Below the pieces are notes generated by a model. It ran no database searches. It saw only the letters and a program-made list of their open reading frames with translations, and was not told where the DNA came from. A program made the position numbers and the translations under genes. From a virus, in IMG/VR virus record IMGVR_UViG_3300035661_000045, positions 1 through 64,000 of that record: DNA of 64,000 nucleotides. The stretch is one strand, 5' to 3'. This document shows, one piece after another, positions 1 through 64,000 of the stretch. Positions within the stretch are counted from its first letter, which is position 1. The number at the start of each line of letters is the position of its first letter.

Positions 1-8
1 GTTCAACG

Positions 9-302
9 ATGGCTGAATTAGTTATCCCTGCTACATGGACAGCAAAGGATGGAACTATATATGCTTATCAGGGCATGATTACTTCCGTGTGGAATGATGG
101 TATTAACAATGGAGTTTATCAGTTGAACGGCACTGATTATACAGTAGCTGTAAATTGGGTAAAAGTTAATGATGATGCAGTAGACATTAAAACAAAATTA
201 GAAAGCATTCAGGAAGAAGCTAACAAGTTAAGTATTTATGCAATAAAAGATTTGGATTCAAAACTAACTAAACTAACTAAACTGGCAAAAGCTGGATTAT
301 AA
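9..302 (+). CDS. small structural or appendage-associated protein (unknown)
   Basis: I do not recognise this 97-residue protein. It is Trp-containing in its N-terminal half and ends in a short coiled-coil-like lysine/leucine stretch that repeats LTKL. It sits two bases upstream of the fibre gene at 304, so it is probably cotranscribed with the head-fibre genes. It lies at the edge of the window and its frame is open to position 3, so the ATG at 9 may not be the true start. All its tryptophans are TGG and it ends in TAA. Confidence 0.6.
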   Translation: MAELVIPATWTAKDGTIYAYQGMITSVWNDGINNGVYQLNGTDYTVAVNWVKVNDDAVDIKTKLESIQEEANKLSIYAIKDLDSKLTKLTKLAKAGL

Positions 303-303
303 T

Positions 304-1866
304 ATGAGAGAACTAATTAAAAGCGGAGCATATCATTTTGACGACAAATCACGCTCCATAACAATAACAGATGGTCGAAGTTTCACTGCTCACGACATAA
401 GACTTATTTACAATGAAACGCAAGACGTTGTTTTAGTCTCAAGCGGTGCAAAAGCAGGAATAACAGTATCGGGTTCAATTATTACCTATCCAGATTCAAT
501 CCCTGCACTTGTAGCAGGCGATGATATAACTATTGAAATAGATTTTCCTCAAAAAGAAGTTTTGGTAGTAACGCATACGCAACCCGTTAATTTTACAAAT
601 TTATCAGCAACGGTAAATATTCAGCAGACAGGTACGATGCTTAGTTTTGGAAACGCAACAAATCTACAAATTCTTAGAATTGGAGCAACATCATATGTTT
701 CATTATCATTGCCTGCATTTGTGAATCAAGGAGAATCTATTAATGCAACTGTACAAAATACAGGAATACAAAATATTATTATTCAAAAAAGTAGTACTTC
801 ATCTAATACAATTTCTACAGGTTCGTTAGTCGCAAAAACATTAGATAGTGGATGTACATTTGCTTATTATTCTACCTACTTAAGTAAAGTGTTAGTTGGC
901 GGATTAGCAGTTTTTGATGAGGACAAAAATTATATAAATGGAGATGGTAACACTGGTTTTTATCCTTCAATTGGTCAGGCCTTCTTCAATACGCATCATC
1001 TTGAATATAACGGGAAACTTTATTACTATTCTATGGAGAGAAGTTGGATAATTGAATTAGATTTATCGAATGGCTCTATACGTGGAATACTCGGTGGTGT
1101 TTTTCCATTTCAAATGATAATTGTTGGAAATAACATATATATAAATAGTTATGGAAGTGGTGGTTATGCTATTAGAGTTGTTGACCTAACCACATTAGCA
1201 ATTACTAATTTTGGTTATACATCTAACTCTTCAACATTCATTCCCATGTTCAGTGATGGAGTTAGTATTTATTATGCGAATTATACTGGAAACATTGTAT
1301 GAAAACTTACTGGAACAACTTTAGTGTCATCTTCTGGAGGTGGCACAACTAACTATTATCCGTTCACAATAGCTGTAGGGGATTATGTGTATATGAATAA
1401 TAGTAACCAAATTTACAAATATAATAAATCGGATATGACGTGGGTAGCTACTTTAGCAGCAGGTGTATTGGGTGGCGTTAATACATTAATTGCTAATACA
1501 GATGGCTCTTATATATACTGTTTAGGAGCAACAGGAACAATTCAAAAAATAAGTACTTCATCATTTACAATTACTGCAACTTTTTCATCAGGAATTTCAG
1601 ATTTAAAATTTGCAAGTGTGATATTGTATAATGGCAAGATTTATATTATGTCAGGGGATGGACGTGGGAGTGATATTGGACAAACATTTGCTGTTTTAGA
1701 TACTTCGAATGACGTAGTTACATTATACGCACCTCCAACCAATGGGTTGAATTTCAATACACACAACGCATTAAATATAGACCCTGTAAATAATAGACTA
1801 ATATTCTTTGGAGTAAATACATTAGGAATTAGTTTTTACAACGTAGAAATCATAAATATACCTTAA
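304..1866 (+). CDS. beta-propeller head/tail fibre protein, TGA read as Trp
   Basis: This 520-residue protein is read through one in-frame TGA at 1300-1302, giving GNIVWKLTG. Stopping there would cut it in the middle of a repeat. The N-terminal ~90 residues contain a TDGRSFTAHDIRLIYNE segment like those I associate with crAss-like head fibres. From about residue 230 onward there are repeated YNGKLYYYS, GNNIYINSY, GDYVYMNNS and YNGKIYIMS blades, typical of a beta-propeller. The likely role is a capsid-attached fibre or receptor-binding protein. Propeller and fibre position are visible; receptor binding is inferred. Confidence 0.7.
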
Positions 1867-1868
1867 TT

Positions 1869-2036
1869 ATGTGGTTTATAATCAGTAGAGAAAAGATTGA
1901 CAAGGTTAGTCTTTCGCAAGAAAACGAAGAGCAGATTTTTATTGAAAATGTGCCAGAAGATTTAATAAATAATCTTTCAAAATATTTATATATAGATGGT
2001 TCATTTGTAGTAGATACAAATTGGGTAGAACAGTAA
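1869..2036 (+). CDS. small 55-residue protein between fibre genes
   Basis: A compact ORF starts two bases after the preceding stop and ends at TAA just before the hairpin at 2135. It begins MWFIISREKIDKVSLSQ, uses TGG for Trp and has an acidic middle. Small ORFs in this position next to fibre genes are often chaperones or accessory subunits, but nothing here proves that. Function unknown. Confidence 0.5.
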   Translation: MWFIISREKIDKVSLSQENEEQIFIENVPEDLINNLSKYLYIDGSFVVDTNWVEQ

Positions 2037-2134
2037 TATAACTAATATAAATTAATTTGGAAATTATAACAATACCAATAGAAATATAGAAATAAAGAAG
2101 ATTCAAAAATCTAATGTTTCTAAACAATAATAAG

Positions 2135-2160
2135 TCCCACAACTTTGATTAGTTGTGGGA
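2135..2160 (+). terminator. perfect 10-bp hairpin, probable terminator
   Basis: TCCCACAACT and AGTTGTGGGA form a perfect 10-bp stem around the loop TTGATT. It lies in the 150-bp gap between two fibre genes. There is no long T-run after it, so it could also be an RNA-stability or processing hairpin. Confidence 0.6.
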
Positions 2161-2186
2161 ATACTAATTTCTAAAATAAATATTTA

Positions 2187-4772
2187 ATGGAGAATATATA
2201 CGACATGGGAACTCAGGCATGAAGAAAATGAGTTTCACATTGAATTAATAGTGTTTCTAATAAAACAAATGAAAATGGCAAATTTGATGCAGATACATTA
2301 GATGGATTTGATTCAACCTATTTCGCATCACGAAATACAACATATACAAAGATAGAAGTAGATACATTGATTAATAATGGCGGAAGTGGTGAAAGTGGTG
2401 GAAGTGGAATGATTGTAGTTGATAATTATTCTTCCCTACCAGATCCAACAACTGTATCTGGTAATTTCTATTGGGTAACTAATTCTCAGGGAACTTCATG
2501 GTTACCAGGGTCTATCGGTGGAACATTTTATAATTCAGGAACATACTACTCAAATGGAGTTGCATGGTCATTTTTAAATGTACCATATCAAGCTACACAA
2601 GATGAAGTTAATACTGGAACTGTTAAAGATAAGTTTGTTACTCCATTAACTTTTACAAATTCAACGTTATGGGATACCAAACAGCCCATAGGAAACTATG
2701 CAACAGGTGGAGGAACTGCAATTAATATAAATACAGGTGACCAAGATTTATCAGGATTACAACCAAAAACAGATGCATCTCTCGAAACAGATTCAACTAC
2801 TATTGTTGGAGCTATAAACGAGGTAAATTCAGTTGCAAAAGGAGCAAATAAGGCACTATCATTTACTGACTATAAGGATGTTATTTCTAAAATGTCAGTT
2901 ACTGGATTAAATGTTGGTCAAAATCTTTACATCGAAGAATTAAACGTTCCTGACTTATGGATTAAAACAGTTGAAAATACAAGTATACCATACACTTATG
3001 TTTCAGATTCTCAATTTGTATCTGATATTCTGGCAGGAACTCAAATTGGTTATTATCAGTTGTCTATTTTAGAAACGCAAAAAGTTGATTTAACAAATTA
3101 CTATACAAAAAACGAAATTAACACTAATTTCAGAAATGAAACACAAGCCACAATAGGAACATTAATTGAAATAACCGAATTAACATCTATTTTAGACACT
3201 ACTAAAATTGCAGCTTCGGATAATTCATTTTTGAAATGGTTCAGCGGATTAACAATTTATATATATTTAAAAAGTAAATTTGATCCAGTTTATCAAGCAG
3301 TAGGAAATTATGTTTCAATAAACCAAAATACATCTGATTCATATCTTGCTCAATGGAACGGTACTAATTCAAAAACCCTTAAAAACGGATTGCCAATAAG
3401 TACTTTTTTGCAAACAGCAGGAGTTGCAGGTGGTCAAAAAGCTATTGGTGGCACTGGAGCAACTGATATTCTTAATCTACAAGGAACATTAGGAAATGGT
3501 ACTCTAACCAGCCCATCTATTCAAGCTCTTGTTGGGAATAACGGTGCAACTAATGCTTTAACTATTTTAAATAATGGGAATGTTGGGATTGGGACGACAT
3601 CACCTACGGAGAAACTAACTATTATAGATAATAATCCAACTGCTGGAGTTCCATCTTTTTCTGTTAAAAACTCAAATAGTGCTGGAGCAGGTAGGTTTAG
3701 TGTGAACAACAATGGAACTGGGTCAGTAATAGTTCAGTCGACAGGTAGTGCTTATGCAAGTATTCCATCATTATATAATATTGGTTATATTGGTATCTCT
3801 GGAAATCTTACAACATTAAATTTTGGGACTAATGCAGATTTGGATACAGGAGGAACATCACCTATTATATTTTCTACCGGAGGATATAATAATATCCCAA
3901 CAATGATAGTTACGGCAGGAAATCCAGGTAAAATTGGAATCGGAATTACGACACCGACAGCATTTCTACATATAAAAGCAGGAACATCCACAGCTAACAC
4001 ATCTCCTCTTAAATTCACAAGTGGAACTTTATTAACTGTATCAGAAGATGGCGCTATTGAATATCTTACAAATGCGTTTTATTTAAGAAATGATAAATTA
4101 ATAATTGGAAGCAATACCAACAACGGTGTTGACAAACTCCAAGTAAACGGCTCAAGTTTATCTACTACCGCAAAAGGAGGAACAACAACCGACTATGTAC
4201 AGAATGATGCTAATGGTATTCGGCTAATTGGAACAGCAACGCAATTTGATGATTTATCTGCTGGAGCTTTAACATTGCAACAAACCGGTCCAGGCGTTTC
4301 ACTTAATATTCCTGAATGTTCAGTTGATTTTACTTCGACTTCGAATTTATCCGATTATGTTGTGCAATCAATTCAACTAAGCCATGCTTGGAAATTGAAC
4401 TCTGTAATATTCCCACATATACATTTTGTTCAAACAACGAATGCAGTTCCTAATTTTCTGCTTCAATATCGTTGGCAGATTGATGGTGGAGCAACAACAA
4501 CAGATTGGACTAATTTGAAATGTAATATAACAGCATTTTCCTATAGTAGTGGAAGTTTAAATCAGATAGCTCACACAATAGGAGGAATAACACCTCCAGT
4601 AGGGGCTAATTTAAGCGATGGATTAGAATTTAGAGTTATTCGAGATACTGCAAACACAAGCGGAATTTTTGCAGGTTCAGACCCTGTTAATGCAACTGTA
4701 AGGATTAAATATTTCGACATCCATATTGAGAAAGATAGTATAGGATCGAACACCGAATATTCAAAAAATTAA
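2187..4772 (+). CDS. large tail/head fibre protein with three TGA-Trp codons at its N-terminus
   Basis: An 861-residue fibre. The start is the ATG at 2187. Three in-frame TGA codons (2220, 2229, 2241) give AWRKWVSHW and join this start to the long frame beyond. DADTLDGFDSTYFA near residue 35 is a classic phage fibre attachment-end motif. The middle is Gly/Thr/Asn-rich with GIGTTSPTEKLTI and GIGITTPTAFLHI, repeats common in fibres with intramolecular-chaperone-type ends. The C-terminus is beta-rich. It is the likely adhesin of this locus. With three TGA codons in the first 19, the whole protein depends on reassignment. Confidence 0.8.
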
Positions 4773-4777
4773 TAATT

Positions 4778-5017
4778 ATGAAAATATTAGAACAAATACG
4801 AACATGGAAAAATAAAATATTTCCTGATTGGATATGAAGTATTTTTGTAGGTGAAGTACTTGGATTGATAGGAGTAATAACACAAGTTACATTGCTTGTG
4901 TTAGTAATTCCATTTATTATTACGGTAATAAATCAATTTTATAATAAGTTGTTTAAGCCAAAAGATTTTATTTTAAGAATGATTGTACCTATAATTTTAT
5001 ATTTAATTATATTATAA
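4778..5017 (+). CDS. small membrane protein, holin candidate, one TGA-Trp
   Basis: A 79-residue protein with one in-frame TGA in DWIWSIF, followed by two hydrophobic segments (about residues 22-45 and 62-78) separated by NQFYNKLFKPKD. Its stop overlaps the start of the next gene (TAATG). It opens a run of three small membrane proteins ending in an M15 peptidase, so it is a good holin candidate. Two membrane segments and lysis context are visible; the pore function is inferred. Confidence 0.6.
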
Positions 5018-5610
5018 TGATAAAAAACTATATATTACTAGGATTAATTATATTACTTTTAATTAGTGGTGTATTTATTTACATCACAATTAAGTCTAAC
5101 ATTAAACTTAAAGAAAATTGAAGTCAATCAGAAAATAACTATAAAGCGTCTAATAGAAAAAACATTGCATATCAATTGACTATTGAACAAATGAAACTTA
5201 GTTCTGATTCTGATGATATAAGACTATTAGAGTTTAAAAATAGACTAAAGTTGAAAGATTCTAAGATATCTGCATTAATGTCAATAACTGAAAACAGTAG
5301 AAAGACTGATACAATAAATTCAACAGATACATTATTCGTAAAAAATTTAAAGTTAGATACAATAGTTGGTGATAAATGGATAAAGAATAGACTTCAATTA
5401 CAATATCCAGGAAGAATAATAATAACTGACAGTATCTTAAATATAAAAAATATAGTGTGAGTCATTAAGCGAGAAACTATTGACCCACCAAAGAAGTTTT
5501 TCTTATGTAGATGGTTTCAACCAAAACATACATTAATTGAAATAACAATTGAGGATTTAAATCCATATTTTAAAACAAAACAATTCAAGTATAATACAAT
5601 AATTAAATAA
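5017..5610 (+). CDS. membrane-anchored protein, possible spanin, two TGA-Trp
   Basis: A 197-residue protein: one N-terminal membrane segment (residues 3-27), then a charged, probably periplasmic domain. Two in-frame TGA codons (giving ENWSQSE, and VWVIKRE at 5458-5460) must be read as Trp for the frame to reach TAA at 5608. It starts in TAATG overlap with the upstream holin candidate. Its anchored form and place before the endolysin suit an inner-membrane spanin, but I see no diagnostic motif. Confidence 0.55.
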
Positions 5611-5612
5611 CA

Positions 5613-5993
5613 ATGGATATAATCTTAACTGCTCTTGGAGCAACAGTATTAGCTATAGTTACATACTTTCTAGGAAGAAGAAAGAACGATTCTGATATTA
5701 AAAAAAATAATGCTGACACCAAGAAAAGTGAGGCTGAAGCTGAAAAGCTTGATACGGAAAATAAAATAATGCAAGTTGAATTATTTGAAAAATTAAATAG
5801 TGTTTTAACTGAGCAAAATGATTTGTTATTATTATCAAATGAAAAACTAATGAAATCAAATGGTATTGTAATGGAACAAAATAAAAAACTATTAAAGAAA
5901 GTTAGTTTACTAGAAGATAGACTTGAGATTATAGAAAGTAAATTTAGTTGTGCAAATGCACCAACATGTCCAAATAAAAAAGAAATTCAATAA
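5613..5993 (+). CDS. membrane-anchored coiled-coil protein of the lysis cassette
   Basis: A 126-residue protein with an N-terminal hydrophobic helix (residues 2-20) then a long Lys/Glu/Asn coiled coil (about 25-112), ending with a Cys pair in CANAPTCPNKK. It has no Trp, hence no TGA. It is two bases downstream of the previous gene and four bases upstream of the M15 peptidase, so all are probably translated together. Holin-accessory or spanin-like roles are possible; function is not proven. Confidence 0.55.
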   Translation: MDIILTALGATVLAIVTYFLGRRKNDSDIKKNNADTKKSEAEAEKLDTENKIMQVELFEKLNSVLTEQNDLLLLSNEKLMKSNGIVMEQNKKLLKKVSLLEDRLEIIESKFSCANAPTCPNKKEIQ

Positions 5994-5997
5994 TAAT

Positions 5998-6405
5998 ATG
6001 AAGCACTTTAGTATAAATGAATTAATTGCTACTAATACTGGACTACCAAATATTCCAATGCAACCAGAAAAAGATAATTTAATAAAATTGGTAGATAATA
6101 TTCTTGATCCACTAAGAGAATTATATGGAAAGCCAATACATATAAATTCAGGATATAGAAGTCCAGCAGTAAATAAAAAGATAGGTGGAGTATCTACATC
6201 TCAACATGTAGAGGGAAAAGCAGCAGATATTACCGCTGGATCAAAAGAAGAAAATGAGAAATTGTTCAATTTAATATCAGATAAATTTATATTTGATCAA
6301 TTAATAGATGAGAAAAACTTTTTATGGATTCATGTTAGTTTTTCTGATGGTAAAAATAGAATGCAACGATTAGAATTCAAAGATAATAAATACATAAACA
6401 TATAA
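5998..6405 (+). CDS. M15-family peptidase, endolysin
   Basis: A zinc D-Ala-D-Ala-type peptidase of about 135 residues, the usual size for phage M15A endolysins. It shows INSGYRSPAVNKKIGG, SQHVEGKAADI (zinc His and Asp) and the third zinc ligand in WIHVSF. It cleaves peptidoglycan stem peptides at the end of infection. The same frame is open from 5950, but that would overlap the previous gene; the ATG at 5998, right after TAATA, gives the normal domain start MKHFSINELIATNTG. It closes the lysis cassette. Confidence 0.88.
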   Translation: MKHFSINELIATNTGLPNIPMQPEKDNLIKLVDNILDPLRELYGKPIHINSGYRSPAVNKKIGGVSTSQHVEGKAADITAGSKEENEKLFNLISDKFIFDQLIDEKNFLWIHVSFSDGKNRMQRLEFKDNKYINI

Positions 6406-6451
6406 TTTAGTTATAGGATTTGATAAATTTATATAACAAAAAATATATAAA

Positions 6452-6496
6452 TTTCCAAGTTTAAAATGTTTAAATTATCTTTGCAATAGTTTATAA
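6452..6496 (+). promoter_or_regulatory. late promoter upstream of scaffold/capsid genes
   Basis: The -7 box TATCTTTG is at 6476-6483, and a TTTC at 6452 lies 20 bases upstream. TTTATAA (6490-6496) begins exactly seven bases after the last G of the box, as at the other late promoters here. The box matches the Bacteroidetes TAnnTTTG consensus. Confidence 0.75.
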
Positions 6497-6515
6497 TTTA
6501 ATTAGGGAGAAATTA

Positions 6516-7688
6516 ATGAAAGAGTTTAAAAATGTCTGCATGTTTTTTGGTGTAGATGAAGATTTAAGTATGGATGCATTTGAAGATGCATCAGATAGTC
6601 CATTTGATGCATCAGTTCAATCAACTGATTCACCATTTGATGAAAATAATATAGAAAAACCCGCCGATGTGGTTAGTCCAGAAGTCATTTTTGATGAAGA
6701 TAATCCACAGGGGAACGTAGGCGATGATAGTGATAATGAAGAAGAAACGGTAGAACCACCTAATTCCAACAAAGATAAAGGTTCTTCTCCCAAGTTAACT
6801 CACTCTTCCGCCTACTTAAAAGCATTAAAGGATGATGGGGTTCTACCAGATCTTACAGACGAATTTATTCAAGAAGCAACTACTCCTGAGAAATTTGCGG
6901 AAGCAATAGAACTTCAGGTTAAAGCTAGAATGGATGAACGTCAAAAAAGAATTGATGAAGCACTTGCAGTAAATGTACAGATAGATGATATTAAGCGATA
7001 TGAAAACGCTCTTACATATCTTGATGGAATTGAAGAAGATGCACTAGTCGATGAATCCGATGAATCTGAAAATCTTAGAAAACAGATTATTTATCAAGAC
7101 TATATCAATAAAGGTTTTAAACCTGAACGAGCACAAAAGGAAGTTAATAAATCCTTTAATGCTGGAACTGATATAGAAGATGCTAAGTTAGCTCTTGAAA
7201 GTAATAAGGAGTATTTTAAAGAAGAGTATGATGAGTTGATTGAAAAGAATAAACAAAAGGTTAAGCAAGAAAAGATTGAAAGAGATAAACAAGTCTCAGA
7301 ATTTAAAAAGAAAATCTTAGAAACGGAGGAACCATTTGGAATTAAAGTTGATAAAACAACAAGACAAAAAGTATTAGACAATATAGTAAAGCCAATCCAC
7401 AAAGACAAGGATGGTAAACTATTGACATCATTACAGAAATATTCAAAAGAGAATCCTAGTGATTCAGAATATTATTTTAGTTTATTTTATGAACTTACAG
7501 ATGGGTTCAAAAATGTTGATAAGCTTGTAGGTCAAAAGGTCAAGCAAAGCACTAAAAGTGCATTGAGATCTTTAGACAATAAATTAAAGAATACACCACT
7601 TAATAGTGATGGTTCTGTAGATTTTAATTCTGGACTTGACGATAATTCTCATTTAAGCACCTTACCTAAAGGATGGAAATTTGCTTAA
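6516..7688 (+). CDS. predicted head scaffolding protein
   Basis: A 390-residue, strongly charged protein immediately upstream of the major capsid gene. Residues 1-95 are acidic and disordered (repeated SPFD, DSDNEEETVE); the rest is helical and Lys/Glu-rich with coiled coil around residues 225-280. This composition and position are typical of capsid scaffolds in crAss-like and other tailed phages. It is the first gene after the promoter at 6476. It has an SD-like AGGGAGA eight bases before the ATG, uncommon in this genome, suggesting strong expression. No in-frame TGA. Confidence 0.7.
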   Translation: MKEFKNVCMFFGVDEDLSMDAFEDASDSPFDASVQSTDSPFDENNIEKPADVVSPEVIFDEDNPQGNVGDDSDNEEETVEPPNSNKDKGSSPKLTHSSAYLKALKDDGVLPDLTDEFIQEATTPEKFAEAIELQVKARMDERQKRIDEALAVNVQIDDIKRYENALTYLDGIEEDALVDESDESENLRKQIIYQDYINKGFKPERAQKEVNKSFNAGTDIEDAKLALESNKEYFKEEYDELIEKNKQKVKQEKIERDKQVSEFKKKILETEEPFGIKVDKTTRQKVLDNIVKPIHKDKDGKLLTSLQKYSKENPSDSEYYFSLFYELTDGFKNVDKLVGQKVKQSTKSALRSLDNKLKNTPLNSDGSVDFNSGLDDNSHLSTLPKGWKFA

Positions 7689-7730
7689 TCAAAAAGATAT
7701 AAAGTCAACCAATTAAAATAAAATTAAAAA

Positions 7731-9134
7731 ATGGCTAATCAGCTATCAAAATTTGGGATGTTAGAATTCCAGTCCTTTAAAGGATTGTCTAAGGAAAACC
7801 ATCTTGGTGCAATGTATTCCCTCGCACCACAAAAAGCTACTGAAAAAATGGTTCAGTTGCTTGCAAATTATAGAGGTAAAACTCTTGAAGATTATTTAAA
7901 ACAATTTCCTATTAAGTATTTCGATGACGATAACGACTTCTACTGGCAGGTGATAGGCAGTTCACGTCGTAACATCGAATTAGTTGAAGCCCGTCATGAT
8001 GATGGCACTATCGTAGATAATTCTGAATTTGCCGGAGTAGCTGGCGTACCATTCTATTTGGTATTTGCAGAAGACTGGTTCGGTAAAGGTGAAGTAATCG
8101 TAGGAGAAAAAAATGAATTATATCAGATTCGTGTTCTTGCAGAACCACGGGCTGAAGGTTCAAACTGGGTTTACAAATGTGAAACAATGGGCGGACTTCT
8201 TGCTGGAATTCCTGCTTCTGAACTTTCTGCTGGTAAACGATTCTCATTTGAATTTGCTCCAGTTGAATCAAGTCGTTCTAAAGGTGTTGGTGCAGTTCGC
8301 TATACCACTCCTACTGCAATGCGTAATGAATGGACTACAATACGTTTAAAAGAACGTGTTCCTGGAAATATGCTTAACCGAAAATTAGCAGTTCCAATTA
8401 CCATGAAAGACTCCAACAATAAAAATGTTGAAAGTACAATGTGGATGCATTATGTAGAAATGAAAGTTGAAGAAACTTTCTCTGAATACAAATGTAATGC
8501 TATCATGTATGGTAAATCTAATCGTAACTCTAATGGTGAATATTTAAATTTTGGAGAATCTGGAGATGTAATTAAGACAGGTGATGGTATCCGTGCTCAG
8601 ATGGAAGTTGCTAATGTTCAGTACTATAATGACTTCGATATTAAATTACTAGAAGATGCATTACTTGAACTTTCTGCTTCTAAATTAGATTTGTATAATA
8701 AAGACGAACGTACATTTATTTTCAAAACAGGTGAACGTGGATTGGTTAAATTTAATAAAGCAGTTAAAGATATGGTATCTGGTTGGTATCCAGCCGGAAT
8801 GCTTACTTCGAGTGTAAATAATCCTGGTGTTATTAGCAAATCTGGAAGTAAAATTCATGATAATGCTTTATCTGCTGGATTCCAATTTACTGAATATAAA
8901 GCTCCAAATAACATAACGATTCGTGTTGAAAGCGATCCATTATATGATGATTTGGTTCGTAACAAAATTATGCACCCCGAAGGTGGTCCTGCAATGTCAT
9001 ATCGTTTCGATATTCTTTACATTGGAACTATGGATCAGCCTAATATTCAGATTGCTAAGATTAAAAACCAAGATGAGATGAGATCTTATCGTTGGGGAAT
9101 TAGAAATCCGTATACGGGAGCAATGGGTAACCCT
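7731..9134 (+). CDS. major capsid protein, exon 1 (residues 1-468)
   Basis: The HK97-fold major head protein of the crAss group. The C-terminal stretch SYRWGIRNPYTGAMGNP is characteristic. The genomic frame would continue to 9161 and end WGLAA, but the conserved last ~36 residues are found downstream at 10009-10119. I propose that exon 1 ends with the CCT at 9134 (GNP) and joins TAT ATG, giving GNPYMSFEEDEAEFHR and a protein of 504 residues. All Trp codons are TGG. The exact splice site is inferred; the split is well supported. Confidence 0.82.
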
Positions 9135-9209
9135 AGACAATATTGGGGCCTAGCAGCGTAATCTGCTAGTAAACTTTTACCAATATCGGTGAAATTTTCG
9201 TGAGTATTA

Positions 9210-9254
9210 TTTGATTATTCCAATTATTTTATTTACCTTTGTATAAATTTATAA
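9210..9254 (+). promoter_or_regulatory. promoter for the intron-borne HNH gene
   Basis: TTTG at 9210-9213, a 20-base spacer, TACCTTTG at 9234-9241, then TTTATAA at 9248, seven bases past the box. It has the same architecture as the phage's other late promoters and lies 25 bases upstream of the HNH start codon. The mobile endonuclease therefore has its own transcription signal. Confidence 0.75.
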
Positions 9255-9265
9255 TATAAAGTAAA

Positions 9266-9823
9266 ATGGAAGAATTTAGGAGTATAAAAGGATACGAAAG
9301 TTATTATGAAATATCTAACTTGGGTAATGTAAAAACATTATATAGTAGATATAAAAAATGTATATTTAAAAAGCCATTTGTAAGAAAAGATGGATATGTT
9401 GTTATAAATCTTGTGAAAGATAATAAGCAAACAACATTTTACTTACATAGATTAGTTGCTGATCATTTTATTTCACAAGATGGAGATATATTGAAATCAG
9501 AAGTTAATCACAAAGATGGTAATAAGCAAAACAATTCTGTGAGTAATTTAGAGTGGTGTACAGTTTCTGAAAATAAGAAACATGCATACAACACTGGATT
9601 GACTAAAATTGGTTCTAAGAGAACTTCAAGCAAACTAACAGAAGAAATTATTTATCAAATTCCACAATTAATTAAAGATGGAATTTCAATAATAAATATA
9701 GCAAAGAAATTTAATGTTTCAAAAACTGCAATCTATCACGTATTAACTGGTAGAAATTATGGATTTTTAAATATTGATTTTGGATATACATTTAAAAGTA
9801 ATAACAAAACAACACCGAGATAA
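9266..9823 (+). CDS. HNH homing endonuclease (NUMOD4 + HNH)
   Basis: A 185-residue intron-type endonuclease. The NUMOD4-like start (EFRSIKGYESYYEISNLGNV) is followed by the HNH motif VNHKDGNKQNN...NLEWCTVSENKKHA around residues 78-110. A C-terminal helix-turn-helix (IINIAKKFNVSKTAIYHVL, about 146-164) should set DNA specificity. The architecture resembles I-HmuI-type enzymes of group I introns in Bacillus phages. It has its own promoter and lies inside the interrupted capsid gene, so it probably cleaves intron-less capsid genes to spread the insertion. Confidence 0.88.
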   Translation: MEEFRSIKGYESYYEISNLGNVKTLYSRYKKCIFKKPFVRKDGYVVINLVKDNKQTTFYLHRLVADHFISQDGDILKSEVNHKDGNKQNNSVSNLEWCTVSENKKHAYNTGLTKIGSKRTSSKLTEEIIYQIPQLIKDGISIINIAKKFNVSKTAIYHVLTGRNYGFLNIDFGYTFKSNNKTTPR

Positions 9824-10008
9824 GTCATAGATTAAAAATCTTTGACCATCGTAACGCATAGGAACTGAAACTACAGTTGTAGAATAAAATGTTCCCACGA
9901 GTGGTAAACACCCTACTGCAAATGGCAGGGGTGAAAATATATGCTAAACTTTAGCAATCGAAAAGCTAAAGAAGTAAGGGATAAAAAGCCTTTACGATAA
10001 TAAAATTG

Positions 10009-10119
10009 TATATGTCTTTTGAGGAAGATGAAGCAGAATTTCACCGCTTCACTCAACTTGGAGTGTTTATTTTGGACCCAACAAGAACAATGAGTATTAT
10101 CCCATCTATTTTGGGTTAA
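10009..10119 (+). CDS. major capsid protein, exon 2 (C-terminal 36 residues)
   Basis: Frame from 10009: YMSFEEDEAEFHRFTQLG then VFILDPTRTMSIIPSILG and TAA at 10117-10119. LDPTRT near the C-terminus is typical of crAss-like major capsid proteins and is absent from the upstream 476-codon ORF. Joined to exon 1 in phase it gives a capsid protein of normal length. The ATG at 10012 could allow independent translation of this fragment, but a 35-residue free peptide would not make a capsid tail, so splicing is the better reading. Confidence 0.75.
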   Translation, partial: YMSFEEDEAEFHRFTQLGVFILDPTRTMSIIPSILG

Positions 10120-10128
10120 TCAAAATAA

Positions 10129-10158
10129 AGTACATAGCGGAGAAATCTGCTATGTACT
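10129..10158 (+). terminator. strong hairpin after the capsid gene
   Basis: A 12-bp stem (AGTACATAGCGG with CTGCTATGTACT, one G-U pair) and loop AGAAAT, followed by TTTAATT. It begins nine bases after the capsid stop. It probably ends or stabilises the capsid mRNA, and lies 16 bases before the Cas12a-like repeat. Confidence 0.75.
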
Positions 10159-10174
10159 ACTTTAATTAAAAAGA

Positions 10175-10193
10175 AATTTCTACTGTTGTAGAT
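10175..10193 (+). ncRNA. solitary Cas12a-type crRNA repeat handle (candidate RNA anti-CRISPR)
   Basis: The 19 bases AATTTCTACTGTTGTAGAT are, from memory, identical to the processed direct-repeat part of Francisella-type Cas12a crRNA. The stem TCTAC/GTAGA closes the loop TGTT and the 5' AATT needed for the pseudoknot is present. The 18 bases before it do not resemble a full 36-nt repeat, I find no second copy nearby, and no cas gene is present. It sits in the 114-base gap between the capsid terminator and the gene at 10234. Its form fits a solitary repeat unit (Racr) that would load Cas12a with a useless RNA. The match is seen; the function is inferred. Confidence 0.6.
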
Positions 10194-10233
10194 TAGATAT
10201 TAAATAATTACATTAACAAAGGGAGAAGAATTA

Positions 10234-11121
10234 ATGGCAAAGAGTAATGAAGTCGAAGATGTGGAATTAGTTTCATGTCTACGCAATGAAAAAGTGGTGA
10301 TTAAATTTGCACCACGACCAAATAACAATATTACCGATCCTAAACATGAGGTTTATGGTGGAATGGCAAATGGCGCTGTAAGGATTTTTACAGTTCAGAT
10401 GCAAAGAAATTTTCAATTAACTAATCCATTGACAGATTCTGAGAAAGCATTCTTAGAAGAATATATGGGCATGGAAAAAAATGCATTATCAATTTATAAA
10501 AAAGTTGATAATTTTTGGCGTAATCAAAAAGTTATATTGAGTAAATCTAATACATATTTAGATTTATCAATTCCAGAAGATTACATTAAATACAAAATTT
10601 TACTTACAAATAAAGATTTAATTTGTCCATCATTAAAAGAATTTACAAATGCTCGTAAGGAAACTTATCAGTTCTATATGGTAAATGAAGATGAGGAGAT
10701 GAAGCAAAATAATACAAGCATGACATCTAAAATGGAAGCTATGCTTGAACTTGGAAAAATTCTTGAGAATAAACAACTACTTAAATTCGTTGTAGAGTCT
10801 ATTACCGGTCGTGGTCTTTCTAAAGCATCTAAGCTTGATATGATTCAATCAGAAGCATTTAAGATTGTTGAGGCTAATCCCAAGTCATTCTTAGGTGCTG
10901 TAAAAGACCCTAATTTAAAAACCAAGGTATTGTTATCAGAATGTGTAGAAAATGGTATTGTAGTCATTAGAAGTGGGTTATATTATACTCAAGATGGTCA
11001 ACCATTATGTGAAAACAATGAAGACTCTAACTTATCATTTGCAGTAAAATATTTAAATAGTCCAAAGCGACAAGAAGTTCGTATGACACTTGAAGCTAAA
11101 CTTAAATCTAAAAAAGAATAA
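10234..11121 (+). CDS. conserved crAss-like virion protein downstream of capsid gene
   Basis: A 295-residue mostly helical, Lys-rich protein in the position always occupied by a conserved structural or assembly gene after the crAss major capsid gene. It has no enzymatic motif I recognise. The middle (residues ~160-235) is a helical bundle-like region. It has an SD-like AAAGGGAGAAG upstream of ATG, shared in this window only with the scaffold gene, suggesting high expression. All Trp codons are TGG. Role in head or neck assembly is inferred from position. Confidence 0.65.
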   Translation: MAKSNEVEDVELVSCLRNEKVVIKFAPRPNNNITDPKHEVYGGMANGAVRIFTVQMQRNFQLTNPLTDSEKAFLEEYMGMEKNALSIYKKVDNFWRNQKVILSKSNTYLDLSIPEDYIKYKILLTNKDLICPSLKEFTNARKETYQFYMVNEDEEMKQNNTSMTSKMEAMLELGKILENKQLLKFVVESITGRGLSKASKLDMIQSEAFKIVEANPKSFLGAVKDPNLKTKVLLSECVENGIVVIRSGLYYTQDGQPLCENNEDSNLSFAVKYLNSPKRQEVRMTLEAKLKSKKE

Positions 11122-11126
11122 ATTAA

Positions 11127-11822
11127 ATGGCAAATAACATAGTAATTGATTCAACATGGGTCAGAGACAGATTCAATCTACAATATAATAATATATTCAG
11201 CAATCAAGCTCCTGGTCTTGTAGATTATGAAATTTCTATGTATTTGACTATGGCTCATATAGAAATAATTGATGAATATTCTGCTAACGTAGATTTATTT
11301 GAAAAAAATAGGGCTATACTTACATCATATTTAATAAATGATAAACTACCTGGGACTGTGGCCACTACTAAAGATAGGGGTATAGATTATCAAACATTTG
11401 AATTTACAGAAAATTATTGGAAGATAATGAAAGAGTATGCTATTACAGATTCGAATCCACAAGGCATTCCTATTAAGCCAATAACATATGATGGATTCAA
11501 TACAATGTCCGTTAATCCATATAAAAAACCTAATGGATTAAAAGGTTGGAGATTAGATATAAATGTAGATGACGATGACAAGAGAGATGTAAAGATACTA
11601 TTTAAAAAAATTAGTGATACTGATTATATTAAAATATATGATGTAGTGTATCTTGTAACTCCAAAATCATTTGATTTAGATAATGATTCAATTCCAAATA
11701 ATTTAGATGATAATCCATTTCTTGCAGAAAAAATCATAAATCGCGCTGTAGAATTGGCAACAAGAGACTATCGTGAAAACACATTACAATCACAAGTTCA
11801 GATAAATAAAAGGTCTGAATAA
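11127..11822 (+). CDS. conserved head-neck structural protein
   Basis: A 231-residue protein starting MANNIVIDSTWVRDRFNLQY, five bases after the preceding stop and so cotranscribed. It has an N-terminal helical domain and a DDDD-containing central loop near residue 150. Proteins of this size and position in crAss-like phages are connector or adaptor components between portal and tail. I see no catalytic motif. No in-frame TGA. Confidence 0.55.
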   Translation: MANNIVIDSTWVRDRFNLQYNNIFSNQAPGLVDYEISMYLTMAHIEIIDEYSANVDLFEKNRAILTSYLINDKLPGTVATTKDRGIDYQTFEFTENYWKIMKEYAITDSNPQGIPIKPITYDGFNTMSVNPYKKPNGLKGWRLDINVDDDDKRDVKILFKKISDTDYIKIYDVVYLVTPKSFDLDNDSIPNNLDDNPFLAEKIINRAVELATRDYRENTLQSQVQINKRSE

Positions 11823-11848
11823 TATTAATTAAAACCATAAAATAAAAA

Positions 11849-12766
11849 ATGGCGACATTTTCATCAAATTCCGTGCGACATTTATTTGTTGCTAACACTT
11901 TAACTGGCGGAGCCGCTGGTCAGTATGTAACTGCTGGAAAAACTACAGATAATGAATTGTATCTAAAGTTTATCAATGCAAATATTCAAACAGTAGTAAC
12001 ACCATTAATTCCTATTTCAAAAATTAAAAGCGTATCTAGTAAAGCTTATGCTGCGAAAAAATTGCGTTCTGATACAATTACTATTAATACGGCTGTAGCT
12101 GGTCAAACCTATAACATTCGCTTTGTATTTCGTAATTGGGGTAGTGGTTCTGCTGAGAATCAATACTTTAAATATAGTGGAACTTATAAGGCTAAGACTG
12201 GAGATACTACTACTACTATTGCAACTGCATTAACTAATTTAGCTATCACTAATTTTGCTCGTGAAGCAACACCATTATTGACATTTACTTCTAATGGAGC
12301 AGTTATTACTGTGACTGAAATCGCTCAACCATGGGTTAAGGGAAAACAGCAAGGTCGTCCATTAAACTATTATTTCCAATTTGTACCTATTACGGATTCT
12401 ACTGGTTCTGAAAATGTTTCATGGGGAGATGTGGCTTCTGTGTCTAAAGGATATGCTGGTCAGGGAAGTTATCAATTAGCTGCTGACCAAGAATATTTCT
12501 ATCTTGGAGAACGTGGAGATAAATATCGTAATGTTGGATTTCCATACACATTTGATACTACTTATTTAGTAGACTCAAGCAAATTGTATGATACTATTGA
12601 CATTACATATAGCTCTGCTGATTCTGGTGCTGTTGGAGTAGAAAATGACCTTCGTGTTATTACCATTCTTTGCGCTAATGGAACTTCTTCTGCTATTGCA
12701 CAAAAGATTGCTACTGATGTAAACACTATAACTGGTGTAACTACTATTCCTGTAATTCCTGCATAA
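11849..12766 (+). CDS. major structural protein, candidate auxiliary capsid protein
   Basis: A 305-residue beta-rich protein, Thr/Ala/Gly-rich, with unusually host-like codon use and GC-richer sequence than its neighbours, typical of an abundant virion protein. It is followed at once by a strong terminator (12776). Its place after the capsid genes fits an auxiliary capsid or major tail/neck protein of crAss-like virions. It has a Bacteroidetes-style start (AAATAAAAA then ATG) and no SD. No in-frame TGA. Exact role uncertain. Confidence 0.55.
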   Translation: MATFSSNSVRHLFVANTLTGGAAGQYVTAGKTTDNELYLKFINANIQTVVTPLIPISKIKSVSSKAYAAKKLRSDTITINTAVAGQTYNIRFVFRNWGSGSAENQYFKYSGTYKAKTGDTTTTIATALTNLAITNFAREATPLLTFTSNGAVITVTEIAQPWVKGKQQGRPLNYYFQFVPITDSTGSENVSWGDVASVSKGYAGQGSYQLAADQEYFYLGERGDKYRNVGFPYTFDTTYLVDSSKLYDTIDITYSSADSGAVGVENDLRVITILCANGTSSAIAQKIATDVNTITGVTTIPVIPA

Positions 12767-12775
12767 TAACAACCT

Positions 12776-12806
12776 AAAGGGTGCGGTAAAACACCGTGCC
12801 CTTTTT
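12776..12806 (+). terminator. rho-independent terminator
   Basis: AAAGGGTGCGGT pairs with ACCGTGCCCTTT across the loop AAAAC, followed by a T-run. It begins ten bases after the stop of the structural gene and is the most GC-rich hairpin in the window. Confidence 0.85.
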
Positions 12807-12817
12807 AATTTTACATC

Positions 12818-13195
12818 ATGGAAGATAAAGAAAAACTTCTGTTAGGTATTGTAAATTGCTTACTTGGTTCATATATTCGTATTAGAGAAATTCATTGGAA
12901 TATTCATACTCAAGCAATACATAATCTAACAAATACACTTATGCCAGAAATAATTGACTATATAGATTCTATTATAGAATTAATGTCTGGTGTAATAGAA
13001 CGTCCTGGATATGATATATTAAAACCTATCATTCCATCGACAAAAGATCTTAAACCAATTTTACAAGCATTGGTTATTAAAATAGAAACCTGTCAAGAAA
13101 TGTTGACAGAATCTGAATATAGAGGAATTAACAAAACATTAGACGATTTAATAGCAGATCTTAATCGATGGTGTTATCTAGCAGATAATTTTTAA
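12818..13195 (+). CDS. Dps/ferritin-like four-helix protein (DUF5856-like)
   Basis: A 125-residue all-helical protein. LGSYIRIREIHWNIHTQAIHN, EIIDYIDSIIELM and the C-terminal DLNRWCYLADNF fit the ferritin/Dps-like DUF5856 family carried by many crAss-like phages next to head genes. The HWN and downstream acidic positions resemble the Dps helix pattern, but a full ferroxidase site is not evident. It could bind DNA or protect it from oxidation; this is not proven. It follows a terminator, so a weak promoter or readthrough must serve it. Confidence 0.7.
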   Translation: MEDKEKLLLGIVNCLLGSYIRIREIHWNIHTQAIHNLTNTLMPEIIDYIDSIIELMSGVIERPGYDILKPIIPSTKDLKPILQALVIKIETCQEMLTESEYRGINKTLDDLIADLNRWCYLADNF

Positions 13196-13331
13196 AAATT
13201 AAATAAAATATATGGAATGATATATAAACTAAAAAATAAATATTTAGTATGAATATTCAGTCTATTAAATCTAAATATATTATAATATGAAACTATCAAA
13301 ATTGATAATTAAATTTTTAAATAAAATAATA

Positions 13332-13799
13332 ATGGCATTACAAAATAAAAAATTAAGCGAATACGATGATTTGTTATCATCAAATATAGATGCAACTACT
13401 AAATTGGTTGTATTAACTGGATCTACAAAAGTAAATGCAAACCTTCCAGTGACAAATTTTATAGAAGATACATTAACATCTATTAGTCCTTTTAAACCAT
13501 TATCAGCAAATCAAGGAAAGTTACTTCAAGATAATAAAGCTCCAATTTCAAATCCTACTTTTACTGGAATTATTAATGCTAATAGTGCAAAATTCGATCT
13601 TGGTAATACAGGATCTACATTTGCTGTTTGAAATACAGATGCACCCTTATTATCTGTTAATGGAGATACTGGTATTGTAAATCTACGCGCGCCACTTATG
13701 ACCTATCTACAAACATTTTCAGATAATACGGCAGCTGCATCCCTTCCAATAGGAACAGTATATAAAACACCTACCGGTGTTTTAATGATTAAATATTAA
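13332..13799 (+). CDS. short fibre/spike protein, one TGA-Trp
   Basis: A 155-residue protein beginning MALQNKKLSEYDDLLSSN, read through one TGA at 13629-13631 (FAVWNTDAP). LSANQGKLLQDNKAPISNPTFTG is typical of trimeric phage fibres, as is the C-terminal TVYKTPTGVLMIKY. The frame also opens at an ATG 45 bases upstream (13287), but the ATG at 13332 follows an A-rich AAATAAAATAATA leader as other genes here do. Likely a second head fibre or spike. It has no motif linking it to a specific receptor. Confidence 0.65.
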
Positions 13800-13837
13800 T
13801 TATATTAATATATTATACAACTTTTATTTAAATAAAT

Positions 13838-13881
13838 TTTGTAAATCCAATTATTAGTATTACCTTTGCCTCAATTTATAA
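13838..13881 (+). promoter_or_regulatory. late promoter upstream of exonuclease/neck genes
   Basis: TTTG at 13838-13841, a 19-base spacer, TACCTTTG at 13861-13868, then TTTATAA at 13875-13881, seven bases past the box. It should drive the gene run from 13945 to the terminator at 22011. Confidence 0.8.
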
Positions 13882-13944
13882 TTTAAACGTAAATTATATG
13901 TTGAGGCATTGTTGTAAAATTAGTATTAATATAAAATAAAATAC

Positions 13945-14916
13945 ATGACAAAAGAAGATGTTATTGCGTTTTTCAAAGAAAAACCATATAGCCTAGAAAT
14001 GGGAGTTGGTAAATTATCAAATTGGTTAAAGACAGATGTAGATGTTATTAGAGAAGCACGAGCTACTGTTCGTAAAAATATTAAAGAGTTTGGTACAACG
14101 TATCATCCAAAAGAAGTAGCATTTAAAAAACCAGTTAATATTAAGTTGCCAAAAATACTTATTTTTGACATAGAAACAAGTCCAGCAATTAGTTATCATT
14201 TTGGAATGTTTAATATAAATTTATCATTAGATCAAATTATAGAATATCCAATGATGCTCACGTGGTCTGCTAAATGGTTGTTTTCAGATGAAGTAATGTG
14301 TGATAGAGTAACTGTTGAAGAGGTTTTGTCCAGAGATGACAAACGCATTAGCAAAAGTATTTGGGAATTGATGTGTGAGGCTGATATCGTAGTAGCTCAT
14401 TATGGTGATAGATTTGATATTCCAATGTTGAATTCAAGATTTATTATAAATGGATTTCCACCACCAACTAATTTCACTTCAATAGATACAAAATCTATTG
14501 CTTCTCAAAATTTTAAATTTATATCAAATAAACTTGATGCACTTGCAATATATTTTGGATTTGCAAAAAAACTACATACTGACTTCATGTTATGGCGTAG
14601 ATGTATGGAGGGTGAAGAACTTGCAATACAGGAAATGCTTACATATAATAAAAGAGATGTAACACTTCTTGAAGAAGTTTATCTAAAACTTAGACCATAT
14701 GCAAAAAGACATCCTAATGTTGGTTTGTATATTGAGTCAGAAGAACCTGTTTGTTCTCACTGTGGTAGTAGTCATTTAAAATTAGCATCAGAGTATTATA
14801 CTCAAACGAATAAATATAAAGTATATCGTTGTGATTGTGGAGCTTTAAGCAGAGTTAGACAATCATCTACCGATAAAAAAATAAGACATAACTTAACAAT
14901 AAGTTTAGGAAAATAA
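13945..14916 (+). CDS. RNase H-like 3'-5' exonuclease (DnaQ-type) with zinc ribbon
   Basis: A 323-residue protein. Residues 71-80 read ILIFDIETSP (catalytic D75 and E77 of DEDD exonucleases). The second Asp motif is HYGDRFDIPMLNSR around residue 155, and the last is YNKRDVTLLEEVY near 240. A C-terminal zinc ribbon follows (CSHC ... CDCG, about 272-300). It resembles the stand-alone RNase_H_2/DnaQ-like genes of crAss-like phages, but here lies among virion genes. It probably trims DNA or RNA during packaging or infection. No in-frame TGA; its stop overlaps the next start. Confidence 0.8.
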   Translation: MTKEDVIAFFKEKPYSLEMGVGKLSNWLKTDVDVIREARATVRKNIKEFGTTYHPKEVAFKKPVNIKLPKILIFDIETSPAISYHFGMFNINLSLDQIIEYPMMLTWSAKWLFSDEVMCDRVTVEEVLSRDDKRISKSIWELMCEADIVVAHYGDRFDIPMLNSRFIINGFPPPTNFTSIDTKSIASQNFKFISNKLDALAIYFGFAKKLHTDFMLWRRCMEGEELAIQEMLTYNKRDVTLLEEVYLKLRPYAKRHPNVGLYIESEEPVCSHCGSSHLKLASEYYTQTNKYKVYRCDCGALSRVRQSSTDKKIRHNLTISLGK

Positions 14917-15701
14917 TGGCAAAAACATATAGCGAAATGGTCTATCTCCTTATGGATGAGGCACATGTATTCTCTGACGATTCAGTTTGAGAAAATGAAC
15001 ATTTCATAGTTATTTTAAATAAAATGCGAAGTTTATTATTTAATCAAAAATACAAAGGCAAAAAGGTAGAAATACCTTTTGCTTGGTATCAGAGATTAAA
15101 TGTTTATTTCGACACTTCTTACAGCGATGGGAGTATATATAAATCATTAAAACAGCTTCCAAATATATTAGACACTACTAATTTATGGCAATATACATTT
15201 GTTCATAATGATGGAATGCGTTCAAATAATCTTAACTTTATAAATCCACAAAGATTTAAAAATGTAGGTTACAATAAATGATTGAAAAATCAAGTTTATA
15301 TAACTATAGACTTAGATAATTATATGTATGCTAAAAGTCCTGGCACTAATCTTGATAATGCAGTACAACTTTTGGGAGAGTCTGATATTACAACATCAGA
15401 TACAAATTATTTATTAACAGGAGAAAATGGTTTAGATCAATTAGTAACAGAAAATTTAGTGGACTCATTTGTTTATTATGATACCATTCTTGATAATCCA
15501 ATAGAAGGGTATAGATTTAATGATGACAATACACTTGACATGTTAAACTTCATATTTCCATGTGAGGAATCATTAATTCAACCAATTATAGACCTATGTC
15601 TAAAAGAAATTGGAGTTACTGATAGTATTCCAAGGGATGTAACAAATAATGCATTTGATGATTTAGGTGCAACAAAACAACAACAACAACAACAAAACTA
15701 A
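14916..15701 (+). CDS. conserved connector/ring protein, TGA-Trp
   Basis: A 261-residue protein starting MAKTYSEMVYLLMDEAHVFS in TAATG overlap with the exonuclease. Two TGA codons are read as Trp (DDSVWENEH, and NKWLKNQVY at 15279-15281). It ends in a short polyglutamine tail encoded by CAA repeats, and its stop overlaps the next start. In crAss-like genomes this position holds the ring proteins that stack under the portal. Function inferred from position. Confidence 0.6.
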
Positions 15702-16279
15702 TGGAGCAATCACTTGAAGATTATTTTAAAGAGGTTAAGAATGTTCATAGTGATAGAAAACATAAAATAACTGGAAGTCAGAATACAATAGCTGGCTTTC
15801 ATTATTATAGAAAGATTAGACCCAAAGAAAAGTCATTTACATTATTAGATAAAGAATATCTTTCTATCATAAGAGAAATGAACAATCTAGTTGTAGATTA
15901 TCTTATTGAGAATAAATCAATTAGACTTCCATCAGGATTTGGAAAAATTGAGATATGTAAGATAGAAAATAAATCTTGAATAAACGATGATGGAAAATTT
16001 ATTACAAATAAACCTGTAGACATAAATAGTACATTAAAACTATGGTATGAGGATGAGGAATCTAGAATTAATAAAAGTCTTATAAGATTTGACGAAGAAT
16101 ATACTTTTAGAATTAAGTATCCACGAAAGGGAAGATCATATGAATATAATAACTATTTCTCTATACAATTTAATAGACAATTAAGAAAAAAATTATCACT
16201 TGCCATTAATACTGGTAATTATGATACATATTTAAAACAATCAAAATCAAAATGGCTAAAGCAAAATGGACGAATCTAA
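15701..16279 (+). CDS. conserved connector/ring protein, one TGA-Trp
   Basis: A 192-residue protein extending through a TGA at 15977-15979 (NKSWINDDG) to TAA at 16277. Its C-terminal 28 bases overlap the next gene. It is basic, with LPSGFGKIEICKI in the middle and FDEEYTFRIKYPRKG near the end, a pattern I associate with conserved crAss-like tail-neck genes. The chain of overlapping genes from 13945 suggests coupled translation. No enzymatic motif. Confidence 0.6.
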
Positions 16280-16971
16280 AAATCGTCGCAGATAAGATAT
16301 TAAGAGATCCAATTTTCATTGGATTAAATTTCGAAACTATAGTTGATTATTTTATTGACTTTATAACCATTGTTGGAGTTCCAGAATTGTTTGATGAAAA
16401 ATTTACTAATACTGAGATTGCAATTGTAGATTATAGAGCTGTTTTACCAGATGACTTCCTTGAGGAGATTACCGTACAAATAGACCATAAAGTTGCAAGA
16501 ACAGCAACAGATACTTATTTTGGAAATTATAAAGAGTATGAAGATACTAGTCCAAATGAATATTTTCCAGATAAACGATCAGAACCTACATATAAAATTA
16601 AAGGTGGATATATATATTTATCAAAGAAAGAGGGTAATCTTCTTTTAAAATACAAATGTATAGCAACTGAAACTGATACAACTTCTGAGGATTATGGAAT
16701 TCCATTAATGCCAGATGATCCAGTATTCATTCTTGCATTACAATCATACATAGAGGTTCAATTCTTGAAGATGTTATTTAGGGCTGGTAAGATTAATAGT
16801 CAAGTCTTACAAATGGCAAATCAAGATTATGCATGGAATGTAGGTCGATATGAGACTCATAGCAGGCGTTTGACTTATGGGGATATGGAAACACTATCTC
16901 GTCAATTTAAATCCATTCTTACACGTAACAGTGAGTTTAAAACAAGGTTTTCTCACTTAGGTAATCGTTAA
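16252..16971 (+). CDS. head-tail connector/ring protein
   Basis: A 239-residue helical protein starting MAKAKWTNLKIVADKILRDP. It directly precedes the muzzle N-terminus, as the gp4-like connector does in crAss-like genomes. It contains IPLMPDDPVFILALQSYIEVQF, an amphipathic helix typical of connector proteins. All Trp codons are TGG, unlike the genes on either side. Connector role inferred from position and fold. Confidence 0.6.
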   Translation: MAKAKWTNLKIVADKILRDPIFIGLNFETIVDYFIDFITIVGVPELFDEKFTNTEIAIVDYRAVLPDDFLEEITVQIDHKVARTATDTYFGNYKEYEDTSPNEYFPDKRSEPTYKIKGGYIYLSKKEGNLLLKYKCIATETDTTSEDYGIPLMPDDPVFILALQSYIEVQFLKMLFRAGKINSQVLQMANQDYAWNVGRYETHSRRLTYGDMETLSRQFKSILTRNSEFKTRFSHLGNR

Positions 16972-16976
16972 TAGCC

Positions 16977-17354
16977 ATGCAAATAAAATCAACCGTTTAT
17001 AAAATTAAAGGAATGAGACGTGATGATTCATACTCAGCCTTTAATTCAGAATTTTCATGAGACAATCACAATATACGACTTACAGCAAGAGATGGTAATG
17101 ATTTTTTGAGTATTACTAATGAAAAAGGTAATTCACAATTATCGTTTAATGAAATAACTCCTATAAAGGAGGTAAATTATTCATATACATCATCTTTGTT
17201 GAATTATTTATTAGAGTCAGTATTAAACTCATATGTATATTCACCTTTATTAACAAACTATATAATGGAACAAACGGAAGGTGGAGTTGGCTTACCAGCA
17301 TATACATATAATAGTTTATTAGAAAATTATTTATTAGAACAAACAAATATATAA
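16977..17354 (+). CDS. detached N-terminal segment of the tail muzzle protein
   Basis: A 125-residue protein from the ATG at 16977, read through TGA in FSWDNHN. The first ~60 residues (YKIKGMRRDDSYSAFNSEF, IRLTARDGNDFLSITNEKG) match what is normally the extreme N-terminus of the crAss muzzle/tubular protein, whose body starts only at 17936 here. After residue ~60 it diverges into three related units, SLLNYLLESVL, PLLTNYIMEQT and SLLENYLLEQT. It ends in TAA one base before the next ATG. This may be a gene fission; see the findings. Confidence 0.7.
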
Positions 17355-17355
17355 T

Positions 17356-17931
17356 ATGGCATATCAAAATGATGGATATAAAAGATCCATGAAAATACAA
17401 ATAACAAAACATCCTGATAATGGTTCTCCTGATACTATTATAATTGAGGATGGTCAATTAGCGTTTACACATAGTGGAATTACATATATATCATATGCTG
17501 GAAATGATGATGGATTTAGAAGGTTAACTCATACAGAAGCAGATGATGGTGAGTGAGATAATAGACTATATGCATTTAAGCAGTATATTCAAAATAAATA
17601 CTCAATTTCTGATCCTGGATTATATGAATCTATTACAGGACTTCCATATAGAATTAAAGCTCTAAATATATCAATATCAATTTCCGATGTAATAGGACAA
17701 CAGGGATATATTTATGCATATACATCAGATTCAGTTCCAGATACCCTAACTATTAATGTAAAAGGAGCAGATAATTCTAATATAATTATGACAATAGTTT
17801 CTGGTGATAAACAATCTCAAAACGTTCAGTTAACATCAAGTCAAGGTTCTAATGTTATTGACTTATCAAGTCCAACAGTATCTCCGTATGAAACATTAAA
17901 TGCAACTTATTCAGTATCAATAGTTAAATAA
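17356..17931 (+). CDS. beta-rich protein inserted between muzzle parts, one TGA-Trp
   Basis: A 191-residue protein starting one base after the upstream stop, with a TGA codon read in DDGEWDNRL. The first ~65 residues are polar, with YKRSMKIQITKHPDN and SGITYISYAGNDDG. The C-terminal ~100 residues are Ser/Thr/Val-rich beta strands resembling an Ig-like or BACON-like domain. It ends five bases before the main muzzle ATG. I do not recognise a family. It may form a decoration on the tail or serve in glycan contact. Confidence 0.55.
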
Positions 17932-17935
17932 TAAT

Positions 17936-20900
17936 ATGTCTAATATAATAGGAAAAGCTATTGGAAGTTGTGTTATTAATGAATATTTAATTTTATTTAC
18001 TACTGACAATTCTTCTGATAGAATATACAAAATAAAACCACCCAATGATAGTGGTGTATCTGACATCATTAAATTGGTTGAGTTAAAACTTGGTTTTAAT
18101 GAAAATTATTTAATTCAAACACTTCCATTCTATGAAAACGATAATATTCAAAAAGTTTATTGAATTGATGGGTTAAATCAGCCAAGAGTTATAAATATAG
18201 CAATTGATGATGGTAGAATATTTAATTACACTAATACATCTTTTAACTTCGTTCAGAATCTTGAATTAAATGAAACTTATCAGATAACAAAATTATATAA
18301 CACTGGGTTATTTAAATCTGGTGTTATTCAATATGCAGCAACTTATTTTAATAAGAATGGTTCTGAATCTAATTTATTTTGGATTAGTGACATTAATTAT
18401 ATATCATTTGAAAATAGAGCTGGAAAGATTGATGAAGTTGTTAGAAATGCTTTTAAAATAAGTATAAGTAACCTTGATGATAAATTTGACTATGTTAGAA
18501 TTTATTCTATATATAGGACTTCAGTAGATACAACTCCAGAAGTAAAAAGTGTTATTGATTTAAAAATTCCAGATAATAAATCAATAACTTATGTTGATGG
18601 AGGAACATCTGGATCTATAATATCTACAGATTTCTTATTATATGTTGGAGGAGAGGAATTAATACCTCAATGTATATCTCAGAAAAATAATACATTATTT
18701 CTTGGAAACATATCTTTACCAAATGCAATTACTATTCCATCGACATTACAAACTTATGGAGATGATATTATAGCTACTGGAGTACCAGTTCATAATTCAA
18801 AATTTACTTGGGAAACTAATAATATTGATTTTGAAGGATTGTCAAAACCAACGGGAAACTCAATGTATCCTTATTTACCATTTAATTCAAATATAAAACA
18901 TTTTAAATTTGATGAGACATATAGATTTGGATTACAAGGACAATTCTCTAGTGGCAAGTGATCAACTCCAATATGATTAGGATATGACAATAAGGTAGAT
19001 AAAAGATATTCTACATATTATGATAATAATGGTAGGGTTAAATTGTCATATATAACTGGTAAATATTCTATTGCTGAAAATTTAGTTCAATGAATGTCTA
19101 AGTCGCAACTTGAGGGTGGGCTTGGATTTTCAAAGATTAGACCAGTAATGGTTCCATTAAATTATTCTGATAGAACTATAATTGCTCAAGGTATTGTAAA
19201 TAATACTCTTGGTAATATGCGAAATAGATTTGGGTCTAATAAATTAAACTTACCATTTACATATCCAGATTATTTATTTAGAACAAATGGAAAGCGTAAA
19301 ACATCTTACTTAAATAGCGATGCATATAATGGACAGTATGCTCATTTTGATTTATTAAAATTAAATAACACCTTACAACCAGAGTTGCCATGGAATGATC
19401 CAAATAGATGAATTGAAAATATGGCTAATGGAGATACATGGGATTATCACGATATAAATCATAATGGAACATCTCCAGATGGAAGTGTACAATCAACACC
19501 TTTTGATGGAAAATTTGATAGAGATTTCTTTTTTGTTGATAGAAATATTGTAAATTTTTGGAGTCCAGATTTAATTAATAATACTGATATTTTAAATAGT
19601 TACGTAAAAAATGTTCAATCAGTTGGATTGTATGGATTTGCATTTCAAACAGCATTAAATTCAAATTTTGAAATTGATTTTGGTGATATAACAAATGCTA
19701 CTGGATCTGATCCAATAACTGATCATGAAAATAATTATTATATAGGAAATAATTATCTAAATAATAGATATTGGAAAAGAACATTTCCACTGCTTAAAGG
19801 AGTTCCAGAAAACGATGGTGGATTAAAGGATAAGGATTACATGTGAAATAATATACCAATATGAAGTCCAAAAGATTATGTAATTAGAGTTCCATCAAGA
19901 AATCCAGGAATTGCTCCAGCAGTTTATACAGTTAATTTTACTAAATTAAATAAATCAGGATATAATTATTTTGGATTAAATAGAACTATAAAAAATGATT
20001 TTTCAGATTATAAATATAATATTAATAATCCATATTTAGTATTTAATGATTCGACATTATTTTATAAAAGTAATTCTATTGATAACACATTAAATAATGG
20101 AAGTATATTATACTCTAAATATGTAGAAAAAAATTATCCATCAGATAGTTATTTTAATACAGTAAAATTTTCAGGTAATTCAAATCATCTAGAATTACAA
20201 TATAAATACATAAAGGGTTGAGAAGAAATAACAGACCCCGTTCCAGTGAAACTTGGATTATCAATTAAGTATAATACTAATACTCATGCATTATTTTCTT
20301 TTGGATTAAAGAATAATAAATTTAGTTGTATGCCTAGGTTGCAGAATAATACTCCACTAGATAGTGTATCTTATGAGGATTTTCAAAATCCAGTAAATAC
20401 TGATTGGTATAGGGTTAAGTCTGCTGATTTTAGAACTGATATAATAAGTAGGAATTCGTTAAGTGATCCTATGTCTATCAATGATAATACTAGTCTTAAT
20501 ACATTACCAATATTTGATTTATATAGCAATGTGACTAGTGATACTAGATATGGAGGATTAACTGCTGATGCACTTTATAGTAACACATGAATACCTTGTG
20601 GAGATTCCATTAAAATTGGTGATAATGCTGTAGATTTAAAATATACTATTGGTGATACATATATTAGTAGATTTGATATGCTAAGGGTATTTCCAAATGA
20701 CATATTACAAATACCACAACATACAGAAATAGTTTCATTTATATGTGAATCGTTTACTAATTCAGATGGAAGAAGTGATGTAAATAGATATAATTCTGAT
20801 AGTTCTTTAATGACTACATCTAATTATGGATTATTCAATAATGTATATTCCCAGAAGAATAATTATTTTAGTTATAATATATTAGATCCATTATTATTTA

Positions 20901-22006
20901 ATACGACTAATTTTAGCAATACTATAATTTGGAGTAAAACTAAAATTGCTGGTTCTATAAATGATGCATGGACTAATCTAAATATGCTGAGTTCGATTGA
21001 TTTAGATGGAGTATATGGAGATATATCTTCAATAAATCTATTTAACAACGATTTATATGCATTTCAACCTAAAGGTATAGCTAGACTATTATTTAACGAA
21101 AGAGTTCAACAGCAATCATCTGATGGAGTTTCCGTAGAGCTTACTAATGGTTATAAAGTTCCAGAATATAGATATCTAACAAATCAATATGGATGTAATA
21201 ATAAATGGTCAATAATTGAAGGTAAACAAGGCATTTATTTCATAGATTATATCAATAAATCATTAGTATCTATTGGTAATGGAATTAAAGATTTAGGATT
21301 ATCACTTGGATTTAAATCATGGTTTAACGAGAATACTGATGGAAAAAATTATACTCTATCTTATGATAGAATTAATAATGATATTTATATTCATGATGAA
21401 ACTAATTGTTTAAACTATTCTGAAACTCTTGGAACTTTCGTATCATTCTTTGATTATATTGACATTCCTCAGATGAGGAATGTTTGAGATAACTTTATAT
21501 CATTAAGTTATAGTGATACACAAGGAAATACTACTCAATTATTTTCTGAGGATGATTTAAACAATGTTGTAGATGAGTTTGAAAATAATATAGTGTCTGA
21601 AGATTCTGATTTAAATAGAACTTCTATATGGCTTCATAACAAAGGTGAATATAATATGTTCTATGGTAATCAAAAACCATTTAGCATTGAGTATATATTA
21701 AATCCAGAGCCATTAAATGATAAGGTATTTAATACATTTGAATATAGACTTAATGACCAATTAATTGATTTGAATAATGTTGTAGTATCTAATTGGTATC
21801 AAATTGGTGAATTGAATTCAAATCAATTTAAATCCAATATGAAACGTAAGTTTAATGTTAATAGAGTTCAATTACCAAGACAGAGTAATTCTTTAAATAG
21901 AATACGATCAACATGGTCTAAATTAAAAGTATCTCATGAGATAACTGATATCAATATTAATAATAAATTTGATATGCAAGATTTGAATATCACTTATACT
22001 ATTTAA
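17936..22006 (+). CDS. tail muzzle/tubular protein, main body, about ten TGA-Trp
   Basis: A 1,356-residue protein, continuous only if about ten in-frame TGA codons are Trp (for example VYWIDG at 18161-18163 and QFSSGKW near 18960). Early residues SCVINEYLILFTTDNSSDRIYKI and NIQKVYWIDGLNQPRVINI are signatures of the large crAss tail protein that forms the muzzle (P22 gp10-like). The rest is beta-propeller-like with repeated Asn/Tyr/Asp motifs. It lacks the usual first ~60 residues, found at 16977. Ends before a strong terminator. Confidence 0.85.
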
Positions 22007-22010
22007 AAAT

Positions 22011-22050
22011 ATACCCTTTATATATTAATTTATATAGAGGGTATTTTTTT
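22011..22050 (+). terminator. rho-independent terminator
   Basis: ATACCCTTTATATA pairs with TATATAGAGGGTAT (14 bp, one G-U) across the loop TTAATT, followed by seven T. It begins five bases after the muzzle stop and separates the tail operon from the cargo/RNA-polymerase operon. Confidence 0.9.
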
Positions 22051-22060
22051 TATTATAAAT

Positions 22061-22105
22061 TTTGGTAATCTCATATATTAATTGTACCTTTGTCAAGATT
22101 TATAA
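22061..22105 (+). promoter_or_regulatory. late promoter for cargo and RNA-polymerase genes
   Basis: TTTG at 22061-22064, a 20-base spacer, TACCTTTG at 22085-22092, and TTTATAA at 22099-22105. It should drive the whole 23-kb run to 45566, the longest transcription unit here. Confidence 0.8.
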
Positions 22106-22149
22106 AAATTTGACAAAAATCAATTAAAACAATATATAAATGCTTAATT

Positions 22150-24528
22150 ATGGCAATTAAAAAGAAGTTAAATAAATTTGTAGTTCCACAAGAATATGAT
22201 CAATCAGTTATATTTGCAAGAGGTGGTAATCTATATGGAGTTGGTGATTACTTATCTATCCCAACTACCGGCGTTAATGTAACTGGCGGGCCAGATATGT
22301 CAAAGCTACTCACAGAAGCTCCGGCCAAACTTTTATCTTCCAATAAAGGTGGTGCTGCATCTTCTGGTCTTTCTGCTGCTGGAGTATTAGGAGCACTTCC
22401 TGGAGCTATGGGATTAATGAATAGTACTATTAAAGATTTTGATACTTCTGGAATTGGTAAAGAAGTTACTGGTACTAATGACATGACACGTAATGATATT
22501 TTAAATACAAACGTAAACGTAGATGCTCAACAAAAAGGATTTGGTGCTATTGCTGGAGATGCTGCAAGTGCAGCTATGGCTGGTATGCAAGTAGCTGGTC
22601 CATGAGGAGCTCTTGCTGGATTAGTTCCAATAGCTACTGGAATTTTTGGTAATCAAGCTAAAGAAGATAAAGCTAAATTAGCTGAACAACAATGAACAAA
22701 TAATTTACAAGCTAAGAATAGACAATTTCAAGGTCAAGATTTAAGAACAAGTATGGCGAATTTTAGCGCAAATGGTGGTGATTTATTCGCTTATGGGGGC
22801 AATATGAAGTCACAGTTAACTTCCTTTGATTCAGGAGGTTCGCATGAATCCAATCCAAATTCTGGTATAATGCAGGGAACTGGTGCTAATGGTCAACCAA
22901 ATCTGGTAGAACAAGGTGAAACTAAACATGATGATTATATATTTTCTGATAGACTTAAAATTAATCCTGAAATTACCAAACAATTTAAATTACCAGCAGG
23001 ATTAAATGGAAAGACATTTGCTGCTGCATCTAAATATTTAAATAAAGAAGCTAAAGAACGTCCTAATGATCCAATAAGTAATAATGCGATAAAAGCTCAA
23101 TTAGCTAAATTAACTGCTGCTCAAGAAGGTTTAAAAGAGCAAATGCAGCATCAACAGCAACAGCAAGGCATTCCAATGCAAGGACAACAGCCTATGCAAC
23201 AGAATCCTATTCAAACACAACAATTACAACAGCCACAAGGACAACAACAAGAACAACCGCAAGATAATACAATGGAAGATGGTTCACAGCAATTTAAGTT
23301 TGGCGGATACAAACCAAGCAAATCTGTTAGTGCAGATAATAAGATGGCGCTATTAATGAGTGCTGTTCAAAAAATGATTTCTCAAGGTATGTCCCAAGAA
23401 GATATTGAGATGCAACTTCAGAAAACTGGAATATCAGCAGATCAGGCAGATCAAATAGTTTTGTCAGCAATGCAACAAATGAAAGGTCAGCAACAGCCAC
23501 AATCGCAGCCACAGCAACAGGGAATACCTATGGGAGGACAGCAATTTGCTTATGGTGGAGACCAAACTCATTATCAAAATCCAACATTACAAGGCGCTAA
23601 TATAGGTGCAATGGGTGGTAATATATATGATGGAGTTCAAAATCAAACATCATTTATGAATGTTCAAGATAAAAATAGAAGTGATGTATTTACTAATACA
23701 TACGACCAAGCTCCATATATTCAATCATTACCTACGGTTCTAAATGCATTTTCACCAACTGGTTCTGCTGGTTCGAAATTTATTCAACAACAAAATCAAT
23801 TAGGTAATATAGTTGCTGGTCAAAACGCATATATGAATTCTAATTTGCAACCTAAATCATATAATAATGTTGTTAATAATAATTCTACTGACTTTTCAAG
23901 ATATGCACCAGTATTTGCAAATATAGCAACAGGAATTTCTGATATGTTTGAACAACCTGAAGTAGTTAAGTATGGTAGAATAAGTCCAGAGCATAATACA
24001 GCACACATGGATTATCAGCCAATAGATACCGAATGGATGAATAATAAAATGAATGCTACATATGCTGGAACTAGAGACCAAATGATTAATAATGCAAGTG
24101 GAAATAGAGCAATAGCAATGACTGGTTTATCTGGTATTAATCAACAGCAACAAAATGCAATAGGTGAAGCATATTTAAAGAGTCAAGATATGAATTATCA
24201 AAGACGTAATCAAGCAACTCAATTTAATGCTAGTGTTGAAGCTCAAAATGTTGCTGCACAAAATCAAGCACAACAAGCTAACCTTCAATTACAAATGCAA
24301 GAGATGGATGCTAATGCTCGTAATAGGGCTGCTAAACGCAATGCTGCAAGACAAGCTATATTAAATGCTGCAAGTAACATTGGTGATATTGGAAGAGAGA
24401 ATTGGGCTCAAAAAACTGGTGCTCAAATGACTGGATATTCAACTGATAATTCAACTGGAATAATAACATATTCAGATGGATCTAAATATAAAAGAGATTC
24501 AAATGGTAATCTAATAAAACAACAATAA
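22150..24528 (+). CDS. virion cargo protein 1, glutamine-rich, TGA-Trp
   Basis: A 792-residue protein with TGA codons read as Trp in AGPWGALAG and EQQWTNNL. The N-terminal part is Gly/Ala-rich with a hydrophobic segment near residues 145-165. NPNSGIMQGTGANGQPNLVE followed by GETKHDDYIFSDRL is a signature of the first cargo/ejection protein of crAss-like virions. Residues ~335-460 are CAA/CAG-encoded polyglutamine with PMQGQQ-type repeats. The C-terminal half is Asn/Gln/Ala-rich helix. It is thought to be packed in the capsid or tail barrel and ejected with DNA. Confidence 0.75.
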
Positions 24529-24529
24529 T

Positions 24530-26383
24530 ATGCCTATAAGTGCTTACGATCAAATAAATTATGCTGCATACAAACCTTTATCTACTCAAGAAATTTGAGC
24601 TCCTGGTCAGGCTATTCGAGAACAGCAAGATAAACTTTCAGAAGAATATTCTAATGCAGAGCAGATTGCTCAACAAGGATTTTCTGGATTAGATCCAACA
24701 ATAGATAAAGCTGCTATAGATACTCAAAAACAATTTATGGATCAAACTAAAGCAGCAGCAGATGAATTAGCAACTAAAGGATTCATTGATTCTGGTAGAC
24801 GTAGAAATTTATTACAATTAAAATCTATATATGCAAATCAAATAGTTCCACTACAAAATGCTTTAACTCAAAGAACTCAAAGAGCTGAAGAATATCGTAA
24901 ACTTAGTATGGATAAGAATAACATACTTGGAACTAATCCAAATGATGTATCATTAACTGACATTATTGGAAATCCAAATGCATTAAATTATAGTTTTTTA
25001 AGTGGTGCTCAAATGGCTAAAGATGTTGCTAATGAAGCTAAACCATTTGCTGATAGATTCAATAATAAAGATGTTAAAGATTATGGTGCTAAGGTTGGAT
25101 TTGATCACTTACTTGCAATAAGACAAGGAGTTGATCCGACAACAGTATTAGCCGCCATGAAAAATGATCCTAGAGTTATGGGTACTGAAGGTGGTAGAAA
25201 AGTGTATGAACAATTAGTTGGCATAGTAAATTCCGTTACTGATAGATATGGTTTGAAAAACATCGCTACTACACCAGAGGAGTATAATAGAGGTTGACAA
25301 ATAGCATCATCTGGACTATCTGAAGCTATAGGAAAGGTAACACCAATGCAAATGCATGATGATAAGGGAGCCTTTAATTACGAGCAATCATTAAAGAACA
25401 GTACAAAATCAAATCCAATTATATTTGGGAATGATATGAATACAAAAATATTTGATGAAGGATACACCATGGATGATTTAAATAATATATCTGAACTTAA
25501 AACTCCAGAATTTAATAATGATGGAAATTTCAAAAGAAAATTCAAAAGCTATTTCAATGTAATAAATAATTCGTATCTTCCAGATGTTGATTTTGGGGAA
25601 AAGTCTAGGGCAATTACAGACGCATATAGATCTGCAAATCATTTACCATCAACAATGAATGATAAATCTGTTTTTGAAAAAATGCAATCTGATATTAAAA
25701 CAAAAGATTTATTGATAAACAAAGCTAAACAACATAATTATACTCCAATAGTAGATGTTCAGACTGGAAAGCAAATATTATCTACATTATTTTCTAATAT
25801 ACCATCTGCTGAATTCGTTGATTACACATCAGATTATAAGGGAGATTCTTCGACTGGAATAGACTATACAACAATAGCAAAAAGATCTGGATTTTCTAGT
25901 GGACAACAATTATTAGATTATATGGATAAACATCCAGAATTAATATCAAAGAATAATACAGATGGTAGATTTATGATGCAAATACCATCTAATGTTAATG
26001 GTGTTGATAAACAGGGAAATCTTACATTTAAAAATGATGTACCAGAATTTAAACACATAGGATTTGTTGATACAAACTCTCACAAAGTAAGTGTTAATGC
26101 TATTAGTAAAGTTAGAGAAAGAGAATCTGAAGGTAAACAAGACGAAGTAGAGGTGGCGTCTAGACAAGTTCAAAATAATGGAAGAATTTATACAATTAAA
26201 TCATTTCATGATGGAAAGTCTAAAAAAATCATAGAACAATTATATGATAGTAATGGGAATAAAATTAAAACTCAAGAAGAATCTGTTGATGGATTTATAA
26301 ATGATGAAAATCAAAATATATATCATGGAGAGATTTTAAATGCATACCAAATAGCACATCAAAAAGATAATAAATCAGAATAA
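24530..26383 (+). CDS. virion cargo protein 2, TGA-Trp
   Basis: A 617-residue helical protein with ATG overlapping the preceding stop region (ATAATATGCC). Two TGA codons are Trp (TQEIWAPGQ, NRGWQIASS). It has ATKGFIDSGRRRNLLQLKSIY near residue 80 and a long charged C-terminal half. Its position between cargo protein 1 and the giant RNA-polymerase protein matches the second cargo/ejection protein of crAss-like phages. No catalytic motif seen; role inferred from synteny. Confidence 0.7.
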
Positions 26384-26384
26384 T

Positions 26385-29300
26385 ATGAATTTATACGATA
26401 AAACACTTGGATTAGATGTTGAACCTATTGGAGATTTGAAATATAGTAATCCAAACATAGTAAAAGATCCATCTGAATTTGGACAATTAAAGATAAATAA
26501 CTACAAAAATCAATGAAGAACTGATCCAACAATGCAAGAAAATGTTGGACAATTCTTTAATAATCAAGATGTAAATGATAAATATCTTAATAGAGAAAAT
26601 ATTACATCTGGAGATTTAAATGATCTTAATGAAGTTCAATATAGAAATCAAACAACTGGAGAAGCGTGGAGAAATGGATTTGTAAGTAGGGCTTTATCGG
26701 TAATTCCAAAAACATTAAATATGCCAGGAGTTGTTGGTGGTCTTGCTGCTAGTATAGGGGACTATTTAGTAAATACCATTGATCCAGATAAAAAAAGTAA
26801 TTGGGCCGAATCATTAGATCATACATACAATAACTTCTGGGTAAATGCAATGAATGATATTGATACTGGTCTTAGAAATGCTATGCCTGTTTATGGAAGT
26901 AAAAATAATTATGGATCTCCAAGTTTATTAAAAAATATGAGTTCTGCTAAATTCTGGGCAGATGATATGTTGGATGGTCTTGCATTTACTGCATCTGCTA
27001 TGATTCCTGGAGCTGGTATAGCTAAAGGTCTTCAAGCATTAGAATTGGCTGGAAAAGCTAGTGGTATATTTAAGGGCGCCACTGTATTAGCTAATTTAGG
27101 CAAAACAGCAGAAGCATTGACAGAAGCTCAGAAAGCAGCAAAGGGAGTTGATTTTCTTACTGAAGCATTAACAACTGGAGTTAATACAATTAACGAGTCT
27201 GCACTTGAAGCTTATGGAGCTGTAAAGGGGTTGGATGAAAATCAATCCAAACAAACCTTATTGCAAAATGATCCATTATTAAATAAAAGTGCAACAAGAA
27301 TATCTCAATTAGAAAAACAATATGACTCACTACCAAATGAACTTCCAGTTACGACAAGTGAAGGTGTTGTAATACCGACAAAAAAAATGCTTTTAGCCAA
27401 GCAAATAGAAGAAGAATCTGCTAGTTTAGAAAGTAATTTAAATGATAAATGGAAAGAACTAAAAGGTAAAGTTGGATTAAATGTTTTTAATTGAAATAAT
27501 GTAGTTCTTCTTGCTCCGGATTATCTTCAATCAAAATTATTTACAAAATCATTTGGGGAAGCAGAAAAAGTTATAGATAGAATTACTAAGGATGGTGGAA
27601 AAAGTGCAATTGTAGGGTCTTTATTAAAAAATGCAGCAAAAGAATTTGGTATTGGAACTTTACGTGAAGGTTTCTGGGAGGAAAATGTTCAATCTGCAAT
27701 ATCCAACTATTACCAAAGTCAATTATATAATAAAAGACAAATAGACAAAGATGATATAAGTTTTGTAGATAATCTTCTTAAATTTGGAAGTGACGATTTA
27801 AAAGATATATCATCTAGTATGGGTCAAAACGCATTAGATTTATTTGAAGGTAAGAGTACTGATGGTACTAGATCTATATTTCTTGGTGCTGCATCTGGAG
27901 GATTAACATCATCTGTATTTGGGGCACAACAACAATTTCATGATAATAAAAATGCTAAATTAGAAGAAGCTAAATGAAATGAAGTAAAAAATTGGTCTAA
28001 TCAAGCAACATCTATGTTTTATGATGGGTATAAAGATATTCTAGATAAAGATGGAAACGTCTCTATGGAGAATATGATCAAAACACTTACATATACAAAT
28101 CAGAATAAATCATCAATAGATAAAGATCAAATGTCATTACTAACAGGTAATAATGTTGTTGGGTCTTTACTTAAAAATGATGAGTTAGCCAAACGGTTTT
28201 ATCAACAAATAGCTGAATTAAAAAAAGGTAAATTTAATAGTCAGGAAGAAGCAGTAGAAGTATTAAAGAATAATATAGAGCAATTAAAATCAGGAGAAAA
28301 TGCAGATGAGGATACGGCCAAAAATGTAGATTTCTTTTTATCTAAGATTGATAATTTATCAGAAAATTGGACTAAGGCTAGTAAACAAATAGATTCAATA
28401 ATAGATAATAAAGATGAAAACTCAAAACTTCATCAAGATCTATTAACTAAAACATTATTCTTTGGAATGAATAAGATTAATGAGATTGATTCTATATTAA
28501 AAGAAAATGAAGGTAAAATTTCAGATAAGCAGAAACAATCACTTGAAGATTTAAAAACCTCTATATCTAATTCCATGGAATTATTTAAAACTCAAGATAG
28601 TTTAAAAAACATGTCTGATGAGTTTACTCGTTCTGCAAATTTATCAACAGAATTTAGAAATAGGGCTAATGAAGAATTAAAAAAACCAGAAGCTGAAAGA
28701 GATAATAATTTAATAAATAGTTTAGAATATCAAGCAAATGAATTAGATGATATATCTGGCCTAATTGCTGATGAAAATAATAAAACATTTAATTCTACCT
28801 ATGGATTTGATTCATTCAAGATGTCTTTAAGTCCTACAGATGTAATAAATAGAAGTAAACTTGGTATTAGAGATAGATATTTCTATGATATCGGAATGGA
28901 TGCTATATCTAAAAATAGATTGAATGATATTCTTACTAATAAGGATTCTTCAATAGATGATATAGTGTCATTTGTAAAAAGTGATTCTATGCACTATATA
29001 AATGAGTCTGATAAAGATAGAATTAAAAAAGCACTAGAAGTGCGATTAAATAAAATTGAAGATACATCTGAAGCTAAGAATGATTTAGATAAATTAATGA
29101 AAAATGCTGGATTAGAGTTTAATGATATGGATATGATTGTAAAATCAAAAGATATTAAACCTACTCCAGAATATGAAGCTAAAACTAAAGAAGAAAAGGT
29201 AGAGTATCTTAAGTTTATTAATTCATTAAATGATGAAATAAATAACTCTGGAGATAGACTTAAACAATCAATGAAATTAGTCGATGAAGTTGATAAAGTT

Positions 29301-32300
29301 TATTCTAATAGAGATACAGAAAGAACTGAATATTTAGGTTCTGAAGAAAATGCACATAAAGATAGTTTTGTAACAAATCTTCGAAAAAGAATAGCTAATG
29401 AATTTCTTAATAAGACTCAGGCATTATCAAAAAATATAAGTGAAGATGATTCATTTTCAAATACTGATTTATTAAATAAATTAATTAAAGAATTAAACAA
29501 TAGAATTAGCGTCTTTAATAATAGTGAATTTCACAAAGATTTAATTCCTGGATATTCAGATAAATTAGTAAAACTTAGAGATGAGATAGAGTCATATAAG
29601 GTTAAAGCCGATTTAAATAAAAACAATAAATCAGCATTAGATGAACGTATTAAACGCGATAATAATAATTCCCATATGAATGCGTTAGGTTTATCTTTAG
29701 ATGGTACAAAAGTATCAATTATGGATAAAAGTCTTACAGATGCTATTAAATCAATTGTAGGAGATGCTTTATGGAATGAATTAATATCAGGCTTAGAAAC
29801 TGATGGTAAATTAGGAGACTCTATCTTTGTGGATAGATTTATGTCAAAACTATCAGAAGATAATAAATTAAAGGTTGTTGATGTTGTAAGTAAAAATAAC
29901 GATATAGTTAAATCTGAATTAAATGATATATTCAATTCATATATTGATAACAACGTAAATAAATCTAAAGAAAAATTAGTTCAAAAGAATTATTTATCAT
30001 CATTCTTAGATAATCCCGAAAGATGTTTGTTTGGATTGTTCTCAAGATTAAAAAGCGATGGCAAGACAATACTTAAAGTTTCAACAGAGAAATCCACTAA
30101 CAATAAAAAAAGTATTCTTGATAAATTCTTAGTAGACAATAACCTTGAATTATTCTTAGAGAATGTAGAATTGGATACAACTGAGTTGAGTATATCTAAT
30201 AAAAAGTTTATTAAAGGACTTCTTGAGAGATTAATTAAAGTTAGAAATTCTGCAATAATATCTGAATCATTATCAACAAGTTCTAATATGAAGAATTTTG
30301 TTGAGACTGAAGAAAAGTTAGCTAAAGAAAATCAGGGTGGTATAGCTCCATCAAATCAACAAAGAGATGTTATTAAACGAATATTTAAGTGGTTTGGTTT
30401 AAACGATGTTGATAAAGCTAATGGATATTCTTCTATATTATTATGCAATGGAATAGCTGGTACTGGTAAAACTACTGTTATAGCAAAACTATTATTCAAA
30501 ATACTTTCAAGAACAGATAATATTGATGTAAATAAAAATGTTACAGTTGTAGGTAGTAATAGAAATATAGCTGAATCATTGGCTAAAAATATATCTAAGA
30601 AGAATGATTCTGGAGTGTATAATTTTGAAGAATTTTTATCAAGTGCAATTAGTTCTGATTCTAAAATCATAGTATTTGATGAAATAGGTACTCTTGATTT
30701 AAATGACATTAATAGACTTAAAGAAAAGATTGAAGATATTAATAAAAATAGAGATCAAAAGAATTTAATAAAAGTCCTAGGTCTTGGAGACCCCAATCAA
30801 GTTAGAGATACAACTTCTGATATAAAATCATTTTTTGTAGAGCAGATACCTGACTCTTCATTTGAATCTAGCAAAATAAAATCATTACCGTCATTAATAG
30901 TTCAGTACAGAAGTGATATTGATGCAATAAATGATGCTGCTGATGCTTTTAGCGGAAGATCTACTTATCCTAAATTTGTAATAGCTAAAGCTAATACGGA
31001 GTTAGATTCTATTAAAGAAGATCCAAAGGGAGTTCATGCTGTAAAATCATTAGAACAATTTGCCAAAAGGATTTCTATTGCATTAAAAGGTAATAGAGAT
31101 GGGGGTAGAGTTACTATTGGATATAATACTGATAGCGAGTTAGCAGATTTAAAATCTGCAATAAGCGCAGAAGATCAATCTAAGTGTGATTTCAAACACT
31201 TTACAGATATACAAGGAAGTACTCTTGATCAAATATTTATATACGTACTAAAAGGTGGAGTTATAAATCCAGTACAAGGTGGCGTGTCCGAGGTTGTTAA
31301 GTCTAGATATAATGCTATAATGTATATGTTATTGTCAAGACCCAAGGAATATGCTTGCGTATATAATGAAGACAATACATTTACACAAGAAGTAGACTCG
31401 TTCTCGATGGAAAGTAAGACTACTAAGAATGTAGAGCAAATGCTTAAAGCTAAAGAGCAATACACTAATACTGTAAGTTCTGAGTCTGCAATTATGGATA
31501 ACAAAAAAACTACTTCAAATAAAACTACATCACCAAAAGAAGATACCGTAGAACCAATAATAGTTCCAACAGAAACTACAAAAGATGATGAAGATTTTGA
31601 GCAGAAAGATTTTGATGATGAAGAAGAAGATGCTACTAAAGAGATTGAAAAGATTGAAAAGATAAAATCTGAAATAAATAAAAAAGCTGAAGAAGCAGAG
31701 GCGAAGCAACAGGAAGAGTCCAAGAAAGAGTTAATAAGCGATGATGAATTAAATCCAAATACAGAGCATATCTCAATAGAAAACACTACCAGTGATACTA
31801 TTAAATCATCTGGTATAAAAGCTGGAGATGAATTAACTGTAAATAAAATGACTTCTAAAGGCAAAACTATATGGGGTCTATTTGCTAAAGTTGGGGATGT
31901 ATATCATCATGTAGCCAGTTTAAGCATTAAAGAGGCTTTGGCTCTTGGATTGCAAGAATCTAATTTCGGAAAAGGTTCTATAATACAAAATTTTGATGGT
32001 ATTTATAAATCTAAAGATGTTGAAAATACATTTGCTTTAAAAGATGGTAATCAAATTAAAGTGGTTGTATCAAAAGACCCGACTACACTTACTATAAAAT
32101 ATGATCAAAATTCACCCATGTCAGGAAGTGGCTTTATCAGTAATGTAATAGCCTCTATGGCAGTTGCGTTTAATAAAGTAAAAGAAGGTTCAACTGTTCA
32201 GATGTTCCTTCCTACAATCAAAAATATGGGGCCTGGACAAGAGCATGCAGACTTACCATTAAAACTTGGAATACCTTATTTAATCATAAAGTTTAATGGA

Positions 32301-35300
32301 CTCAAAAAAATGTATGTTAGGTTAGAACCTAAAACTTTTAATTCTGAATCTTCTTGGAATACATTTAGTGGAAAGAATGCATATAATGTTTTAAAATCAT
32401 TTACCAATGGCGTTGAAGCAATTGAAAATTGATTTTCTAATAATGGCATTTCAACCAAATTTGGTGATTTAGATTTTGGGATATTAATTAACCTTATTGC
32501 ACAATCAAAATATATAGCCAAAAATAGTGATAATACAATATCATTTGTAAATCAAGATGAAAATTCATTTGAAAAATTATTAACAGATAGTCCAATTACA
32601 CAGCGTATTGAAAATATGTTTGGTAATGATATAAATAAGTTTAAGAATTTTATCAAAGAAAACGAACAATCTATTGAGGACATAATTAATGCTCACTATA
32701 ATGTTGAAGATAAAGCATCTGAAGTTAAATTAGATCAAAATGCTGAAGATGAATATGGTTTTTCAGATTCATTAGATAACTTTGACTCAAAGATAACTAA
32801 ACTTGCATCTGTATTTAGTTCGATTTTAAAAGGCATTCCAATTAAATCTATAAATGAAGATTTTGTTAGAGAACAATTTGGTATAACCAATATAGATGAT
32901 ATTACTGAATTTATAAAGATATTCAAGAAAATTAATATTGATGAAGCATTTAGATTAACTAATTTATGTTCGGATGCATTTAGAAATAATAAATTATTTT
33001 CAAAAGGAGCTTCAGAAAATATAGATGCAAATAATAAGACCGATGTTCGTAATATAAGAGAATTATTTAAAATAATATTAAAAGACAATAGAATTCTTGG
33101 AGTTCAAAATACAACTCAATATGAATGACTTCCAGAGATAGAAGATGGTAAAGATAGAGATGGTAAAACTAAATATAAAAAACATGTTGTAGTTGCCAGA
33201 AATGTTAATGAAGCAAATGTAAGAGATGTCAAGAAAGATGTAGTTGTTACTTCTAAGAAGATTGGTTATAGACATAGTGATATTCAGTCTGTATTAAACA
33301 ATATAGTACTAGCTAATAAATCCATCAATAATAAAAATTTTAGAACAAATAGAACTTTAGCTGAAATTAAAAATGGTAGTTCAAACAAAACTAAAAAGTC
33401 TGTATCAGTTATGAATACAGACTCAGATTTTTTTGTTGATAAAAATGCAGAAGCATTTGATAAAACTATTGATATAAGTTCAGATAAAAAAATTAATGAA
33501 AATTTAGATGCTATTAAAGCTAATTCTGAAAGTTATACATATAGACTTGATGATTTAAAATATCTGTTAGATAATAACAATAAAATCAAACGTAATATAG
33601 ATGCTAATGAAGTTTCAGATGCAAACAAATCAGATAATTTTGACAAAATGGAAGATTTGACTACAACTAACTTTAATGGAGTTACCAGTACATCGCTAAT
33701 TGTTACTAATGGTAAATCTAAATTAGAGTCAAATGAAACTATAAAATCTGAAGTTAAAAAAACTGAAAAACCAATAGATGAAGTTGCTGATATAGATGAT
33801 TTATTACTTGAGAAAGATACTGAATCAAAACAATTAGTTGGTAAAGAAATTAAAATTAATTCTGCATTAGATTATCTAAAAAGATTGTTTCCGACAGAAT
33901 CAGAAGATGTATTTAAATTTCTAGAAGCTGTTAGAAGTGGTGATAAAAATGTTTTTGGTAGATTTGTAAATGGTATTATTGAAGTTGAAAAAGCTTCATC
34001 TGATACTGTATATGAAAATATTGTTAGACATGAGGCATTTCATAAAGTATGGAATGAATTTTTAACTCAAGAACAACGCAATTCAATTGTTGAATCTTAT
34101 TTAAATACACTTACAGAACAGCAAGAGAAAGAGCAGGGCTTATTTGGGCTTCCATTAGAACAATTATCTAAGATACTTGAAGAAAAGATAGCTAGAAAAT
34201 ATCAAGCATATAATAAAAATCAAGATAAGAATTATGGTTTTATGCAGAAATCTCTATTATATCTTAAAGATGTATTTAGTAGATTAAAAACAATGCTTAC
34301 TGGGCGTGCATCTGACATAGAACATTATTTTAATTTAATTGATGGTGGATATTTTAATAGTCAATTTGCAAACTTTAGAGGAACTCGTGGATATTATGGT
34401 ATTCAAGAAGATTTTGGAACTGTTGATAATTATATAATAGCTAAACAAAAAGTTGCTGATATATTTGCACATATATCTTCTCTTGGTAGAAATGGTAGTT
34501 TTATTCCATTTTCAGAAACAGAGATTAATGATTCTTTATTGGCTACAGTTAAATCTTTACTTGCAAAAACTAATAATATTGTATCTAAAATGGATGTTAA
34601 AAATCTATCAGAACAAGATAAAATTAATTATAACAAGTATTTAAAGAACATAGAAGCTTATGAGTCTTTATTGAGGACTAATAATGGAACTAGATTTCCA
34701 GTATTAGTTAAGATGTTAAATGAAATACTTCCTGGTCGTAGTGAGAATTCTATTATAAATAATAATTGAGAAATTGTTAGGGATGGAAATGAATTAAATA
34801 TGGATGATATTGAAGAAGATTCTGATGTTAAGACTGAAAATTCTGAGGGTACAGTATTGTCACCATTTGCGGTTAATTCAAATGAGGTTAATCAAGAAAC
34901 TAAATTATTTGCAAAAATAAAACATTTTTTGATGACTATAAAAAATCTTAATGGTGATTTTATAAATAACAGATATGCATTTATTAGGGTGTTTCAACTA
35001 ATGGAAGGACTTAATAATGATTTAAATTCAAATTCCAAATTGAATATAATGGATCAGATTGCTGCTGTTTTATCTAAAAGTATTACTAAATCAAAAACTC
35101 TTAATGCAGTAGAATTAGAATCTCAATATGGAAATCGTTCTGATGTAGCTATATTCTCAAAACTTAAAGAAATTTATGAATTAGCATCTGCTATTAATTA
35201 TCCATCATTTATATCTAATTCCAATAAGGATTTAGTGAATGTTCCTATTAGAAATGACATTAAAGTATTTTTAGATAAAAATGGAGATATATCTACAATT

Positions 35301-38300
35301 GCATATTCTAAAGATGGTTCTGAAATAAAAGAAAATTCATTAATAGATATAAATAATAATAATAAAATATCTATTATAGAGAAGATTAATGGTGAGAATC
35401 AAAAGGAATTTGCTGAAAGAGCATTTAAATCTACTTTTGGATATAATGAAAAATCCAATATAGTCGAGATGTCTGCTATTATGCATAGAGAATTAGCTCG
35501 TAATAAATGGGTAGAAATACAAAATACATTTAATTCATTAAAGGAGGAAAGACTCAAAATTGTAAAGAATAAGAATGATAATAATAATATGACCATCTCA
35601 TCAATAGATGGTCAATCATCTTCTAAGAATATAACACTAATTGGTGCTTTAAAGAATAAAATATCAAATAAGTTTAAAACAATAGAAGATTTTAAATCAT
35701 TTATATCTGAAGATAAAAAATTCAGTGATCCATCAATTTATGATAGTGTAAAAAACGATGTAGAAAAAACAAAAGAATATGTTCTTGACTTTCTAAATAA
35801 AATTGGGATTACAAATATAAAAAATATTTCTGGTAGTGATATTAAATATGCTGATTTAAGAAATAATATATATAATTTCATGCGTACAAACGCATTATCT
35901 GCAATAGAAAAAATTGAAGCCAGTAATAAATCATCTGAATTTGATGATAGTTCAAATTTATTAAATGATGACCTGAGAATGTCAGATGAATATATTGAAA
36001 AATTATTTGAAGATGAAGGTGGTATTTTAGATTCTATATCAGACTTGGTAAATCCAGAAGATAATCAAAGTGTTAGTTCTACATATAGGGATGCAAAAGG
36101 TAAGAGATTGTATATGACAGTTCCTACATCATTTGCAAGTAAGATATTTAAACAGTTAGGAATGATGAAATTATTTTCAAAATTCATTAATTTACCACAA
36201 TATCTTAATACTGAATTTATGAAAAATAACATTATACAAAAAGGTCTTCAAGAGATTTATACATTTAAAATGCATAGTGGTATTTTAAATACAAGTAAAT
36301 ACACCGATGATTCAGTTGTTGAATACGATGGAGAAGGATTTTCTCAGTTTGTATTGAGAACATTCTTAGCTGACTTTTTATCAAACTTTAAGAAATCCAA
36401 AAAGAATGGTGAATATACCTATGAACAACCAATATATGTAAAATCCAACAGAAAAGATTCTCAATCAGCAAAAGTAAATGTATTATCATCTAACAATATA
36501 TTGGAAACTATATTTCCTACTATATTTAACCAGATGATGAAACAAAATATATCCGATGAATCAAGATGGGAAAATTATAGTGTTGATTCATTTGTAAACA
36601 TGAAAAGATTAGAAGGTGCATTAAGAGATGTGATTGGTGAAAACTATAAAAATATTTTTAGAGAGATGCTTTCTAAAAAACAATCTTTTTCAGATTTTAC
36701 ATCAGAACAACAATCTGCAATTAAGGAAAATATAAGAAAACAATTTGAAGATGAATCTAAATTGGTAGCTAAAAAGATTATAAATGAAAACATACAATTT
36801 GATGCTAAGACAAAAGATATAATCAAAAATCTTCTTATATTTAATGGTATGTCAGAAGTTGATGCAAAAGGAATTATTAAAGATTTTTCTGAAAATCAAT
36901 CCAAGAACAATAATGCAAAAACTAATAATACTGGAGTTTATTCTAACAAGCCAGAGATGTTTGAAAAAGCTCTTGAATTATTCTTAATGAATAACTACGT
37001 TAATTCATATGCAGTTACACAATTAGTAACATCAAATAATAATTTCTTTAAAGATGGAACATCATTATTAAAACGTATGTCTGTTGTATTTGGTCCTGGA
37101 TTATCTCCTACGGTTGGTGATTTGGGAATGAGACCAACAGCTAAAGTATTAGTAATAGATGATGTAGATTACAAACCATCAGATAGAGCAGCAATGATGA
37201 ATGTAGCTGGTTTTTCTAAAAGTGATATAGATGCAGTATTAGAAAAGGGAGGTGATGGCGTAACTGAATATGCAGATGGACAAGGATTTATAACTCCTAA
37301 ACGTCATGAAGAATTAACTCGTGGTTATGGTGCTTCATATAAATTATCAACAGTAGGTAAGCCATTATGGTACACTATTGATGATAATGGAGTTCCTCAT
37401 GCAATTAAATATTCATGAGTAGAACTTACAGATCAATTAGTAAAAGATAATCCTCAATTAGCTAATTTAAGAGATAATATGGATTCTCATGATATTGGTG
37501 AGGCTGTATTTAAATCAGCAGTTAAAGTTGGTATTCCTAAAGGCACACACACATGGGAAGAAGCAACTTCAAGTAATTTAAATGTAAATAATTCATCTAC
37601 TATGACACTTAAAAACGCTGATTATAGATTACAATTAAATCCAGCACATGACTTTGGTGAAAATCATGTATCAATTCCTACACAATTAATGTATATGCTT
37701 AATATATATCATGGTAATGAAGAAAGAGCTATGAATTCATATGGTGCATATAATAATATTATTAAATTAGGATTATCTACCCTGATGGATTCTTTATCAA
37801 ATAAAGGTGTTCTTAGTGAATCTAAGATATCTAAAATGGTATTAAGGAAATTAAGGGGTTCTAATTCTGCTGAAATTGAGGCAGAAATGTTTTCCAATGG
37901 TATATCGCAAGATTTTCCAACATTAAGTGATAAAATAGTTAGTCAAATAGCGTCTTTATTTTCAAAAAATACTATATCTACCAAATTCATGGGTGGAAAG
38001 ACTGTTTTACAAGCTTCTGTTGGCGTTAGAAATAGAGAGGGTAATGAATTATCATATAGTACGGAGAATATTAATGGTAAACGTCATACAATTTCTGAAG
38101 CTTTAATTACTCGTGATATGGCTCAAAAGACATTACCAAAAGAAGTATTTGATTATTTAGATGAATTCTTTTCTAATCCAGAAAATAATGGTAAATCTCC
38201 AAAGGTTGCTATTGTTGGTGGTGATATGTTAGGGTTTCGTATTCCATCATCCGAAATACATAGTGCTGTTGCACTTAAAATTGAAGGATGATTTGAAGGT

Positions 38301-41042
38301 ACTGGTAATAGTATTATAGTTCCCAAATATATCGTAGAGATCCATGGTAGTGACTTTGACGTTGACTCACTATTTATTATTGGTAGAGAATTTATCAAAG
38401 ATAAAAATGATAATATTTTAAATTATAAGAAAGTTGATGGCAAATGAGTGTTTAATTCTTTATCACAAGACGAAATTAATAATTTGTCTTATGGTGAAAA
38501 GATGAAATATTTCAAAAGTGTTATCACCAACTCTATATTAGATGCTACAGTTGATCCTACTAATACAGTAAGAATGCAATCTCCTATTACAACAAAACAA
38601 TTAAGCGATGTTAGACAAGAAATTTATAATGAAACTGGTACTAAAGCAACTAAAAAAGATTTAGATAATTCTGATTTTATGGAATCGTTTGAAGCTCATC
38701 AATCATCTCATAATGGTTCTGCTGGGACTGGTATTGTTGCCAGTGCGTTTAAAACAATTGCGTATGCTATACGAGCCGGAGAAAATAACGAGATTCCAAC
38801 TGTAAAAACTACTGGACAACAATTAATAATTGATGGAAAATTAATTAATAAATTATCAAATAAGTTGGAACTATATGAAGGACTTGATTCCTTGGTAAAT
38901 GCTGCTATTGATAATGTAAAACTTCAAGTACTTCCATTCTTTAATTTAAATTCAAATACATTTTCTACATTTATTGGAATGATGGCAATGGATGGTGTTG
39001 GTTTAAAATATGCAGCTAGAATGTCAAGGCAATTGTTCTTTAAACAAATAGCTGATTATAAATCACCAACTTCTAGAGATTTTGGATTTAAACAAACAAA
39101 TGTATTAATTGAAGAATTAAGACAATTAGTTGAAACTGAGAAATCATCTGAAGCTGATAGAGCTACTTATAAAGATTTGACATTGCAAGAACTTAAAGAT
39201 TCATTGAAGTTTGCAGTTGACAATAACTTGTCTTCATTATCAGAATATATAGCTGATTTAAGATCTGGTAAAATAGAATTATCTGAAGAGCATAAAGATT
39301 ATATTAATTCTCAAATAAAATTTATGGAATATTTTAAAACATTTAAAAAGATAGGTGGTGATTTAACATCATTATCTGGATATTTATCTATAATAAGAGA
39401 TATGCCTACAACACAACTTGAAATTGAAAAGAAGTTGGACGTTGAAAATGATATATTTGAAAAAGACGATAACGGAAATATGGTTTCTAAGGATAATTTT
39501 TCAATAGATCTTAAAAATTTATTTCAATCAGCACCTCATATTAAATCTGCATCTGAAGTATTACATCAATTAAACGATGTAAATAAGATGTATATATTTA
39601 AACATGGTCCAATAGTAGAATCACTTATAGATGATATTAAAACAAGTCCAGAGGCTGTTAATGAATCATTAAAACCAGATAGTGAATTAGAAGATCTTGA
39701 AAAATCAAATTCAAGTTCAATAAAGGGTGGAAAAGATTCAGAAATATCTATGAGAGATGAAGTTATTAGATTTTTAATGAATTGTGTTAATTGAGATCCA
39801 GATTTCAAAGGTTATGATTCTATACCAGATGCTAGAATAAAAGTTAACAACAAGGAGACTAAAGTTTCTGGTATTGATGCTTTTAAGAAAAACTTCGGTA
39901 AAAAAGTAGAAGCTATAATGAGTTATTTAGAATCTAATAACATTCAAAATAGGTTTATGAAGGAATTAGTTGGTACTGTAATGGCAAATACTATTATAGA
40001 TTGGAAAATGCCTCGTTCTGTTGAGTTTAAATCAGATGATATTATTCAATTAAAAGCTGAATTTGATAAATTAAGTCAATACGATGTTGTATTTGAAGAT
40101 GGTAAATACAAAGTAGTTCCTTCAGAAAATTTAGACTATAAAGAATGGCAAAAAGATTTTGTTAGATATGGAATATCAGTTAATGGAATGTCATTTGGTG
40201 CTACTAATTTTTCAATGGCACTTCCAGATGAATTATACAAACCAGTGTCTGATGGACTTGAAAATCTTATTAATAAAATAAAATCTGATAGTACTGTTTT
40301 GATGAGAAATAAATTAAATTTCTTTTATCAATATATAATGAATAATCCAGAAGTTATTAAACTAGCTTATTTAAAAAAGATAACATCTAATGGTAAATAT
40401 TCAGGATTTGCAGAAATAAATGGTCAAACTCATTTTTATGACATGCAACTTGAGTCTAAATCCGAAAATGATAAATCTAATTTATTAATAAGACAAATTA
40501 ATAACAATGGAAAATCATTTATATATAAACTAATTGGAGTTAATAATGGTTCACTTTATTATGTAAAATTAGGTGCTGAAAATCCATCAAACTTTTATAA
40601 TATGTCAGAAAATTTATTTTTTAGTGCTAATGGTGATTTTTATATTAATACAAAAATTCCTTCATTAGCTGTAATAAATAATAATGATAAGGAATTTAAG
40701 CTTGAAGGTAAGAATGGAAAAGAAAATGATCTATTATCAATGCTTAAAGCCAAATATGATAAAAATCCTTTTATTATTGCAGTACATAATTATACAGATG
40801 TAATGAGAACTGGTTCTAAAGAAGTTGTTGTTGAAATTAAAGGCAATAAACTTGTTGTCGTTGATGATAAAGTATATAAATCTACTGTTGAAGAAAAAAC
40901 AAATGAAATTAATGATAATTCATTTGAATCAAACAAAGACAATATTCTAAATAAATTCGCTGAAGAAACTCAAGAATCTTGAGATGCTAAAAGTGATGAA
41001 ATTAAATCTGAATTAATTAGACAAATTAACGAGGGTTGTTAA
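26385..41042 (+). CDS. giant 4,885-residue virion protein: SF1 helicase-like, zincin and RNA-polymerase modules
   Basis: One frame of 14,658 bases, open only if about eleven in-frame TGA codons are Trp; it ends TAA at 41040. N-terminal helices include hydrophobic ASAMIPGAGIAKGLQALELA. An SF1-type motor lies at about residues 1330-1690: Walker A GIAGTGKTT at 1356-1364, DEIG at 1432, GDPNQV at 1468, VQYRS, and LSRPKEY. A zincin-like HEAFH is at 2549-2553. The RNA-polymerase catalytic loop DFDVD is at 3990-3994 (38352-38366), matching the DxDxD loop of crAss-type virion RNA polymerases such as phi14:2 gp66. It is probably injected to transcribe early genes. Several processed chains are possible. 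Confidence 0.85.
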
Positions 41043-41057
41043 TCAATAAAAATAAAT

Positions 41058-44000
41058 ATGGCAAATTGCATAAATATTAATAATCCAGAGTTCCTCGAAA
41101 TGATGAGGGACTCTGGTCTTTCGAGAGCAGAATTATCTGCTCGTATGGGTATTTGGATGAGAAATAACAATTCTGAAAATTGACCAACATTAGAACAATT
41201 AAACTTAAAGAAGTCCGATGATAATAAACCGTCAAATATTTTTCAAAAATTAATTGTATCGTCTAAGAATGCAAAAGATTCAATTTCTAGAGTTATTGAT
41301 TTATTAGCTAAATCTTCTAAAAGAGATGATTTAATTCTAAGAGAAATGTCTAAGAGATTATTTAATAACACATCTTATCAAATACTTAGTTCTGGAGAAT
41401 TAAAAGAAAAATTTAATGATTTTAATAAGAATGATATTTCTTTTTATGATGCTTCATCAAATACAATATTTATCAATTCAGATAATAAATTAAATTCAGA
41501 TGATAAAGAATTTTCAAACACCATGATGCATGAGATTATACATGCAGCAACAGTACAAAAAATTAAACAATTATCCGATAAAATAGTAAATAAAACTGCA
41601 ACAAAGCAAGATGTTGAATTAAATGATGAATTAAATAAAATTTATTTATTAGCCAAATCAAATCTTCAAGAAAATTTTCCACAGTATTTTCAAGAAAAAA
41701 ATTCATTACAAGAATTTGTTGCTGGAACTTTAGACCATGAATTTTTAAATGAATTAAATAAAATTAAATATGATGAAAATACAAATTTATCATTAAAAGA
41801 TAGAATTTTATCAGTTATTAAACAAGTTCTTGGAATTAATGATAGGACTCTTGCTTCTGGTGCTTTTAATGCTTTATTTAACCTAGCTGAATATAAAAAT
41901 AATGAAGAATTTAATCCATCAGAAGAAATATTTAAACGTACTGAAGGTGTAGATGAATTAAGTAAAGAAACACAAGAAATCATAAATAAAAATGAAGGTC
42001 TTGAAGTTGAAATGGTTACCAATGAAGCTGGTTTGCAAGTCCAAGGTGAACATTATATTAACTCTGAGGGCAAACTATTCAATCGTATTACTTATGGCGC
42101 TAAATCACTCTTAAAAGCGTTTCTTCCATATACATTCAAGCAGAATAATGATTATGCTAAATCTGAAGCTGATAGACGGTGGGGTGACTATGATCATGAT
42201 ACTAAATTATCTATAGATGGAAAATTATATACATATGATGAATATTTAGAAAATCTTAGAGCAATAAATAACCGAGGAACTGCAAAGGGTAATATTATTC
42301 ACTCATTAAATGAATTAATAAATGCAACAACAGCAGAAAATATAAGTAGATTAAAAGCTAAAATTTATTCTATTGAAGAAGACAATGGCATAACACATGG
42401 AAATTATAATTGGTTTACTAAAAGTATTAAACAAATATATGAAACACTTGGAATAAATAAATTCAATGATAATATTCCAGAGGAACTTAAAGATAAAGTT
42501 GTTTGTGAGATTCCGATATCAAGTGATTTGCTTGGATATGCTGGATCTATAGATATGTTGGTTGAACATCCTGAAAAGATAAAGAATTATCTTGGAGAAG
42601 ATATTGGTAATATGCTAAGTATTTATGATTTAAAATCAGGATATTCTGTATTAAATAAACTTGGCAGTGCTATACTTAAATATGGAGAACAGAGCAAATA
42701 TATTAACAATAGTCCAATGGATATGGCAAAACTTCAAGTTATGCTATATGCATTTATGATTAAACTTGAAAACCCTAATCAGCAATTTAGAACACTTCAA
42801 GTTGTTTCTGTAGCAAATGAATATGAAGCTACAAATAAACATAATGATTCAATAGTAGAGACTGATGCTTATCTTGGAATGTTAGAACAATTCTTTAAAG
42901 ATAAGAAATTAATGAAAGATTTAGAGATGGAAGATAATATTTATTCAAAAATGTTATCTAAATCACCTGATTTATTTAATGAAAGTCATTATCGTCACAT
43001 ACAATTTGAAAAATCTGATATTGCAACAGTAGAAGAAATTAATACCAAAATATCCTGTTTACAACAGTCACTTCATGAAATAGGAATATCTGGTAATCTA
43101 ATAAAAGAATATGAGATTGAGGAAAAACTTATTGAATTAAATAAGCAAAAATTAGAATTAGAAAGTGATTTTAATCAAATACCATTCGATCAAAATAAAG
43201 CTAATAGAACTTCATTTATTGCAAGATGGTTAGGTGGTATTAAAGACTCAAATAATCCATTGGTTATTTCTTTTAGACGAGCATGAGAAGCCGCAGAACT
43301 TAAAGTTACTAGAAAACAACTAACAGCAGCAGATAAGATTGGAAATGAGATGAAGGCACTTAGAGATGAATATTATCAATCTAAGGGTATAGTAAAATCT
43401 ATAGAAGGTGATAATCTTGATATGTATAAACCAATTCTTAAAGAATCTTTTGTTGAAAATGTTGGAGATGTAGAAAGACTTGTTTTAGAGTCCGATGATG
43501 AATGGAAGAATTTAACTCAAGTTCAAAAAAACTTCATACTAAAGCATGAAGAAGTTATGCAAAGTATATTTCTTGATAAAGATTCTTATATAAATAAGAC
43601 TGCTTCATATGATATAAACAATAAGCCTAAATCACATTTAGCACTTCAAAGTCCAGATTTTAAATATTATCCAGGATTTTTTGCCAAAATACAACCATCA
43701 AAATTAGATTTACAACGTAGAATGGGTGATGGTAGTGTTAGTGCTGCTTTATTAAATCCAAAATATCATAAATCTATGTTAGCGAATGCATTATCATTTA
43801 ATAATGAGAATATATTTGATAAATATAATGATGATAAAATTGCAATACCAATTAAATATCTGGGCTCTAAAGAATGAGATGCTAAAAGATATTATTCATC
43901 TGATATTGGAACTGCACTTATAAATTTCAATTCATGAATTGAATATAAGAAAGAAATGGATCCTATTTACGCTGCTGGAAAATCTATTACTTATCAATTA

Positions 44001-45566
44001 CAACGTGGTATTAAAAGAGATGGAGATAATCGTGATATTCAACGAGAAATTGATATTTTAAATGGATTTCTAAGAAAAAATGTTAGAGGTATATCTAATA
44101 CTGGTGAAGATTGGTTTGCTGGTAAACCACCTAAAATTATGACTAATCCATTAACTGGTCAACCCGTATATTTTTTACCACAAAAATTTATGTCTGGACT
44201 ATCTAATTGAGGAAGACAAACTACTATGTATTTAAAACCTTGAGGTGCTACTGGTAATATGGTTCAACAGCAATGATTACTCCATAGAAATGGATTAAAT
44301 TATTCATGAGCTAAACAATGGTTTGGCGATGAAAATACTCAAACTGATTATAGTTTAGCTGATGCAGCTAAAGGTGATTTAGCTTTTGCTGAAATAGCTA
44401 AAGATATGGTTTTAAACAATCTTCATAATAATAAAATATGAAGATTGATGGAAATGCATAATTATATTGATGGAAATTCAATGAAAGCCATTGAACGTAG
44501 GTCTAAAACTTTAAGAGAGAGAACTACTACAAGTGAAGCAATGATGATTCTTCATAGTACTGGTGAATTATTTTCATTAGTTACAACATATGTAGCTCAG
44601 TTAAATCATATGAAACTTAAAGATGGACGTTCATTTTTGGATGCATATGAAATTGATAAAAACAACGAAGTCGTTTGAACTGGTGGTTCTCGTGGAAAAA
44701 TAAAAATGCTAGATGGCTCTTATAAAGAATTAGAGGGACTTGACAGTAATGAGATTTCAAGATTCAAAAGAGTTCATGAAAAGATGCTTGGTAGTTATCG
44801 TTCTGACGAATTTTGTGGTCTTGAACTATATTCAATGGGTCAATTCTTTTTATCACTTAAAAAATATTTTCCAAGAATTGTATTAAATCTCACTGAGGGT
44901 AAAAAGACTGATTTTTATCTAGGTGAATATGCTAAGATTGGACAATATAATATAGATGGAAAAGATGAAGATATTTATGCATGAAAAGGTCGTGAAATAG
45001 AAGGTAAACTTAGATCTATGATGCATGCATTTTCAATTGCAGCATCATTTTCAACCTTTAGATTTGAAGATGCTAAACAAAAATGAGATCAACTTAATTT
45101 TGAGCAAAAGCGCAATATTCTAGAAGGAATGCAAACAACTGCTGAATGAGCTGCTCTCGCTGTTCTTTATTCGTTGATGTTTGGTAGTACTTCAGATGAC
45201 GATGCCCGTAAAAAATGATTTAAAATGTATATGTTGGATAATTTAGCTCAACAATATAATCCTATTGATCAGTTAAGAACATTGTCAAATGTATCTCCAG
45301 TAGGTCTTACAAAAGCATTTAAAGCAGGGGTTGGTATATCTACAATGGCTTTTGCTCTTATGGATTTAGGACTTGGTGACAAGAAAGATGCTTACACCCA
45401 AGAGGGTGATTTAAAAGGTTGGACTGAAGTTCAAAGATCTATTCCATACTATTCATCATATTATGATTTCTTTAAAAAATTAGATACTATATCTGGATCA
45501 ACTGATGGTCAAGAAGAGTCATGATTTGAAGGATGGGCTAATATGGATTACACAAAAACAAAATAG
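41058..45566 (+). CDS. giant 1,502-residue virion protein with zincin and PD-(D/E)XK nuclease motifs
   Basis: Starts MANCININNPEFLEMMRDSG, typical of crAss giant virion proteins. HEIIH at residues 158-162 is a zincin motif. A RecB/Cas4-like PD-(D/E)XK nuclease follows: GNIIHSLNE, GYAGSIDM (D499), IYDLKSG (D524, K526) and KLQVMLYAF (Q560). The last ~750 residues hold most of the TGA-Trp codons (from 43284), after a long stretch with none, and contain hydrophobic segments near the end. The frame stops at TAG 45564-45566, with TAA two codons later. Probably ejected with the polymerase protein. Confidence 0.8.
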
Positions 45567-45600
45567 ATAGTCTAAATTTTTTTCGTGGATAATAAAAACA

Positions 45601-45630
45601 ATAGGAGTATTCTTCACAGAGTACTCCTAT
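45601..45630. terminator. bidirectional terminator between convergent operons
   Basis: ATAGGAGTA and TACTCCTAT form a perfect 9-bp stem across a 12-base loop, with T-rich sequence on the plus side and A-rich sequence before it. It lies between the TAG of the last late gene and the stop of the minus-strand thioredoxin gene. Confidence 0.85.
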
Positions 45631-45666
45631 TTTCATTTAAATTATTATCATTATGAAATCACAAAT

Positions 45667-45933
45667 CTATTCTATATAATTATCTATTATTGCTTTTATT
45701 TCATTACCACTTTTAGTTCCAGAAAATCTATATACAATTTTATCATCATGTTCAAAAATCATTGTTGGAACTGTCATTATTCTTAATTTTCTTACTAAAT
45801 CAATTTCCTCTTCAACATTTACCGTATTATATATTACATTTGTGCTATATGATGATAGTATTTCATCCATTGTTTTTTGTAGTGTCTTACATGGTCTACA
45901 AAAATCTGCACTATATTTTGTTATTTTCAACAT
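45667..45933 (-). CDS. thioredoxin-like protein
   Basis: An 88-residue thioredoxin-fold protein with active site CRPC at residues 12-15 (SADFCRPCKTLQ), a cis-Pro loop IMTVPTMIFE, and the usual beta-strand pattern. It is shorter than host thioredoxin, as in other phages. It probably reduces disulfides, perhaps for ribonucleotide reductase or the many phage Cys proteins. Last gene of the minus-strand operon; its ATG overlaps the upstream stop (TAATG). Confidence 0.85.
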   Translation of the reverse strand: MLKITKYSADFCRPCKTLQKTMDEILSSYSTNVIYNTVNVEEEIDLVRKLRIMTVPTMIFEHDDKIVYRFSGTKSGNEIKAIIDNYIE

Positions 45934-46193
45934 TATTCTTGTATTTTAGTATATAATACTATTCCATTCTTATCTTTCATATCAATAATCTGTAATCCTA
46001 ATTTACTTGCACAATTTTTGCATGCATATTGTAAATCAAACATACCATTTTGAATTAATTGTATTGCAAATTGAATATGCTGAGGTGTAGTATTTTTAAT
46101 ATCACACAACTCAGAATATTCAACTATAAAATTACTTAATTCATCAATAGTTACATGTTGATTTGTAAATATTTTATTTATAAATTCTTTCAC
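45933..46193 (-). CDS. small protein with CxxC pair (unknown)
   Basis: An 86-residue protein, helical, with CKNC near residue 58 (QYACKNCASKLGL). Tightly coupled upstream of the thioredoxin gene, of which it might be a partner or substrate. No family recognised. Confidence 0.6.
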   Translation of the reverse strand: MKEFINKIFTNQHVTIDELSNFIVEYSELCDIKNTTPQHIQFAIQLIQNGMFDLQYACKNCASKLGLQIIDMKDKNGIVLYTKIQE

Positions 46194-46200
46194 TATTATG

Positions 46201-46434
46201 CTAATTTTTTTTAATAGTCATTAATACTATAGACATATCTGTATCAACAAACATATCCCTATGTTCTTCAACAAATTGTCTTTTAGCCTCATCACCTAAT
46301 TCATCCCAGTCTTTACTAAAATGCCCTGGAACTTCAAATTCATAATTTTGTATAGAGCTAAACTCTAAGTTATCAAATTCAATTGATAATAAGAGTTTAG
46401 CTATATAACTTTTATTTTTACATGGATTATTCAT
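46201..46434 (-). CDS. small acidic protein (unknown)
   Basis: A 77-residue protein beginning MNNPCKNKSYIAKLLLS, with EVPGHFSKDWDELGDEAKRQ in the middle. Its first ~11 codons are repeated almost unchanged in a 14-codon micro-ORF at 46738-46782. Its start overlaps the end of the upstream gene by eight bases. Function unknown. Confidence 0.6.
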   Translation of the reverse strand: MNNPCKNKSYIAKLLLSIEFDNLEFSSIQNYEFEVPGHFSKDWDELGDEAKRQFVEEHRDMFVDTDMSIVLMTIKKN

Positions 46435-46738
46435 TATTAACTAATTTCCAGTATTTCTCAATAATAGTTCTTTCTGCTGATTCAACTCTATTTAATTCAT
46501 ATATTTCAGATAAATATTTATCATCTTCATTTTGAACAAATTGATTTGTTTCCCAAAATCCATATAATTCTTTATCTAATTTTGGATAATATTTTTCATT
46601 AAGTTCAACTATTGCTTTTGCATTAAATGCAGATCTGTGTCTATGTTCATACAACGTAAATTCTTTAAAAGCATAAATTAAATCATTGAATTTATAATGT
46701 TTTGAATTAAATTCTTTTCTTAATATTTTATTTATCAT
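46427..46738 (-). CDS. hypothetical helical protein
   Basis: A 103-residue charged helical protein (LNEKYYPKLDKELYGFWE). Its ATG shares bases with the stop of the micro-ORF upstream (TAATG), so translation is probably coupled. No recognised family. Confidence 0.55.
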   Translation of the reverse strand: MINKILRKEFNSKHYKFNDLIYAFKEFTLYEHRHRSAFNAKAIVELNEKYYPKLDKELYGFWETNQFVQNEDDKYLSEIYELNRVESAERTIIEKYWKLVNNE

Positions 46739-46782
46739 TATACCTTAGTTATATAACTTTTATTTTCACATGGATTATTCAT
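46738..46782 (-). CDS. 14-residue micro-ORF, near-copy of a neighbouring gene's start
   Basis: Reads MNNPCENKSYITKV then TAA. The DNA is nearly identical over about 30 bases to the start of the gene at 46434. Its ATG overlaps the end of the upstream 29-residue ORF and its stop overlaps the next ATG. It is either a truncated duplicate kept as a translational bridge or a leader peptide. Confidence 0.4.
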   Translation of the reverse strand: MNNPCENKSYITKV

Positions 46783-46864
46783 CTTTTTCTATTGATCTGT
46801 AAAGTGCTTTTGCAAATAAAAATCCACTAGAAAATCCTAATAATAGTAACATTAATGTATCCAT
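46775..46864 (-). CDS. 29-residue single-span membrane peptide
   Basis: Reads MDTLMLLLLGFSSGFLFAKA then LYRSIEKDE: one membrane helix and a charged tail. Its ATG is embedded in the stop of the upstream membrane protein (TAATG) and its end overlaps the next micro-ORF, supporting real translation. Function unknown; it could modulate the two-span membrane protein upstream. Confidence 0.55.
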   Translation of the reverse strand: MDTLMLLLLGFSSGFLFAKALYRSIEKDE

Positions 46865-47121
46865 TATGCTTTAGTTAATTTTGCAGCAAGCCCCATAGCT
46901 CCACAAGCAGTCAATATATATCCACATATTGTAAAAATAATTGATGGTACTCCAAATGATTGAACATTCCAAATTCCATCAATAGTTAATACTCCTCCAG
47001 CAGAACCACCTAAAATAAGTGAAAAGTTTAATATTTTCTGCCAGAATTCATTAATTTCAGAACTCCATCTGTCTTTTATCTGTTTGATAAATGTTTTTTT
47101 ATCTAATATTTCATTTGTCAT
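46864..47121 (-). CDS. two-span membrane protein, holin-like
   Basis: An 85-residue protein: a charged amphipathic N-terminus (about 1-28) then two hydrophobic segments (29-48 and 57-80) around a short WNVQSFG loop. The shape fits holin-like or superinfection-related membrane proteins, but it lies in the accessory operon far from the lysis cassette. It overlaps the upstream gene by four bases. Confidence 0.55.
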   Translation of the reverse strand: MTNEILDKKTFIKQIKDRWSSEINEFWQKILNFSLILGGSAGGVLTIDGIWNVQSFGVPSIIFTICGYILTACGAMGLAAKLTKA

Positions 47122-47726
47122 TTTATATATTTCTTTTTTAATATTAATGGATAATAATCAATATAACCTTTTTCTTGATTTCCCCAAGTACAAGAATATT
47201 GTTTAATAACTTCTTGTAATCTCTCTTTTTTTGATTTAGATTTATCGGTTCGATAATTATATGTCAACCAAGTTTCCCAATAGCAATTTTGTCGTATTTG
47301 GCTGTCACTGACTTGTTTATCTATCTTTGGTAATACACATACAAATAATTGCTTACCGAATACGACTAATGAATAACATGGAGCCCATTCAAATCTATAA
47401 TTATCCCACTTAGTTTTCCAGCCTAAAGTACATGAATTCCAACCAAAATATTTAATTGGAATAGGTTTTTTATAATTTTTATAATACTCCCATGTTCTAC
47501 CTTCAACATATTTAGGTAAACATTTTTTAATATCATTTTCTAATAATTTTTCACAATCAATTTTAGTCATTTTAACCCATTTTCTTGGTAGAAAATATGG
47601 TGTTCCATGTTTAATTTTACCAAAATACCATTTAAGTTTTAAACCCACAAATGGTGAGTTTAAAACTTTTATATAGCTCCAATTATATTGAACATTAGAA
47701 ATCCATTGTTTAATTTTTTTAAACAT
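47118..47726 (-). CDS. hypothetical Trp-rich protein
   Basis: A 202-residue basic protein, rich in Trp/Tyr/Cys, with YFGWNSCTLGWKTKWDNYRFEW in parts and CYWETWLTYNYR later. All Trp codons are TGG, showing that this strand avoids TGA. Similar long aromatic-rich hypothetical proteins occur in gut Bacteroidales phages. Function unknown. Overlaps both neighbours by a few bases. Confidence 0.55.
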   Translation of the reverse strand: MFKKIKQWISNVQYNWSYIKVLNSPFVGLKLKWYFGKIKHGTPYFLPRKWVKMTKIDCEKLLENDIKKCLPKYVEGRTWEYYKNYKKPIPIKYFGWNSCTLGWKTKWDNYRFEWAPCYSLVVFGKQLFVCVLPKIDKQVSDSQIRQNCYWETWLTYNYRTDKSKSKKERLQEVIKQYSCTWGNQEKGYIDYYPLILKKKYIK

Positions 47727-48075
47727 CTTGTTCTATTTTAAATCTATCATCCAATTCTGGATAATTTTCTTCCATATATATAGCTACAAGTAAATTCCAA
47801 GCCATGTGTTTTAAATGTGAAAGTCCAGATTCTTCATCTAAATCGTTTTGTCTTGGATCCGTATATGAATCAAGATGTCTCATTGCTGAATCATAATATT
47901 GATTAAAACTACCTCCTTTTAAGAAATTATATGTAGAATATTTACCTTCGCCATATTGAGCCACTTGGGCTAATGGTCTCATTAGAAATATTGGAAAATT
48001 TCTCCATCTTAATTTACCATCATTAAATCTATCTGCTAATTTTGGTTTAGCAACAAACATTTTTTTATCTTCCAT
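47719..48075 (-). CDS. dATP/dGTP diphosphohydrolase-like protein (MazZ-type N-domain)
   Basis: A 118-residue helical protein. GKLRWRNFPIFLMRPLAQVA, YGEGKYSTYNF, AMRHLDSY and DEESGLSHLKHMAWNLLVAI match the pattern of the dATP/dGTP diphosphohydrolase N-terminal family (MazG-like, metal-binding Glu/Asp). Such enzymes lower dATP or dGTP pools, and MazZ proteins accompany 2-aminoadenine genomes. I see no PurZ-like gene in this window, so ordinary nucleotide-pool control is more likely. Confidence 0.7.
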   Translation of the reverse strand: MEDKKMFVAKPKLADRFNDGKLRWRNFPIFLMRPLAQVAQYGEGKYSTYNFLKGGSFNQYYDSAMRHLDSYTDPRQNDLDEESGLSHLKHMAWNLLVAIYMEENYPELDDRFKIEQDV

Positions 48076-48102
48076 TATTAGAATAATTTATCTAAATTTC
48101 TT

Positions 48103-48405
48103 TTACAATCTATCATCATCTTTTATTCTTAATCCATACATCATATCAAACCATTGCCATTCTCTTTCAAGTAATTTCTTACTTCTTCTTGGAGATACAT
48201 CATTTTGAAGAAAATCTATAAACCATTTTTTATACTCATTAGATTCTTTTTGAGTCCAAGTGTAATATGAGCACCATAATTTACCTTCTATTTTTTGATT
48301 ATCCATAATATAATCATAATCAACTCCATATTTTTCAAGCATTTTATCAATTAATTTTCTAGGTATTTTTGGATCTCCTATTCTTAATTTTTTAATTTTA
48401 GCCAT
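48103..48405 (-). CDS. hypothetical basic protein
   Basis: A 100-residue protein with a basic start (MAKIKKLRIGDPKIPRK), a WCSYYTWTQKES segment and a C-terminal EREWQWFDMMYGLRIKDDD. Five TGG tryptophans and no TGA. It resembles short hypothetical proteins common in crAss-like early regions. Function unknown. Confidence 0.55.
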   Translation of the reverse strand: MAKIKKLRIGDPKIPRKLIDKMLEKYGVDYDYIMDNQKIEGKLWCSYYTWTQKESNEYKKWFIDFLQNDVSPRRSKKLLEREWQWFDMMYGLRIKDDDRL

Positions 48406-48416
48406 TTTCTATATTT

Positions 48417-48497
48417 TTATTTAAAATATCAATTGCTTCATTTTGGTATATTATTAATTAAACAATAATCTTCCCACATAAAATATAAATCATTCAT
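48417..48497 (-). CDS. possible micro-ORF with two TGA-Trp codons in the accessory operon
   Basis: Starting at 48497 it reads MNDLYFMWEDYCLINNIPK, then TGA at 48440-48438. If TGA is Trp it continues WSNWYFK to TAA. With normal stops it would be 19 residues. It fills the only gap between its neighbours. Weak evidence; kept because it may be an accessory gene using the altered code. Confidence 0.25.
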
Positions 48498-48499
48498 AT

Positions 48500-48592
48500 T
48501 TATTTGTTTTTGTAATTATGCTTTATTATTATATATCCAAGAGCAGCTCCAACTATAAATGAAAATATAAATGTTATTAGGTATATAAACAT
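48500..48592 (-). CDS. 30-residue membrane peptide
   Basis: Reads MFIYLITFIFSFIVGAALGY, then IIIKHNYKNK: one membrane helix with a basic tail. It begins one base after the stop of the phosphatase-like gene. It is a second tiny membrane peptide in this operon. Function unknown. Confidence 0.5.
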   Translation of the reverse strand: MFIYLITFIFSFIVGAALGYIIIKHNYKNK

Positions 48593-48593
48593 A

Positions 48594-48989
48594 TTACACT
48601 TCTTTTAAAACAATTTCTTTATATTGTTGATTACAAATCTTAATTAATTCTGGATCATTAAATGAATATCTATCTGGAATATCTAATATGAATATTTTAT
48701 CCTCATCAATTTTCATTTCAGCCAAATCGAATGCAACCGATCTATAATTTGCTTTATTAACAAAAACTATTTCATCAGCCCATAATAATAATGCTTCACT
48801 TATCGGAATAAGCGCATAGCTCTCTTCTGTGCCACAATTTCTAACATTATAGCCATACTCACGTATAAGCATATTCTGTAGTGTGGCAGACCTTAAAAGA
48901 CCTGCCGAACATACACAAAGAACTTTCTTGGTATTACCTTGAAATTCATTGTGTATGTTATATAATTGATTTCTATTTCCTAAAATCAT
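48594..48989 (-). CDS. low-molecular-weight tyrosine-phosphatase-like protein
   Basis: A 131-residue protein with the P-loop VLCVCSAGLLRSAT: C27, five residues, R33, S34, as in low-molecular-weight protein tyrosine phosphatases. ILDIPDRY around residue 102 supplies the candidate general-acid Asp. Phages carry such enzymes rarely and their substrates are unknown; a host or phage phosphoprotein is plausible. It overlaps the upstream gene by four bases. Confidence 0.75.
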   Translation of the reverse strand: MILGNRNQLYNIHNEFQGNTKKVLCVCSAGLLRSATLQNMLIREYGYNVRNCGTEESYALIPISEALLLWADEIVFVNKANYRSVAFDLAEMKIDEDKIFILDIPDRYSFNDPELIKICNQQYKEIVLKEV

Positions 48990-49174
48990 TTTATTCTAAT
49001 TATTTTTCTTTTTAATTCACAAGTTGAAATATCTTTATGTTCATAATATGAAAATAGTAACCATTGTTTTTTATACCACCATTTACCAATTGTTCTTAAT
49101 TTTGCTTTTTGGAATGTTGGTAATATAAATCCTGGTAAACTAAATGAGTTTAAGTTAACTATTTTGGATTTCAT
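48986..49174 (-). CDS. small basic protein (unknown)
   Basis: A 62-residue basic protein (MKSKIVNLNSFSLPGFILPT; then KWWYKKQWLLFSYYEHK). Overlaps the gene before it by 20 bases. No family recognised. All Trp are TGG. Confidence 0.5.
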   Translation of the reverse strand: MKSKIVNLNSFSLPGFILPTFQKAKLRTIGKWWYKKQWLLFSYYEHKDISTCELKRKIIRIK

Positions 49175-49895
49175 CTATATATTTCATTATTTCATTATCG
49201 TTAAATATTTCATCTATTTTTTTCAAACTACATTTTACTCCAAACTTACTAAATATATTATCTATTAAATCATATGTTGGATCTATAAATAAATCATATC
49301 CATAAGTTCTTAAATAAACTTGTACATTTCCTCTTCTTATAGTTACATCTAATTCATCTTCGATATACTCTTTAATTGCGGTAGTCCACATTCCATATGG
49401 TAAATTTATTTGTAATATATATCCAGGTTTAAATGCAATTAAATTTACTAATACACATTTATCAAAAGATATAAATCCATTTTTAACACTAATATTAAAT
49501 AATGAACATTTACCTTTTAATATATGTGTATTGAATTGCTTAAATGTTTCTTCATTGCAATAAGCTTTAATAAAACTTCTATCATCAACTATTCCTATCC
49601 AATAAAAGAATTTTCCACTCTTAGCATGTTTAAATTCACAGAATTTTACTACTCCGGCAACTTTGATGTTTTTTATATCTATAAGTTGATCAGAAGCTTC
49701 TTTTATTTCTTGAATTTTAGTATAATCATACTTTTCGAGTTTAAGTTTAGCCTCACCCATTATAGATTTTAAATTAACTCCTATAACCTCATTTTCCTGC
49801 GATATAAACCACTCTTTATTTGGATAGTGATATAATTCATGTTTATATAAAAAAGACTCAGTACAATGAGCGCTTACGTCTTTTTGTTTAGTCAT
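49155..49895 (-). CDS. OB-fold-like nucleic-acid-binding protein (tentative)
   Basis: A 246-residue protein. The middle, about residues 73-140, has the strand pattern of an OB fold of the tRNA-anticodon/DnaE type: IKNIKVAGVVKFCEFKHAKS, then FFYWIGIVDDRSFIKAYCNE, then LKGKCSLFNISVKNG. The C-terminal third is helical. It could bind DNA or RNA in replication or repair, in line with nearby nucleases. The family call is by pattern only. Confidence 0.4.
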   Translation of the reverse strand: MTKQKDVSAHCTESFLYKHELYHYPNKEWFISQENEVIGVNLKSIMGEAKLKLEKYDYTKIQEIKEASDQLIDIKNIKVAGVVKFCEFKHAKSGKFFYWIGIVDDRSFIKAYCNEETFKQFNTHILKGKCSLFNISVKNGFISFDKCVLVNLIAFKPGYILQINLPYGMWTTAIKEYIEDELDVTIRRGNVQVYLRTYGYDLFIDPTYDLIDNIFSKFGVKCSLKKIDEIFNDNEIMKYIDEIQNS

Positions 49896-50031
49896 ATCTT
49901 TTTATATTCTGACTTATTTCAAAGTACTTGTATTTTGGAGCTTCATTTATACATTTATGGCAATCGGAAGTTTTAAAATTTCTTTGATAATGTTCGCAAT
50001 TTTTACAACAAGGTTTATCAAACCAACTCAT
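49888..50031 (-). CDS. 47-residue Cys-rich zinc-ribbon-like protein
   Basis: Reads MSWFDKPCCKNCEHYQRNF and then TSDCHKCINEAPKYKY. CKNC and CHKC, 14 residues apart, form a zinc-ribbon-like knuckle. The start follows the upstream stop within a few bases and the end overlaps the next ATG by eight bases. A small DNA- or protein-binding zinc peptide is likely; target unknown. Confidence 0.6.
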   Translation of the reverse strand: MSWFDKPCCKNCEHYQRNFKTSDCHKCINEAPKYKYFEISQNIKRYD

Positions 50032-50034
50032 AAT

Positions 50035-50322
50035 CTAAAATATAAATAAAAATCCATTATCTTCTCTGTATTGAATATCGACTAATTTTCCTAAATCTTC
50101 ATAAGAATTAGTATCCATATTCTTACATCTTAATTCCATTCCAACATAAATTCTTGGACATTGAGCAATTTCTAAAAACATTTCTTCATCTTCATTATAT
50201 CCAATATACATTTTATCATCAATAGTTAGCACTTTTGCAACTTTTGATTTAGAATTATCTTGTAATGGTATTAGAAATTTTAAGTAATTCTCAGTTTTTT
50301 TGAATAATTTATATTTACTCAT
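50035..50322 (-). CDS. hypothetical protein
   Basis: A 95-residue beta-rich protein (SKVAKVLTIDDKMYIGYNED; GMELRCKNMDTNSYEDLGKL). Two bases separate it from the retropepsin-like gene upstream. No family recognised. Confidence 0.5.
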   Translation of the reverse strand: MSKYKLFKKTENYLKFLIPLQDNSKSKVAKVLTIDDKMYIGYNEDEEMFLEIAQCPRIYVGMELRCKNMDTNSYEDLGKLVDIQYREDNGFLFIF

Positions 50323-50324
50323 AA

Positions 50325-50825
50325 TTATTTTTTATTAATCCAAACTACTAATTCATCAAAATCAAATGACCATTTATTTCTTTCAAAGAATGGACTTCCA
50401 ATAATTCCAACAATATCATATCCTTGAAACGGTTCATTAAATGTATTCAATGTTGTTACACTAAATTTCTCTGACTCAAAATTAATTTTATTATATGATA
50501 ACTCAAAATTATAATCAGCCGTTTCTAATTTATTATTAGAATCATTTGACTTTGTTTTACCAATCATTGCTGGTTTTAATTCTATCGTATCAAAATATGA
50601 TTTTTTTAAATAATTAGCATTTGCTCCAGTATCTAATAAAAACCACTCTAATTTGCTATTAATTTTTAGTTTGATAAGTGGTAATCCACATTTTTTAAAA
50701 CTTTTCTCGAAGCAAACTTTATATTTATTTGAATTATCAATTCTTTTTTTTAAATCATTAATTAGAAATGCTAATCCAAATCCTAAAATTAATAATACTA
50801 TTCCTACTCCTATATATCCACCCAT
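50325..50825 (-). CDS. membrane-anchored retropepsin-like aspartic protease
   Basis: A 166-residue protein: a membrane helix at residues 4-23, a short linker, then a single-lobed pepsin-like domain. LEWFLLDTGANANYLKKS has the catalytic D65-T-G motif. GYDIVGIIGSPFFERNKWSF matches the hydrophobic-Gly flap-end strand of retropepsins. Such proteases work as dimers. Anchored to the inner membrane, it could process a membrane or envelope protein of the host or phage. The substrate is unknown. Confidence 0.75.
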   Translation of the reverse strand: MGGYIGVGIVLLILGFGLAFLINDLKKRIDNSNKYKVCFEKSFKKCGLPLIKLKINSKLEWFLLDTGANANYLKKSYFDTIELKPAMIGKTKSNDSNNKLETADYNFELSYNKINFESEKFSVTTLNTFNEPFQGYDIVGIIGSPFFERNKWSFDFDELVVWINKK

Positions 50826-50828
50826 TTA

Positions 50829-51224
50829 TTAATTAATTTTATTTTTATTACTATTATACCAAACTATAAATTCTACACATGCAAAAAATACACATTCAAT
50901 TTTGCTTTCAGATTCAATAAATATTGTTTTATTATTTTGTGAATGTTGATAATCTGGTGCCTCATAACTTATTTCAACTCTATGTTTTTTACATAAATAT
51001 GTCTTAGATATATATATTGATATATATTTCAATGATTCTATTTTATCAACAACTTTCATTATCCAATTCCATGAAGAATTATATAGGTTTTTTGTTTGTA
51101 TAACTTTTGGCATGCAATTATTGTCATTATAATAAAAGTGATGTGATATACCATCATATACAATTTTATTGCCCATAAATTCGGCAATTAAATTATTGTT
51201 ATCAATTATTTCATCTTCTGTCAT
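50829..51224 (-). CDS. hypothetical protein
   Basis: A 131-residue protein with an acidic start, KIVYDGISHHFYYNDNN and a Cys-containing C-terminal helix ending FIVWYNSNK. Its start overlaps the stop of the exonuclease-like gene upstream. No family recognised. Confidence 0.5.
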   Translation of the reverse strand: MTEDEIIDNNNLIAEFMGNKIVYDGISHHFYYNDNNCMPKVIQTKNLYNSSWNWIMKVVDKIESLKYISIYISKTYLCKKHRVEISYEAPDYQHSQNNKTIFIESESKIECVFFACVEFIVWYNSNKNKIN

Positions 51225-52240
51225 TACAATTTTAATATTATTGGATTACATCCGTTATTTTCATACGACTTTCTTGAATAATCAAATTTACCATTTTGTA
51301 GATGCCAATTAGCTGAATTTAAAAGTCCACGCCAATTACATCCATAATTTTCAATAGTAAATTTAATTGTATCATTTTCATTCATTTCCCAAATTAATGG
51401 ATATAAATCATTTTTGTTTATTACCAAAAATTGAAATGGAAGTATTTTAAAGTTTTTAAAATAATCATCTTCTGATATAATTTTATTTAATCCAGCAGAA
51501 TAGGAGCTACCCTGAATCCAGTACGCCCAATCTAAAAATGATTTTTCAAATAGCTCAGAACTTTTTCCTGATGTTTTTAAATCTATTGGAAGAATAGTTC
51601 TTTTTTTATGATTAACTTTACAGATATCCATCATGAAGCGAAATGGAATATTATCAATTTTAGTTTTAAACTTCAATTGATAGAATATCTCTTCATCTTC
51701 ATCACATTCAAATATTTTATAAGTGAATGGATGTGTTTTTAGTGTTTGCACACATTGAATTGCTTCATTAAATTCTTTTGGAGAAATAACTATTTTTCCA
51801 GTAGAATATTTTAAAACTGTGTAATAATCTGAACCTAATTCAATCAACTTTTTAACACGAGTTTCAGATTTCCAATTAGTTTGATATTCAAATTTATCAA
51901 TAATTTCAAGCAATTCATTATCTGTAATATCTAAAAATTCATTTGAAAAAGCTCCATGAACGAAATAAATTTCTTCAACAATCTTTCTTATCGTATCACT
52001 AAACTTATCAATATCTGCTACATAGAACCTATCATCAAATTCTTCTGGTGCAGTAAGTAAACAATCTACTGTTGATCCAGCACGGAGAGCTGGTGTGTCT
52101 ATTTTTTCATTAGATATTAATGCTTTTGGACCATTTTTGAAAAATTGCGATAACTTGCTATAACTTAATGAATTGTCTGCGCGGTAAGTTTGTTCATCTA
52201 CTAACCATGATATATCTTTTAATGATTTATGCATTTGCAT
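51224..52240 (-). CDS. RecE/YqaJ-like PD-(D/E)XK exonuclease
   Basis: A 338-residue protein. Key elements in order: SLSYSKLSQFFKNGPKALIS, a GSTVDCLLTAPEEFDDRF motif, then IDNIPFRFMMDICKVNHKK (catalytic Asp) and ILPIDLKTSGKS (D-x-K), followed by a helix with YWIQGSSYSAGL. This fits the DUF3799/RecE-type exonuclease fold used in phage recombination. Overlaps the upstream gene by 14 bases. The first codons (MQMHK) offer two ATG starts. Confidence 0.75.
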   Translation of the reverse strand: MQMHKSLKDISWLVDEQTYRADNSLSYSKLSQFFKNGPKALISNEKIDTPALRAGSTVDCLLTAPEEFDDRFYVADIDKFSDTIRKIVEEIYFVHGAFSNEFLDITDNELLEIIDKFEYQTNWKSETRVKKLIELGSDYYTVLKYSTGKIVISPKEFNEAIQCVQTLKTHPFTYKIFECDEDEEIFYQLKFKTKIDNIPFRFMMDICKVNHKKRTILPIDLKTSGKSSELFEKSFLDWAYWIQGSSYSAGLNKIISEDDYFKNFKILPFQFLVINKNDLYPLIWEMNENDTIKFTIENYGCNWRGLLNSANWHLQNGKFDYSRKSYENNGCNPIILKL

Positions 52241-52586
52241 ATTTTTCTGATAAGTTATTAATTAATTCATCTAAATTATCATATTCTATTGTTCCAATAA
52301 CAATGTCATTTATAATGTCAACATTATCATAACCAAAATTTGGCGGCGATATTAATTTATCTTTAAAGTAATCATTTTTTATTTTAGATATAATTTGATT
52401 AACTTGATAATCTACTCCATAATTAGCTAATAAAGCTTTTAGTTTAATGCATTCTGTATTTAGATTTTCAAAATCAGTATATTCAATTGAATTTCTAATA
52501 GCATTATTGTGCTGACTGATTGGATCAACTACATTTTTTTTAATCTTAGAAGCAATGGCTTCAATTTGTTGTTTATTTAATTTCAT
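52227..52586 (-). CDS. hypothetical protein upstream of exonuclease
   Basis: A 119-residue helical protein (MKLNKQQIEAIASKIKKNVV, a start often seen in small phage proteins beside recombination genes). Its end overlaps the exonuclease start by 14 bases, so it may be a partner. No annealing-protein motif visible. Confidence 0.5.
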   Translation of the reverse strand: MKLNKQQIEAIASKIKKNVVDPISQHNNAIRNSIEYTDFENLNTECIKLKALLANYGVDYQVNQIISKIKNDYFKDKLISPPNFGYDNVDIINDIVIGTIEYDNLDELINNLSEKYANA

Positions 52587-52588
52587 AT

Positions 52589-52855
52589 TTATTCCTCCTC
52601 ATAATTTAAACATTTATCCATATATGTATCACTTATATCTAAGCCAATTAATAAATAACTTATTTCTTGTAATTTACAATATCTTTCAGTCATATTTTCT
52701 GGTTCACATAATCTATATTCTTTAATCGTTTCAGATCTTATTATATCTGAAATACTATCAAAATCATGATCTTTAATGAATTTTAAAATTAGATTATAAT
52801 CTTTATCATTTAAGACTGATTTTGACAGTAGTTTTAGTTTATCAATTTGCTTCAT
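52589..52855 (-). CDS. hypothetical protein
   Basis: An 88-residue helical protein (LKLLSKSVLNDKDYNLILKF; ISYLLIGLDISDTYMDKC). Overlaps the upstream gene by 14 bases. No family recognised. Confidence 0.5.
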   Translation of the reverse strand: MKQIDKLKLLSKSVLNDKDYNLILKFIKDHDFDSISDIIRSETIKEYRLCEPENMTERYCKLQEISYLLIGLDISDTYMDKCLNYEEE

Positions 52856-53033
52856 TTGTTTCTTTTAAGTCATTTATAAAATCATCAATATCGAATAATA
52901 AGTCATCAATCTTATCTATTTCTGAAAATAAATCAATTTCTTTTGCTCCACGAATTACTTCATCACAAATTTTCTTCATATTAAAAATTCTAGATTCTAT
53001 TTCTTTAATTGCATTTAATTTTTTATTTGACAT
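52842..53033 (-). CDS. small coiled-coil protein
   Basis: A 63-residue acidic helical protein (IKEIESRIFNMKKICDEVIR; DLFSEIDKIDDLLFDIDDF). It is probably a short coiled coil. Two bases after the nuclease-like gene upstream. Function unknown. Confidence 0.5.
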   Translation of the reverse strand: MSNKKLNAIKEIESRIFNMKKICDEVIRGAKEIDLFSEIDKIDDLLFDIDDFINDLKETNEAN

Positions 53034-53035
53034 CT

Positions 53036-53494
53036 TTATTCTAAGTTTTTAATAAATTCAATACATTCCAATGCTTGTCGTTGTGTGTGAGCTTCAAGAT
53101 AAACTGGCTTATACCATCTATCAACCCATTGATTTTCAAAATAATGAATGAATAGTTTCCTCTTACTAACCCAGTCAAAATTTCCATAACCTTTATTTTC
53201 AATGACAATAAAGTAGTTCTTCCAATATAATGTAAAATCTGGCTTATAAGTTTTCTTCTGTATCTTAAATCGTTGTTTTAAACTTTTTGTATCAGCTCCA
53301 GAATCATTAGGGTGTATTATTATTGATTTCTCAATTAATAACGCAGGGAGAATCTCAAAGACCTCCACTGCGTATTTAAATTCAATACCTAATAACTTTA
53401 ATTGCTTATATGTAAAAACTTCTAATGCACTATCAAATTTTATCCCATCATACTCAACCTTCTTGACATTTTTAACTTTTACATTTTCAGCCAT
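53036..53494 (-). CDS. DUF1064-type PD-(D/E)XK nuclease
   Basis: A 152-residue nuclease fold. YDGIKFDSALEVFTYKQL gives Glu25; YKPDFTLYW gives D86; FIVIENKGYGN gives E99 and K101, so the PD-x12-ExK signature is complete. Family members act as Holliday-junction-type or MutH/TnsA-like endonucleases in phages. Its ATG overlaps the upstream stop. Probable role: recombination or DNA processing together with the exonuclease at 51224. Confidence 0.8.
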   Translation of the reverse strand: MAENVKVKNVKKVEYDGIKFDSALEVFTYKQLKLLGIEFKYAVEVFEILPALLIEKSIIIHPNDSGADTKSLKQRFKIQKKTYKPDFTLYWKNYFIVIENKGYGNFDWVSKRKLFIHYFENQWVDRWYKPVYLEAHTQRQALECIEFIKNLE

Positions 53495-54900
53495 TAGTTT
53501 ACTGGTGTTTTAAATGACATTTCTTTATCATCCATTAAATCAAAATATCCATAAACATCACCATATTTATTTTGACACATTTTATTATAATCTTTACGAA
53601 TTTTAATATAGTCAATCAATATTTTAGACGTTTCTTCTGAATATGAAAATTCAATTACATCTTTTAATGTAATATTATTTGATGGAGTACCATTTTCTGC
53701 ATAATTTAAAATAGCCATACAAATATATAACCAATTCACAAGTTTATCAATATTAGTTGATGCGTTATGAATTCTAAATTCTACAGTTTTAATGTTACTT
53801 CCAAATAACATGTTAATGAAATTAACAAAATAATATCGAGAATGTACTTCCCATTTTCTATCACGTCTTGGATCATTAGGATGAGGTCTTGTTAAACTTC
53901 CATCCCAATCAGCATTTCCATTAGCTAAAAAATTGTATAAAAATTCCATAGAGTTCATTTTCTGTGGAAGTCTCTTACAATAATCCTTACCATTAGATTT
54001 ATATTTACTTGTACTGTAAACGTAATATGGAAATAATTCTCCAATTTCTTCTTGCAAAGAATAACACAGATTATATAAAGTAAGAATTTTGTCTTCCTCT
54101 ACTGGGAATCCTCCTAAATGCAAATGAACAGAACAATCTCTATTAATGGAGCAGCTCTCATTTAATTCTTTCATTTGATTTGCTAATAAATTAATTCCAT
54201 TAATACCCTTCATTGGAATAGTAGTATATTCATGACCACTAATAGAACCATCTCTTAATGGAATTAAACCTAATTGCTTACATTTGTATTCTGGTATAAT
54301 ACCAGAAGCTGTTTCAATTTCAAATCCAAAAGAATATTTGTCAATTACTTCATCATATCCATTCGTCTTAATTAATTGTTTAGTATATTTAGAATTATCA
54401 ACTTTAGAAAACCTTTCAATAAGATTCTCAGAGTTATATAATCTTTCAAATGAATATACATAAGCATTACCACGTTTATCTTTAGCTTTATCAAAATTTA
54501 TTGAATAAGCATATTTATAATCAAAGAAAGCTCCATCTTGTTCACTAAATATCTTGGGAATACTATCAAATAATTCTTTACTGCAAACTATATATCGTCC
54601 ATATTGAGTAGTTATACTGTAGTCACATTCAAAATCTTTTTCAAACTTTCCATAATTATAGTTTGAATTTTCCTTATTATATCCTATAATTCCATCTATT
54701 ACATTAGGGTTTAATTTTCTCCATTCTTTTTTTAGATCATCAAAATAAATACGTGGATTTCCTTTACGAAACCAACGACCTTCGATATTAAAACAATCAA
54801 TATTCTTTTCGTAATATTCTCCATTTATGGAAATACAGTTTTTTTTATTAACTGTATTCCCAAATATTGTTGTTACCTTTATTTCATTAATGTTTCGCAT
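53494..54900 (-). CDS. amidoligase-family enzyme (COOH-NH2 ligase)
   Basis: A 468-residue protein. The N-terminal half (to ~190) is of unknown, strand-rich type. From about residue 195, KYSFGFEIETASGIIP (metal/substrate Glu-x-Glu), LRDGSISGHEYTTIPM, CSINRDCSVHLHLGGFP and later KTVEFRIHNASTN match the glutamine-synthetase-like amidoligase fold. Such enzymes form amide bonds from a carboxylate, an amine and ATP. It sits directly after the class II amidotransferase, which may supply ammonia. Overlap of 14 bases with that gene. Confidence 0.8.
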   Translation of the reverse strand: MRNINEIKVTTIFGNTVNKKNCISINGEYYEKNIDCFNIEGRWFRKGNPRIYFDDLKKEWRKLNPNVIDGIIGYNKENSNYNYGKFEKDFECDYSITTQYGRYIVCSKELFDSIPKIFSEQDGAFFDYKYAYSINFDKAKDKRGNAYVYSFERLYNSENLIERFSKVDNSKYTKQLIKTNGYDEVIDKYSFGFEIETASGIIPEYKCKQLGLIPLRDGSISGHEYTTIPMKGINGINLLANQMKELNESCSINRDCSVHLHLGGFPVEEDKILTLYNLCYSLQEEIGELFPYYVYSTSKYKSNGKDYCKRLPQKMNSMEFLYNFLANGNADWDGSLTRPHPNDPRRDRKWEVHSRYYFVNFINMLFGSNIKTVEFRIHNASTNIDKLVNWLYICMAILNYAENGTPSNNITLKDVIEFSYSEETSKILIDYIKIRKDYNKMCQNKYGDVYGYFDLMDDKEMSFKTPVN

Positions 54901-56476
54901 AAATACTTTTTAAATTTCTTTTAATCATCTTTTTAACTTCATTCTTTGATATTTTGCCAGATAATATTTGATTATCTAATGCTTGTTTTTCAGTTGGCAT
55001 ATAATAATATGAACATGCATTACTATATTCATAATGCCAAGTTATACTTCCATTTTTAACAATATATCTATCTCTTTTAAAATTAAAGAAAGGTTCAAAC
55101 CAACCATTAAATAATTCTGTATCCATAAGTTCTTTATTATATGTATAAAAATCTATAAAAACTACTTCTGGTAATTCATAAGATATATATGGTACTGGTG
55201 TTGGTGAATAAGCAGCTAAATACATTTCTATACAATCATCATCTTCTGCAAAATTTTGACTCACGAATTGAGTTGCACATAAATAATCAAAATAACTTGC
55301 CATAAGTACTCCATATACAAAATAATACATATTTTTAGCTACCGTTGTAATATTTACAAATCCCGCAGGAGTAGCTTCTATTGGTCCATTGCATGGAGTT
55401 CCATTAATATAATATAGTCCATCTGTATTGAAATATATTTTATCTTTATATTGATGTAATGGTTTTAAAATACAATCGGTAGCTCCATTTTCCAATATAT
55501 TAGCATTATATTCACTTCTTTCACTATATCTATTATAATTATTATTTTGACCCCATATGTCTTCATAGTTATCATAATGATGATAATTTCTTACATCATT
55601 TTTAGCTCTATCAGCCTTTTGCTTTTCCCAATTAACCTGAAGTTTGTCCGCCTGCTTTCTTTTAGATCTATCAATATAATCTTCAGCTATTACTTTGCCG
55701 TTTTTAATTGTCAATAAGGTATTGCTAATAATATTCTCAACCTTTGCATCGCTTTCATTTATAAACTCAAGAGATTCTTCCATAGATGAAAACCAGAATG
55801 AATTATTTTCTTTAATATAAAATAATGGTCTTTCAATATAAACTGTATCATCGTTTTCATAATACATTGAAGCTCCTCTAAATACTTTAATAGTATCATT
55901 TCCATCTCTTCCATCCCAAAATACAAATGCTCCAGCACCATCATATTCTGATAATACTTCATATCCAGCCTTATATACTGTTTTGCAAAATATCTGAGAA
56001 TCAGTTTCTGTGAATGCGAAATCTACATTATATTTATTTGCAAGTTCTTTGTAGTTTACTAAAGTTCCATTATGAATCATTGCAAAAACAACCTTGTTAT
56101 TTGCATTCCTGATAATCACTGGTTGAGCAGTTTCCAAACTAATCCCACCCACTGACGCTTTACGGCAATGCAATAATGCGAAATCTGGTGATTCAAGATC
56201 TACATCTTTTAATCCACCAAGTTCTACAAAATTTTTATAAAGTTTTGTTTTATCATGTCCATAACGTACTGATTTATTATCATCTTTACCTACAAATATG
56301 CCACAAGAATCTCCTCCTCGCGAATCATTATATAATCCAAGAATATTGAATTTTTGTTTATTAAAATTATTTCCTATGTAACCTGCAATTCCACAATAGA
56401 GCGAATTCATTTTGGGTTTAAATATATACAGTCCAATATAATGCAGTAATAGTAGAATTAGTGTTAGATTTACCAT
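54887..56476 (-). CDS. class II glutamine amidotransferase
   Basis: The Ntn-type domain begins MNSLYCGIAGYIG at an internal ATG (56410). The Cys is the expected nucleophile, with LYNDSRGGDSCGIFVG, LLHCRKASVGGIS, MIHNGTLVNYKELA and FTETDSQIF following in family order. From that ATG it is 507 residues; from 56476 (directly abutting the previous stop) it would carry 22 extra mostly hydrophobic residues, hiding the Cys behind a membrane-like segment. I favour 56410 for the active enzyme. It releases ammonia from glutamine for the amidoligases. The C-terminal ~250 residues are unrecognised. Confidence 0.8.
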   Translation of the reverse strand: MVNLTLILLLLHYIGLYIFKPKMNSLYCGIAGYIGNNFNKQKFNILGLYNDSRGGDSCGIFVGKDDNKSVRYGHDKTKLYKNFVELGGLKDVDLESPDFALLHCRKASVGGISLETAQPVIIRNANNKVVFAMIHNGTLVNYKELANKYNVDFAFTETDSQIFCKTVYKAGYEVLSEYDGAGAFVFWDGRDGNDTIKVFRGASMYYENDDTVYIERPLFYIKENNSFWFSSMEESLEFINESDAKVENIISNTLLTIKNGKVIAEDYIDRSKRKQADKLQVNWEKQKADRAKNDVRNYHHYDNYEDIWGQNNNYNRYSERSEYNANILENGATDCILKPLHQYKDKIYFNTDGLYYINGTPCNGPIEATPAGFVNITTVAKNMYYFVYGVLMASYFDYLCATQFVSQNFAEDDDCIEMYLAAYSPTPVPYISYELPEVVFIDFYTYNKELMDTELFNGWFEPFFNFKRDRYIVKNGSITWHYEYSNACSYYYMPTEKQALDNQILSGKISKNEVKKMIKRNLKSIYAKH

Positions 56477-56815
56477 TTATTTTGTTTTTAGTCGTTTAAA
56501 TTGTTTGTAAAGATAGTCAATTGGATGTAATTTCTCATTTGAAATATCCCAAAATGCATTATACATTAACATTAATTCTTCTGAAGTCTTATGATTTAAT
56601 AATGAATTAATTTTAATCCATAATTTTGTCATGCAAAATTCAAACCAATGAATATGAAATAGACCTATTGGTTCTTGCTCAAATTCTATAAATACTTGAG
56701 TTCCACTGTAATTTTCATTAATATCCAAATCAATTCGCATATATAATGGAAATAATTCTCTACACATTTCCAATAATTTTAATTTATGCGAATTTGTTAA
56801 TTCTATTGGATTCAT
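56477..56815 (-). CDS. hypothetical protein between ligase genes
   Basis: A 112-residue helical protein (MNPIELTNSHKLKLLEMCRE; GLFHIHWFEFCMTKLWIKIN). It abuts both neighbours with one base or none, so it belongs to the ligase cassette. Similar small proteins with HIHWFEF occur in gut phages. Function unknown. Confidence 0.55.
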   Translation of the reverse strand: MNPIELTNSHKLKLLEMCRELFPLYMRIDLDINENYSGTQVFIEFEQEPIGLFHIHWFEFCMTKLWIKINSLLNHKTSEELMLMYNAFWDISNEKLHPIDYLYKQFKRLKTK

Positions 56816-56816
56816 A

Positions 56817-57629
56817 TTAATAGTTTAAATTTATTTTATATTTTGTAACAATTTTTTTAGCTTCATCAACATTTCCTGAATTGATAGTTTCAATAATCCA
56901 ATCTTTATCATTATTGATTTCTTCAATACCAAATTCATTTAAATAATTAATAGCTTCAAAAGCTTGTCCAAATATATATTCAGTTATTTTCGGATTGCTT
57001 AAAAAGAATCCACTTAACACTCGATATTCAGCACCAAAAATAGTATGACGAAAGCAACCAGCTTTACCATATAAACTACGACGTTTAGTATCTGTATCAA
57101 TTATTATTGATGGGATTCCAGCAAATACATCCATAGCTTTTATCAAATCACGAGAACGTTTAGCTGTTTTATTGTCATATCCAAGATGAACGTGTACTCC
57201 ACAGCTTCTGAGTGTGGTTGTAGCTCCCTCTGGCTTTTGATTAACACTATTTGTCCATGCATTATAATCAGGACTACAACCAAATTCTTTAGCTTCATCT
57301 GAAGTTAATTGATCTTCATCATAAACTCCTGAAGCTGCATATACTGGATGTAAACTCTGACTTTCTAATAATCCACTAATATAAGCTTTCATTATTGAAA
57401 TATTATTAGTGATTTCTTTTGCTGAATAAGCATAAGGTACATTGAATTCGCCAAGAACATTATCCTTTTGAATTGCAAATCCTACTCCTAGAAATTTTAA
57501 TTTATTAGGAATATCTTTAGTTCCTTCAATAATTCCTATTGAAGAAATTAATTTACCATCATTGTTTTGTATGAAAAACTCTGGATCAGTTCCAATTGTA
57601 ATGTTTTTGTATTGAAAATTTTCTTGCAT
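56817..57629 (-). CDS. phage COOH-NH2 ligase type 2
   Basis: A 270-residue protein. ITIGTDPEFFIQNNDGKLIS at the N-terminus, VLGEFNVPYAYSA, LRSCGVHVHLGYDN (metal/substrate His), and EYRVLSGFFLS are hallmark motifs of the phage COOH-NH2 ligase type-2 branch of the glutamine-synthetase-like fold. It should couple a carboxylate to an amine using ATP. It is followed by a small gene then the class II amidotransferase. Peptide or amino-sugar substrates are proposed for this family; the substrate here is unknown. Confidence 0.85.
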   Translation of the reverse strand: MQENFQYKNITIGTDPEFFIQNNDGKLISSIGIIEGTKDIPNKLKFLGVGFAIQKDNVLGEFNVPYAYSAKEITNNISIMKAYISGLLESQSLHPVYAASGVYDEDQLTSDEAKEFGCSPDYNAWTNSVNQKPEGATTTLRSCGVHVHLGYDNKTAKRSRDLIKAMDVFAGIPSIIIDTDTKRRSLYGKAGCFRHTIFGAEYRVLSGFFLSNPKITEYIFGQAFEAINYLNEFGIEEINNDKDWIIETINSGNVDEAKKIVTKYKINLNY

Positions 57630-57670
57630 AATTTAAAATTTTGTTATTGTTGTTTTTATATTTTAATTAA

Positions 57671-58287
57671 TTATCTGATACCCAATAGAAATCTATCAAA
57701 ATCATTCATTTGTTGATCTATTTCTGGATTTTCAGCTTGAGCTTGTTTTTCATTTGGTTCTTCAATATTGTTTAATTGAACTCCACGATTATCCCAATTA
57801 ATTCGATTATCTATAATATTTCCATTTATTCTTTGTCTCAAAATCTCATCGTTAATATTAAGAACTTCAAGCTCTTCTTCAATAATATCTGGAACAATTT
57901 CAACAGTATCTTCTAAATATTCTTTAATAAGCACATTAATATATTTTACTGCAACAGAATCTTTTGGCATATATTCTGGATGACCCTGAATACATAAACA
58001 ATTAGTTTTGTTATAATAAACTATTTCTGGCTCTATAAAATCGGCTGGAAGTCTTTTTTCTCTATTATCACCATTTAAATAAGTTTTAGATAAGTCATGC
58101 ATTGATTTAGCTAAAATGCTATAATCTTTTTTATCTAGCCCAAATGGCCACATCATTTGATGATGAGTAGAAGTAATATCAATATCAACTTCTTCGTTCA
58201 TTAAATGGATTTTATGTGTTCCATTTATAGCATGACCAGTTACATGCTGTACTAAACTTCCTCCAGACATTACGGTGAGGAATTGTG
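57671..58287 (-). CDS. class I glutamine amidotransferase (peptidase C26-like), exon 2
   Basis: The second exon starts at 58287 with CA, completing the Ser codon opened by exon 1, and reads QFLTVMSGGSLVQHVTGH. That is the standard continuation of the CRG nucleophile loop. The rest holds HQMMWPFG and CIQGHPEYMP with the catalytic His and Glu (residues 190 and 192 of the joined protein). The C-terminal ~75 residues are an acidic tail. A truncated translation could start at the ATG at 58270, but it would lack the catalytic Cys. Joined length is 292 residues. Confidence 0.85.
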
Positions 58288-58397
58288 CTTTTTGTTATCG
58301 TATAGGCTCTTTATCCTATACATCTATAGATTTTTCTTCTCTATAGTTCAGACTATATCATATTTCTATATAATCTATATATTTTAAAAATATTAAC

Positions 58398-58441
58398 TTT
58401 TCTAATTCAATTATTTTTTGTACATTTGTATCAGTTTAAAA
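58398..58441 (+). promoter_or_regulatory. promoter for the antisense intron endonuclease
   Basis: TTTT at 58398, a 19-base spacer, TACATTTG at 58421-58428, then TTTAAAA at 58435, again seven bases past the box. It fires against the amidotransferase transcript and gives the endonuclease its own late-type expression. Confidence 0.65.
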
Positions 58442-58455
58442 CAAATACCAATAAT

Positions 58456-59190
58456 ATGAAAATTAATGAAAAAGAAATGATTTCTTTATTGAAATCTGGT
58501 GAATCAATTCGATCTATAGCTAGTTATTTTAAGGTCAATCAGAACCAAATATCTTCTTATAGAAGAACAATGAATATTCCATGCTCAAAAGTTTTATTGC
58601 AATTGAAAGATTACAATGATTTTGAAACCTATTTTACTGAATTATATAATTCAACAAGCAATATAAAATTTATAGTATCTGAACTATCTAAACATCCACT
58701 TTTTTGTAAAAAAAAAATGAGCGGTCAAAGAGTTTCAGAATTAAGAACATTATATGGCTTGAAATGTAAAATGCCAGAAAATGTGTATCTTAATCAATAT
58801 GACCGCATTAGAGGTTATATGATAAGAAATACGAAATTTATGGCTAGTCGTAGAAATATTTATTTTGATTTAAAATATACTGATTTTGAAATACCAGAAT
58901 ACTGTCCAATACTTGGATTAAAACTAACTTATATGTCAGAGTCAAATGGAAATGATCCATCTCATGCATCTTTAGATAGAATAGATAATAATCTAGGATA
59001 TATAAAGGGCAATGTATTTGTTATTTCAAGACTTGCAAATACAATGAAAAATAATGCATCTTTTGATCAAATTGATTTGTTTTGTGTTAATATGAAAAAA
59101 TTAATAGATTATAAAAGAAATCAAGGCGCTCTTGGTAGTATTACTGACGTATTTGGTGATTTCTCACCTAAACTTAGTCTTGACTACTAG
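58456..59190 (+). CDS. HNH-like homing endonuclease, antisense within the group I intron
   Basis: Starts at ATG 58456 (MKINEKEMISLLKSGE), not the upstream TTG, which lies inside the promoter box. An N-terminal helix-turn-helix (SIRSIASYFKVNQNQISSYR) is followed by the nuclease part: EYCPILGLKLTY, then ASLDRIDNNLGYIKGNVFVI and SRLANTMKN, a pattern of Cys-containing HNH-type phage endonucleases. 244 residues. It ends in TAG at 59188-59190, inside the DNA that encodes the intron's P7 strand on the other strand, so its last codons are constrained by the ribozyme. Confidence 0.8.
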   Translation: MKINEKEMISLLKSGESIRSIASYFKVNQNQISSYRRTMNIPCSKVLLQLKDYNDFETYFTELYNSTSNIKFIVSELSKHPLFCKKKMSGQRVSELRTLYGLKCKMPENVYLNQYDRIRGYMIRNTKFMASRRNIYFDLKYTDFEIPEYCPILGLKLTYMSESNGNDPSHASLDRIDNNLGYIKGNVFVISRLANTMKNNASFDQIDLFCVNMKKLIDYKRNQGALGSITDVFGDFSPKLSLDY

Positions 59191-59288
59191 TCGTTGCACT
59201 TTCAAATCAATTTCTTGATAAGCTTAGCTCATGATTGGCATTTCAGCGTTCCATGAATTCACCTTGTTTAAAGAGGGCCACTATATTA

Positions 59289-59550
59289 ACCCTCTGCAAA
59301 CTCCTAAAATGAGTTTATTATATTTTCTTACAATTTTAAAGATATCAAACTCTTTCTTATCACGATTTTCATTGTTTGAAGTATATTTACCTATATCTTC
59401 ACCATAGTAACCTGGAGACACATCTTCTCCTCCGGTGAATAAAACTATATTAGCATCTTCTATTTTTGAAACAATTTTTATTTCATCTAGGAATAAGCCA
59501 GTATAAGATTCATCTCCACCAACAATATATACACTTATTTTATTATTCAT
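59289..59550 (-). CDS. class I glutamine amidotransferase, exon 1
   Basis: 87 codons plus one base. KISVYIVGGDESYTGLF, then ANIVLFTGGEDVSPGYYG (oxyanion loop), DKKEFDIFKIVRKY and LILGVCRG with nucleophile C85. It resembles gamma-glutamyl hydrolase/PuuD-type peptidase C26 enzymes, which cleave gamma-glutamyl amides. The exon ends at the first base of codon 88. Without splicing the frame stops at the TAG at 59281. Its ATG overlaps the preceding gene by eight bases. Confidence 0.85.
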
Positions 59551-60349
59551 AATTTCTTTTAATAATTTTATAGTTTTTAATGAAAATGTCTTTTATCTCA
59601 TCAGATATGTAATTATTTTCAAGACAATCAAATATAGACTTTTCATCATCTTCATCGTTATTACTTCTATCATGTCCATCCATATAAATTCTATTAAATT
59701 CACAGTCTTTACGCTTATACATAAAATACTCAACATTTCTTTCAGATTTTTTAGCTTTTAGATATCTTTTTCTAATGGATTTATTATCATACAAGTCAGT
59801 TCCTTGACCAGTAAATATTGAATGTCCAGTATTATATCCAGAAATAGAATTTACAGATATACAAAATCTTTGAGTATAATCCAAATGTTGAAATTCTTCA
59901 TTATTTTTCATTAATAATGCGGATTTAATCATTACATTATATGGAAATTCATAAAGATTTCTTATTAATGCAGCAATTAATTTAATTTCATATGGATATT
60001 TCTTAGTATATTTTACACTTAAAATTTTGTAATTTAAATCTTCAATATGATCGTCTATTTGAATTTTATTGGAAACTTTTAAATTAAATCCTGTAGTTTT
60101 TTTAATCCACAAAAGATATTCTTTAAGCTCTTCATCATTTAATAAGCAATAATTATCATACATTTGACTATTTAATTCTTTGCTGAAATAAATTTTTACA
60201 CCTAATTTTCCATAATTATCTGGTAAATTTAATAAATAATTTGTTTTTCCATATAATTCAGCAAAGCATATATAGTTTTTAAAAGTTAATTCATTTGAAT
60301 TTATTGAATAATAATAATTTGTTGTATAATTTAAGCAATTAGTTACCAT
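59543..60349 (-). CDS. unknown protein of the ligase cassette
   Basis: A 268-residue protein, Tyr/Asn-rich, mostly helical, with FPYNVMIKSALLMKNNEEFQ, SVNSISGYNTGHSIFTGQGT and a basic RKRYLKAKKSERN. It overlaps the ATP-grasp gene before it by 11 bases and the amidotransferase after it by eight, so it is probably an integral part of the pathway, perhaps the substrate-recognition partner. No family recognised. Confidence 0.55.
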   Translation of the reverse strand: MVTNCLNYTTNYYYSINSNELTFKNYICFAELYGKTNYLLNLPDNYGKLGVKIYFSKELNSQMYDNYCLLNDEELKEYLLWIKKTTGFNLKVSNKIQIDDHIEDLNYKILSVKYTKKYPYEIKLIAALIRNLYEFPYNVMIKSALLMKNNEEFQHLDYTQRFCISVNSISGYNTGHSIFTGQGTDLYDNKSIRKRYLKAKKSERNVEYFMYKRKDCEFNRIYMDGHDRSNNDEDDEKSIFDCLENNYISDEIKDIFIKNYKIIKRNYE

Positions 60350-61184
60350 TTACCATTTTTTTTAGTTGTTCTTCATACTTTATAAGTGTCTGACTTCCAA
60401 GTGCTGCCGCTGAATTTATTTCAAGAATGATAAATTCTGGATTACCATTTCTATTATGATTTTTCTCAGATTGAACTTTTACATCACAAGCTCCAATGTC
60501 TAATCCAACAGCATTTAATGCTTTTATACATTCTTCAACTATTAAATCCCAATTACTTGGTTTTTCAAATAAAGGATTTTCTTCCATTATCCATACTGAA
60601 TTCATATCATGTCGATGCCAACGTTCTTCAGCATCTTCTTTAAGCATTTTACGGCAAGTATAAAAGCAACCATCTTTTGTTACATGAAGACGATATTCTT
60701 TAGAATAATTATAATATTTTTCAATAATATAATTATGTAGTGAATTTTGATGTCTTTCTATAAACTCCAAAAACTGATCTTTATTTTCCATATAATAAAT
60801 TCCATTGCCTTTACAGGAGTTTTTGTGTTTTATGATTAATGGAAATTCTAAAATATTTCTATCTATCATATTAATTAAATCCTCATAATCACAACTATCT
60901 ACCCATTGTGGACTAGTAAAAAATCCATCTTTATATGTAAACCAAGTTGCTGATTTTACTTTATCTTTTGTAAATAACTCTTTCATTAAAATCTTATCAC
61001 CACTATTGTGACAAGCTTCTGCTGTATTAATCTCAATGATTGGCTTATTTAGAGCTGCACCACGTGGAAATATTTCTTCAGTAGGCGTTAGACTACCTAA
61101 TCTAAATACAGTTCTCGTATTAACTTTTATTAAGTTTTTAAGAGGTTGAGCTGTATGATTTTTAGTTCTTATTTTTAAAAACAT
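60339..61184 (-). CDS. ATP-grasp ligase
   Basis: A 281-residue protein. EFPLIIKHKNSCKGNGIYYM gives the lysine and glycine-rich nucleotide loop; HNYIIEKYYNYSKEYRLHVT the hinge; GLDIGACDVKV and EFIILEINSAAALGSQT the metal-binding Asp/Glu/Asn of ATP-grasp enzymes related to RimK and to the ATP-grasps of amidoligase systems. It forms amide bonds through acyl-phosphates. It is placed with the amidotransferase, cyclotransferase and COOH-NH2 ligases. Confidence 0.82.
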   Translation of the reverse strand: MFLKIRTKNHTAQPLKNLIKVNTRTVFRLGSLTPTEEIFPRGAALNKPIIEINTAEACHNSGDKILMKELFTKDKVKSATWFTYKDGFFTSPQWVDSCDYEDLINMIDRNILEFPLIIKHKNSCKGNGIYYMENKDQFLEFIERHQNSLHNYIIEKYYNYSKEYRLHVTKDGCFYTCRKMLKEDAEERWHRHDMNSVWIMEENPLFEKPSNWDLIVEECIKALNAVGLDIGACDVKVQSEKNHNRNGNPEFIILEINSAAALGSQTLIKYEEQLKKMVNGN

Positions 61185-61185
61185 A

Positions 61186-61749
61186 TTATTTATTTTTTAA
61201 TTGTGATAAATAAGCGTTTGCTAATTCTGTAATTTTACTAATAGTAACACCATCTCCTTTAAATTTTTCTTTGTCACTTTGCCTGAACCAATCATAATCT
61301 GATACATTATCACCTTCTGTTAATTTTATGAATTTATCTTTTACTAAAATCCATTTTTTATCAATATTTCCGCTATAATTAGGATGACTTTTGATTACTA
61401 TTTTATGAACTGTAGGACAATAAAGTATGTGCATTTTTTTTTTATGATCTAATTGATACATACACAAAATATATGCAAACTTATCAATTTTTAATCTTGG
61501 AAATTTAGCTCTAAGAATGGCATATAAATCAGTAAAACTTCTATTTCTTTCAGAAGAGCATTGTTCTCTTCCATCTTTAAAATAAGTAGCTTCATTTATT
61601 GGATGTCGATTATCTAAGTATTTTTCAAGATATTTTTCTGGAGTTTTAATATTTTCATAACCTTTAATAATAGCAATTTTATCTAAATCAATAAGTTCTT
61701 TATCATTAGCTTTTGGAAATTCTTTTTTAATTATTTGTATAGTATTCAT
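61186..61749 (-). CDS. hypothetical protein, paralogue of the gene at 62146
   Basis: A 187-residue protein sharing YLEKYLDNRHP, SSERNRSFTDLYAILRAKFP and a C-terminal ITELANAYLSQLK with the gene at 62146 (YLEKYFKNG, RNRSFYDLFFIVKARFK, IKELAENYKKQ). Both may be derived from one ancestor and flank the cyclotransferase gene. Function unknown; the conserved RNRSF-aromatic motif suggests a shared binding site. Confidence 0.6.
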   Translation of the reverse strand: MNTIQIIKKEFPKANDKELIDLDKIAIIKGYENIKTPEKYLEKYLDNRHPINEATYFKDGREQCSSERNRSFTDLYAILRAKFPRLKIDKFAYILCMYQLDHKKKMHILYCPTVHKIVIKSHPNYSGNIDKKWILVKDKFIKLTEGDNVSDYDWFRQSDKEKFKGDGVTISKITELANAYLSQLKNK

Positions 61750-61760
61750 TTGTTATTATT

Positions 61761-62126
61761 TTATTGATTAATCCAGTCTCCTGATTCTATAATATTCTCA
61801 TTATTATATTCTTTACTGTTTTTCAGATAATAAATCCAACTTTTTAGTCCAAGATTCTTTAATTCAATTTCACATCTATCATAAAATGCTGGATATCCTT
61901 CATATTGATCAAGAATTCTTAAAGTATTTTTGTCGTTATCTTTAATCTTATATGTTTCAAAAACTAATTCATTCTTTTTTTTAGATTTTACTAATCCTGG
62001 AAATCCACCTAAATGTAACATTTTAAAGTTTACATTTTCTTTAGATATACCAATAAATTCAGTATTATCCATTTTATAATTTGCACCACATCCTTTTCGG
62101 AGTGTTCCATAAACACTTAAATACAT
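61761..62126 (-). CDS. gamma-glutamylcyclotransferase-like protein (AIG2/GGCT)
   Basis: A 121-residue beta-barrel enzyme. SVYGTLRKGCGANYK carries the YGTLR substrate loop; HLGGFPGLV, and ILDQYEGYPAFYDR with catalytic Glu76, complete the family pattern. It removes gamma-glutamyl groups by cyclisation to 5-oxoproline. In amidoligase clusters such proteins may undo or edit isopeptide bonds. Length is normal. Confidence 0.88.
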   Translation of the reverse strand: MYLSVYGTLRKGCGANYKMDNTEFIGISKENVNFKMLHLGGFPGLVKSKKKNELVFETYKIKDNDKNTLRILDQYEGYPAFYDRCEIELKNLGLKSWIYYLKNSKEYNNENIIESGDWINQ

Positions 62127-62145
62127 ATTTTTAGTTATTTATAAT

Positions 62146-62607
62146 TTATTGTTTTTTGTAATTTTCAGCTAATTCTTTAATTTCAAAGAAAGATAATTCA
62201 TTATCAAATTTTCTAGACATATCTGCTCTATAATATATATCTTGTGACTCTCTATAATTAAATCCATAGTCATGCATTTTTGGAGTGTGAAATACTATTT
62301 TTCTCACATCTCCACATGGTGTCATTTTTAAAGTATTTTCCTTGAATAGTTCAATTAAATGATAAGCTAATTCCTCTTCAGTAATTTTTTTAAATCTAGC
62401 TTTTACTATAAAAAATAAATCATAAAAGCTTCTGTTTCTTCCTAGATAACATTGAATAGTTTTATCTTTATAGTATGAACCTTTAGTTCCATTTTTAAAA
62501 TATTTTTCAAGATATTCTCTTACGTTCGTAATCTTTTTTGATTTACCACCCCAAAAGACTTTTAAATCTTCAAGATGTTTATATTTTTCGTATAATTCTG
62601 GTAACAT
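62146..62607 (-). CDS. hypothetical protein, paralogue of the gene at 61186
   Basis: A 153-residue basic protein with VREYLEKYFKNGTKGSYYKD, RNRSFYDLFFIVKARFK and a conserved C-terminal helix shared with the gene at 61186. It follows the primase by four bases. Function unknown. Confidence 0.6.
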   Translation of the reverse strand: MLPELYEKYKHLEDLKVFWGGKSKKITNVREYLEKYFKNGTKGSYYKDKTIQCYLGRNRSFYDLFFIVKARFKKITEEELAYHLIELFKENTLKMTPCGDVRKIVFHTPKMHDYGFNYRESQDIYYRADMSRKFDNELSFFEIKELAENYKKQ

Positions 62608-62611
62608 AATT

Positions 62612-63622
62612 TTATTTTCTGTTAATTAAAAAATTAAATGTATTTTTAAATATTTCTTCTCCATGTTTTTGTCTAAATTGAAATGGGTCTTTTGATTCAT
62701 AATACTCTGGTATTTCTATTTGAATTAAATTATGTTTATCAGCTAATTCTTTTCCATATATTCTACCATAATTTTCTGGTTTATCAAAGTCATTATCATA
62801 TAGTACAAAAACATTTTTAAATCTTGATTTAATCTGATCCATTACATTTCCTTTGAATGTTACAGATTCAGCTTGACCACTTGTTGATGGTATTCCAGTA
62901 TTAGCCCATATAGTTAAAGCATCTTTTCTACTAGAAGTAATGATTATATTTTCACCAGATTCAGGTAGTTTATTCCATAAATCCCATACAGATCTATCGT
63001 GATTATTAAGCCATTTATAATTCTCGCTAAATGGTTGATATATCTTATACGTTGGAAGTCCATCCTTAAATTCTATATAAGCATAGGCGTACTTTTCACA
63101 CGAAATAATCATATTATTTCCATTCTTGGTTATAAACATATGAGATATGGGATGTATATCTCCAAAAGATAACCATTCTTCTGTTATTCCACCACCACCC
63201 CAAAATTCTAAATCATAAGTCCTTAACGGTCTTACTTTTACATTTATTTTGGATATTTCTGATTTATGAACAGAATTATTTTTTATTAAAGTATTATGTT
63301 TGATTTTTACTAATTCATTGCCTAATATCATTTCATTATAAACTTTTTGTAAGCATTCAAAGAATGTTAGTTTATACAAGTGCATAAGTAAATCAAATAT
63401 TCCACCAGATTCTTTAGATCCAAAATCATGGTATCTAATATTTCCATCTTCATTTAAACTTATACTAAATGAAGGATTTCTATCAGGTCTTAACGGTGAA
63501 AGTATTATTGTTGGCAAACTATCTACTCCAATATAAAAGTTAAGTATATCTAATTCTGTTTTATAATCAAGAATGGAATTCAACGATATTTCTATCGTTG
63601 GGTATCCATTTGATATTGGCAT
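62612..63622 (-). CDS. DnaG-like DNA primase
   Basis: A 336-residue primase. LSPLRPDRNPSFSISLNEDG and IRYHDFGSKESGGIFDLLMH are the zinc-domain-like start of phage DnaG-type primases, without obvious zinc cysteines. A TOPRIM domain follows: NIIITSSRKDALTIWA, FKNVFVLYDNDFDKPENYG. The usual acidic residue of the first TOPRIM motif is replaced by Ser, which is odd. It probably makes RNA primers for the phage polymerase, as in crAss-like early regions. Confidence 0.75.
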   Translation of the reverse strand: MPISNGYPTIEISLNSILDYKTELDILNFYIGVDSLPTIILSPLRPDRNPSFSISLNEDGNIRYHDFGSKESGGIFDLLMHLYKLTFFECLQKVYNEMILGNELVKIKHNTLIKNNSVHKSEISKINVKVRPLRTYDLEFWGGGGITEEWLSFGDIHPISHMFITKNGNNMIISCEKYAYAYIEFKDGLPTYKIYQPFSENYKWLNNHDRSVWDLWNKLPESGENIIITSSRKDALTIWANTGIPSTSGQAESVTFKGNVMDQIKSRFKNVFVLYDNDFDKPENYGRIYGKELADKHNLIQIEIPEYYESKDPFQFRQKHGEEIFKNTFNFLINRK

Positions 63623-63623
63623 A

Positions 63624-64000
63624 TTATTTTAATGTTTTAAGTACTTCATACAATCCAACTTCTAAAGCTTTTTCATATTTTTCATGTTTTTCCATTGAAA
63701 AAGAATCTAAGAACCAAATGTTATTCAATATAAATCTATTCCATATAAATTTACACGAACTACTTCCATTACAATATGGTTCAACTATAATAATTATATT
63801 ATGCTTTTCACGCAACCATTTTTGCAATAAACTTTGTGTTGAAGCTGAATAAATTCCATCTTCAGTAATTAGTTCTCCATTATCTAATTCTTTAAAATTA
63901 AAATAATCACTAAAACAATAGTCACTATGTTCTATAAAACATTCTTCTCCATCTTTATTATACCAAGAATCTTGAAATATATTAAATCCTTTTTCTTTTG
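63624..64000 (-). CDS. conserved gut-phage hypothetical protein, partial
   Basis: The frame is open to the right window edge, so the start lies outside. The visible ~125 residues contain EDGIYSASTQSLLQKWLREK, a segment seen in many Bacteroidales phage proteins, and end GLYEVLKTLK. A shorter reading from a TTG/ATG inside would cut through this conserved segment. Function unknown. It ends one base before the primase start. Confidence 0.6.
   Translation of the reverse strand, partial: KEKGFNIFQDSWYNKDGEECFIEHSDYCFSDYFNFKELDNGELITEDGIYSASTQSLLQKWLREKHNIIIIVEPYCNGSSSCKFIWNRFILNNIWFLDSFSMEKHEKYEKALEVGLYEVLKTLK

Follow-up and report, generated by a model that had tools for sequence, protein, structure and literature searches.

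The window, that is, the whole stretch of 64,000 nucleotides analysed here out of a 78.7-kb viral record, contains a major capsid gene that is followed by a non-coding gap of 114 bases (10120-10233) running from the capsid stop to the ATG at 10234. As the initial annotation had described, a terminator-like hairpin and, 16 bases after it, a 19-nt element resembling the handle of Cas12a crRNA lie in this gap. The features of the region, all on the + strand, are the following:

7731-9161, +, major capsid protein, first exon and read-through (exon 2 at about 10013-10119)
10129-10158, +, terminator-like hairpin 3' of the major capsid gene, ending 16 bases before the handle
10165-10170, +, ATTAAA, left copy of a 6-bp direct repeat at the insertion
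10171-10204, +, 34-bp segment present in the window lineage and absent in eight close relatives, placeable anywhere from 10165
10175-10193, +, Cas12a crRNA handle AATTTCTACTGTTGTAGAT (UCUAC stem, UGUU loop, GUAGA stem)
10194-10198, +, TAGAT, repeating the final five handle bases in tandem
10194-10217, +, would-be guide segment UAGAUAUUAAAUAAUUACAUUAAC
10199-10204, +, ATTAAA, right copy of the 6-bp direct repeat
10234-11121, +, gene with the handle in its leader, corresponding in position to the gene for an annotated double-stranded DNA-binding domain protein of cr112_1

The junction of the capsid exons was placed by comparison with the relative L026. The capsid protein shares 57-60% identity with its counterparts in crAss-like (Steigviridae-type) phages, among them cr106_1, cr112_1 (Steigviridae) and the PhiCrAssBcn phages, and the neighbouring genes match PF25650 crAss_AuxCP and PF25710 ring protein, which together place the carrier phage in the Crassvirales. 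No anti-CRISPR gene was recognised among the annotated neighbours of the handle. The capsid gene was broken by an intron-like insert (about 9138-10012) with a NUMOD4/HNH endonuclease ORF (9266-9823), in which Rfam recognised no group I or II intron, and the capsid genes of the relatives contained inserts elsewhere, after 7951 and 8589. The capsid terminator has kept its stem in the relatives, where both arms differ together (GTACAT/ATGTAC versus GCATAT/ATATGC). TGA is probably a sense codon in this phage: the frames 17924-22006 (1360 codons, 10 TGA), 26355-41042 (4895 codons, 11 TGA) and 41043-45566 (1507 codons, 15 TGA) are open only with TGA as sense, and in-frame TGA is also present in the capsid gene of a relative (L028 record).

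The identification of the 19-mer as a true handle was borne out by both sequence and fold. The match to AATTTCTACTGTTGTAGAT is exact, including the unpaired AAUU and the final U, and the UCUAC-UGUU-GUAGA hairpin is present in the minimum free energy structure of the entire 121-nt leader. Folding of this leader was much stronger than that of its shuffles (z -4.66), which we attribute mostly to the terminator, and the folding energy of the handle alone was not exceptional (z -0.9 to -1.5). The number of exact copies expected in 64 kb from base composition was 3.6e-6, in agreement with the earlier estimate of far fewer than one, and 0.07 copies were expected when up to three mismatches were allowed. 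The element is also solitary, as claimed, with a single copy in the whole 78.7-kb record when up to two mismatches were allowed; no second repeat and no type V-A array (at least two repeats with spacers, and cas12a nearby) was found near it in that record. With Rfam, neither the gathering threshold nor a relaxed one yielded a relevant hit. The 17 bases 5' of the handle were no more repeat-like than shuffles (P 0.67), so the match is limited to the processed handle, and the 36-nt context does not amount to a full V-A repeat. An origin of the handle from the capsid intron, which contains CTACAGTTGTAG, was rejected because the AAUUU part is missing there. The tandem TAGAT after the handle was also observed in L211, L261 and L269, and handles are often trailed by such a copy or by a repetition of part of their 3' half (the window, L211, L261 and L269; L005, L236, L248 and L249).

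The same 19-mer forms the 3' end of V-A array repeats in more than 50 bacterial genomes among the matches listed. Its array copies numbered 17 in a Phocaeicola (L126), 18 in a member of the Bacteroidales (L135), 31 in a Porphyromonas (L157) and 51 in a member of the Flavobacteriales (L093), and the proteins adjoining the arrays in L126 and L135 have 1242 and 1207 amino acids with five Pfam Cpf1 domains each. The Bacteroidales arrays (L126, L135, L157) thus share with the window handle the 19 nt at the repeat 3' end, but differ from it in having 17 more repeat bases, many copies and a cas12a gene (shown for L126 and L135). In the Bacteroidales sample, four of 295 genomes gave a match (the chosen centre, one other array and two single hits, of which one lay at a contig end), indicating that V-A systems are present but rare in this group. 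Comparison of 1099 V-A spacers with the phage gave only chance-level matches and no host link.

Relatives were fetched through ORF 10234-11121, and the leader was readable in eight of them (L026-L032 and L034); L033 had no comparable leader. The protein of these eight is 93-95% identical to that of the window, and their DNA is 82-92% identical over most aligned stretches and 75-77% in some. All eight retained the capsid end, the terminator and the leader without the handle, which is the outcome that the initial annotation had named as speaking against its reading. The generic handle pattern AATTTCTAC-N3-6-GTAGAT was likewise found in none of 50 crAss-like records searched whole. The leader of L032 reads CTTTAATTAAATAATTACATTAAC and that of the window CTTTAATTAAA + AAGAAATTTCTACTGTTGTAGATTAGATATTAAA + TAATTACATTAAC; from this alignment, the handle is a gain made whole, in sense orientation and in one clean 34-bp step. 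The exact placement of the 34 bp is ambiguous because ATTAAA stands at both ends, and inserts drawn at random with the local composition would show an end ambiguity of at least 6 with a P of about 0.006. The sole other contig with the element (L004/L025) is 100% identical to the window over 12.8 kb and so represents the same single lineage, which makes conservation unusable as evidence. Since the relatives keep the flanks without the element, conservation lends no support to function; absence in relatives is equally expected of a recently gained element of an arms race, and function is not thereby excluded.

The restriction to one lineage, the late operon and the lack of a recognised promoter are also what would be expected if the 34-bp segment had been acquired recently, by template switching or patchy recombination with the handle of another phage, and were drifting, not (yet) functional, in a tolerant AT-rich leader; the 6-bp direct repeats suggest a one-off duplicative event of this kind. 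We regard this explanation as rather unlikely, because what arrived was exactly and only the part bound by Cas12a, in sense orientation, and like elements recur in unrelated phages.

This recurrence was evident among 2.9 million viral contigs, which are often fragments and may include prophage-bearing host DNA. The 19-mer was found at 23 loci, versus two and none for two control hairpins of the same letters and architecture, these counts resting on exact matches and hence being biased to intact handles. After removal of near-identical contexts, 16 distinct TGTT-loop sites remained, of which 12 lay outside ORFs of at least 100 aa, and loops with A, C or T replacing G gave 79 further loci. A few viral matches lay inside long ORFs, probably by chance (L002, L006, L014 and L024). 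A chance hairpin, or an ordinary regulatory stem-loop of the leader with no tie to Cas12a, would account for such matches and for the 0-2 loci reached by the controls, but it does not account for the intergenic excess (about 12 distinct loci versus 0-1), for the 4e-6 copies expected in the window or for the exact unpaired AAUU and final U, and this explanation, already disfavoured, is very improbable.

The class was defined as 59 distinct intergenic viral handles, whose 17 upstream bases were compared with 66 V-A repeat prefixes. Clearly repeat-like upstream bases were found in seven of them (L214, L221, L247, L252, L254, L258 and L275), and about 52 lacked the remainder of the repeat, as expected if selection acts only on the part bound by Cas12a. 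Judged from these comparisons, the handle-only form is the rule among the 59. The Bacteroidetes -7 box TAnnTTTG started 10-17 nt upstream of seven of the 59 handles, compared with a mean of 0.45 and a maximum of 4 at random intergenic places (1000 draws); from this position, transcripts would be expected to start with the handle's first base or close to it. In co-directional gaps, 28 handles were sense and 8 antisense (binomial P 0.0006, with genes called by a simple longest-ORF rule). For the window handle, no TAnnTTTG box was present within 60 nt upstream, and no + strand sigma-70 match ended in 10120-10175, although sequence cannot judge read-through or crAss promoters.

The sense bias and the promoter placement of the class point to RNA, and thereby away from a role of the element as DNA, in which it would serve as a repeat-like site for Cas1-Cas2 integration or for phage insertion into arrays, or would be the scar of an off-target spacer integration. 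The 6-bp direct repeats that bound the insertion would suit such a role, and CRISPR-repeat-like sequences with other roles have been mentioned (PMC10651486). Nevertheless, only 19 of the 36 repeat bases are present, the first repeat half is absent, and the inserted DNA is a handle and not a spacer, which makes the DNA-level role scarcely credible.

The products of PHROG-annotated genes 3' of the handles include portal (L208, L248), major head (L277), head-tail adaptor (L281), tape-measure-like (L016), tail (L261) and Erf (L017) proteins, and no enrichment of structural genes is claimed. L236 is a second, distant crAss-like phage (capsid 34%), in which a promoter (TATCTTTG) and a handle with an ATT loop lie in a head-operon leader, between the presumed gene for the portal and the next head (scaffold) gene; in its relative L295 a similar TATATTTG box precedes the next gene, with no handle. 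At one and the same leader site in the family of L227, L227/L306, L308 and L244 carry the handle and L307 and L309-L318 lack it. That the handle comes and goes at one leader site in the L227/L244/L262 family and is intact where present (in a sample biased by exact matching) also argues against a recent gain devoid of function. A second empty-site pair was sought among the relatives of L277, which were too distant.

On a tentative reading, which we would sooner doubt than assert, these handles would form a widespread class in phages, with minimal 19-nt Cas12a handles placed in mRNA leaders, often of head genes, where abundant structural messages would capture Cas12a; the class would be gained and lost by small insertions and missed by whole-repeat searches. 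The position of many class members in leaders before virion genes, and of the window handle between terminator and ribosome-binding site, could also mean that the phage uses host Cas12a as a processor or regulator of its mRNA: a cut at 10174/10175 would split the downstream message off from the capsid terminator, or the downstream gene would be repressed. This is improbable, since such a use would depend on a host that has Cas12a, and the relatives do without the handle.

We favour, with a probability of about 0.58, the interpretation that the window element is a handle-only mimic of Cas12a crRNA which acts as an RNA decoy, similar to the RNA anti-CRISPRs known as Racrs but carried on the leader of a late mRNA. 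Cas12a processes precursor RNA by a cut immediately 5' of the handle, which it grips tightly, and the 20-24 nt after the handle occupy its guide channel. Transcripts that continue past the capsid terminator and enter the next gene would have the hairpin in their 5' leader, and host Cas12a would recognise the handle and cleave just 5' of AAUUUC (10174/10175). The enzyme would then remain bound with the phage leader in its guide channel, where no PAM-bearing target would be matched, and every such inert complex would take one Cas12a out of immunity. Transcription, capture of Cas12a and benefit to the phage are all inferred. The initial annotation had taken the 24 bases after the handle as a pseudo-spacer; they would indeed fill the guide position, but they are mostly ancestral leader, common to the relatives from 10199 on. 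Window sites sharing the first 8 bases of this segment have at least 7 mismatches each, and its own DNA site has AGAT in place of a TTTV PAM, so self-targeting is not expected.

The decoy is supported by an exact handle far beyond chance with 23 loci against 2 and 0 for the controls, by its gain as a whole and in sense orientation, by intact Bacteroidales Cas12a genes adjoining arrays with the identical handle (L126, L135), and by the recurrence of handles in phage leaders, including that of L236. The class adds the prevalence of the handle-only form, the TAnnTTTG boxes, the sense bias and the promoter-handle-terminator units of L022, L113, L215 and L225, and the published inhibition of MbCas12a by V-A Racrs also speaks for it. 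Against it stand the absence of the handle from the eight close relatives and the 50 crAss-like records, its confinement to a single lineage, the rarity of V-A systems in Bacteroidales and the lack of a match among the 1099 spacers. In addition, no promoter belonging to the element was found, a late structural leader is a poor site for an early anti-CRISPR, and Cas12a on the handle would sit near the ribosome-binding site of a gene of the phage itself.

Racrs are RNA anti-CRISPRs derived from solitary repeat units and include RacrVA1-3 (Camara-Wilpert et al. 2023, PMC10651486); inhibition of Moraxella Cas12a (MbCas12a) by the V-A members has been established experimentally, and the decoy principle was demonstrated for RacrIF1 (PMC10651486). 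In both sequence and fold the window handle corresponds to a known CRISPR repeat, of which the first half is absent here, and it is solitary and intergenic with no second repeat within 100 bp. Like RacrVA1-3, it is a solitary mimic of a CRISPR repeat in a phage intergenic region; unlike them, it consists of the 19-nt handle only and belongs to a late structural leader, with no own promoter found. The earlier proposal of a Racr against Bacteroidales V-A systems is supported in part, in that Bacteroidales genomes with Cas12a use the identical handle and V-A Racrs are published, but has lost the support of conservation and lacks a recognised promoter. The element is best called Racr-like, with the same proposed way of working and membership not established. 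RNA anti-CRISPRs, including those against V-A, are known, and the variant here is the handle-only, leader-carried form. The bicistronic RacrIC1-AcrIC5 RNA is likewise a Racr on a longer phage transcript (PMC10651486), but its partner is an anti-CRISPR protein and that of the window handle a conserved gene of the crAss-like structural region. Viral CRISPR mini-arrays (reviewed in PMC11656645) are also repeat material in viruses, but the window has no second repeat or spacer, and the bases downstream are mostly the phage's own leader.

IMG/VR3 has already been searched with SRUFinder at a published final cut-off of 41.1 bits. An exact 19-nt match scores 38.2 bits with blastn-short parameters, so handle-only elements would usually fall below the cut-off and would probably be missed, although a library repeat sharing at least two extra upstream bases could pass it. 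Handle-only search terms would expand the known set of RNA anti-CRISPRs. No report of crAss-like phages with a Cas12a anti-CRISPR RNA was found in the open-access literature. If the decoy interpretation is true, crAss-like phages use a leader-carried handle as counter-defence, for which 34 bp inserted into a leader that is already there can suffice, with neither a dedicated gene nor a dedicated promoter. Among close relatives, the filled and the empty site form a natural pair for studying the origin of RNA anti-CRISPRs.

Several other arrangements were observed among the viral handles. In L234, L270 and L209, the V-A handle is followed on its 3' side by a TGTGAATTGCT..AAATTAGTATCTT-like sequence, which presumably recalls Bacteroidetes type II-C repeats; the strict II-C repeat pattern was found in none of 56 Bacteroidales genomes. 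In L216 and L224, two V-A handles are separated by only 40-42 bp, which leaves too little room for a normal spacer-repeat unit, and they are possibly tandem decoys. Apparent two-target cassettes were seen at L218:2659-2677, L229:5703-5721 and L239:9354-9372 (- strand), and in weaker form in L231 and L267, with the order promoter box, type I-C-like repeat (GTC-hairpin-GTGGATTGAAAC), V-A handle and terminator. Arrays with the I-C-like repeat end GTGGATTGAAAC were found in Bacteroidales, and from their sequence these cassettes may be bispecific RNA anti-CRISPRs. Compact promoter-handle-terminator units, which resemble textbook V-A RNA anti-CRISPR genes, were present at L113:2499-2517 and in L022, L215 and L225, and one such unit lies on a [Clostridium] symbiosum genome contig.
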